A DNA stretch of 33,183 nucleotides. It comes from a bacterium CPR1. GTDB lineage: Bacteria > Vulcanimicrobiota > Xenobia > Xenobiales > QWHO01. The number at the start of each line of letters is the position of its first letter. Within the stretch, counting starts at the first letter, position 1. Location: positions 1-33,183 of the forward strand of contig QWHO01000046.1 of the NCBI GenBank assembly GCA_021404945.1, in the 5' to 3' direction. Positions 1 through 33,183 of the stretch are shown in pieces. A model generated the notes under the pieces. The model was not told the DNA's origin. It made no database searches and was given only the letters and a program-made list of their open reading frames with translations. Both the position numbers and the translations under genes were made by a program.

Positions 1-117
1 GGCAACCTCGTCATCGCCGACGCCAGCGTCTTCCCCACCTCCCTGGGGGTGAATCCGCAAATCACGGTGATGACGTGCGCCAGCGTCATCGCGAGGCAGC
101 AGGTGGCGAAGGGGTGA
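1..117 (+). CDS. GMC-family oxidoreductase, C-terminal end only
   Basis: Reading from base 1 gives 38 residues and a TGA stop: GNLVIADASVFPTS, then VNPQITVMTCASVIA. This matches the end of FAD-dependent glucose-methanol-choline oxidoreductases, where a (V/I)xDAS..P segment is followed by NPQ/NPxxT and an alanine-rich helix that closes the FAD-binding domain. The substrate (alcohol, sugar or sterol) cannot be told from this part. The next gene probably starts at a GTG overlapping this stop by 4 bp, so the two may be co-transcribed. The gene is cut by the window edge and is not itself broken. Confidence 0.75.
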   Translation, partial: GNLVIADASVFPTSLGVNPQITVMTCASVIARQQVAKG

Positions 118-1478
118 AGGGGCTTCGGGTGCTACGCTGCCCGGCCGTGCGCGTGCTTCCCCTCGCCCTGCTCTGCTGCGCCCTCGCCGCGCCCGCCCTC
201 GCCGGCCCGAAGAAGAAGCAGCCACCGAAGCCGGCGCCGGTGCCCGCGGAGAAGCTCATTTCCCAGGCCGGGCAGGAGAACGCGGCTCGCACCAGGCTGG
301 AAGAAGAGATCGCAGGACTCAAAGCAGCGTTGGAAACCCTCCGGATCGAGCTGGACGAAAAGGAAGCCATGTACGGCGAGCTCGAGCAGGATCGGGCGGC
401 TCTGGAGGCGGCCTACAACGATCTCGAGCAGGAGAGCCGGACTCAGGGGGCCGAGGCGGCCACCCAGAAGAAGCTCGTGGCCGAGCTCACCGATCAGCTC
501 GCCGAGATCGAGAAGCGCCCTAAATTCGACCCCGAGCAGGAGAAGCAGCTGCGCCTGGCCCGGGAAGAGCTGGAGAAAACCCGCAAACTGGTGGACGGCT
601 TGCAGAGATTGATCGACTCGGTGCAGGATCCCGAGGCCCTGATCAAGAGGGTTCGCCAGCTGGAGGCCGACCTGGCCGAGGAACGCTCGCGAGCCAGGGC
701 AGCCGAATCTCTGGCCAACGAGCTGGAGTCAGCCCTCAACGAAGACCTGAGGAAGTTGTCGGCCGACGAATCCGCGGCCGAGCTGCTCAAGGCTCGCCAG
801 AAAGTCTCCCACCTGGAGAGCGAGCTCTCGGGCATCCGGCTGAAGCTGCTGGACGCCTATGCCCAGGGAGAGCGGCTGGAGGCCGAGGTTCTCAAACTCC
901 GAGGGAAGGTCACTCAAGAGAAGGGGGAGTCCCTGCTCAAGAGCCAGGAGGTGGAGCAAGCCCGACTGGCGGCCATCAGGCAGACGGCCGAGTTGCAGCA
1001 GCAGCTGGCCGAGCGCGAAGAGCAACAAAAGCGCATGCAGGAGCTGCTTGATCGCCTCGATACCCAGCGGGCCGACCTGCAGACCCAACTGGCCATCACT
1101 CGAGCCGAGATGCAAGAAGCCATCCAGAAGGGATGGCAGTCCTCGGATTCTGAGCGCAGCCTGCGCGAGCAGCTGCGAACGCAGCAAGAGCGCAGCGAGA
1201 ATCTGCGCGACAAACTGCGTCAGCGCGAGGAGGACGTCGAGGAGATGACCCGCGAGCGCCTGCACGCCCTGGCCAGCTCGGTCGAGGCCCGCGAGACGCT
1301 CGACGCCATGCAGTCCGAGGTCAACGTGGTGTTTGCCCGGCTGGTCAACCTGCGCGAGAAGCTCCGCAGCTGCGACCCGCGGGCCCTGACTGCCCTGGCC
1401 GAGCAGTTCCGCGAGCGCACCAGCCTGGTCGAGCGGATGAAGGTCTTGCGCGAGGTGCTCGAGCTCCCCTCCGAATAG
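114..1478 (+). CDS. Secreted long coiled-coil protein
   Basis: About 454 residues. A GTG at 114 overlaps the upstream stop (GTGA) and is preferred over the ATG at 75, which would lie inside the oxidoreductase gene. A GTG at 150 is also possible. The N-terminus is a signal peptide (LPLALLCCALAAPALA) with likely signal peptidase I cleavage before GPKKK. A short Lys/Pro-rich linker follows. From about residue 45 to near the end the protein is Glu/Leu/Arg/Gln-rich heptads with almost no proline, as expected for a long parallel coiled coil. A region after about residue 400 (NVVFARLVNLREKL) may be a small terminal cap. No enzymatic motif is visible. A periplasmic structural or tethering role is inference; the specific family is not recognised. 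Confidence 0.75.
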   Translation: MKGLRVLRCPAVRVLPLALLCCALAAPALAGPKKKQPPKPAPVPAEKLISQAGQENAARTRLEEEIAGLKAALETLRIELDEKEAMYGELEQDRAALEAAYNDLEQESRTQGAEAATQKKLVAELTDQLAEIEKRPKFDPEQEKQLRLAREELEKTRKLVDGLQRLIDSVQDPEALIKRVRQLEADLAEERSRARAAESLANELESALNEDLRKLSADESAAELLKARQKVSHLESELSGIRLKLLDAYAQGERLEAEVLKLRGKVTQEKGESLLKSQEVEQARLAAIRQTAELQQQLAEREEQQKRMQELLDRLDTQRADLQTQLAITRAEMQEAIQKGWQSSDSERSLREQLRTQQERSENLRDKLRQREEDVEEMTRERLHALASSVEARETLDAMQSEVNVVFARLVNLREKLRSCDPRALTALAEQFRERTSLVERMKVLREVLELPSE

Positions 1479-1584
1479 AAGAGAAAAGCGGCCGGACTTC
1501 TCGTTTCGAGTTCCGCGGGGTGACGTTTCTCAAGGCTCTCCAGGGAGGACGCGCCCAGGTTGGCTGGGAAAATCGTGGGAACGA

Positions 1585-2370
1585 TCAAGGCCCAGGAGAT
1601 CTCAGACAGAGCAGCAGAGCCAGGGCCAACCGGTACAGGGCAAAGGGCAGCAGCCCCCAGCGGGGCAGGAGGGCCAGGCAGAGGCGAATCGCCAGAAATC
1701 CACTGCTGGCCGCTGCCAGAATGCCCACCAGCAGAATCAGCGGGTCGCCGCCCTCCCAGCGTAGCAGCTTGTAGATCGTTGCTCCCAGAATCACCGGGAA
1801 ACCAAGCAGGAAGCTGAAGCGGGCCGCCTCCACCCGGGTCAGCCCCAGCTGTCGGCCGGCCGCCATGGTCGTGCCCGATCGCGAGGCTCCTGGAAAGAGC
1901 GCCAGGACCTGGCTCAAGCCCACCAACAGAGCCTGGACCAGGCTCAGCTCCCGCATCTCGAGCCTGCCCGGGGAGCGGTCAGCCAGTGCCATGGCCAGGC
2001 CCACCAGGGTCAGCCAGAAGGCCACCGACAGCGCTCCCTGAAAGTGCGATTCCAGGAAGTGCTCCAGCAGAAAACCGAAGCTGGCCACTGGCAGGCTGGC
2101 CAGGGCCAGCCGGCCCAGCAGGCGCCGAGCCGCCGGGTCCGACTCGCGTCCGGGCAGGAGGCTGGAGAGCAGTCGTCCCAGGTCGGACCGAAAGTAGGCC
2201 ACCAGCGCGACCAGCGTACCCCCGTGCAGGGCCACGTCAAAGCCCTTTCCCAGGTAGGGCCAGCCGGCCAGCTCGGGGATGAGCCTCAAGTGGGCCGAGG
2301 AGGAGACCGGCAGAAACTCGGTCAGACCCTGGACCAGTCCCAGCAGTGCAGCCTGCTGGAGCGGGGTCAA
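1585..2370 (-). CDS. uppP: Undecaprenyl-diphosphatase (UppP/BacA)
   Basis: 261 residues, the normal length for BacA-type undecaprenyl-pyrophosphate phosphatases. These integral membrane enzymes recycle the C55 lipid carrier for peptidoglycan and other envelope polymers and can confer bacitracin resistance. The N-terminal signature GLVQGLTEFLPVSSSAHL and the second signature PGASRSGTT are both present and complete, together with several hydrophobic helices. The ATG overlaps the stop of the upstream amidase gene by 4 bp (ATGA), so the two are translationally coupled and both serve cell-wall metabolism. The gene converges with the coiled-coil gene. I see no strong terminator in the 100 bp between them. 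Confidence 0.95.
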   Translation of the reverse strand: MTPLQQAALLGLVQGLTEFLPVSSSAHLRLIPELAGWPYLGKGFDVALHGGTLVALVAYFRSDLGRLLSSLLPGRESDPAARRLLGRLALASLPVASFGFLLEHFLESHFQGALSVAFWLTLVGLAMALADRSPGRLEMRELSLVQALLVGLSQVLALFPGASRSGTTMAAGRQLGLTRVEAARFSFLLGFPVILGATIYKLLRWEGGDPLILLVGILAAASSGFLAIRLCLALLPRWGLLPFALYRLALALLLCLRSPGP

Positions 2371-4130
2371 CGGTTGGCGGTCGTCCGGTTCAGGTAGCGC
2401 GAGGCATACTGGCGCAGGCCGTGGGCGATCCCCTCGGCGATGCGCTGTCGATACTCAGGGGTATTGAGCAGTTTGCCCTCGGTCGTGTTGGAGAGGAAGG
2501 CAGTTTCGATCAAAACCGAAGGCATACGGCTGTGAGAGAGCACGTAGAAGCGATTCTTCTGAATGCCCCGGTTGGCGCGTCCGGTTGCTGAAAGCAGGTT
2601 GCCGTGAAGCTCCTGGGCCAGCAGATAGTCGCTGGACTTGTAGTAGTGCACTGAGGTGCCGTTGGCCCCTGCCCCGGCAGCGCTGTTGCAGTGGACGCTG
2701 ACGAAGAGATCAGCACCGTAGTCCTGAGCGACTTTGACCCGCGCTCCCAGCTCCTGGCTGGCGCTGGACCCGGCCCAGGAGACATCCACGTCCTGTGTTC
2801 TGGTCATCACGACATTCCAGCCGTCGCGTTTGAGGATCTCGGTCAGGCGCAAGCAGATGTCCAGAGTGATGTCGGCCTCACACACGCCCAGGGCCCGATT
2901 GATGGCCCCGGGGTCGGAGCCGCCGTGGCCGGCGTCGATGCAAATCACCCCGCCAATCTTGGGAAAGCTCGTGGCCCCGTAGCCCTGGTTGGAGGTGGAA
3001 TCGATAGGAGCCTGGTCGAGCACTTCGATGACCAGGCTATTGGGGTTATCGCCCGGCGTCAGGCGCGTCTGGGCCGGCCTGGAGAGCTCCATCACGACCC
3101 GCACCACCGCCGCAGGCTCGGCTGAGAATTGAGATACACGCACGTTCTGCAGGAAGCTGCCCTGAGCGGCAAAGTCTTGCTTGGTGCCGACCAGGGCAGT
3201 CTTGGGGATGTCGAGCACGAAACGGTTGTCCGGCTCCTTGTAGCGCCGCCACTCGTACTGAATTGGCCCGGAAGCGCTCAGAACCAGGCGGTGTCCCCCC
3301 ACCATGGGCTCGAAGACCACCGAGGTGATCTTCTCTCCGGGAAACGCCTGGGCCGGAGCGGCCGTCGGACGCTCGGCCGGCAGGCTGAGATGGAAGGCCA
3401 GCTGCCCGGGCGTGCCCGAGGCAGGCCTCAGACTGACCCCGGGAGCGGTGGGCACCACGATCCGGCTCACTGCGGGCCCGAGCTCGAACTGCCCCAGGCG
3501 GATGGTGCCCAGCCGGGGGTGCTCGATCTTGTTGGAGCCGGTGTCGAGCACCGCACCGGGGATGTCGATCACATACCGATCGGGCTCGCGCAGGCTGAAG
3601 GTCTTGCAACGCACGGGCAGGGTGGAGTCGATGACCAGACGCTGAGCGTCGATCTTGACCGAGCGAATCAGGGGCTCGAGCCAGGCGTTCTTGCCCTGAA
3701 CGGTCAGCCGGGCCCCCAGCAGGTCCTCCAGGATGGAGAGAGGCAGGTGGGGTTGCCCTTCGACCTCCTGGGCCACCAGCTCAAGCTGGCGCCCGGTTGG
3801 CTCATCGGGGAAGCGCTGCTGACCCAGCACCAGGCGCTGGGTCAGGCTGCCCTTGCGAGCCAGCAGGGCCTCGCCATCCCAGCTGAGGGAAACGCCAAAG
3901 CAACGACCCAGCACGGCCAGCTCGGGGGCCGATGCGGGAATCAGGAACTCGTCCGGAAGGCTGGTGGCCAGCAGGTCCAGCGTCAGGCTGCCCCGGGGGT
4001 ATTTCAAGTTGAGCCGGGTAGGGGACTTGATGGTGATTTCCTGGGCCTCCGGGCCGTCCTGAGCCAGGGCGGCCAGCTGCAACCCGAATGCGAAAAGGGC
4101 CAGCAAAGCTATCAGCGGCAGTTTTCTCAT
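2367..4130 (-). CDS. N-acetylmuramoyl-L-alanine amidase with two AMIN-type domains
   Basis: 587 residues, exported (signal peptide LIALLALFAFGLQLAALAQ). Residues about 30-145 resemble a copper-amine-oxidase-N-like or stalk domain. Two AMIN-like domains follow (about 155-245 and 268-372, each with a RYVIDIPGA or NRFVLDIPKT strand), which in this family bind peptidoglycan. The C-terminal Amidase_3 domain carries the zinc ligands His402 (DAGHGG), Glu418 (CEADITL) and His480 (SVHCNS) and the catalytic Glu542 (LIETAFLSN). It should cut the MurNAc-L-Ala bond during cell separation, in the manner of AmiA/B/C. A good Shine-Dalgarno (GGAAGGAG) lies 5-6 nt before the ATG. It is coupled to uppP downstream. 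Confidence 0.93.
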   Translation of the reverse strand: MRKLPLIALLALFAFGLQLAALAQDGPEAQEITIKSPTRLNLKYPRGSLTLDLLATSLPDEFLIPASAPELAVLGRCFGVSLSWDGEALLARKGSLTQRLVLGQQRFPDEPTGRQLELVAQEVEGQPHLPLSILEDLLGARLTVQGKNAWLEPLIRSVKIDAQRLVIDSTLPVRCKTFSLREPDRYVIDIPGAVLDTGSNKIEHPRLGTIRLGQFELGPAVSRIVVPTAPGVSLRPASGTPGQLAFHLSLPAERPTAAPAQAFPGEKITSVVFEPMVGGHRLVLSASGPIQYEWRRYKEPDNRFVLDIPKTALVGTKQDFAAQGSFLQNVRVSQFSAEPAAVVRVVMELSRPAQTRLTPGDNPNSLVIEVLDQAPIDSTSNQGYGATSFPKIGGVICIDAGHGGSDPGAINRALGVCEADITLDICLRLTEILKRDGWNVVMTRTQDVDVSWAGSSASQELGARVKVAQDYGADLFVSVHCNSAAGAGANGTSVHYYKSSDYLLAQELHGNLLSATGRANRGIQKNRFYVLSHSRMPSVLIETAFLSNTTEGKLLNTPEYRQRIAEGIAHGLRQYASRYLNRTTANR

Positions 4131-4179
4131 GTGCGCTCCTTCCGCGAATCAGACAGGTCAGGTCAAGCCAGGTTTCTCG

Positions 4180-4446
4180 TCAGCGCTGGCTTTTGATCGG
4201 TTGGGTGGGCGGCGAGGCCGCGGGGCGTTCGTGGACCAGGGTCCAGACAAAGGAGCCCAGCATCAGCACCCCCCCCAGAAGCAGCAACCATCCCCAGGGG
4301 AGCGGGCGGGCCTGAGAACGCTTGGCTCGACTCGAGCGGCGCCGGGGAGCGGATGCAGCCCGGGTCTTCTTCTCCAGACCCTCGACGCTACGTCGCACCC
4401 GGCGGACCGGCTCTGCCGAGCTGTGCTCACGAACGGCTCGACCCAT
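4180..4446 (-). CDS. Small basic single-span membrane protein
   Basis: 88 residues from the ATG at 4446, or 114 from a TTG at 4524. The first half is Arg/Lys/Ser-rich. One transmembrane helix follows (WGWLLLLGGVLMLGSFVW), then a short tail. It ends 49 nt before the amidase start on the same strand, so it probably leads that cell-wall operon. No family recognised. Translation is unclear: the ATG has no Shine-Dalgarno. A strong one (AAGGAGGAGG) sits at about 4507-4516, just before a different ATG at 4504 that opens a 25-codon ORF (4427-4504) ending past this start. Reinitiation or coupling would explain the layout, but that is inference. Confidence 0.45.
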   Translation of the reverse strand: MGRAVREHSSAEPVRRVRRSVEGLEKKTRAASAPRRRSSRAKRSQARPLPWGWLLLLGGVLMLGSFVWTLVHERPAASPPTQPIKSQR

Positions 4447-4535
4447 ACGACAGGAAGCACCGTGCCGACGACCTGGCTTCGCTTGGGCGGGGCAGAGAGG
4501 ACATCCCTCCTCCTTTCGGGTCAAGGTGTCAAAGA

Positions 4536-4560
4536 ATTTTCTTCTTGACTTGAAGAAAAT
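4536..4560. promoter_or_regulatory. AT-rich perfect 9-bp inverted repeat between divergent genes
   Basis: ATTTTCTTC at 4536-4544 and GAAGAAAAT at 4552-4560 are perfect reverse complements around a 7-nt centre. It is one of the few AT-rich spots in a GC-rich window. It lies in the 115-190 bp gap between the divergent cell-wall operon and tatD. An operator for both promoters is the simplest reading. I could not place a convincing -10/-35 pair around it, so the function is inferred from position only. Confidence 0.4.
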
Positions 4561-4638
4561 CCTTCGAGCGAGGGAAAGCGCTCAAGTCGGGGCGGTACAG
4601 AAAGGCAAAGCATCCTTCGACCCGAAACATGCGAGCGC

Positions 4639-5397
4639 GTGTTGATCGATACCCACATCCATCTCGATGCCAGGGCCTATTTTTCCGACTGGACGGAGGT
4701 GCTCGACCGGGCCGTGCGGGCCGGGGTGGCCCACGTGGTCGCCCCCGCGACCACCCTGGAGTCGGCCCGCCGACTTCTGGAGATGGCCAGCCAGGATGCG
4801 CGCGTCCTGGCTGCCGTGGGGGTTCATCCTCACGAGGCGGGCTCCTGGCGTGACGAGCAACTCGACGAGCTGTCCGAGATGGTGGACCGGGCAGTGGCCG
4901 TGGGCGAGATCGGGCTTGACTTCCACTACGACTTTGCACCCCCTGATCAGCAGTTGGGCTGCTTGCGCGCCCAGCTTGGTCTGGCCCGGGAACGCGCACG
5001 GCCGGTCATCTTGCACTGCCGAGAAGCCGAAGAAGCACTCTATGAAGAGCTGAGCCGGGCCCAGCTGCCGGCTGGAGGCGTGGTCCACTGCTTCACGGGA
5101 AGCTGGGACTGGGCCGAGCGGTTCCTCGATCTGGGCTACTTTCTCGGCATCACGGGCATGGTCACCTTTCCCAGGCTGGCCGAGGTGCACGAGGTTGCGC
5201 GCCGCATCCCGCTCGACCGGCTGCTGCTGGAGACCGATGGGCCTTACCTGGCCCCCGTTCCCTTCCGGGGCAAACGCAATGAGCCCGGCTACGTCCCCCT
5301 GATCGCCTCGAAGGTGGCCGAGCTACGCGGCATTGATCCTGAGCAAGTGGCTCTGGCGACCAGTGCCTCGGCCACCAGGCTCTTCGCCCGCCCGTGA
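4639..5397 (+). CDS. tatD: TatD-family metal-dependent DNase
   Basis: 252 residues, the family's usual length. TIM-barrel metallohydrolase motifs are in order: DTHIHLD at the N-terminus (two metal-binding His), GEIGLDFHYD (bridging Glu), VILHCREAEE (His), VVHCFTGSWD (His) and LLETDGPYLAP (catalytic Asp). Known members are cytoplasmic 3'-5' exonucleases acting on DNA and RNA. The start is GTG (GTG TTG ATC GAT), chosen because DTHxH normally sits within the first few residues. The stop TGA overlaps the GTG of the next gene (GTGA), so this enzyme is co-translated with the giant tubulin-like/ATPase protein. No functional link between the two families is known to me. Confidence 0.93.
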   Translation: MLIDTHIHLDARAYFSDWTEVLDRAVRAGVAHVVAPATTLESARRLLEMASQDARVLAAVGVHPHEAGSWRDEQLDELSEMVDRAVAVGEIGLDFHYDFAPPDQQLGCLRAQLGLARERARPVILHCREAEEALYEELSRAQLPAGGVVHCFTGSWDWAERFLDLGYFLGITGMVTFPRLAEVHEVARRIPLDRLLLETDGPYLAPVPFRGKRNEPGYVPLIASKVAELRGIDPEQVALATSASATRLFARP

Positions 5398-8300
5398 GCG
5401 GCCACTTCTTGCTGGGCCTGGGAGGGCTGGGCTCGCGACTGGTGGGCCAATCCAGCCAACTGCTCGCGGGTCGGTCAGGAAGCGGTCGGCTGATCACGGC
5501 CTTGATCGATTCGGACAAGGCGGCCCTCAATGCCCTGGCGGAAAATCCCTGTCAAACCTACCTTCTAGGAGCCCAGCCTGCCGAGAAGCTGCTGCTCAAC
5601 CCGGGCCAATGGGAGCGGTCGGTTCCCCCTGGCGTCCAGCCGGAGTTGAGACGCGTCGGCAGTGGCTCGATCCGAATGCTGGGGCGTCTGATCTATCTGA
5701 CTCACTACCGGTCGCTGCGCGAGTGGCTGGGGCCCGTGCTGCTCGAGCTCGGCCAGACCGGCTCGATCCGGGTAACCCTGGTCGGCTCGCTGGCCGGAGG
5801 GACAGCCAGCGTGCTGTTGTGTGAGCTTCCCTTCCTGCTTCGCCACCTGAGCCAGGAGCTCACTGCCACGGTCCCCCTGACCATTGAGGCGATGGTTCTC
5901 GGTTCAGCTCGCCCGGCCCGCCATGAGCGGGGGGGCTCCAACCCCTATGCGACTCTGATCGAGCTCAACCACTGGCAGGCTTCCGACACGGTCTACCGGC
6001 TGCAAGTGCCGGGCGAGGCTGACTGGGAGTGGTCGGCCCCGCCCTTCGAGCAGATCTTGCTGTTCAGCTGTCGAGACCTTGAGGATGCTCGCGAGCACGA
6101 GGCTTTGAGCCTGCAGGTGACCGCCTGTCTGGGCCTGCCCCTGTGGCCGGCCTACACGGCCCTGGCCGAGGAGGTCAGCCGCCGACAGGCTGCGTTCTGG
6201 GGCCAGACCGACGAGCGCGGGAACCCGGTGGCCTTCTTCAGCCTGGGAAATGCCTCCCTCTCCTTGCCCTTCGATGAGATTCGCACCGCCCTGGCATCCC
6301 GCATCCTGGCTCGACTGGTGGAGCGCTGGCAACAACAGATCACGCGCCAATCGGAGCGGCCCGAGACGCCCCGGGCCGCTCTCGACTTCCTCCACCGGGA
6401 GGCGCTGGCCCGCCATGTGTTCGTGGAGGAGCTGGGCCGAGCCGCGGGCGGACCGGGCGCTTTCCGCCAGAACCGCGAGCTGGCCACCTTGCGCGAGGAG
6501 TTGGAGCGAAAGCCCTCCCAGGGGCCGGCGCTGGTGGCACGCCTGCGCACCCTCGAGGGTCTTTTCCTCACCACTTTGGGCGAGGGTCAACCCGATGGCC
6601 TTTTTGGCAGGGTGACCGAGCGAGGGAGCGAGCTGGTCGCTCGCGGGACGAAGGCCCTTTCCGAAGAGGTGAATAGCTTTTTCCGCAGTGATCGACCGCT
6701 GGGATATGCCGCCTATCTCGAACAGCTCTCTGATGCTCTTGGTGACCGCTTGCGCTCGCTCTATGAAGAAATGAGTCAGCTCGAGCTGGACGAGCTTCGG
6801 CTCTCCCAGGAGAAGGAGCAGCTCCTGCGGCAGGCTGAGGCTGAGGCCGTGGGCGTGCTCGACCGCGTCTTTCGCCGCAAGCGGACGAGCTCACCCACAG
6901 GCCCGCTGGCCGAGCTGACTGACCGATATTACCAGTGCCGCCTGGACCTGCACATCCACCGCGAGGCCTGGAATGCCTTCCAGGAGCTGCTGCTGCTGGT
7001 CGAACGGCTCCGCTCGGAGGTTCGCACCGTCTATGACTACCTCGAGCAGATGTCCACTTTGCTCAAGGACCGCCACAACCAGGCCCTGGGCCAGATCTTC
7101 TCGATGCCGGGCGAGGTACTGATCAGTCGGTCCGAGGTGGACGAGTACCTCGTCGACCGGGCCGCGGGGGACCAGGTCGAGATGGCGGCCGGGTGGGTTC
7201 GAGAGGTCCTTCAACTCGAATTGCCCGAGTTACCCCACCATTTCAAGCCCGGCGAGGCGGCTCAGGCGATGATCCTGGCGGTGGGACAGCGACTCGAGGG
7301 TCTTGAGGGCATCGATGCGTTGGGCAAGTTCTATCAGTGCTACCAGGGACCGGCCGCCGAAGCTCAACTCGAGCAATTGCTTGCTCGGGCCCGGCCAACC
7401 CTGCAGCCGCGCCGGCAAATCGAGGATTGGACGTCTCAAGAGGCGTTTCTCGTTGCCCTGCATTCGGGGACGGGCGAGGAGAGCCCCGCCCACCAGAAAC
7501 TGACCGCCTTCCTGTTGGGACAGGGACTCAACCTCAGCATCGTTCCCTTCCTGAGCCGAGATCGGCTGGTCTTCTTGCGCCTGGTGGGAGGGTTTCCGCT
7601 TCGTGCCCTGGAGCTGACTTTCTTGCGCCAGGCTTACCTCAGCGAGCTCCAGGGCTCCAGGATCGCGCCTCATTGCCGCACCGACGTGCGCTGGAGGGCT
7701 CTATCGCGCCCTTCGGGTGATGAGGTCGAGCGGCTCTGGGAGAGCCTGGCCGTGGCCGTCCGCCTGGGCCACCTGGAGACAGGAGACTTCCTCAACAGCC
7801 CTCGCTGCCCGGATCTGACCTCGGTCCTGGCCTGTCAGGCCCTCTATGACGAAGTGGAAGAGGGATTGCTGACAGAGGGCAATCTGCTAAAGGGATTGGG
7901 GCGTTGGCAGCAAGAGTGGATCGAAGACCAGGGCGTGGAGGCATTCCTCGGGCAGTTGGAGATCCCAGACGACCAGACTCTGCTAGGTCGCGAGTTGCAC
8001 GAGCCTCTGCGAAGGGCTGCCTCTCGCCTGCGCCAGCAAATGGAAGGATGCTGGGCGGAGTGGGAAGCGGTTATCGCCGGCTACCTGAGCCACTCTCCAA
8101 CTGTGACCGAGGCCGATCTGGTCGAGATCCCGGCAGGATTCCGAGCCTGGGCCATGAGCCGGTTCCAGCAGGTCCACCCCGCCGACAGGGTGACCTTCCA
8201 GGCGGCAACGGGAGCACTCGAGGTTCGCCAAGCCGGCGATCGAGCCCATCTCGAGGCTGCCTGCAGGCGACTTGTGGAGAGCCAGACGGCGGATCAGGAA

Positions 8301-9785
8301 AGATTCGCACAGGCGGTCGGTGATCTGGCCGACTCCTTTTGCCAGGTCCTCGGCTGGTCTTCTGACCGGGCCCTGGGTTTTAGCTCCGTCTGGGGAAAAC
8401 TCGTTCATACCCACAGTTTGCAGGTCAAGATCCCCTCTCCCCTGCCATTCCTGGCCTGCCAGAGAGGAGCTCTGAGCCACCAGGACGTTGCCAACCTCCG
8501 TTTGTTGCTCGAGCAACTCGGCCAGGTGAGTCGTTTTTGCATCCTGATCAATACAGGTGAGCCCGCGTCCAACCGCGCCATCCTGGCCGAGGGACTCAGC
8601 GGCCTCCTCCCCACCACCCTGATTCTGCTGACTCCTGAAGACCTCGTAAGAATGGCTGGCAGCGAGAATCCTCTGTTCAGCCTGGTCGCAAGAATGCTCG
8701 AGCAGCTTGACCTGATGGCCATCTCGCCCTTCGTCACCGAAGGTCCCGTGCCGCCCTCGATGTTCTTCGGCCGGGAGGGCGAGCTCAAGGACGTCCTCCA
8801 CCGACTCGAGCACAGCAGTCTGGCCCTGGTGGGACCGCGTTCTATCGGTAAGACCTCCCTCTTGCACCGAGCGCTCGAAGTCCTGCAGCGTGGCGAGCTG
8901 GCCGTTTTCTATCTTGACTGCCACTCGCTGGCCCGAGGCTCGGACTTCTTGCTGGGTCTGGCCGCCGAGCACCTGAGTGACTGGGAGCCCCGGATGAGCT
9001 TCCCGGCCATCCTGATGGAGCTTCAGCATCGCTTCGGTGGACGCCAGGTCCTTTTGATCCTCGACGAGATCGACCCTCTGCTCACGAACGACCAGGTCAA
9101 CTCCGAATTTCTCGCTCGGGCGTTCCGCCAGGCAGCCAGCGAGGGAAAGGCCCGCTTCCTCTTGTGCGGCGATAGGGCTCTGCACCAGCGTCTGCACCAG
9201 GCCGACTCGGCTTTCTGCAACCTTGCCTATCCGGTGAGACTTGCTTTCTTGCCGCCCAGCGAGGCCTCGGCACTCATTCTGGAGCCGCTCGAGCAGATGC
9301 AGGTCCGCTTTGAGAACCGCCAGGAGGCGCTCGACCTGCTGCTTTTCGTGACCGCAGGGCACCCCAACCTGATCCAGAGAGCCTGCCGCGCTCTGGTGGC
9401 CAGTCTGAGCCGGTCCAAAACGCGACAGGTCGACCGCGACCTTCTGGAAGAGGTTCTCAAGGACAATCGCTTCGGGGAAGAGTATCTGGCGACCCTGTGG
9501 GGCTCGAGTGGAACGAAGGAAAGACTCGTCTCACTGGCAATCGAGCCGGACGAGGAATTGACCGCCCAGGATCTGCACGGCCGGCTCGAGCTGGATTTCA
9601 AGGTCGATCTGGCCATGCCAGAGCTGCTGGAAAGCCTGGAAAATCTCTGCTTCTGCGGAATTCTGGAGAGACGGGGCTCGCGGTTCCGGTTCGCCATCCG
9701 CTCCTTCCCTGAGCTGGTGCGCCACTTGATGGACGTGCACGAGGGCGTGGAGCAGTTTCGGACAGGGCTGCTCAAGGGGGTCTGA
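5394..9785 (+). CDS. Giant tubulin-like protein with C-terminal AAA-type ATPase
   Basis: 1463 residues, starting at a GTG overlapping the tatD stop. The N-terminus (FLLGLGGLGSRLV, residues 5-17) is a Rossmann-like glycine motif as in FtsZ/tubulin T1. GSLAGGTASVLL (131-142) resembles the tubulin signature GGGTGSG (T4) in degenerate form. Together these suggest the bacterial tubulin-like group (Pfam Tubulin_2 type). The middle (about 300-1080) is largely helical with Glu/Leu-rich segments and no recognised domain. From about 1123 there is an ATPase: FFGREGEL, Walker A GPRSIGKTS (1147-1155) and Walker B LLILDEIDP (Asp1224), then a winged-helix-like tail. There is no signal peptide or membrane span, so it is probably cytoplasmic. 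The fold call rests on motifs only. A nucleotide-driven assembly or conformational machine is inference. Confidence 0.65.
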   Translation: MSGHFLLGLGGLGSRLVGQSSQLLAGRSGSGRLITALIDSDKAALNALAENPCQTYLLGAQPAEKLLLNPGQWERSVPPGVQPELRRVGSGSIRMLGRLIYLTHYRSLREWLGPVLLELGQTGSIRVTLVGSLAGGTASVLLCELPFLLRHLSQELTATVPLTIEAMVLGSARPARHERGGSNPYATLIELNHWQASDTVYRLQVPGEADWEWSAPPFEQILLFSCRDLEDAREHEALSLQVTACLGLPLWPAYTALAEEVSRRQAAFWGQTDERGNPVAFFSLGNASLSLPFDEIRTALASRILARLVERWQQQITRQSERPETPRAALDFLHREALARHVFVEELGRAAGGPGAFRQNRELATLREELERKPSQGPALVARLRTLEGLFLTTLGEGQPDGLFGRVTERGSELVARGTKALSEEVNSFFRSDRPLGYAAYLEQLSDALGDRLRSLYEEMSQLELDELRLSQEKEQLLRQAEAEAVGVLDRVFRRKRTSSPTGPLAELTDRYYQCRLDLHIHREAWNAFQELLLLVERLRSEVRTVYDYLEQMSTLLKDRHNQALGQIFSMPGEVLISRSEVDEYLVDRAAGDQVEMAAGWVREVLQLELPELPHHFKPGEAAQAMILAVGQRLEGLEGIDALGKFYQCYQGPAAEAQLEQLLARARPTLQPRRQIEDWTSQEAFLVALHSGTGEESPAHQKLTAFLLGQGLNLSIVPFLSRDRLVFLRLVGGFPLRALELTFLRQAYLSELQGSRIAPHCRTDVRWRALSRPSGDEVERLWESLAVAVRLGHLETGDFLNSPRCPDLTSVLACQALYDEVEEGLLTEGNLLKGLGRWQQEWIEDQGVEAFLGQLEIPDDQTLLGRELHEPLRRAASRLRQQMEGCWAEWEAVIAGYLSHSPTVTEADLVEIPAGFRAWAMSRFQQVHPADRVTFQAATGALEVRQAGDRAHLEAACRRLVESQTADQERFAQAVGDLADSFCQVLGWSSDRALGFSSVWGKLVHTHSLQVKIPSPLPFLACQRGALSHQDVANLRLLLEQLGQVSRFCILINTGEPASNRAILAEGLSGLLPTTLILLTPEDLVRMAGSENPLFSLVARMLEQLDLMAISPFVTEGPVPPSMFFGREGELKDVLHRLEHSSLALVGPRSIGKTSLLHRALEVLQRGELAVFYLDCHSLARGSDFLLGLAAEHLSDWEPRMSFPAILMELQHRFGGRQVLLILDEIDPLLTNDQVNSEFLARAFRQAASEGKARFLLCGDRALHQRLHQADSAFCNLAYPVRLAFLPPSEASALILEPLEQMQVRFENRQEALDLLLFVTAGHPNLIQRACRALVASLSRSKTRQVDRDLLEEVLKDNRFGEEYLATLWGSSGTKERLVSLAIEPDEELTAQDLHGRLELDFKVDLAMPELLESLENLCFCGILERRGSRFRFAIRSFPELVRHLMDVHEGVEQFRTGLLKGV

Positions 9786-9876
9786 CTCCCTGCAGAGGAA
9801 CTCCTATCCGGTCGTAGAATCTGCAGCGGCATTTTGCCAGTGCAATTTGCGCACGTGACTTGGAGGAGAAACCAGA

Positions 9877-10488
9877 ATGAAATTCCGCACGAAGTTCGTA
9901 GCGGTGGCCTTAGGGGTCCTGAGCGCTATCTTGCTCAACGCCTCTTCGAGTCAGGCCGCCACCACCTGGGACGCGGTGAAAAAGAAGATCGAAGGCTGCA
10001 AGGACTACTCTTTGACCTATGGCTACGTCGGCCCCAAGGGCAAGTTCAATTTCGAGTATGTCTTTGTCGCGTCTCCCATGAAGATCCGCACCAAGATTCT
10101 CCGTGGCAGCGACCGCAATGTCGGAACCGTTACGGTTTACGACAAGGATAAGGACGCCAACACGGTGGCCTACCGAGTGGGCTCTTCGCAGCTCAAGCGC
10201 AGCCTCGACCACAAAGACGTGACCGGCACCGCTTTCTATCAGGGCGTTTACACCCTGGTGCTCAGCAACGTGAAGGGCGCCACCCCCAAGGTGAGCGCAG
10301 GTGAGACCATGAAGGGGAAAGCCACCACGCTGTTCGAGTTCAACGTGGGCGCGGGTGGCACATACAAGATCTGGGCCACCGACGATGGCGACATCGTGCA
10401 GACTCAGAAGATCGAAGGCGCCAAGGTGACCGAGGAGCGCAAGTTCAGCGAGATCAAGTGGAACTCGAATCCCAGCACCAGCTGGTAG
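9877..10488 (+). CDS. Secreted protein, possibly LolA-like/outer-membrane lipoprotein-sorting fold
   Basis: 203 residues with a clean signal peptide (FVAVALGVLSAILLNASSSQA, cut before ATTWD). The mature part begins WDAVKKKIEGCKDYSLTYGY, followed by alternating beta strands (FEYVFVASPMKIRTKIL, TVTVYDKDKD, YKIWATDDGDIVQTQKI). The order of one helix, a concave sheet and a repeated lysine-rich strand pattern resembles periplasmic LolA/RseB/DUF1571-type proteins. That assignment is tentative and no catalytic residues are seen. A strong Shine-Dalgarno (GGAGGAG) lies 8 nt before the ATG. It is separated from the upstream giant gene by 91 bp and closed by a strong terminator at 10599, so it is probably its own unit. 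Confidence 0.7.
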   Translation: MKFRTKFVAVALGVLSAILLNASSSQAATTWDAVKKKIEGCKDYSLTYGYVGPKGKFNFEYVFVASPMKIRTKILRGSDRNVGTVTVYDKDKDANTVAYRVGSSQLKRSLDHKDVTGTAFYQGVYTLVLSNVKGATPKVSAGETMKGKATTLFEFNVGAGGTYKIWATDDGDIVQTQKIEGAKVTEERKFSEIKWNSNPSTSW

Positions 10489-10598
10489 GTCAGCTCGAAT
10501 CGAGTCCGTTGAAAGTGACGTGCTGCATGAAATGAAGGTCTGGCCGTAATTTTTCGCCAGTAGACTTTCTTTCAGCACGCAACGCTGGATCGCTAAGT

Positions 10599-10645
10599 CA
10601 TTGCAGGCCCGCTCTGGCGGGCCTGCAATGTTTCTGTTCTGTTCT
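10599..10645 (+). terminator. Rho-independent terminator
   Basis: A perfect 14-bp stem (10599-10612 with 10617-10630, loop TCTG) is followed by the T-rich run TTTCTGTTCTGTTCTT on the + strand. It ends transcription of the secreted protein gene. Confidence 0.88.
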
Positions 10646-10670
10646 TGCTCTCCTGGGACCGATTCGATGA

Positions 10671-11150
10671 TTACCCGGTGATCAGCTCGGCGTCGTGCGC
10701 CGACTCGGCTGCCTCGGCTGCGGCCGGGGCGGCCGTCTGGGCTGGGGCCGGCGCGGGGCGACTGGCCGTGGTGGCGGCAGGTCGGCGGCGCGCCGAAGGC
10801 GGTGGCGGAGGGGGAGGGGCCTCTTCTATCGGCTCCGGCTCCACCTCCATCTCCAAGCCCTCATGATCGACCCACTCGTAGCGATCGAACCAGGCCAGTG
10901 AAGGAAGCGTGATCTCGAGGTCCTGGAGAAAGCCAACGTAAACGACGGCCCCTACGACCCCCCAGTTGAGACCCACAAGCATCAACAGGGGGAGCTGGGG
11001 GCCCAGGCTCTCACCGGTCAGCACGAATCCCAGCCCGCCCAGCAGCGCTCCCAGCAGCGCACCGAGCCCCACCATGCGGTTGCAGAAAAGACCCATCAGA
11101 GCCTTGAGAGCCTGGGATTCGGAGGCCAGCATCTGCAATCGGGTCGTCAT
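10671..11150 (-). CDS. Membrane protein with Pro/Ala-rich C-terminal tail
   Basis: 159 residues. After about 25 N-terminal residues there are two hydrophobic helices (about 27-46, GLGALLGALLGGLGFVL; and 53-75, LPLLMLVGLNWGVVGAVVYVGF). A conserved-looking acidic stretch follows, then a low-complexity tail with PPPPPPP and repeated PA/AE. The tail is unstructured by composition. No family recognised. It stands alone on -, with a 250-bp upstream gap. The codon pattern matches its neighbours. Confidence 0.6.
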   Translation of the reverse strand: MTTRLQMLASESQALKALMGLFCNRMVGLGALLGALLGGLGFVLTGESLGPQLPLLMLVGLNWGVVGAVVYVGFLQDLEITLPSLAWFDRYEWVDHEGLEMEVEPEPIEEAPPPPPPPSARRRPAATTASRPAPAPAQTAAPAAAEAAESAHDAELITG

Positions 11151-11405
11151 CAGCCTCAGGATAGCATCCGGCTGCCCGGTATTAACGCGGCTATTGTTTC
11201 GGAATCCTAAACGATGTAAACCCGATGTTAACCGGCAGTTAATCTAAAGTGCAAGGCCTTTGCTCTTGCACTTTACAACGCGCTGGAACGCAGTTCCGGC
11301 GCGTTCGTTAGATTGTGCCAATGTGCAAGACCAAAGTGCGAGCGCATTAGTATGGAGGCGACCCCGAAGGAGAGGCAAAACCTTCAGAACGTAACGCTCA
11401 ACACA
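11151..11405. other. Intergenic region with two strong hairpins
   Basis: No gene is seen. It contains an 11-bp perfect stem (11245-11255 with 11265-11275, loop GCCTTTGCT), directly followed by a 13-bp stem (11277-11289 with 11293-11305, 3-nt loop, one G-T pair) and a weaker 7-bp pairing near 11320-11347. Upstream on + are the near repeats GATGTAAAC / GATGTTAAC / CAGTTAAT (11213-11242). On the - strand TTGCAC-18-TAACAT (about 11270 down to 11225) could be a promoter for the membrane protein. There is no poly-T after the hairpins on either strand, so they are not classic terminators. A small RNA or a 5' leader is possible. Confidence 0.4.
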
Positions 11406-11852
11406 CTAGAGTAATGCGAGGCAGGCCTTCAGGAAGGCCTCAGGGTCGGGCTCGCGGCCCGAGCCGAACTCCCCAAAATTGCTGTGCTCGCCGTGGGTGG
11501 ACCACTCGCAATGCATCATGGTAGGATTTCCATCCAGGTCTTCACCCAATTCCAGCACGAAGTACCGTACCTGGTCCCCTCGCACAACGGCCGCAGCCAG
11601 GATGGCCTCGGGGGGAAAGCGGGCCGGGGGCATGGTGATCAGCACGACCTTGTCCTGGCCCACCTCGCGCAACTCGGTGCTCAAACCCCTGGGAGAGATC
11701 GGGCGGGGGTTGTCATCCCCTACCCGTTCCCAGATCAAGCCGATCCAGCCCGGGTCTTCAGCCGCCAGCAGGAACTTGGCGGGGGAGCTGAGCGCCAGAT
11801 GGGGCAGAACCCGATGCGCAAATTGATAATGCTGGTCGCGTGGGCGGCTCAC
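11406..11852 (-). CDS. Unknown protein translationally coupled to hisS
   Basis: 148 residues from a GTG at 11852 that overlaps the hisS stop (GTGA). The longer frame up to 11948 lies inside hisS in another frame and reads as Arg/Pro-rich shadow sequence, so this start is preferred. The sequence (RDQHYQFAHRVLPHL, then KVVLITMPPARFPPEAILAAAVV, VRYFVLELGEDL, MMHCEWSTHGEHSNFG) looks like a small soluble alpha/beta domain with a conserved-looking HCEWSTHGEH stretch. No family recognised, and no signal peptide or membrane span. Coupling to histidyl-tRNA synthetase may be only positional. Confidence 0.65.
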   Translation of the reverse strand: MSRPRDQHYQFAHRVLPHLALSSPAKFLLAAEDPGWIGLIWERVGDDNPRPISPRGLSTELREVGQDKVVLITMPPARFPPEAILAAAVVRGDQVRYFVLELGEDLDGNPTMMHCEWSTHGEHSNFGEFGSGREPDPEAFLKACLALL

Positions 11853-13153
11853 GCTGGCACCTTCTCCCGCCCGGTCAGCCAGTCTTGCAGGCCGAGCGTG
11901 ACCTGATGGCCGGTGGCCAGGGCTTTCACCTCGACCTGGGCGGGCCACAGGTAGGGGAATATCACGTGCGGGATCTCCTTGCGGTCAGCATAGCGAATCT
12001 GTTTGTCCAGCTTGGAAGGCTCGTGGAACACCTCGGCCGGGACGTTGGCGGCTCGCAACTGGCGAGCGATTTCGTTGGCCGCACCGCGATGCTCTTCGCC
12101 AGGGAGGACAACCAGAACCTCGGTGGGGCTCGACCGGGTGGGGTTCCAGCCTCCCTTGCTGAAGAGATAGGAGAGTAAGCGCGAGACCCCGATGGAAATG
12201 CCCACTCCGGGAAGCTTGCGCTTGATGAACTCGCTGGCCAGGTTCTCATAGCGCCCGCCCGAGCAAACGCTGCCCAGCGCCGGGTAGTCGGGCAAGACGG
12301 CCTCGTAAATGCTGCCGGTGTAGTAATCCAGGCCGCGCACAATGCCCAGATCGACCTCCAGGGTCTGGCCCAGGTGGGCCAGTTGCGCGGCCACGAACTC
12401 GAGCTCGGCAAGACCCTCCTGCAATTGGGCCTCGTTCAGTCCGCAGGTCACGTCCCGGCAGCCGTCCATCCCGCGGACCTGGGCCAGGGCCAGGCAGCGC
12501 TCCACCTGCTTGGGGCTCAAGCCCTGCTCACCCAGAGTGCGGGCCACCACCTCGGGTCCCACCTTCTCAAGTTTGTCCACTTCGCGCAGGGCCGAGACCA
12601 CCTGCTCGCCCTCCAGGCCCAGGGCCCGGTAGAAGCCGAGCAAGACCTTGCGATTGTTGATCCGGATGCGGACCTGGATACCAAGACGCTGGAAGATCTC
12701 GGCGATGATCGCCGCCATTTCGGCATCAAAGTGGAGCGCCAGAGTGTCTTCGGAGATGACGTCAATGTCGGCTTGATAAAACTCTCGGAAACGGCCCTGG
12801 GCGGGCCGCTCGCCCCGCCAGACCTTCTGAATCTGATAGCGCTTGTAGGGAAAGCTTAGCTGGGGGTAGTTCTGGGCCACGTAGCGGGCTAGAGGCACGG
12901 TCAGGTCAAAGTGTAGCGCCAGCTCGCGTTTATCCGCCCCGGACTCGGCCGCCAAGCGCTCCAGGGCATAGATCTCCTTGCCCTCCACCCCCTTGGTTTG
13001 AAGCACCTCGACCCGTTCCACCGCCGCTGTCTCCAGCGAGGCGTAGCCATGGAGCTCGTAGACGCGGCGAATGGTATCCAGCACCTCCAGCTCCTTCAGG
13101 CGCTGGGCCGGAAGCCATTCAGGAAATCCGCTGATCGCACCGGGTTTGAGCAT
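11849..13153 (-). CDS. hisS: Histidyl-tRNA synthetase
   Basis: 434 residues from the ATG at 13153 (MLKPGAISGFPEWLP). The open frame extends to 13318, but the extra 55 residues are low-quality Arg/Pro sequence over an inverted repeat, and HisRS normally begins near here. Class II aminoacyl-tRNA synthetase motifs are present: LALHFDLTVPLARYV, then YQIQKVWRGERPAQGRFREFYQ (motif 2) and IVRGLDYYTGSIYEAVL (HisA motif). CSGGRYENLA, GVGISIGVSRL (motif 3) and a C-terminal anticodon-binding domain (VLVVLPGEEHRGAANEIA) follow. It attaches histidine to tRNA-His in the cytoplasm. No strong Shine-Dalgarno is visible. It lies downstream of the clostripain-like gene on the same strand, with a weak terminator between them. 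Confidence 0.95.
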   Translation of the reverse strand: MLKPGAISGFPEWLPAQRLKELEVLDTIRRVYELHGYASLETAAVERVEVLQTKGVEGKEIYALERLAAESGADKRELALHFDLTVPLARYVAQNYPQLSFPYKRYQIQKVWRGERPAQGRFREFYQADIDVISEDTLALHFDAEMAAIIAEIFQRLGIQVRIRINNRKVLLGFYRALGLEGEQVVSALREVDKLEKVGPEVVARTLGEQGLSPKQVERCLALAQVRGMDGCRDVTCGLNEAQLQEGLAELEFVAAQLAHLGQTLEVDLGIVRGLDYYTGSIYEAVLPDYPALGSVCSGGRYENLASEFIKRKLPGVGISIGVSRLLSYLFSKGGWNPTRSSPTEVLVVLPGEEHRGAANEIARQLRAANVPAEVFHEPSKLDKQIRYADRKEIPHVIFPYLWPAQVEVKALATGHQVTLGLQDWLTGREKVPA

Positions 13154-13273
13154 TGCGGGGCGTTCGTCAGGGGCCCGGGGTGAACCTGCGACGTCGCGGA
13201 ACGTCAGGGACCTACGAGCCGCGAACTCCTCTCCCCGCTCTGGTATCGGCCTGACCGTTTCTTCAGGGCGGCG

Positions 13274-13318
13274 TTGGTGCGCCACGCCTGTCGCTTCGCG
13301 CCATGCCTGGCGCACCAA
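13274..13318. repeat. 11-bp perfect inverted repeat upstream of hisS
   Basis: TTGGTGCGCCA at 13274-13284 and TGGCGCACCAA at 13308-13318 pair perfectly around a 23-nt loop that can itself fold weakly. It lies in the 209-bp gap between the protease stop and the hisS start, immediately 3' (on -) of the terminator-like hairpin at 13324-13349. It could be a second terminator arm or a hisS leader structure. No T-box motifs are seen. Confidence 0.45.
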
Positions 13319-13349
13319 AGAGGAAGCCCCCGACCCGGGCCGGGGGCTT
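13316..13349 (-). terminator. Weak intrinsic terminator of the C11 protease gene
   Basis: A 9-bp GC stem (13324-13332 with 13341-13349, loop ACCCGGGC) lies 14 nt past the protease stop on -, followed only by CCTCTTT. The tail is poor in T, so efficiency is doubtful. Confidence 0.5.
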
Positions 13350-13362
13350 CTGCCTTGAAGGG

Positions 13363-15264
13363 TCAGGCCGCGATGGCCTGTTGGGGTTGAGGCTGAGCGG
13401 TCGGCGGTGCGGCCGGAGGCGCCGCCTGGGGCGGCGGCAAGGCCGGTTTGTATGTGGCTGCAGCGGCCAGCTTCTCATCCACCGTGCGATTGCGGTTCTG
13501 GTGACTGTTGACGATGGCTTTCCCGGTGTTCACGGCGATGCGACCCAGCGCCAGGGCCAGCACGCCTTGCGAAACGACCTGAAGAGCCGGGTTCATCGTG
13601 CCTGTGAGCAGAGCGCCGCAGGTCAGGGCGGTGCCCACGCCGATGGCCGTGTCGATGGCCCCGTCTACGATGAGATGACGCCGATTGGCAGTCGGTGAAT
13701 CGTCGCGGCGGATGCCTTCGACGATCTTGCTGACCCCCGAGTGGGTACGCAGCGCCGCTCCCACGGCTCCGGCAGCCACGGCCACCACGCCGGGAATGGG
13801 CAAGAGATACGGGAAGCTCATCAGCGGATACCAGTTCAGGCCTGCGGCTGCAGTGGCGCCCGCAGCCGCGTCCAGGGCAAACTCATAGCCGTAGAAACGG
13901 GAGATCTGCCCGAAGCTCATCATGCTGCGCGATAGCTTGGGATAGCGGCCGAGCAGGTCGTCATCCTTGGCGATCGACTTGAGCATCTTCTCCCAGTTGG
14001 AGTTGTTCGAGCCGCCGGCCCAGGTGGTGTTCTCGTAGCCGTGGGTGCCGCCCACGGGAACGCCTTCCACCGGGCTCTTGCCTTCGCGGTCAAAGCCATA
14101 GTCGGTGGGCAGGTAGGCCGACAGGCCCGTGGAGCCCTCCATCGAGCGACCCACCATCCCGTTCGTCACCGCATGGTGCTCGGCCACAACGGCGTTCCCA
14201 AGATGCTGCTTGATGGTCTCAGCCGCCTGGCGCACATCGGCTGGGAAGCGATCGTCCTTCGCCACAACCTTGGCGAAGTCTCCCAGGTCGCGGTAGTCGA
14301 CGTAGGGCTCGATGTGGGCCTCGATGTTGGCATAGTGTTGGGCCTGCTTGATATCCTTGCGCAACACGTCCACCAGCGAGGCATCCTGGCCAATCGCGGT
14401 GAGCATCTTGCCGGCGAAGTCCTCGCACGCGTTGCGGATTCCCTCGGCCTGAGAGAGGTCCACGGCCGCCTGGGTGGGGGTGAAGAGTGAGGCTCCGAAC
14501 TGATGCTTGGACTCGTAGACGAACAGTTGTGCGAGCTCTTCGGCGCTCAAATCGCGGCCTTTCTGGTAGGCCTGCTGGCAGTCTTCGATCACCTTGTGCT
14601 GGGGAGTGGTTCCGAATAGACCCGGAATGGGAATGCGCAGGCCTGCCTCCACTTCCTCTGAGCCGACCATGTATTTGGCCACGTTGCGATACTCATAGGC
14701 CACCTCGGCCTGGTTCATCAAGCAGGCGTTGAAGTTGATGACGTCCAACTTCTGTCCGGTGTTCTGCTGGGCGCGCTCGAGCGCGGCCGCCAGGTCCTTG
14801 TTCTGACAGATCGAGCCGGCCTCGTCATCGGTCAGGATGCCTTTGAAGCCTGCCCCGTGGTTCCACAGCACCAGCACGGTTTTCTCGGCTGGATAGGTGC
14901 GCATGCCCCACTCCACAAAGTCTTGCACCGACTGGGGGCTGCCCATGTCGACGTTGCCGCGGTTCTCAAACGAGCTCGTGCTGGCTCCCGTCGTAACCAG
15001 GCCGCGAACCACGTCCTCTTTCATCAAGCCGAGCTCGGCCACGATGTTGACGTTGTCGTCCGAGCCGACCTTGTCGAGCGAATTGAAGGAGTGCCTGGCC
15101 ATCGAGGAGAGGTTGTTCTTGCCGTCTATGAAGTAAAGCACGGTCAGGGCCTTCTTCTGCTGAGGCTTGGCGGTGCCGGTGGCGGCGGCGGGGAGGGGAG
15201 TAACCTGCATCGTCTGGTGGTTCCCTTCGCTAGCTGAATTTGCTCTTTTTTCTCTGAGGGACAT
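13363..15264 (-). CDS. Clostripain-like cysteine protease (peptidase C11) with C-terminal membrane segments
   Basis: Up to 633 residues from the ATG at 15264; an ATG at 15210 with a weak Shine-Dalgarno (AAGGGAA) is equally plausible. The C11 fold starts at KALTVLYFIDGKNNL. The catalytic dyad is visible: His136 in LVLWNHGAGFKG and Cys181 in VINFNACLMNQAEVAYEY. Family members cut after Arg or Lys and usually self-activate. The protease part runs to about 400. After about residue 445 come two long hydrophobic Ala/Gly-rich stretches (WYPLMSFPYLLPIPGVVAVA; VGTALTCGALLTGTM) and a Pro/Ala/Gln tail, suggesting membrane anchoring. No classical signal peptide is seen, so topology is unclear. Its 5' end faces the promoter of the structured RNA 120-180 bp away. 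Confidence 0.85.
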   Translation of the reverse strand: MSLREKRANSASEGNHQTMQVTPLPAAATGTAKPQQKKALTVLYFIDGKNNLSSMARHSFNSLDKVGSDDNVNIVAELGLMKEDVVRGLVTTGASTSSFENRGNVDMGSPQSVQDFVEWGMRTYPAEKTVLVLWNHGAGFKGILTDDEAGSICQNKDLAAALERAQQNTGQKLDVINFNACLMNQAEVAYEYRNVAKYMVGSEEVEAGLRIPIPGLFGTTPQHKVIEDCQQAYQKGRDLSAEELAQLFVYESKHQFGASLFTPTQAAVDLSQAEGIRNACEDFAGKMLTAIGQDASLVDVLRKDIKQAQHYANIEAHIEPYVDYRDLGDFAKVVAKDDRFPADVRQAAETIKQHLGNAVVAEHHAVTNGMVGRSMEGSTGLSAYLPTDYGFDREGKSPVEGVPVGGTHGYENTTWAGGSNNSNWEKMLKSIAKDDDLLGRYPKLSRSMMSFGQISRFYGYEFALDAAAGATAAAGLNWYPLMSFPYLLPIPGVVAVAAGAVGAALRTHSGVSKIVEGIRRDDSPTANRRHLIVDGAIDTAIGVGTALTCGALLTGTMNPALQVVSQGVLALALGRIAVNTGKAIVNSHQNRNRTVDEKLAAAATYKPALPPPQAAPPAAPPTAQPQPQQAIAA

Positions 15265-15386
15265 TATGCCGTTGCGGGCGAGCAGGTGGGTGAATGAGTT
15301 GTAAACGTCGGCCCAAACGCACGGAACAGGTCTGAAAGATTGATTCTATCGAATTCTGCACCTGTCGCTCGAACAAAAATTTGGGG

Positions 15387-15415
15387 TTGACACTCCTTTG
15401 GGGTCGGGCTATATT
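15387..15415 (+). promoter_or_regulatory. Near-consensus sigma70 promoter of the repeated structured RNA
   Basis: TTGACA at 15387-15392, exactly 17 bp, then TATATT at 15410-15415. A transcription start at about 15421-15423 is predicted. This is the best promoter match I see in the window. It points into the non-coding repeat region, as expected for a strongly expressed stable RNA. Confidence 0.85.
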
Positions 15416-15442
15416 GAGCCCCGTCGACGGCAACGTCGGCCG

Positions 15443-15699
15443 AGCCGGTGGGCGAGACAACCGGCGCTCCGGCGTAGCGATACAACCGGCGGGCTGCCAG
15501 AAACCGAGACCTGGCAGGGGTAACGTTCCTGACCACAGTGACGTCGCAGTATCTCGGCTGCGGTGAAAACCGAGGTGGGCCCGAGGCCCTTCCGGAATCG
15601 CGAGAAGAAGAAACGACGACGGTCGTTCTCCGGAGAGGGAAGAGTCGGGTAAAGCTCGATGAGGATGGAGTCGAGACCTGTTGGGCGCGAGCCCGACCG
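15443..15699 (+). repeat. Structured RNA unit 1
   Basis: Hairpin A at 15445-15464. Hairpin C 15494-15500/15511-15517 (CTGCCAG/CTGGCAG). Hairpin D 15553-15557/15570-15574. A variable hairpin AACGAC..GTCGTT at 15612-15627. Hairpin E 15655-15659/15671-15675 (CTCGA/TCGAG) with loop TGAGGATGGAG. It ends with a linker hairpin GGGC-GCGA-GCCC, a GNRA tetraloop, near 15683-15694. Sequence upstream of A (15421-15442) can form its own small stem. Confidence 0.75.
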
Positions 15700-15957
15700 C
15701 CCCGGTGAGCGAGAGAGCCGGCGCATCGGGGAGGCGTTAGACCCGGCGGGCTGTCAGGGACCGTAATCTGACAGGGGTAGCGTGCAGACCACAGGACGCC
15801 GCAATGCCTCGGTTGCGAGAACCCCGAGGTGGGCCTGGGACGAAGAACGGGACCGCGAGGTGTCAAGCACGATCTGATCGTGCCCCGGCGTAGTCGAACC
15901 AGGGTGGTTCGGTGTGGTTGGAGCCGAACGACGCTGGGCAGCCAGGCTGCCTCAGCC
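15700..15957 (+). repeat. Structured RNA unit 2
   Basis: Hairpin A 15702-15721. Hairpin C 15751-15757/15768-15774 (CTGTCAG/CTGACAG). Hairpin D 15807-15812/15824-15829 (CCTCGG/CCGAGG). A variable perfect 7-bp hairpin GCACGAT-CTG-ATCGTGC (about 15867-15883). Hairpin E 15907-15912/15924-15929 (GTTCGG/CCGAAC) with loop TGTGGTTGGAG. The linker hairpin is GGCAGC..GCTGCC before unit 3. Confidence 0.78.
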
Positions 15958-16230
15958 GCACCGGGAAGCGAAAGAACCGGCGCTCTGAGTGGCGTCAAAC
16001 TCGGCGGGCTGTCAGAAACCGTGACCTGGCAGGGGTAGCGTGCAAACCTCAGATACGTCACAGTGTCTCGGTTGCGAGAACACCGAGGTGGGCCTGGGAA
16101 CGAACGTGGGACCGCGAGGGTAAGCAGTGGATGAAACCACCCCCGCCGTAGTTGCACCAGGAATGGCCGGTGAGGATGGAGCCGGTCGCCAACCTGACGG
16201 TTGGCCGCCCTGTCGAGCGTGATCGACAGC
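15958..16230 (+). repeat. Structured RNA unit 3
   Basis: Hairpin A 15961-15980. Hairpin C 16009-16015/16026-16032 (CTGTCAG/CTGGCAG, one G-U pair). Hairpin D 16067-16071/16083-16087. Variable hairpin GTGG..CCAC. Hairpin E 16165-16170/16182-16187 (GGCCGG/CCGGTC) with loop TGAGGATGGAG. Two linker hairpins follow: CCAACC..GGTTGG and a 7-bp CTGTCGA..TCGACAG (about 16210-16229). Confidence 0.78.
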
Positions 16231-16410
16231 GCACCGGGAAGCGAGAGAACCGGCGGTCTGTCGGAGACCGATACCCGACAGGGGTAACGTGCAGACCAGA
16301 GCACGTCGCAGAGCGACGGCTGCGTTAAGAAGCCGACGCACCCGGCTGGAGGCACCCGTGAGAGGTCCTCATGAAGGGTTCGGGTAGGTGCTGCAGCAGA
16401 GATGCTCAGC
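16231..16410 (+). repeat. Structured RNA unit 4 (divergent, shortened)
   Basis: Hairpin A 16233-16252 leads directly into hairpin C 16258-16264/16275-16281 (CTGTCGG/CCGACAG), so the hairpin B segment of about 25 nt is missing. Hairpin D is re-made with different bases (CGGCT 16317-16321 with AGCCG 16331-16335). The second half does not align with hairpin E of the other units and may fold as a long arm between GGCACCCG and CGGGTAGGTGC. Confidence 0.68.
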
Positions 16411-16648
16411 CGCTCCGGCAAGCGTGAAAGCCGGAACACCGAGAGGTTCTACTCTCGGCGGGCTGCCAGAGACCGAAACCTGGCAGGGGTAGCGTGCCGA
16501 CCACAGCTACGCTGCGGTGTCTCGACCGCGACAACCTCGAGGCGGGCCTGGGACCGGTTGCGGAACCGCGAGGGTGAGCGTGATGGGAAGTCACCTCCGC
16601 GACTTGAGTCGAACCAGGAGAGTCCGGTGTGGTGGAGCCGGACCGCAG
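16411..16648 (+). repeat. Structured RNA unit 5
   Basis: Hairpin A 16414-16435 (TCCGG..CCGGA). Hairpin B is a perfect 7-bp CCGAGAG..CTCTCGG. Hairpin C 16463-16469/16480-16486. Hairpin D 16521-16525/16537-16541 (CTCGA/TCGAG). Hairpin E 16622-16627/16638-16643 (GTCCGG/CCGGAC) with loop TGTGGTGGAG. The transcription terminator begins immediately after it. Confidence 0.78.
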
Positions 16649-16677
16649 AGCCACCCTTGAGGTGGCTTTTGTGTTTT
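16649..16677 (+). terminator. Rho-independent terminator of the structured RNA
   Basis: Stem AGCCACC (16649-16655) with GGTGGCT (16661-16667), loop CTTGA, then TTTGTGTTTT. It is on the same strand as the promoter at 15387 and directly abuts the last hairpin E. Confidence 0.88.
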
Positions 16678-16800
16678 GCGCCAGGTATGCTGGAGGTCCA
16701 GCCGCAAACTGGCGGAGGTGCTACGCTCTCGGGGCCCCCCCGCCTCCGCCACCGCAAGAATGTTGCATGGTCGGCCGGACCTCCACAGAATCTTGGCGTC

Positions 16801-16844
16801 GCGCAGCCGGAAAACCGTGTCAGGGGCGTTTCCGGCTGCGCTCC
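16801..16844. repeat. Long near-perfect inverted repeat between the RNA and dinB
   Basis: GCGCAGCCGGAAA at 16801-16813 can pair with TTTCCGGCTGCGC near 16829-16841, giving a stem of about 13 bp with a loop around CGTGTCAGGGGC. No poly-T follows on either strand. The position just 3' of dinB (on -) suggests a processing or termination role. A similar GCGCAGCCGGAAA string recurs at 28553-28565. Confidence 0.5.
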
Positions 16845-16870
16845 GAGAAACACAAGTCGCAACCTTGAAT

Positions 16871-17947
16871 TCAGTCCTCTCGGGAAAAGAGCTCGAGTTG
16901 CACGGGAGCGTTGGGGTCGGTCAGCCCGGATACGCCGACCCCGACGAGCCGGACTGCGCGGTCTGGGAACTCGGTGCGACTTTCGAGCAAACGACTGGCC
17001 AGGGAGAAGATCTCTTCCGCCTCGCGGACCGGACGGCCCGGGGTATGGCTCCGGGTCACCGTGGCGAAGTCGTCGTAACGAAGCTTCAAGACCACCGTGC
17101 GAGCCTGTGCGCCCAAACGAGCGAGCCGTTCGGCCACCTCGGCCGATTGAGCGGCCAACTCCTGGAGCACCGGCTCGGGTGCATTCTGATCGAGGGCAAA
17201 GGTCCTCTCTGCGGAGATCGACCTGGCGTCCCGGTCAGGCTCCACCGGCCGCTCGTCCCGGCCGTGAGCCAGCATCCAGAACTCGTAGCCAGCCCGACCG
17301 AACCGCGCCCGGAGCCACTCGGGCTGGCAGGCGGCGACCTGGCCGATGCAAGTCAGGCCCAACTGGTGAAATCGCGCTGCCGTAACCGGGCCGACCCCCC
17401 AGAGACGCTCGACCGGGAGTGGCTCGAGAAAGTCTTCCACCTGCTCGGGCGGCACGATCACGAGCCCGTTCGGTTTGCGCAGATCGGAGGCCACTTTGGC
17501 CACGAACTTACAGGGAGCTCCGCCGGCCGACGAGCTCAAGCTCACGGCCCGAGCCAGCTCGGCCTTGATGGCTCGAGCCACCACTGCCAGACGCTCGCCC
17601 TTTCGCTGGCAATACTCGGTCAAGTCAAGGTAGCACTCATCCAGGGCCAGCGGCTCGACCAGGGGAGTGTAGCTCAGGAAGATCGAGCGAATCTTCTGAG
17701 AGACCTGCGCGTAGTGCTCGTGTCGAGGGCGTATCCGGATCACTTCCGGGCAGAGTCGCAGGGCGGTGCGCGTGGGCATGGCCGAACGCACTCCGAATCG
17801 TCGCGCTTCGTAGGAGGCAGCGGCCACCACTCCACGACCCTGCTCGCTTCCGGCCACGATGACCGGCTTTCCCCTGAGCTCGGGGGCGTCCCGCTGCTCG
17901 ACGGACGCGTAAAAGGCATCCATGTCGACGTGCAGGATTCTCCTCAG
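16871..17947 (-). CDS. dinB: DNA polymerase IV (Y-family translesion polymerase)
   Basis: About 358 residues from a CTG start at 17947. The first ATG (17923) would drop the metal-binding Asp of the N-terminal motif. Reading upstream in frame gives (start)RRILHVDMDAFYASVEQRD, exactly the family N-terminus. No ATG, GTG or TTG is available before the upstream stop, and CTG overlaps that stop (CTGA) with GGAGG about 10 nt before it. Other motifs: GVVAAASYEARRFGVRSAMP, PLALDECYLDLTE (catalytic Asp-Glu), KVASDLRKPNGLVIV and VERLWGVGP (helix-hairpin-helix). The C-terminal QLELF is a beta-clamp binding motif. It copies damaged DNA with low fidelity. It is co-translated with the GNAT protein upstream. 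Confidence 0.93.
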   Translation of the reverse strand: MRRILHVDMDAFYASVEQRDAPELRGKPVIVAGSEQGRGVVAAASYEARRFGVRSAMPTRTALRLCPEVIRIRPRHEHYAQVSQKIRSIFLSYTPLVEPLALDECYLDLTEYCQRKGERLAVVARAIKAELARAVSLSSSAGGAPCKFVAKVASDLRKPNGLVIVPPEQVEDFLEPLPVERLWGVGPVTAARFHQLGLTCIGQVAACQPEWLRARFGRAGYEFWMLAHGRDERPVEPDRDARSISAERTFALDQNAPEPVLQELAAQSAEVAERLARLGAQARTVVLKLRYDDFATVTRSHTPGRPVREAEEIFSLASRLLESRTEFPDRAVRLVGVGVSGLTDPNAPVQLELFSRED

Positions 17948-18837
17948 CCGGCCTTCGCCTCCATCGGTGTCAGCGGGCGTACCATGCCTCGGATGGCATA
18001 CTTCAGCTCAAAGCCCATCTCCAGGTAGACCTTGATGTAGCCAGGCTCGGTCGTATTCCAGATCTGGCGGACCAGGGTGACTCCCGGAGTGCCCCAGGCG
18101 GTCTTGAGAGCGGCCGCCAACAGGGCTTTACCGACTCCTCGGCGACGATACTCGGGCAATACCCCATAGGCCTCCAGGGTGGCCACCTCGTCCAGAAACT
18201 CAAGCTCGAGATGGCCTACCAGTTGCTCACCAGCTCGAGCCACAAAGATTCGATAGTTGGGCGAGCGAGCGAGCAAGGCGACGTAATTGACGCTGCGCCG
18301 GGTAAACAGGCTGGCATGCAGGTCTTCGTAGGCCGACAGGTCGAGCTCGGGTCCGGCCAATTCGATCGTGATCCCCTCGGGTGGGGCGGCTTCGGGGTGC
18401 AAAGGCCGCTGGCAGACGACGATCACGTCGGTCTTCTCCAACTCGAAGCCCAGGCTGGCCACGAATTTCTCCCCGGCTTCGTTCTCGTCCCCCAGAACGA
18501 CCGCAACCCGGCGGATCCCCCGGGCGCTCATGACGGCGGAAAGCTCCTCAAACAAGCGTTTTCCCCAGCCCTGACGACGATAGGCTGCTTCCACCACGGG
18601 TCCATCGAGCAGGGCACGGCCTGCGGGCATGGGATCGTAACCGCAAAAGCCCAGAACACGGCCTTCCGGCCCCTCCAGGATCAGAAAGTTCTCGTGCGGG
18701 TTGTTAGACCGATTTGCCAGCTCGCTCCGCAAGCGCTCCGGCGTCATCCAGGCCGTACGAGTGGGGTTGACATGGACCTGGTTGAGCAGAGTGCTCACCG
18801 GCTCGAAATCGGCTTCACGAAAGAATCTGATAAACAT
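17944..18837 (-). CDS. Tandem-GNAT acetyltransferase
   Basis: 297 residues with two GNAT domains. The first has acetyl-CoA-binding motif A at AAYRRQGWGKRLFEEL (about 85-100) and the second at PEYRRRGVGKALLAAAL (about 229-245); R/Q-x-x-G-x-G/A is intact in both. GFCGYDPMPAGRALLDGPVV and GHLELEFLDEVATLEAYGV are the preceding beta4 strands. Double-GNAT proteins of this kind include mycothiol synthase (MshD) and uncharacterised N-acetyltransferases; the substrate is not predictable here. There is no signal peptide. The stop overlaps the CTG start of dinB, so the two share a transcript. Confidence 0.85.
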   Translation of the reverse strand: MFIRFFREADFEPVSTLLNQVHVNPTRTAWMTPERLRSELANRSNNPHENFLILEGPEGRVLGFCGYDPMPAGRALLDGPVVEAAYRRQGWGKRLFEELSAVMSARGIRRVAVVLGDENEAGEKFVASLGFELEKTDVIVVCQRPLHPEAAPPEGITIELAGPELDLSAYEDLHASLFTRRSVNYVALLARSPNYRIFVARAGEQLVGHLELEFLDEVATLEAYGVLPEYRRRGVGKALLAAALKTAWGTPGVTLVRQIWNTTEPGYIKVYLEMGFELKYAIRGMVRPLTPMEAKAG

Positions 18838-18913
18838 CGCTCACGTCCGGCCCAGGATTTCTGGCCTGAAGCCTGCTTCAAGTAGGTTCCCAGCAAGCCG
18901 CAAAGCACCTTCC

Positions 18914-18951
18914 TGCCGAGAAAACAAAAACTCCCCGGCGAACCGGGGAGC
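18914..18951 (-). terminator. Rho-independent terminator
   Basis: On the - strand CTCCCCGG-TTCG-CCGGGGAG (18931-18950) is followed by TTTTTGTTTTC. It has a perfect 8-bp GC stem and a UUCG tetraloop. It ends the small secreted-protein transcript and insulates the GNAT-dinB unit. Confidence 0.92.
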
Positions 18952-18978
18952 CTTAACCGTTTGTCAGAGGGAACCGTC

Positions 18979-19407
18979 TTACTTGGTCTGGCCAGCCAGC
19001 CAACGATAGAACGGAACCACAGTGACCCAACGCACACGATGGCGAGCGTCGGAGCGAATCTTGAGGTGCGAACCTTCGCGGATACCCTCATAGCTGGGGG
19101 TGTAGTACGTCTGTCCGGGGTAGGTGTAGAACATCATTTTGTCCCCACTGCCGTCCGCCTTTATCTGGATAAAGTACGGGTCGACGTAGGTTACCTGACC
19201 CTCGAAGTCCTTCTGCCAGACGACTCCCCGATCAGGGGTGCCGAACTCGCTGTAATAAGGACCGATGTACTGATAATACCACGATCCAGGCGCCATCTCT
19301 TGGTTGGGCGGAATATCGTTGGTGTGTTCAGCGTTTGCCACCCCCGCTCCGCTCACCATCATAGCCGCCGCCAGAACCGCAGTGCAAACCAGGTTGCGAA
19401 TCTTCAC
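18979..19407 (-). CDS. Small secreted protein of unknown function
   Basis: 142 residues from a GTG at 19407, chosen because a full anti-16S match (AAGGAGGTGA) lies 6 nt upstream. The open frame continues to 19485 but that part reads as noise. The signal peptide is VKIRNLVCTAVLAAAMMVSGAGVANA, cut before EHTND. The mature domain is rich in Tyr and aromatic residues (SWYYQYIGPYYSEFG, YVDPYFIQIKADG, MMFYTYPGQTYYTP, LKIRSDARHRVRWVTVVPF). It looks like a small beta-barrel (OB- or SH3-like). No family recognised. The strong Shine-Dalgarno and terminator suggest a well-expressed single gene. Confidence 0.72.
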   Translation of the reverse strand: MKIRNLVCTAVLAAAMMVSGAGVANAEHTNDIPPNQEMAPGSWYYQYIGPYYSEFGTPDRGVVWQKDFEGQVTYVDPYFIQIKADGSGDKMMFYTYPGQTYYTPSYEGIREGSHLKIRSDARHRVRWVTVVPFYRWLAGQTK

Positions 19408-19727
19408 TCGATTCACCTCCTTCCTTGAATCAAATGCGCCACCTGAGAACTTACAGGTAGTCACTTGGCCACGGTATTCGCGCACTCACCCCCAGTTCCT
19501 CCCAACCTGGCTTGATTTCCCTTCACCTCAAAAAAACCCGCCGTTGTATGGATTACGCAGGAGCCGAAGAGGGGGAGCGGGGCCTGACCGGCGGCCCTTG
19601 TCTCGGGGGCGGCCTTGAATGAATTTCTATTTTCGAGCCCGGTGAGTCTGTCGCTGCCCGTGGGAACGGGGGTCCTTCTGCCTGCAGCGGGCAGGACGCC
19701 CTTCTCGACAGTCGAAAAACCAACTCC
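19408..19727. other. Divergent intergenic region, 320 bp
   Basis: It separates the small secreted protein gene (-) from the PqqD/MEMO1 gene (+). The left end holds the strong Shine-Dalgarno of the former. A GC hairpin CTGCC-TGCAG-CGGGCAG lies near 19678-19694. Short AT-rich patches (TTGAATGAATTTC about 19613; CAAAAAAACCC about 19529) may hold promoters, but no convincing -35/-10 pair is visible. No gene or RNA recognised. Confidence 0.4.
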
Positions 19728-20912
<1,185 letters not shown>

Positions 20913-21084
20913 AGTCGAACAAATTTTTACTTTTTGCCCGCTGCCGACAGGATTCTTTCGCGTCGCACCGTAATTTCCAGCCCGTCCAGGGGCGGGCCCC
21001 CCACCCGATCACGGTTGTGCGCGTCTTTCCCCTCACGTTTGCAACAAGTCCGGTCGAGCATTCCGGACGAGTGGAGGTTGAACC

Positions 21085-22020
21085 ATGCTGAAAATCGGTA
21101 TCTTGCGCGGACGGGAGAATTCCTTCCCCGAGGCGCTGATCGCCACGATCAACTCGATGAACGAAGGGGTTGAGGCCGAGTGGATCGGTCTGGGCGGCAC
21201 CGCCATGGGCGAGCCCTGCCCTTATCGCGTCATCCTTGATCGCATTTCCCACGAGGTCCCCTACTACCAGGTGTATCTCAAGCAAGCCTCGCTCCAGGGC
21301 ACCTACGTCATCAATAATCCGTTCTGGGTGCATGTGGATGACAAGTTCCTGGGCTACAGTCTGGCGGAGAAGATGGGCATCCCGGTGCCCCGCACCTCGG
21401 TGCTGCCCAACAAGGAGTATATCGACGACATCAATGCCCAGTCGCTGCGCAACCTGTGGCCCATCGATTGGGAGTTTCGGCTCCAACAGGTCGGCCTGCC
21501 CTGTATCATGAAGCCTGCTTTCGGTGGCGGCTGGAAGAATGTGCACAAGATTACCTCCATCGAAGAGGCCATCAAGCACTACGAGGAGTCCGGTCAGCTC
21601 ACCATGATGCTGCAGGAGTTCATCGAGTGGGATGACTACATTCGCTGCCTGTGCATCGGCGCCAAGCACGCCCGGTCCATCCGCTACATCCCCCGTCCCC
21701 ACGGGATGGGCGAGTACGTGCAGGACCTGTCGGTGCTCAATCCCAAGCACGCCAAGCTGGCCGAAGAGTATTCCATTCGCTTCAACAAGGTCATCGGCTA
21801 CGACATGAACGCCATGGAGTTCGCCATCAAGGGCGACAAGCTCTACGCCATCGATATCACCAACTATGTTTGCGACATGGACTATAAGTCGCTTCGTGAC
21901 GCCCACTTCGGCTGGGCCGTGCACACCATGTCCAAGTTTCTTATCGACAAGGCCAAGTCCAAGCAGCACAACAAACCCTGCGCCAACTGGGAGGCGCTGA
22001 TGGCCAAAGCCTCGCGCTGA
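21085..22020 (+). CDS. ATP-grasp ligase of the RimK/glutathione-synthetase type
   Basis: 311 residues. Start ATG with TGGAGGT 7 nt upstream. The N-terminal alpha/beta domain (LKIGILRGRENSFPEALIATIN) and central linker are followed by the ATP-grasp core. GLPCIMKPAFGGGWKNVHKI is the nucleotide-binding Lys and glycine loop, and MMLQEFIEWDDYIRCLCIG the adenine-contact strand. AMEFAIKGDKLYAIDITNYVCDMD gives the Mg-binding acidic residues. These enzymes activate a carboxylate as acyl-phosphate and join it to an amine; the substrate is unknown. It is single-standing, with a 170-bp leader and its own terminator. It is not closely similar to the circularly permuted ATP-grasp at 24841-27291, so the window encodes two independent ligases. 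Confidence 0.85.
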   Translation: MLKIGILRGRENSFPEALIATINSMNEGVEAEWIGLGGTAMGEPCPYRVILDRISHEVPYYQVYLKQASLQGTYVINNPFWVHVDDKFLGYSLAEKMGIPVPRTSVLPNKEYIDDINAQSLRNLWPIDWEFRLQQVGLPCIMKPAFGGGWKNVHKITSIEEAIKHYEESGQLTMMLQEFIEWDDYIRCLCIGAKHARSIRYIPRPHGMGEYVQDLSVLNPKHAKLAEEYSIRFNKVIGYDMNAMEFAIKGDKLYAIDITNYVCDMDYKSLRDAHFGWAVHTMSKFLIDKAKSKQHNKPCANWEALMAKASR

Positions 22021-22027
22021 GCCGAGC

Positions 22028-22077
22028 CTGTCGGATCAAAAAGGCCCCGTCTGAGCGGGGCCTTTTTTATCCGACAG
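22028..22077. terminator. Bidirectional terminator with nested outer stem
   Basis: The core AAAAAGGCCCC..GGGGCCTTTTTT (22038-22068) has A- and T-runs on both sides, so it works in both directions. An outer CTGTCGGAT (22028-22036) pairs with ATCCGACAG (22069-22077). The stop codon of the convergent small ORF lies within it. Confidence 0.9.
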
Positions 22078-22321
22078 CCGAGGCCCAATCGAGCCAATCT
22101 TCGGCACTGGCATTCTCGTCGAGGTAGAAGTGGGCTTTGAGGTGGAAGTCCGGGGCCCCTCGCCGCTTGAACCGGGGGGGCTGGAGGTAACCGTTGTTGC
22201 CGCTTTGAACGGGAGGTTCGGGATAGCCGCAGAACTGTCCTAGATTGTCCTTGAGTCGACTCACGAAGGGCCCGAGACTGTATTCGCCAGAGGCGGCGTT
22301 GCTGTTTTCGTGCTCGTTCAT
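22067..22321 (-). CDS. Small acidic unknown protein
   Basis: 84 residues from the ATG at 22321 (MNEHENSNAASGEYSLG), with AGAGGA 8 nt before it. The frame above this point (to 22438) reads as Pro/Gln noise overlapping the divergent gene, so it is left out. The sequence contains FVSRLKDNLGQFCGYPEPPV, RFKRRGAPDFHLKAHFYLDENAS and the ending AEDWLDWASAVG. There is no signal or membrane segment and no family recognised. Its TAA stop lies inside the T-run of the shared terminator, a compact convergent layout. Third-position GC is consistent with coding. Confidence 0.6.
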   Translation of the reverse strand: MNEHENSNAASGEYSLGPFVSRLKDNLGQFCGYPEPPVQSGNNGYLQPPRFKRRGAPDFHLKAHFYLDENASAEDWLDWASAVG

Positions 22322-22389
22322 CGGCCTGGTCCTCTCTGGCCCTGGAGGGCTGCCCTCAGATTGCCTGAAACGGCTTAAGGGAAGCTGAA

Positions 22390-23571
22390 ATGGTTCGTGG
22401 TCACCTTGCTGGTCTGGGTGGTTCTGCATCCGTGACATGGCTGCTGGGCGGCCTCGGCCTGTCAGCCTTCTTCTGGCTCTGTGGCGACGCCGGTCTGCAC
22501 CTCTGGCCGCTCAGGCCCGTCACCAACCTGGCCGAGCTGGCCCTCACTCCCTTTTCCATCGTGGCCCAGATGATGTTCCCGGTCCACGACCACCATCCCA
22601 GCCCGGGCTACTACCTGGCCCGCAGCCTTTTGGGTGGCTTCGGCTCCGTCACCGCGCTGGGGCTGGTGCGCGAAGTGGCCCGTCTGCTGAGGGCTTTGCG
22701 CGGGCAGCCATTCGATGGCAAGCGCCGCAAGATGCTGGCAGGCCTGCTGCTGACTCCCATCCTGGGCCCCGCCCTGTACAGCGTTCTGGTCGAGCCCGCC
22801 TGGCTCAAGCTGCGCCGCTATGAGGTGGAGCTCGCCGGACTTCCGCCTGAGCTCGATGGCCTCAAGCTCGCTCATTTCTCCGACAGTCACTTCGGCCCCC
22901 TGGTGGGACTCATGCACATCCGCAGGGCCATCGCGATGCTCAACGCCGAGCAACCCGACCTGGTGCTCTTGACGGGCGACTACGTGCACCAGACTCCGTC
23001 CGCGATTCGAGACGGCATCGCTGTGCTGACCGAGCTGAAATCCCGCCTGGGAAGCCTGGCGGTGCTCGGTAATCACGACCACTGGGAGGGCGCCGAGGCC
23101 TGCCGGGCCGAGTTCGCCCGCCACGGTCTGCCTTTGATCGATAACCGGCGCGTCTTTGTAAGCGCGCAGGGACTGAACGATCAGCCCGTCGGGCCCTGCC
23201 TGGCGATTTGCGGAGTGGGCGACCTGTGGGAGGATAGCGTGGACCCCGAGAAAGCCCTGCAGGATGTTCCTGCAGACTGCCCGCGCCTGCTCTTGAGCCA
23301 TAATCCCGACGTGGCCGAGCTCTTACCCGGACGCTTCCCCGGGTTGCGGTTCGATCTTCAGCTCAGTGGCCACACTCACGGAGGCCAGGTCAGTTTTCCG
23401 GGGCTTGGCACCCCCATGGTGCCCAGCGCTTATGGTCCGCGCTACGCGGGTGGACGGGTGCAGGGCCCGGCCTGGCCGGTCGTGGTCTCGCGCGGCGTGG
23501 GGCTGACGGTGTTGCCGGTGCGGTTCCGGGTGCCCCCCGAGGTGGGGCTGATCACCCTGCGCCGGGGATAG
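22390..23571 (+). CDS. Membrane-anchored metallophosphoesterase (YaeI/YkuE type)
   Basis: 393 residues. The N-terminal half has several hydrophobic segments (VTWLLGGLGLSAFFWLCG, YLARSLLGGFGSVTALGLV, MLAGLLLTPILGPALYSVL). The C-terminal calcineurin-like domain starts at GLKLAHFSDSHFG. Dinuclear metal motifs are complete: DSH, LLTGDYVH, AVLGNHDHWEG, LLLSHNPD and LSGHTHGGQ. Close relatives are UDP-2,3-diacylglucosamine-hydrolase-like or phosphodiesterase enzymes at the inner membrane; the substrate is undetermined. The last 20 bp overlap the end of the convergent DUF6941-like gene. Confidence 0.9.
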   Translation: MVRGHLAGLGGSASVTWLLGGLGLSAFFWLCGDAGLHLWPLRPVTNLAELALTPFSIVAQMMFPVHDHHPSPGYYLARSLLGGFGSVTALGLVREVARLLRALRGQPFDGKRRKMLAGLLLTPILGPALYSVLVEPAWLKLRRYEVELAGLPPELDGLKLAHFSDSHFGPLVGLMHIRRAIAMLNAEQPDLVLLTGDYVHQTPSAIRDGIAVLTELKSRLGSLAVLGNHDHWEGAEACRAEFARHGLPLIDNRRVFVSAQGLNDQPVGPCLAICGVGDLWEDSVDPEKALQDVPADCPRLLLSHNPDVAELLPGRFPGLRFDLQLSGHTHGGQVSFPGLGTPMVPSAYGPRYAGGRVQGPAWPVVVSRGVGLTVLPVRFRVPPEVGLITLRRG

Positions 23572-23950
23572 GCAAGACGTTCAGAGGAATGCGCACCAGC
23601 TCGGTCCTATCCACGGCGATATGGAACGAGTAACGTCCGAAGCGTGGGAACTCGACGTTGTAGAAGCCCATAACCAGGCGAGCGTTGGTCTCGGTGCCTC
23701 CTACCGGACGAGCCAGCTCGAATTGACCGTTTTGCTCGAGTAGCGACCGGCCATCAGCGTCGATCAGGCAGACCGTAAAGCTACGGGCTCCAGCCTCCAC
23801 CACGCTGGCACGCATCTGCACCACCACGAAGAACTGGGGGTGCCGGGCCGGGACCTGGGGAGCATAGATGCTGTCCACCCCGATACCGAGGGCGTTCACC
23901 TTCCCGGTGGCGTCAGCGTAGTCGCAGAGGAAAGCAAAATCAAGCGTCAT
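23552..23950 (-). CDS. DUF6941-like small protein
   Basis: 132 residues. It begins MTLDFAFLCDYADATGKVNALGIG, a pattern of (K/T)LxxALLxDYA...GKLxxxGxG that I associate with the DUF6941 family. A beta-rich body follows (FFVVVQMRASVVEAGARSFTVCLIDADG), then RYSFHIAVDRTELVRIPLNVLP, resembling an immunoglobulin-like sandwich. There is no signal peptide. Function is not known for the family. It lies 33 nt upstream of nothing obvious on - and overlaps the metallophosphoesterase end by 20 bp. Confidence 0.7.
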   Translation of the reverse strand: MTLDFAFLCDYADATGKVNALGIGVDSIYAPQVPARHPQFFVVVQMRASVVEAGARSFTVCLIDADGRSLLEQNGQFELARPVGGTETNARLVMGFYNVEFPRFGRYSFHIAVDRTELVRIPLNVLPIPGAG

Positions 23951-23983
23951 GCTACGCCCTTCGGACGAGTGAGGGCAACCCCT

Positions 23984-24844
23984 TCACACCGGCAGAACGT
24001 CCACCGCCACGGAAACTTTCTGCTCCCCGCCGCCGAGGACCACGCCCTTAACCGGGGAGACGTCGTCGTAGTCGCGTCCCCAGGCCATGGTGATGTGACT
24101 GTCGCAGGGAATCAGGTTGTTGGTGGGGTCAAAGTCCACCCAACCGTAGGGAGGACAGAAAACCGATAACCAGGCGTGGGAGGCGTCGGCCCCCACAAGC
24201 CGGGGCTGGCCCGGAGGCGGGGTGGTGAGCAGATATCCACTCACATAGCGGGCCGCCAATCCCAGCGAGCGCAGCATGCCGATCTGCAGGTGGGCAAAAT
24301 CCTGACACACCCCGCGGCGGTTGCTGAGAACCTCCTTCAAGCCGGTGGACAGGTCGGTGGCCTCGGGGTCGTAACGGAACTCGCGGTGGATGCGGTCCAT
24401 CAGGTCGAGCACTCCCTCCACCAGAGGCCGCCCGGGTGTCAGGCAGGCGCGGGCATAGTCAGCCAGGTCTTCCCCTGCCTCCACGTAGGGCGAGTCGAAG
24501 CAGAACGCTCGCTCGGCCAGGTAGGCCCGATTCCCCACCAGTTGCTCCATCACTCGCTCCCAGGGGGGCGAGGCCGTGTACTCCTGAGCCGGGCGTACCT
24601 CGACCAGAAAACGAATGGTCACGGTGAGCTCGGTGTGGGGCTCGTGGACCTCGAAGAAGGTGACCGAGTTGCCGAAGTAATCGCGACGACGCGCGATCAC
24701 CGCGGGGATGGGGTCAATCTCCAGGTGCGCCTCGCTCACCTGCTGGCCGGGGTGGGGGCGAGGGGCGCCCACGACCTGGTTGTGGCCCAGCGAAACCGGA
24801 TCCTGGTAGCCGTAGTGGGTGGTGTGGCGCACCCGATACTTCAT
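23984..24844 (-). CDS. Transglutaminase-like cysteine peptidase family protein
   Basis: 286 residues from the ATG at 24844 (MKYRVRHTTHYGYQDPV), which overlaps the upstream stop by 4 bp (ATGA). The listed N-terminus matches the bacterial transglutaminase N-domain (YxV.H.T.Y.Y..PV). The catalytic triad is visible: Cys180 in RRGVCQDFAH, His223 in DASHAWLSVF and the Asp of GWVDFDPTN (about 237-239). Proteins of this group accompany alpha-E and circularly permuted ATP-grasp proteins in many bacteria, in a proposed peptide-synthesis or modification pathway with no defined product. Cytoplasmic by lack of a signal peptide. Confidence 0.9.
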   Translation of the reverse strand: MKYRVRHTTHYGYQDPVSLGHNQVVGAPRPHPGQQVSEAHLEIDPIPAVIARRRDYFGNSVTFFEVHEPHTELTVTIRFLVEVRPAQEYTASPPWERVMEQLVGNRAYLAERAFCFDSPYVEAGEDLADYARACLTPGRPLVEGVLDLMDRIHREFRYDPEATDLSTGLKEVLSNRRGVCQDFAHLQIGMLRSLGLAARYVSGYLLTTPPPGQPRLVGADASHAWLSVFCPPYGWVDFDPTNNLIPCDSHITMAWGRDYDDVSPVKGVVLGGGEQKVSVAVDVLPV

Positions 24845-27291
24845 TCGTGACGCTCCTCGAGAGGCAGAGGAGGGCGCTGGCGTGCGGGAGCCACATGCAC
24901 CAGGTAATGTCGGCTCAAAGCATCGCCAAGTTGGGGAAGGCGCTGCTGGCAACTTTCCAAGAAGAGCTTGCATCGCCCGGGATCGGCGGCCAGGTGGGCC
25001 ACGTCCAGCAGGCGCAGGTCGGTCAAGAGGGCCAGGGCAAGCCGCTGCTCAGGGCTGCGCAGGGCCTGCTGATCAGGCAGATGGCTCAGGTGCTCCTCGA
25101 CCTGGACCAGCTGGAAGGCAATCGAGCGGGGATTGGACTCGTCGCAAAGAATGAGATCGAGTACCGGGGCCATTTGCAGGCCAGCCGGATAGCGTCGCCG
25201 ATAGGTGCGGCCCGAGTCACAGATGCGCAGCACGGCTTCGAGGAGGGCGTCCTCCTGGGCTCGAGACTCCACCAGAGTTCCCTGGACCAGCTCCACGGTG
25301 CGCACGGCACGCTCCAGCCGCCGGCCCAGGTCCAGGAAACGCCAGCCGTAGCCCCGCGACATGCTCTCGGTGGCCATGCCGCAAAACGCCCACAACTCGG
25401 TGATCAGCTCCTCAAGTTGATCCATCAGCACTCGCTCGTGCTCGGCCGGCCCGATCGTGAGGCCGGTCAGAATGCGCCAACAATCCACCGATACCCGGTC
25501 GCGCACGCTGGTGCTGAGCCGATGCACCTGGCGCAGCAGAAAGGCCAGCCCGAATTTCTTCGACTCCAGAGCCAGCTCTCTGATGCGAGGCCAGTCCTCG
25601 CCCTCTTCCGGGTGCATGACGTCAAGCAGGCGCGGCACCGCGGCGGCGTCCTCGGGGTCTCCGAGCAGCTCGAGGCAGCCTCGAATCAAGCGCACCATTC
25701 CCTCGGCCCGCTCGACGTAGCGGCCCAGCCAGAACAGACTGTCGGCCACCCGGCTGGGCAGGTCGTTGCCCCCCCGCGAGAGACCTACCTGGGCACCCGG
25801 ACGGACTACCGGGTGCGAGCCAGAAGATGGCTCCTCCGAGGAGATGACCCAGGTGTCCTTGCTCCCTCCCGAGGCCGACAGGGTCACCACCAGTGAGTCC
25901 GCCGTGCGGGCCACCCGGGCCAACCCCCCGGGCAAGACCTCGAAGCCCTCCTCGCGACTGGACAAGAAGGCGCGCAGCACCATGTGGCGGGGCTCCAGGC
26001 GCTGGCCGCTCCAGACCGGCGAGGTCGACATGGAGACCTGGTCCTGGGCCACCCAGGCATACGGACGAGCTCGGATGCGTAGGCCCAGGTCTTCACGCTC
26101 GGCGCGAGAGAGCTCAGCTCCGAAAACGGCCCGCCGCCCTCCCAGAAAGGTCTGCTGGGGGAAGGCGGTGCGCACCACCAGCTTATCGAGGTGGCTCAGA
26201 ACGTGCTGACAGGCGCCGGGATCGCCGCACCACCAGCTCGGGACCCCGGGGACCTCCAGCTCCTGACCCAGGAAGTGGCGGCACAGGGCCGGTAGGAAAG
26301 GCCCCAGGGCGGGCGTTTCCAGCCAGCCGCTGCCCAGCGAGTTGGCCACTACCACGTTGCCTGAGCGAACGGCCTGAACCAGGCCAGGCACTCCCCACCA
26401 GGAATCGCCCCGCAGCTCCAACGGGTCGCAGAAGGCGTCGTCGAGTCGGCGCCAGATCACGTCCACCGGTTGCAGGCCCTCGAGCTGCTTGAGATAAACG
26501 GCGTTGTCTCGCACCGTCAGGTCGTCCCCTTCCACCAGGGCGCAGCCGAGATACTGGGCCAGGTAAGCGTGCTCGAAGTAAACCGGGCTTTCGGGCCCCG
26601 AGGTCAGCAAGACGATGCGAGGATTGTGGGGATTGAGCGCGGCCAGACCCTCGAGCGAGGCTCGCAACCCTTCGAAGAAGGGCCCCAGCCGGGCCGAGCG
26701 ACACTCGCGGAACAGCTCGGGAAGTAGGCGGCTCAGCACCAGCCGGTTCTCCAGGGCATAGCCTGCCCCGACCGGGGCCTGGGTGCGATCGCGCAGGATC
26801 ATCCACTGGCCTTCGGGAGTTCTTACCAGATCGGTGCTGTAGAGCAAGAGCCGGCTCTGACTGGCCACTGGCAACCCGTGACAGGGGCGCAGGAAACCCG
26901 GGTGGGCAAAGACCAGCTCGGGAGGCAGGAGGCCTTCGCGGAGAAGGTCCTGGGAGCCATAGATGTCCTCCAGCACCATGTCAAGCAGCTGAGCTCGCTG
27001 CACCAGGCCGGCCGAAAGGCTGCTCCACTCGCTCTCGCCCAGGAGCAGAGGGAGTGGGTCGAGCTCCCAGGGCCGCTCCAGACCACCGGGGCCGCCATGA
27101 ACGTTGAAGGTGACCCCGTTCTCGCGCATGAGGCGGCGTACCTCGGCCCACCTGCGAGCCAGAGTCGCGGCCCCCATGGCCTCAAAGGAGCGTAAAAACG
27201 AGGACCAGTGCGGCCGCACTCCCCCCGGCTGGGCGTGCATCTCGTCAAACGTGAGCGGGATCGGCTCGTAGCCGGCGGCCACGGCCCGCAT
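24841..27291 (-). CDS. Circularly permuted ATP-grasp fused to alpha-E domain
   Basis: 816 residues. Part 1 (about 1-480) is the circularly permuted ATP-grasp (CP_ATPgrasp type, COG2308 group): MRENGVTFNVHGGPGGLERPWELDPLPLLL, GAGYALENRLVLSRLLPELF, CALVEGDDLTVRDNAVYL and VDVIWRRLDDAFCDPLELR. GNVVVANSLGSGWLETPAL and PQQTFLGGRRAVFGAELS follow. Part 2 (about 490-816) is the alpha-E domain (COG2307 group), starting GGNDLPSRVADSLFWLGRYVERAEGMVRLIRG and staying helical. In most genomes these are two adjacent genes; here they are one ORF. The gene is coupled to the downstream transglutaminase. It is likely an amide ligase with a helical partner; substrate unknown. Confidence 0.9.
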   Translation of the reverse strand: MRAVAAGYEPIPLTFDEMHAQPGGVRPHWSSFLRSFEAMGAATLARRWAEVRRLMRENGVTFNVHGGPGGLERPWELDPLPLLLGESEWSSLSAGLVQRAQLLDMVLEDIYGSQDLLREGLLPPELVFAHPGFLRPCHGLPVASQSRLLLYSTDLVRTPEGQWMILRDRTQAPVGAGYALENRLVLSRLLPELFRECRSARLGPFFEGLRASLEGLAALNPHNPRIVLLTSGPESPVYFEHAYLAQYLGCALVEGDDLTVRDNAVYLKQLEGLQPVDVIWRRLDDAFCDPLELRGDSWWGVPGLVQAVRSGNVVVANSLGSGWLETPALGPFLPALCRHFLGQELEVPGVPSWWCGDPGACQHVLSHLDKLVVRTAFPQQTFLGGRRAVFGAELSRAEREDLGLRIRARPYAWVAQDQVSMSTSPVWSGQRLEPRHMVLRAFLSSREEGFEVLPGGLARVARTADSLVVTLSASGGSKDTWVISSEEPSSGSHPVVRPGAQVGLSRGGNDLPSRVADSLFWLGRYVERAEGMVRLIRGCLELLGDPEDAAAVPRLLDVMHPEEGEDWPRIRELALESKKFGLAFLLRQVHRLSTSVRDRVSVDCWRILTGLTIGPAEHERVLMDQLEELITELWAFCGMATESMSRGYGWRFLDLGRRLERAVRTVELVQGTLVESRAQEDALLEAVLRICDSGRTYRRRYPAGLQMAPVLDLILCDESNPRSIAFQLVQVEEHLSHLPDQQALRSPEQRLALALLTDLRLLDVAHLAADPGRCKLFLESCQQRLPQLGDALSRHYLVHVAPARQRPPLPLEERHE

Positions 27292-27359
27292 GAATTGTGA
27301 TCAAGTTCCAGCGACGTGGAGGAAATCCTGGCGCCAGCGCCGGAGGAGGGGACTCGAGC

Positions 27360-27782
27360 GTGTCTAAAAGGCTGGCCATGCGGGCCGTCACGCTGCTCAT
27401 TCTGGTCGCCCTGAGCCTGCTGGCTTCGGCCCAGACCCCGAAGCCAGCGCAGAAGTCAAAGACTCTGGTTGACTACCAGAGCGAGCTGGGACTGAGCGAC
27501 ACTCAGGTGGCTGACGTGACGCGCACCCTCGATCTGTTCAAGTCCGAGATCAGGGCCTATCAGTCCGAGCTGGTCAAGACCGAGCGGAGCCTGGCGGCCC
27601 GGGTCAGAGCCGGCGGCCCGGCCGAGGAGATCAAGGCCGATCTCCGCAAAAGCTCGGACCTGCACTTTCAATTGCGTTACCTGGACGTAGTGACCTCACG
27701 CAAGGTCGAGGCCATCCTGAGCCCGGACCAGATGGCCAGGTGGCGGGAGATTCAGCAGAAGAAACGGGGACAAGCCCCGTAG
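27360..27782 (+). CDS. Secreted LTXXQ/Spy-like protein, copy 1
   Basis: 140 residues from a GTG at 27360, with GGAGGAGGGG 8 nt before it. An ATG at 27378 is a possible alternative. The signal peptide is MRAVTLLILVALSLLASAQ. The mature part is helical and charged, with LGLSDTQVADVTRTLDLFKSEI near the start and AILSPDQMARWREIQ near the end. The paired LxxxQ motifs are typical of periplasmic Spy/CpxP/heavy-metal-resistance proteins. It ends directly against the next gene's ATG and is clearly its paralog. It runs divergently from the ATP-grasp/alpha-E gene, with only about 70 bp between them. Confidence 0.75.
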   Translation: MSKRLAMRAVTLLILVALSLLASAQTPKPAQKSKTLVDYQSELGLSDTQVADVTRTLDLFKSEIRAYQSELVKTERSLAARVRAGGPAEEIKADLRKSSDLHFQLRYLDVVTSRKVEAILSPDQMARWREIQQKKRGQAP

Positions 27783-28166
27783 ATGCGCGTTCTTGTGTTG
27801 CTACTCCTGTTGCTGGCCTGGGCCGGGGCCGAGCCCGGGCCCCGAAGCCTGGTGGACTTTCGCCAGGAACTGAAGCTATCAGGCCAGCAGGTGGAGGCGA
27901 TCACCAGCACTTTGCAGCGCTTTCAAGAGGAAAATGCCACTCTGCGTTTCAAGCTGAACGTGGCCGAGCGCGAGACGGCCAACCTGGTGGAGCGGCGCGG
28001 AGATCTGGCTGCCATCAAGGCCAACTTGAAGCTGGCCTCCGACCTGCAGTACCAGATGCGCCTTCTGGACCTGGAGACCTCGAGCAAGGTGGAGGGGATC
28101 CTGAGCCCCGTGCAGCTGAAACGATGGCAGACAATCCAGGCGAAGGAGAGGCAGAAAAAGCCATGA
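27783..28166 (+). CDS. Secreted LTXXQ/Spy-like protein, copy 2
   Basis: 127 residues, paralogous to the previous gene: signal peptide MRVLVLLLLLLAWAGA, then SLVDFRQELKLSGQQVEAI, ENATLRFKLNVAERETANLVERRGD and a C-terminal GILSPVQLKRWQTIQAKE. The two are adjacent without a gap (the first stop is followed at once by ATG) and share the layout of helices, so a tandem duplication followed by divergence is likely. The stop overlaps the next ATG (ATGA). Periplasmic chaperone or envelope-stress function is inferred from family only. Confidence 0.75.
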   Translation: MRVLVLLLLLLAWAGAEPGPRSLVDFRQELKLSGQQVEAITSTLQRFQEENATLRFKLNVAERETANLVERRGDLAAIKANLKLASDLQYQMRLLDLETSSKVEGILSPVQLKRWQTIQAKERQKKP

Positions 28167-28537
28167 GATGGGGTGCCCTGGCCCTGGCGATCCTGCTCTG
28201 CGGGTGCTCTGCCCAGGGGCCCGTCGAGGCCGAGAAAGCCGAGCAGTGCATGACCAATCTGCAGGGTCTGTGGGAGCCGATGGAGTTCTACATGACCGAC
28301 CACCACGGACAGTACCCGGACCGACTCGAGCAACTGACAGCTTGTGGCCCCGCCCGCCAGGAGCCCTACGTTTCCATTCTGCCAGAGTGTCCTCCGGGTT
28401 GGAGCTACGTCTACGAAGTACAGCCTGGCACAGTGAGCCGCTATACCTTGATCTGCCGCAGCCAGGTAAGCGTGCCGGGGCTCACTCCCGACTATCCGCG
28501 CATGACCTCGGAGAGCCGTCCGGCAAGACATCCCTGA
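28163..28537 (+). CDS. Small lipoprotein with pseudopilin (GspG)-like C-terminal domain
   Basis: 124 residues from the ATG overlapping the upstream stop. The lipobox is LLCGCS (MRWGALALAILLCGCSAQ), giving an N-terminal lipidated Cys. After it, AEQCMTNLQGLWEPMEFYMTDHHGQYP then RLEQLTACG has the C..NL..I..A..MY..D..GxYP spacing of type II secretion/type IV pseudopilin head domains. The pilin methylation helix is absent. The rest (PECPPGWSYVYEVQPG, RYTLICRS) contains several Cys likely to form disulfides. Function unknown. It ends the three-gene + strand cluster. Confidence 0.75.
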   Translation: MRWGALALAILLCGCSAQGPVEAEKAEQCMTNLQGLWEPMEFYMTDHHGQYPDRLEQLTACGPARQEPYVSILPECPPGWSYVYEVQPGTVSRYTLICRSQVSVPGLTPDYPRMTSESRPARHP

Positions 28538-28550
28538 GCATTGCCATCAG

Positions 28551-28592
28551 GAGCGCAGCCGGAAACCCCCGACACCACATGGGGGTTTGCGG
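28551..28592. terminator. Hairpin between convergent genes
   Basis: AAACCCCC (28563-28570) pairs with GGGGGTTT (28581-28588) around a 10-nt loop, with outer GCCGG..GCCGG context. There is no long T-run on either side, so it is a weak or processing-type terminator for the two convergent genes. Confidence 0.5.
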
Positions 28593-28605
28593 CCGGACTT
28601 CTAAA

Positions 28606-31600
28606 TTAGCGACGGAGGTCGAGAGTGACCGGGAACTCGGGATTGAGCTCCAGCGGCGGAGCCTCAACCTGACCGGGTGAGTGGCCGATCGAGAAAAATC
28701 TCGCCGTGCGTCGGGCCTCGGCCTCGTAGGCGTTGACCGGGAAGGTGTCGTAGCTGCGCCCGCCTGGATGGGCCACGTGATAGGTGCAGCCTCCGATGGA
28801 GCGGTTCGACCAGGTATCCACCAGATCCAGCACCAGCGGGGCGTGCACCTCGATGGTGGGGTGCAGGCAGTGAGGCGGCTGCCAGGCCCGATAACGCACC
28901 CCGGCCACGAACTCCCCCCGCACCCCGGTGGGAGTCAGGGGCAGGCGGCGTCCGTTGCAGGTCACCGCGTGGCGTGAATCGGTCATTCCCCGCACGGTGA
29001 CTTCGACTCGCTCGAGAGAGGAGTCGACGTAGCGCACCTGACCGCCCAGACCGGGGGTCTCGCCCAGCACGTGCCAGGGCTCCAGGGCGACCCGCAGCTC
29101 CAACTCAACCCCCCGGTGAAGGACCGCGCCCAGACGGGGGAAGCGGAACTCAAAGTGGGCCTCGAACCATTCCCGATCGAAGGGGAAGCCAGCCTGCTCG
29201 AGGTCGGAAAGCACCTCATAAAAGTCCCGACGCACGAAGTGGCTCAGCATAAAGCGATCATGGAGGTCGGTGCCCCAGCGCACCAGGGGGGCGCGATACG
29301 GCTCGCGCCAGAGCCAGGCCGTGAGGGCTCGCAGCACGAGCTGCTGGGCCAGGCTCATCCGGTAGTCGGGAGGCATCTCGAAGTTGCGAAACTCGACCAG
29401 CCCGCGACGGCCACCGGGCCCATCGGGCGAATAGAGCTTATCGATGCAGAACTCGGCCCGGTGGGTGTTGCCGGTTGCATCGGTGAGGAGATGGCGAAAG
29501 ACCCGGTCCACCAGCCAGTAGGGCGCCTCGTCGTGAGCATTTCGACCGCTGCTATCGCCGCTGAGAATTTGCTCAAAAGCGATCTCCAGCTCATAGAGAC
29601 TGTCGTGACGGGCCTCGTCCAGGCGCGGGGCCTGACTGGTTGGGCCGATGAAGAGTCCTGAGAACAGGTAGCTCAAGCAAGGATGGTTGAGCCAGTAGGC
29701 CAGCATGCTGCGCAGCAGGTCCGGGCGACGCAAGAAGGGGCTGTCGGAGGGTGTGGAGCCGCCCAGAATGAGGTGGTTGCCCCCCCCGGTGCCACAGTGG
29801 CGACCGTCGAGCATGAACTTCTCGGCCCCCAACCGGGTCTGGCGAGCCAGATCATAAAGGGTGCGGGTCTTGTCGACCAGCTCGCGCCAGTTGGCGGAAG
29901 GATGGAGGTTGACCTCGATCACGCCGGGGTCCGGGGTGACGCTGAAAGCGACGAGACGCGGGTCTTCGGGCGGGGCGTAGCCCTCGAGGAGCACCGGCAT
30001 CATGAGCCTGGCAGCGGTATCCTCGACGGCCTGCAGCAACTCGAAGTAGTCGTCCGCCGTGGAAAATGGGGGCATGAAGACGTAGAGACGACCGTGGCGG
30101 GGCTCGACGCAGGCAAAGGTTCGAATCACCCGGGCCGTTGCGGGAGGGGCGACGTTCGCGTAAGGGTGCTCGCCCTGGCGTTGCATGGCGGTCACCGAGG
30201 CGGCGGCCCGCACGGTGCGCTGCTCGGGCAAAGGCAGGCGCTCCTCAAAACTGTCGGGCATGGCTGGCCAGGGAAATTCTTCCTTGCTGACCCAGGGCAG
30301 TGAGTCGAGCGGAAGCCGATAGCCCATGGGCGAGTCGCCGGGCATCAGTCGCATCGGCTCTCGCCGAATTTGCACCTGCTCGGACTGCCAGACCGCGCCG
30401 CTATGACTCTGCTGGAGCCGCAGGGGGAGAGAGTATCCGATCACGTTGCCGAGGCCCCCGCTGAAGACCCGGGCCAGGCGGGCCCGCTCCTCCGGGTCGT
30501 CGAGGTTTGACTCCAGGGGATTGACGTTGACCGGCAAGCGGGACTCGCGCCACAGGAAGTATGCGATGTCCTCATAGCCGGGAGAAACGTGGTCGGGGGA
30601 GACCCCCAGCTCTTGCGCCAGAGCCAGCATGAAACGCCGGGCCTCCTCGGGCCCGTAGCCGTAGTCCTTCTCCTCGTCGGCCATCCAGCGGGGATCGCGC
30701 CAGAGGGGGAGGCCATCGTGTCGCCAGATCACGCTCAAGGCCCAGCGGGGCAGCGACTCTCCCGGATAGAGCTTGCCCTGGCCATAATGACGTACGGCTC
30801 CGCTGGCAAAAGCTTTCTCCAGCCGCAGCATCAGCTGCCCAGCCAGCTTGCGCTTGGCTTCGCCCAGAGCGGTCAAGTTCCACTCATCGCCATCCATGTC
30901 GTCCACCGAGACGAAAGTCGGCTCGCCGCCCATGGTCAGGCGCACGTCCCCGGCCGCCAGCTCCTGGTCGACCCGGTCTCCAAGCACCAGCAGCCGCTCC
31001 CAGGCGGCCTCGGAGTAAGGCAGGGTGACCCGGGGGGCCTCACGGATACGGGTGACCCGCATCTGGTAAGAGAATTCCTCACGAGGGGGCTCGCCGGTGA
31101 AGCCAAATGAGCCAGTGACCGGGGCGGCCGTCACCGGCTCGGCTGCGCATGCCAGCGGCAGGTGGCCCTCGCCGGCCAGCAGGCCCGAAGTGGAGTCGAG
31201 TCCCACCCAGCCGGCTCCGGGCAGGTAGACCTCCGTCCAGGCGTGCAGGTCGGCAAAGTCCTCCTCCACCCCGGCGGGACCATCCAGAGGCTTGACATCG
31301 GCCTTGAGCTGGATCGAATAGCCGCTCACGAAGCGGGCCGCCAGCTTGAAGTGACGCAGGAGCTGCACCAGGAGCCAGGCGAAATCGCGACACGAGCCCC
31401 CACCCTTCGTCAGGGTCTCTTCGGGAGTCTGCACCCCCGGCTCCATGCGGATATCGTACTTGAGCCGTTTCTGAAGAGCCTGATTGAGCTCGACCAGGTA
31501 GTCCACAATGCGCATCTCGCCGCGATGTAGCTCTTCGATCAGAATCTGCAATCGGGGGCCAGCCGGCTCGGCCGCGAGATAAGGAGTGAGCTCCTTGGCC

Positions 31601-31929
31601 AACTCGGGCGGATACTCGAAAGGATAGCGCTCTGCGTAATCTTCGAGAAAGAAGTCAAAGGGATTGATCACCGTCAGCTCGGCCACCAGGTCAACCTCGA
31701 TGGTCAGCTCGTCGGTCAGCTCGGGGAAAACCAGCCGGGCCAGGTAGTTGTTGTACGGATCCTGCTGCCAGTTCAGAAAGTGCTGTTTGGGGTGGACCCG
31801 AAGGCTGTAGCTGGTGACGGGGGTACGGCAATGCGGCGCGGGCCGCAGGCGGATGACGTGGGGCTGCAGTTGCAGGTAGCGGTCGTAACGGTAGGTGGTC
31901 TTGTGGTTGAGGGCGACCCGAATCGGCAT
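28606..31929 (-). CDS. Large transglutaminase/DUF2126 protein
   Basis: 1107 residues. The N-terminal third is transglutaminase-like: RVALNHKTTYRYDRYLQLQPHVIRLRP, then Cys180 (GGGSCRDFAW), His229 (FADLHAWTEVYL) and Asp245 (WVGLDSTSGLL). From about 290 it is the DUF2126 (COG4196-type) region: VRLTMGGEPTFVSVDDMDGDEWN, GKLYPGESLPRWALS, DDPEERARLARVFSGGLG and GTGGGNHLILGGSTPSDSPFLRRPDLL. YLFSGLFIGPTSQAPRLDEAR and VRWGTDLHDRFMLSHFVRRD follow. The length fits the family. It normally accompanies CP-ATP-grasp and alpha-E proteins. AAGGG precedes the ATG. Enzymatic function is not established for the family; the DUF2126 part resembles glutamine-synthetase-like amidoligases in published analyses. Confidence 0.9.
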   Translation of the reverse strand: MPIRVALNHKTTYRYDRYLQLQPHVIRLRPAPHCRTPVTSYSLRVHPKQHFLNWQQDPYNNYLARLVFPELTDELTIEVDLVAELTVINPFDFFLEDYAERYPFEYPPELAKELTPYLAAEPAGPRLQILIEELHRGEMRIVDYLVELNQALQKRLKYDIRMEPGVQTPEETLTKGGGSCRDFAWLLVQLLRHFKLAARFVSGYSIQLKADVKPLDGPAGVEEDFADLHAWTEVYLPGAGWVGLDSTSGLLAGEGHLPLACAAEPVTAAPVTGSFGFTGEPPREEFSYQMRVTRIREAPRVTLPYSEAAWERLLVLGDRVDQELAAGDVRLTMGGEPTFVSVDDMDGDEWNLTALGEAKRKLAGQLMLRLEKAFASGAVRHYGQGKLYPGESLPRWALSVIWRHDGLPLWRDPRWMADEEKDYGYGPEEARRFMLALAQELGVSPDHVSPGYEDIAYFLWRESRLPVNVNPLESNLDDPEERARLARVFSGGLGNVIGYSLPLRLQQSHSGAVWQSEQVQIRREPMRLMPGDSPMGYRLPLDSLPWVSKEEFPWPAMPDSFEERLPLPEQRTVRAAASVTAMQRQGEHPYANVAPPATARVIRTFACVEPRHGRLYVFMPPFSTADDYFELLQAVEDTAARLMMPVLLEGYAPPEDPRLVAFSVTPDPGVIEVNLHPSANWRELVDKTRTLYDLARQTRLGAEKFMLDGRHCGTGGGNHLILGGSTPSDSPFLRRPDLLRSMLAYWLNHPCLSYLFSGLFIGPTSQAPRLDEARHDSLYELEIAFEQILSGDSSGRNAHDEAPYWLVDRVFRHLLTDATGNTHRAEFCIDKLYSPDGPGGRRGLVEFRNFEMPPDYRMSLAQQLVLRALTAWLWREPYRAPLVRWGTDLHDRFMLSHFVRRDFYEVLSDLEQAGFPFDREWFEAHFEFRFPRLGAVLHRGVELELRVALEPWHVLGETPGLGGQVRYVDSSLERVEVTVRGMTDSRHAVTCNGRRLPLTPTGVRGEFVAGVRYRAWQPPHCLHPTIEVHAPLVLDLVDTWSNRSIGGCTYHVAHPGGRSYDTFPVNAYEAEARRTARFFSIGHSPGQVEAPPLELNPEFPVTLDLRR

Positions 31930-31960
31930 GGGCCGCCCTTCTCGGCCGAGATGTGCTTCC

Positions 31961-32750
31961 CTACTGAGCCCGAAGGTGCAGGACCTCCACCCTGGGCTTC
32001 ACTCCCTCAGCTCGATTGAAGTTCAGCCAGGTGGGAAGCTGCACCGAGAGCGTCTTCCCGGCCTCCAGGCGTCCAACCTTCTCCCCGTAGCGACCCACGT
32101 ACCCTGAGCAGCTCGACCCTGGAGCCCTGCCCACCAGCTTTGACCACGGGACGCCCCGCGGTTGAGGCGCCGGGCGGAGCCGTGGGAGCATAGAAATCGG
32201 CAGTGCCAAGCTGACGATTGAGGCGATAGTCGGAATTGACCGCTCGGGCCAATTCGGAAACGCTGACGTAGAGACGACCCTGAACCATCCCCCCTCGAGG
32301 GTCGATCTGGCGGCCCTCGAAAAAGATGGGCAGAGACTCGACCAGGCGGGGATTTGACCCGTTCCCTCCAAGCCGAATGGAGATTGCCGCCTCGTCTTGC
32401 TCCCAGCTGCAGCCCAGAGCCCGCAACAGATCGTCCAGGGGGGCGTAGAGCTCGCTCCCCACGGTGCGCACCGGGCCCTCAAAGGGACGGTTACGCACGA
32501 ACAGTTCGATGGAATCGGCTTGAGCAGGACCGAGCAGTGCCAGAAGCAGCAGCACCAGAAGAGCGGCAAAGTAAGGTCGCGGCGGGGCCAGGTCGGCTCG
32601 TCTCTCGGGGGGCACCTTCTGGTGATGGTAGGGGCAGTGACGGCAGCCAGATCCGCAGCAAGCGCCACGACGCAAGTGGAAGAGCTCCGTGAGAACCAGC
32701 AGCCCGTTCTCGAAATAGAACTCGTCTTCAGCCAGATTCGCCATCGCCAA
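31961..32750 (-). pseudogene. DUF5522 plus secreted stalk-like domain, with probable frameshift
   Basis: The reading frame from 32750 runs 247 residues to 32007. Residues 5-42 are a DUF5522 zinc-ribbon-like module (FYFENGLLVLTELFHLRRG then CCGSGCRHCPYHH). A hydrophobic signal- or anchor-like segment follows (YFAALLVLLLLALLGPAQA), then a copper-amine-oxidase-N-like domain (LYAPLDDLLRALGCSWEQDE, RLYVSVSELARAVNSDY). After VELL (about 32105) the frame turns to noise, while the +1 frame reads GYVGRYGEKVGRLEAGKTL then SVQLPTWLNFNRAEG to a stop at 31961. A one-base insertion, by mutation or base-call error, explains it. The hydrophobic part could also be a separate gene starting at GTG 32615. It overlaps the thioesterase gene. 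Confidence 0.6.
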
Positions 32751-33162
32751 ACACTTCCTGCACTCTCTGGTAGAGCCCTCCCAGACGCTCCTTGCGGGCC
32801 GGACGCAGGTCGGGCCCGAGCAGGGCGTGCCGCGTGAATCCGGTGGCGATCAGCTCTCCCTCGGACTGGTTGCGGGTCATCCGGTAGCTCATTTCGATGC
32901 GCAGCCCCCTCAACCACTCAGGGCGGGTCTGAAGCACGAGCACGTCACCGTATCGGGCACCTGAGTGCAGGCGATAGCTGACCTCGATGACCGGGGCCCG
33001 CAGGCCCTGGCGCTCGAGCTCGGCGTAATGGCACAGATACTGCTGGAAAAACTCGCTGCGACCCACCTCGAAATAGACCGGAAAGTGGGAGTGGTGGACC
33101 ACACCCATCTGGTCCGTTTCGGCATAGCGGACGTCCAGACGGGTAACTTGACCGCTCTTCAC
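32728..33162 (-). CDS. Hotdog-fold acyl-CoA thioesterase (YbgC/4HBT type)
   Basis: 144 residues. The family active-site region is VRYAETDQMGVVHHSHFPVYFEVGRSEF near residue 10, where Asp of AETDQMG and His are typical catalytic residues of 4-hydroxybenzoyl-CoA thioesterase-like proteins. VIEVSYRLHSGARYGDVLVLQTRPEW and LRIEMSYRMTRNQSEGELIATGFTRHALL form the rest of the hotdog sheet. It should hydrolyse acyl-CoA thioesters in the cytoplasm. Its stop overlaps the start of the DUF5522 ORF by about 20 bp. Only 21 bases of upstream sequence are in the window. Confidence 0.92.
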   Translation of the reverse strand: MKSGQVTRLDVRYAETDQMGVVHHSHFPVYFEVGRSEFFQQYLCHYAELERQGLRAPVIEVSYRLHSGARYGDVLVLQTRPEWLRGLRIEMSYRMTRNQSEGELIATGFTRHALLGPDLRPARKERLGGLYQRVQEVFGDGESG

Positions 33163-33183
33163 GCAGGCAGTTTCGCCCCGGGG

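Follow-up and report, generated by a model that had tools for sequence, protein, structure and literature searches.

The window analysed here, a stretch of 33,183 nucleotides from a bacterium of the class Xenobia, carries a single open reading frame (5394..9785, +) that begins with GTG and encodes a protein of 1463 amino acids. Pfam matches and orthologues identify the whole gene as a Tubulin_2-STAND fusion. Directly upstream lies tatD (4639..5397, +; a TatD_DNase by Pfam), and GTGA at 5394-5397 is at once the start of the fusion and the stop of tatD, a 4-bp overlap. A preliminary description drawn from the sequence had reported a single 1463-residue chain overlapping the tatD stop, as we also find, with the motifs GLGGLGS, a degenerate tubulin signature, GPRSIGKTS and a Walker B, all of which we located in the chain. 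The motif matches are not due to chance, as Tubulin_2 and AAA_22 both score above their cut-offs and the chain is conserved in four other genomes.

The divergent neighbour on the reverse strand is an N-acetylmuramoyl-L-alanine amidase with AMIN domains (2367..4130, -), which adjoins a BacA/UppP gene (1585..2370, -). The neighbours scanned in the window (tatD, the amidase, UppP, a HisRS-like gene and others) are mostly housekeeping genes. Among the neighbours of the fusion and its relatives at the loci compared, the amidase, UppP and HtrA are counted as envelope-related, and AIM24 is also listed. Given that no transmembrane segment is apparent in the fusion protein, it is probably cytoplasmic. 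Elsewhere in the window are a Clostripain-family (C11) peptidase of 633 aa (13363-15264) and a cluster encoding a circularly permuted ATP-grasp/Alpha-E protein and a DUF2126 amidoligase-transglutaminase protein (24841-31929).

The N-terminal part of the chain begins with a tubulin/FtsZ-like nucleotide-binding domain (aa 1-345; 5394..6428, +), in which Tubulin_2 (PF13809) matches aa 88-309 (5.5e-19, 69.1 bits against a cut-off of 27; 72.1 bits in a whole-genome search). It is followed by a helical/coiled-coil region (aa 346-943; 6429..8222, +) with a heptad pattern that is best at about aa 523-565, and a low-confidence AlphaFold model of the tubulin half is purely helical between aa 293 and 927. 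Ordinary Tubulin_2 proteins have a C-terminal half co-linear with the helical/coiled-coil region, and an alignment of aa 1-943 to such proteins from the same phylum extends over 871 columns (hhalign; probability 100, E 5.7e-46). Because this match spans so many columns, most of the roughly 800 middle residues that the preliminary description left unassigned can be recognised as the usual coiled-coil/helical region of the family, and the stretch that lacks a named family shrinks to about aa 944-1110. The passages of Makarova and Koonin (2010; PMC2875224) on FtsZl1 likewise give the family a tubulin domain followed by a coiled coil and a helical region. FtsZl1/Tubulin_2 proteins share with the fusion the T1 and T4 loops of a tubulin-type N-terminus, the coiled coil, the mostly helical C-terminal region and the presence of ordinary FtsZ in the same genome. 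They differ in being about 1000 aa long in all, whereas the fusion adds some 520 C-terminal residues with the STAND ATPase. Judged by profile and colinearity, residues 1-943 are a divergent Tubulin_2/FtsZl1 protein.

The T1 loop GLGGLGS (aa 8-14; 5415..5435, +) and an acidic ID.D motif, which reads IDSD in the window, are present in all five fusions. The T4 phosphate loop SLAGGTASVLL (aa 132-142; 5787..5819, +) is SLGGGTGSGML in the orthologues, so that two glycines are replaced and the FtsZl1 GTP loop GGGTG(S/T)G is lacking. Its core reads AGGTASV in the window, GGGTGSG in the four orthologues and AGGTGSA in a paralogue from the same genome. Alanine at the first T4 position is usual in Tubulin_2, and the later changes of G to A and G to V are particular to the window copy, the only one of the five fusions with a degenerate T4 and in this respect unlike FtsZl1/Tubulin_2 proteins in general. 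GTP use by the window copy thus appears doubtful. The T4 loop is also variable in other members of the clade, and we therefore retain the family assignment on the strength of profile and colinearity.

A tubulin-type fold is likely, although not proven, for the N-terminus. A fold search with the model of the tubulin half, built from five sequences with a poor mean pLDDT of 46, gave FtsZ for all of the top six PDB matches at probabilities of 0.96-1.00, yet with E values of 0.02 and above, and the first plain Rossmann match from the same model was a reductase at rank 48. The plain Rossmann N-terminus that the preliminary description had named as contrary to its reading thus did not appear, with the caveat that the FtsZ matches have weak E values and come from a low-confidence model. 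Against an FtsZ profile of relatives, the T1, T2 and T4 loops fall in register in a weak alignment (probability 7%), and the general Tubulin profile PF00091 reaches an ordinary Tubulin_2 of the same genome in the T4 region (E 4.7e-4). A profile search of the tubulin half against solved structures returned no matches.

The C-terminal part begins with an alpha/beta linker domain (aa 944-1110; 8223..8723, +) that falls into no named family. Towards its C-terminal end the linker is similar to the stretch that precedes the ATPase in a stand-alone 607-aa homologue outside the phylum, a protein that has part of the linker in common and is encoded beside a histidine kinase. The ATPase itself (aa 1111-1373; 8724..9512, +) is assigned to the STAND type by Pfam, profile and fold matches, including AAA_22 at aa 1140-1267 (2.4e-8, 34.8 bits against a cut-off of 27) and nSTAND1 (9.7e-7). 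The motifs that define the STAND class are all present: an hhGRxxE-type motif before Walker A, MFFGREGE (aa 1123-1130; 8760..8783, +), an intact Walker A, GPRSIGKTS (aa 1147-1155; 8832..8858, +), an intact Walker B, LILDEID (aa 1221-1227; 9054..9074, +), and a GxP motif, GHP (aa 1322-1324; 9357..9365, +), which is SHP in the orthologues. Walker A and B occur in five of five fusions. The chain ends shortly past a winged-helix-like domain predicted by the model (about aa 1374-1435; 9513..9698, +), and no C-terminal sensor repeats were found, no repeat family being matched there; such repeats are common, but not required, in bacterial STAND members. The AlphaFold model of the C-terminal half, again from five sequences, is poor (mean pLDDT 51), and this domain, with a helix-helix-beta-beta order, is its best-modelled part (10-residue blocks at pLDDT 60-89).

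The STAND families nSTAND1 (PF20703), ATPase_2 (PF01637) and SSO1545 have the same succession of hhGRxxE, GPRxIGKTS, hhLDExD, GxP and, as predicted for the fusion, a winged-helix-like end. The fusion departs from them in its tubulin-like N-terminal partner and in being without C-terminal sensor repeats. SSO1545 (2fna, 7e-9) is the best fold match of the ATPase half, followed by archaeal ORC and, lower down, by a plant resistosome and Avs4. Profile and fold comparisons show the C-terminus to be similar to Cdc6, ORC1, ORC2 and ORC4 (Cdc6 and ORC4 among the solved-structure profile matches). This similarity and the winged-helix-like end would also suit a protein that binds DNA by its winged helix, with an ORC/Cdc6-like ATPase, and transports DNA, or sets its position, along a tubulin-like filament in the manner of TubZ/TubR in one chain. 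We consider this distinctly improbable: STAND ATPases and SSO1545 have the same fold, the Pfam matches are to nSTAND1 and AAA_22 rather than ORC, and a partition-type neighbour is absent. We read the C-terminus as belonging to the STAND/ORC-Cdc6-like branch of AAA+ rather than to the ring unfoldases, which refines the AAA-type ATPase of the preliminary description. Outside the phylum, similar ATPases also share a chain with GAF or TPR domains, and within the phylum one homologous module is joined to an FHA-like domain.

Full-length orthologues, at 38% identity, are present in four genomes (G010-G013, among them UBP9_UBA1432 and UBP9_UBA6111) of a related genus of Xenobia (UBP9), the latter name corresponding to class Xenobia within Eremiobacterota; both names are in use in taxonomy and in publications. 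Of 149 genomes from the phylum, only this one and those four have the full 568-column ATPase module, always in a frame of at least 1480 aa together with Tubulin_2. Outside these five, no frame in 388 sampled genomes matched both halves, and matches to the tubulin and ATPase halves there always lay in different frames; well over half of this sample, which is not a complete survey, comes from outside the phylum. A search for the same fusion had been proposed in the preliminary description, and its joining of a tubulin-like protein and an AAA-type ATPase in one chain is borne out by profiles that match both and by repetition in five genomes. The viral contigs scanned held no homologues, and a scan of genome contigs with the single fusion protein as query gave no matches. 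An assembly artefact or chance joining is ruled out, because the same full-length fusion recurs in four other genomes and both halves are under purifying selection.

Sister genes without the ATPase are found in the same genome, as the paralogue, and in related genera. The paralogue (G000 contig C177, L042:3658-6360) encodes 900 aa, ends just past the ATPase junction and has a T4 loop reading SLAGGTGSA. A tree of 39 Tubulin_2 proteins unites, with 100/100 support, the window fusion, this paralogue, the stand-alone proteins of G004, G006 and G008 (about 1000 aa) and the four other fusions in one clade, within which the fusions do not form a clade of their own. Gene order connects these loci as well. 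The amidase is the divergent neighbour of the fusion in the window and in G010-G013 alike, and UppP adjoins the amidase in the window and in the orthologous locus L040. tatD is directly upstream in the window, in G006 (at 26 bp) and in G008, so that the adjacency to tatD noted in the preliminary description extends to two related genomes; a functional coupling of the fusion to TatD may be supposed from it. HtrA follows downstream in G006 and G008, and in G010, G011 and G013 it lies close to the fusion. The common neighbours (amidase/UppP and tatD) indicate one ancestral, orthologous locus, inherited vertically between families of the order. We reject a horizontally acquired or phage- or plasmid-borne gene in view of the conserved neighbours and the lack of a phage match, and plasmid matches of the fusion are distant and partial only.

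For the history of the fusion, which we reconstruct from one tree and gene order, the simplest reading would be that the fusion is old and arose once, and that the paralogue and the G004/G006/G008 lineage later lost the ATPase. Since the two fused modules share 45-48% identity and the same junction, two independent gains are less probable. A split-gene (Rosetta) search beside the stand-alone copies found no separate ATPase-homologous neighbour, and the next gene in G006 and G008 is HtrA, not an ATPase.

Comparison of G010, G011 and G013 gave dN/dS values of 0.16-0.24 for the tubulin domain, 0.10-0.24 for the middle and 0.07-0.10 for the linker and ATPase. The ATPase evolves about two to three times more slowly than the tubulin and upper-middle parts, and the greater constraint on the linker and ATPase argues that the fused switch is not a decaying appendage. 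This difference in rate also bears on the nature of the tubulin half, which could be a rigid scaffold that no longer undergoes GTP-driven assembly, does not polymerise and serves only to dock partners for an otherwise ordinary STAND signal ATPase. The two glycines missing from the T4 loop of the window copy would suit such a scaffold, as would the T6-H7 elements, which are needed for FtsZ filaments and are not identifiable in the FtsZl1 family according to the passages of PMC2875224 on it. However, the four orthologues retain the canonical GGGTGSG loop, and all five fusions have the T1 loop and the acidic ID.D, and we regard this explanation as rather unlikely.

The reading that we hold most likely, at about even chances, is instead that an ATP-dependent STAND switch controls whether a tubulin-like scaffold assembles near the envelope. 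STAND proteins are off as ADP-bound monomers at rest and, on a cue, turn on as ATP-bound oligomers (PMC7583971). In this scheme the N-terminal 943 residues (tubulin-fold domain, coiled coil and helical region) would, judging from their family, most likely self-associate. The C-terminal ATPase would swap ADP for ATP in response to a cue and then oligomerise, and the linker would pass its state on, such that assembly of the tubulin-like part is turned on or off. The ATPase could thus act as a signal-gated nucleator or brake, probably on the cytoplasmic face near the cell envelope. Given the weakened GTP loop and intact ATPase motifs of the window copy, ATP rather than GTP is its likely controlling nucleotide.

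This proposal draws on the domain and fold matches, the full-length orthologues, the strong constraint on linker and ATPase and the envelope-related neighbours described above, on the homologous ATPase modules that are joined elsewhere to GAF, TPR and FHA-like domains, and on the retention of Walker A and B in every fusion while T4 is degenerate in the window copy only. Against it stand the persistence of the paralogue and of the G004, G006 and G008 copies with no ATPase attached, the missing sensor repeats at the C-terminus, the poor AlphaFold models and the T6-H7 elements that cannot be identified in the family. We found no report in the literature of polymerisation by any FtsZl1 protein; the FtsZl1 passages of PMC2875224 propose a part in remodelling membranes, in which filaments may form by another route. 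The bolder claim of a new regulated cytoskeletal class, in which a STAND ATPase of the immune-receptor type, sitting in the same chain, nucleates or takes apart a tubulin-family polymer, so that ATP and a signal drive the filament instead of GTP, we put forward tentatively, and we think it rather doubtful.

In G010-G013 the next gene downstream overlaps the fusion by about 11 bp and encodes an AAA_35 ATPase joined to a nucleotide-cyclase domain. Together with the amidase, UppP, HtrA and AIM24, it suggests a role in envelope-related signalling. This gene (L038:7177-8820, with equivalents in L039-L041) encodes a 547-aa protein with a class III cyclase, is full-length only in G010-G013 and has weak similarity to Pycsar cyclases.

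The operon setting of the fusion differs from that described for its relatives. Where PMC2875224 discusses FtsZl1 gene neighbourhoods, an operon with vWA protein, GTPase and OmpA-type genes is common but not universal, and the only fusion named there is to an N-terminal protein kinase in Planctomycetes. None of the vWA or GTPase partners typical of FtsZl1 was found among the scanned neighbours in the window. Another related kind of system is formed by the GAP1-N2 systems (Kaur et al. 2020, PMC7159879), which likewise combine a tubulin-domain protein, a coiled-coil/helical C-terminus and an NTPase switch; they have separate DO-GTPase and GAP1 genes, whereas the fusion has the STAND ATPase in the same chain.

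An alternative explanation is a defence (conflict) protein, with a STAND sensor, a tubulin-like effector or sensor, and a logic akin to that of GTPase-tubulin-HSP70 conflict systems. STAND ATPases include defence sensors, and Avs4 is one of the fold matches. Tubulin and HSP70 genes are alternative components of GAP1-N2 systems (PMC7159879), related Xenobia have an HSP70-like gene after a Tubulin_2 gene, and the Pycsar-like cyclase domain lies in the next gene of the orthologues. This explanation nevertheless seems improbable to us, as PADLOC gives no match for the fusion, its mostly housekeeping neighbourhood is vertically inherited between families of the order, and neither DO-GTPase nor GAP1 was found among the scanned window genes (DO-GTPase2 reaches 12.8 bits on the fusion against a cut-off of 27). 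For want of a PADLOC match, a phage match, a DO-GTPase and a GAP1, we do not file the fusion under the GTPase-centred conflict systems of PMC7159879, to which its logic is similar.

We found no description of a Tubulin_2-STAND fusion in the open-access literature. Its parts are of known kinds, and their combination, real and conserved, is apparently undescribed. Tubulin_2/FtsZl1 proteins occur widely among bacteria and archaea, and a natural fusion that links the family to a well-understood ATP switch offers a handle for probing the tubulin part. The combination suggests a tubulin relative that is switched by a cell signal. If the ATP-switch proposal is true, the receptor logic of the NLR/Apaf type would be joined to the tubulin superfamily.

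Other tubulin relatives in these genomes deserve mention. The genome of the window (G000) carries three Tubulin_2 genes and, like several relatives, two ordinary FtsZ genes (contigs C563 = L130 and C139). An ordinary Tubulin_2 of G004 (L089:3-4136) has a long C-terminal Gln/Pro/Gly-rich repeat tail (GQPPMPGQQPGFGQY) that is cut off by the contig edge. A related family of Xenobia has a different degenerate Tubulin_2 gene in which an ADGSSG-like loop takes the place of GGGTGSG (L083:9244-14438, L084, L085, L086 and L092:7848-14692), followed by a conserved gene of about 770 aa that is zinc-ribbon-like and HSP70-like, an arrangement that recalls tubulin/HSP70 conflict systems.

Follow-up and report, generated by a model that had tools for sequence, protein, structure and literature searches.

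A family of large bacterial RNA genes built from tandem modules

In order to follow up a preliminary description of an unrecognised, structured RNA in the genome of bacterium CPR1 (assembly GCA_021404945.1), we analysed contig QWHO01000046.1 over positions 1 to 33,183 (hereafter the window) and searched for related sequences. We found that the stretch is a genuine, previously undescribed gene for a 1.25-kb structured RNA made of five copies of one pseudoknotted module. It is the founding example of a family of ∼110 modules at 39 loci, two of them probable, that was found only in Eremiobacterota, a group of uncultured bacteria. Its existence and structure are shown by sequence comparison, whilst its function is inferred.

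An RNA gene with its own promoter and terminator

The preliminary description claimed five tandem hairpin modules, bracketed by a promoter and a terminator on the same strand in a gene-free region, and each part of this observation was confirmed (Table 1). The sigma70-type promoter matches the consensus at 11 of 12 positions, with 0.2 such sites expected in shuffled sequences. The intrinsic terminator, a stem-loop followed by a T-rich tail, is weak evidence when taken alone (two sites found, 1.4 expected); however, nearly the same stem recurs at the end of the homologous arrays. The five modules were recovered by a repeat search (spacings of about 257, 259, 249 and 205–220 nt), by an nhmmer search with a model of the five units, and by covariance models, which detected each of them in a whole-genome search. 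Single-sequence folding of the 1.26-kb RNA gave a minimum-energy structure with long-range pairs that cut across the modules, and the comparative structure described below is preferred. The transcript itself is inferred, as no RNA-seq or other transcriptome data were examined. The array lies between a gene for a clostripain-family peptidase (upstream) and dinB, encoding DNA polymerase IV (downstream), both on the other strand.

Table 1. Features of the RNA gene and its surroundings (positions in the window; CM, covariance model)
Position (strand)	Feature	Details	Support
15264–16439 (−)	391-aa antisense ORF	covers most of the RNA; a chance product of GC-rich structured sequence that automatic annotation might call a protein	
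15369–15386 (+)	upstream promoter element TCGAACAAAAATTTGGGG	forms a 24-nt element with TTGACA	promoter-element search of the genome
15387–15415 (+)	sigma70-type promoter	−35 TTGACA 15387–15392; 17-nt spacer; −10 TATATT 15410–15415	equivalent promoter in 23 of 25 arrays
15421–16676 (+)	inferred non-coding RNA transcript	start about 15421–15423; five tandem modules	repeat, nhmmer and CM searches
15423–15441 (+)	5′ hairpin GUCGACGGCAACGUCGGC		recurs at the 5′ end of other own-genome arrays (compare L009, L010, L012)
15423–15676 (+)	module 1	core 15493–15585; P1 15494–15500/15511–15517; P2 15523–15527/15541–15544; P3 15545–15549/15558–15562; P4 15551–15557/15570–15576; end hairpin 15655–15675	CM E 2.7e-10
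15677–15936 (+)	module 2	core 15750–15839; P1 15751–15757/15768–15774; P2 15780–15783/15796–15799; P3 15800–15804/15813–15817; P4 15806–15812/15824–15830; end hairpin 15907–15929 GUUCGGUGUGGUUGGAGCCGAAC	CM E 1.4e-12
15937–16187 (+)	module 3	core 16008–16098; P1 16009–16015/16026–16032; P2 16038–16041/16055–16058; P3 16059–16063/16072–16076; P4 16065–16071/16083–16089; end hairpin 16165–16187	CM E 8.5e-12
16188–16404 (+)	module 4, shorter divergent type	core 16257–16346; P1 16258–16264/16275–16281; P2 16287–16290/16303–16306; P3 16307–16311/16320–16324; P4 pairing shifted by about 1–2 nt from the alignment	CM E 1.5e-9
16405–16646 (+)	module 5 (last)	core 16462–16552; P1 16463–16469/16480–16486; P2 16492–16495/16509–16512; P3 16513–16517/16526–16530; P4 16519–16525/16537–16543; end hairpin 16622–16643	CM E 9.9e-13
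16647–16676 (+)	intrinsic terminator AGAGCCACCCUUGAGGUGGCUUUUGUGUUUU	stem-loop 16647–16669, then T-rich tail	near-identical AAAGCCACC...GGUGGCUUUU terminators at the other arrays
16801–16841	perfect 13-nt inverted repeat GCGCAGCCGGAAA/TTTCCGGCTGCGC	between the RNA terminator and the 3′ end of dinB; perhaps a dinB terminator	

A match to a known RNA family had been named in advance as an outcome that would overturn the proposal, and none was found: Rfam 15 returned no match at gathering score over the window, a search of 15300–16800 at lax E-value gave only a 14.9-bit match to sR38 (gathering score 50), and no match fell inside the homologous arrays of seven loci. This includes the models of GOLLD, ROOL and OLE.

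Homologous arrays in the same genome and in related genomes

The array matches six other contigs of the same 7.4-Mb assembly at 67–82 % identity, and with the covariance model of the core we counted 20 modules at seven loci. When read out and oriented, these loci share one layout: most have TTGACA, a spacer of 17–18 nt, a TATAAT-like hexamer and a 5′ hairpin like GUCGACGGCAACGUCGGCCG, followed by one to six modules and an AAAGCCACC...GGUGGCUUUU-like terminator. The loci designated L013 and L014 have one module each, L010 two, L009 three, the array in the window five and L012 six, whilst L011 is cut by a contig end.

BLAST and covariance-model searches of the phylum (149 genomes with the model) found the family in its own taxonomic family (f1) and in five genomes of one genus (g2) of a second family of the same order. 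There were 84 module matches in 25 arrays at a lax cut-off and 71 at E 0.001. With a broader model built from the 71 modules, we counted 20 modules in the CPR1 genome (G000), 14, 19, 16, 16 and 23 in the g2 genomes G001, G003, G005, G007 and G009, and two in G002, of another genus, corresponding to 7, 5, 6, 6, 5, 8 and 2 loci. G009 is fragmented and its count may therefore be inflated. Conversely, in G003 the end of contig C105 and the start of C149 (L132, L133) break within tens of bases of the RNA promoter box, suggesting that these arrays cause assembly breaks and are undercounted in metagenome-assembled genomes (MAGs), which most of the genomes are. A BLAST hit in a further genome, G042, is due to chance, as the covariance model found nothing in that genome and nhmmer nothing at that locus.

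The two G002 loci score only 40–42 bits. Both end in terminators, and one (L110, about 3630–5195, on contig C155) also has a TTGACA promoter, making them probable homologues of 1.6 kb and about 2 kb. The second (L111, about 2530–4785, on contig C224) is a gene-poor stretch full of short hairpins with CUUCGG-like loops, with one core module near its 3′ end and a strong terminator, and is possibly the largest member of the family. Beyond the phylum, a pattern scan of 84,980 bacterial and archaeal species hit 11 stretches in five genomes, three of which are titled Candidatus Eremiobacterota, whilst the other two (MAG_50 and SZAS-1/EREM-KAN-1) correspond to G003 and G005 of the same phylum; metagenome assemblies were not scanned. 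No match was found in viral contigs, plasmids or phages, and an origin from any of these was rejected.

Of the 25 arrays examined, 23 have a promoter with TTGAC and at least 9 of 12 matches, the exceptions being L011 (cut by the contig end) and L013 (weak). Terminators were found by script in 24 of 25; in L071 a wrong site was picked and the stem was read by eye. L071 (4834–5190) is a shortened array, with one module and the start of a second running directly into the terminator, and looks like a deletion derivative. In g2, an extended box, ATTGTRA-N5-ACACCA-N5-TTGAC, has 13 hits with zero or one mismatch in the genomes searched, of which 11 lie just upstream of arrays and the other two at contig ends, where an array would be cut off; two-mismatch hits elsewhere look like chance. 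In the CPR1 genome, the 24-nt element including the −35 occurs within three mismatches only twice, at the window array and at contig C529, both times at an array of this family. This promoter evidence is independent of the RNA structure. A comparison with the rRNA promoter of the same genome showed a similar TTGACA promoter and was not taken further. Furthermore, the closely similar arrays L022, L023 and L024 (G007 contig C55, G003 C39 and G009 C9) share an upstream element, AAGTGTTYTGYATACACT, with an inverted repeat AGTGT/ACACT next to the −35 but have different gene neighbours, pointing to relocation of whole RNA genes or to an operator for a regulator.

Orthologous g2 loci keep their neighbours (L070/L079/L082/L083; L073/L075/L078; L074/L080), whilst paralogous loci have unrelated neighbours in either orientation, which argues for action in trans. 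In the syntenic L075 and L078 regions, class A RNase P RNA (L075 534–908, L078 1–335) lies about 3.6–4 kb upstream of the arrays.

A pseudoknotted core conserved by base-pair covariation

Each module carries a ∼90-nt core consisting of hairpin P1, the linker AGRGGUA, hairpin P2, whose loop pairs back to the linker, and an H-type pseudoknot, P3/P4. In order to test this structure we used a sequence-only MAFFT alignment of 25 cores from ten arrays, in which 88.9 % of the proposed pairs were standard, compared with 30–43 % when the same structure was slid by 1–3 columns. Nineteen of 25 pairs have two-sided changes, and none of 500 shuffles reached the covariation score. In 71 modules aligned by a model containing only P1, P2 and P4, the pseudoknot and loop–linker pairs not imposed by the model were still paired at 93 %, against 26–44 % when slid; the linker–loop pair is G-C in 56, A-U in 13, A-C in 2 and never G-U. 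Two of the alignments (A2 and A4) were aligned to the model, such that their P1/P2/P4 counts lean towards the structure, whereas the A1, A3 and P3 results do not depend on it. An alignment of 11 full-length g2 RNAs of about 1 kb gave 217 consensus pairs, 81 with compensatory changes.

Protein-like substitution in homologues in place of covariation was a further result that, as stated beforehand, would have counted against a structured RNA; the homologues instead show covariation without a coding signal. In the conserved helices of the 1-kb alignment G-U cells number 167 and A-C cells 19, which fixes the selected strand as the one read from promoter to terminator. Sense open frames are at or below shuffle level in the RNA region of the window and at shuffle level in the arrays, whilst the 342-codon antisense open frame in the window is reached by 12 of 200 shuffles and is not a consistent feature of homologues. 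Unit lengths are not multiples of three. As such, a protein-coding repeat gene, for example on the minus strand, is refuted despite the long antisense ORF.

The modules are not interchangeable copies. In g2, the 1-kb RNAs have four module types in fixed order. In the CPR1 genome the last modules of several arrays, including module 5 of the window, cluster together, and module 4 groups with the middle module (module 2) of L009 and the single module of L013, although the sequences are short and deep branches are unreliable. Most modules close with a hairpin whose G-rich loop holds two GG pairs (GG-N-GG), and a short CC-GNGA-GG hairpin with a GNRA-type loop recurs in many modules. Some modules of L079, L080, L081 and L083 carry an extra GC-rich hairpin inserted in the P2 loop (for example GGGAGGUCGCGUGCGACCUCC in L079), at the same kind of place in different modules.

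Possible function and relation to known RNAs

The interpretation offered in the preliminary description, an unrecognised structured RNA that matches none of the known large RNA classes it named and is perhaps multivalent, is supported, although it underestimated the case, as this is a multi-locus family with position-specific module types and dedicated promoter boxes; its suggestion of a sponge, scaffold or cage remains inference. Sequence comparison establishes the promoter and terminator, the five modules and their conserved pseudoknotted cores, the hairpin closing most modules, the paralogues of the same design, and conservation by covariation. What follows from here is inferred. We consider the RNA most likely, at about even confidence, to be a trans-acting, multivalent structural scaffold, chosen because of the repeated self-contained domains, typed modules, several co-regulated loci and absence of a linked gene. 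In this view each module would fold as an independent compact domain during transcription and present equivalent sites (core surface, GNRA-type loops, G-rich end loops) to a protein partner or to other modules; position-specific types would build one defined particle rather than a bag of identical binding sites, several loci would raise the dose, and expression would probably be strong or condition-dependent through the dedicated promoter box. Nevertheless, a scaffold is a default reading for any large structured RNA without a linked gene, no partner protein or target is identified, and the variation from one module (L013, L014) to six means that one fixed particle is not required in every case.

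The closest rival, though an unlikely one, is a sponge in which each module titrates an RNA-binding protein in the manner of CsrB/RsmZ with CsrA. Tandem sites and several co-regulated loci would fit titration, as would the G-rich end loops, many of which contain GGA; the selection of these loops was biased, however, so that their GGA content leaves this point undecided. For the same reason a test of Shine–Dalgarno mimicry, in which the loops paired somewhat better with the anti-SD than shuffled loops, was not used, as they had been selected for GG content. Compared with CsrB, RsmY and RsmZ, which likewise comprise several co-regulated RNAs per genome with repeated hairpins and G-rich loops, the present RNAs have pseudoknotted ∼90-nt cores and position-specific domains instead of simple GGA hairpins, far more than a linear decoy needs. 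Moreover, CsrA (PF02599) is absent from G000, G001, G007 and G009, four of the six main carriers, and present in G002, G003 and G005, which disfavours this client, although another protein could still be titrated.

A ribozyme or ligand-binding RNA, repeated for cooperativity or dose, is also unlikely but cannot be excluded. The small, strongly conserved set of residues (AGRGGUA, loop GCAGACY, AG) inside a pseudoknotted fold resembles aptamer or ribozyme cores; however, no relation to any Rfam ribozyme or riboswitch was found, and no downstream gene is controlled, as arrays end in their own terminators and neighbours vary in identity and strand. Tandem riboswitches similarly have structured units with conserved residues next to a terminator, but the present arrays are autonomous, not in the leader of a gene, and have up to six copies. 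A guide or antisense function, in which the cores are handles and the segments between them pair with targets, is improbable: these segments differ strongly between paralogues, but are themselves largely paired with compensatory changes, leaving little free guide sequence, although target transcriptomes were not searched. Least likely amongst the non-coding readings is a giant Y-RNA-like ligand of Ro60. In G002 the probable 1.6-kb homologue in L110 lies about 1.8 kb upstream, on the same strand, of a gene with TROVE and Ro60-vWA domains (6970–8520), with an APH-family kinase between them, but TROVE (PF05731) is absent from all six other carriers, including CPR1. The arrays are also many times larger than bacterial Y RNAs (YrlA and relatives) and have no Y-RNA match in Rfam.

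The family is most like GOLLD, ROOL and OLE, large, elaborately folded bacterial non-coding RNAs conserved by covariation rather than by sequence, for which RNA-only multimers have been shown (PMC12286853). It differs from them in carrying tandem copies of one core within one RNA, in variable module number and in several paralogous loci per genome, and no phage link was found; multimerisation was not measured here. A more speculative, and so far doubtful, possibility is a modular ‘beads-on-a-string’ particle, in which each module is a self-folding RNA subunit and tandem fusion of typed subunits (first, middle, last) in one transcript encodes the size and geometry of an RNA-based or RNA–protein assembly, with several paralogous particles per cell in one bacterial lineage.

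We found no report of a non-coding RNA of this kind in Eremiobacterota in the open-access literature, to which the search was limited, subscription papers and preprints being mostly outside it. We regard the family as new at the level of RNA class, as no known family matches and no tandem-module RNA of this size is known to us, although a new large-RNA class of a broadly known sort would be the more cautious label. Bacterial non-coding RNAs longer than about 500 nt outside rRNA and introns are few, and each known class is, to our knowledge, a single-unit RNA. This lineage-specific, multi-locus family of 0.3–2 kb RNAs, built by tandem repetition of one pseudoknotted domain with dedicated promoters and strong covariation, gives structural biology a large set of naturally repeated RNA domains ready for cryo-EM, and offers a defined system for asking how large RNAs evolve by domain duplication and what they do.
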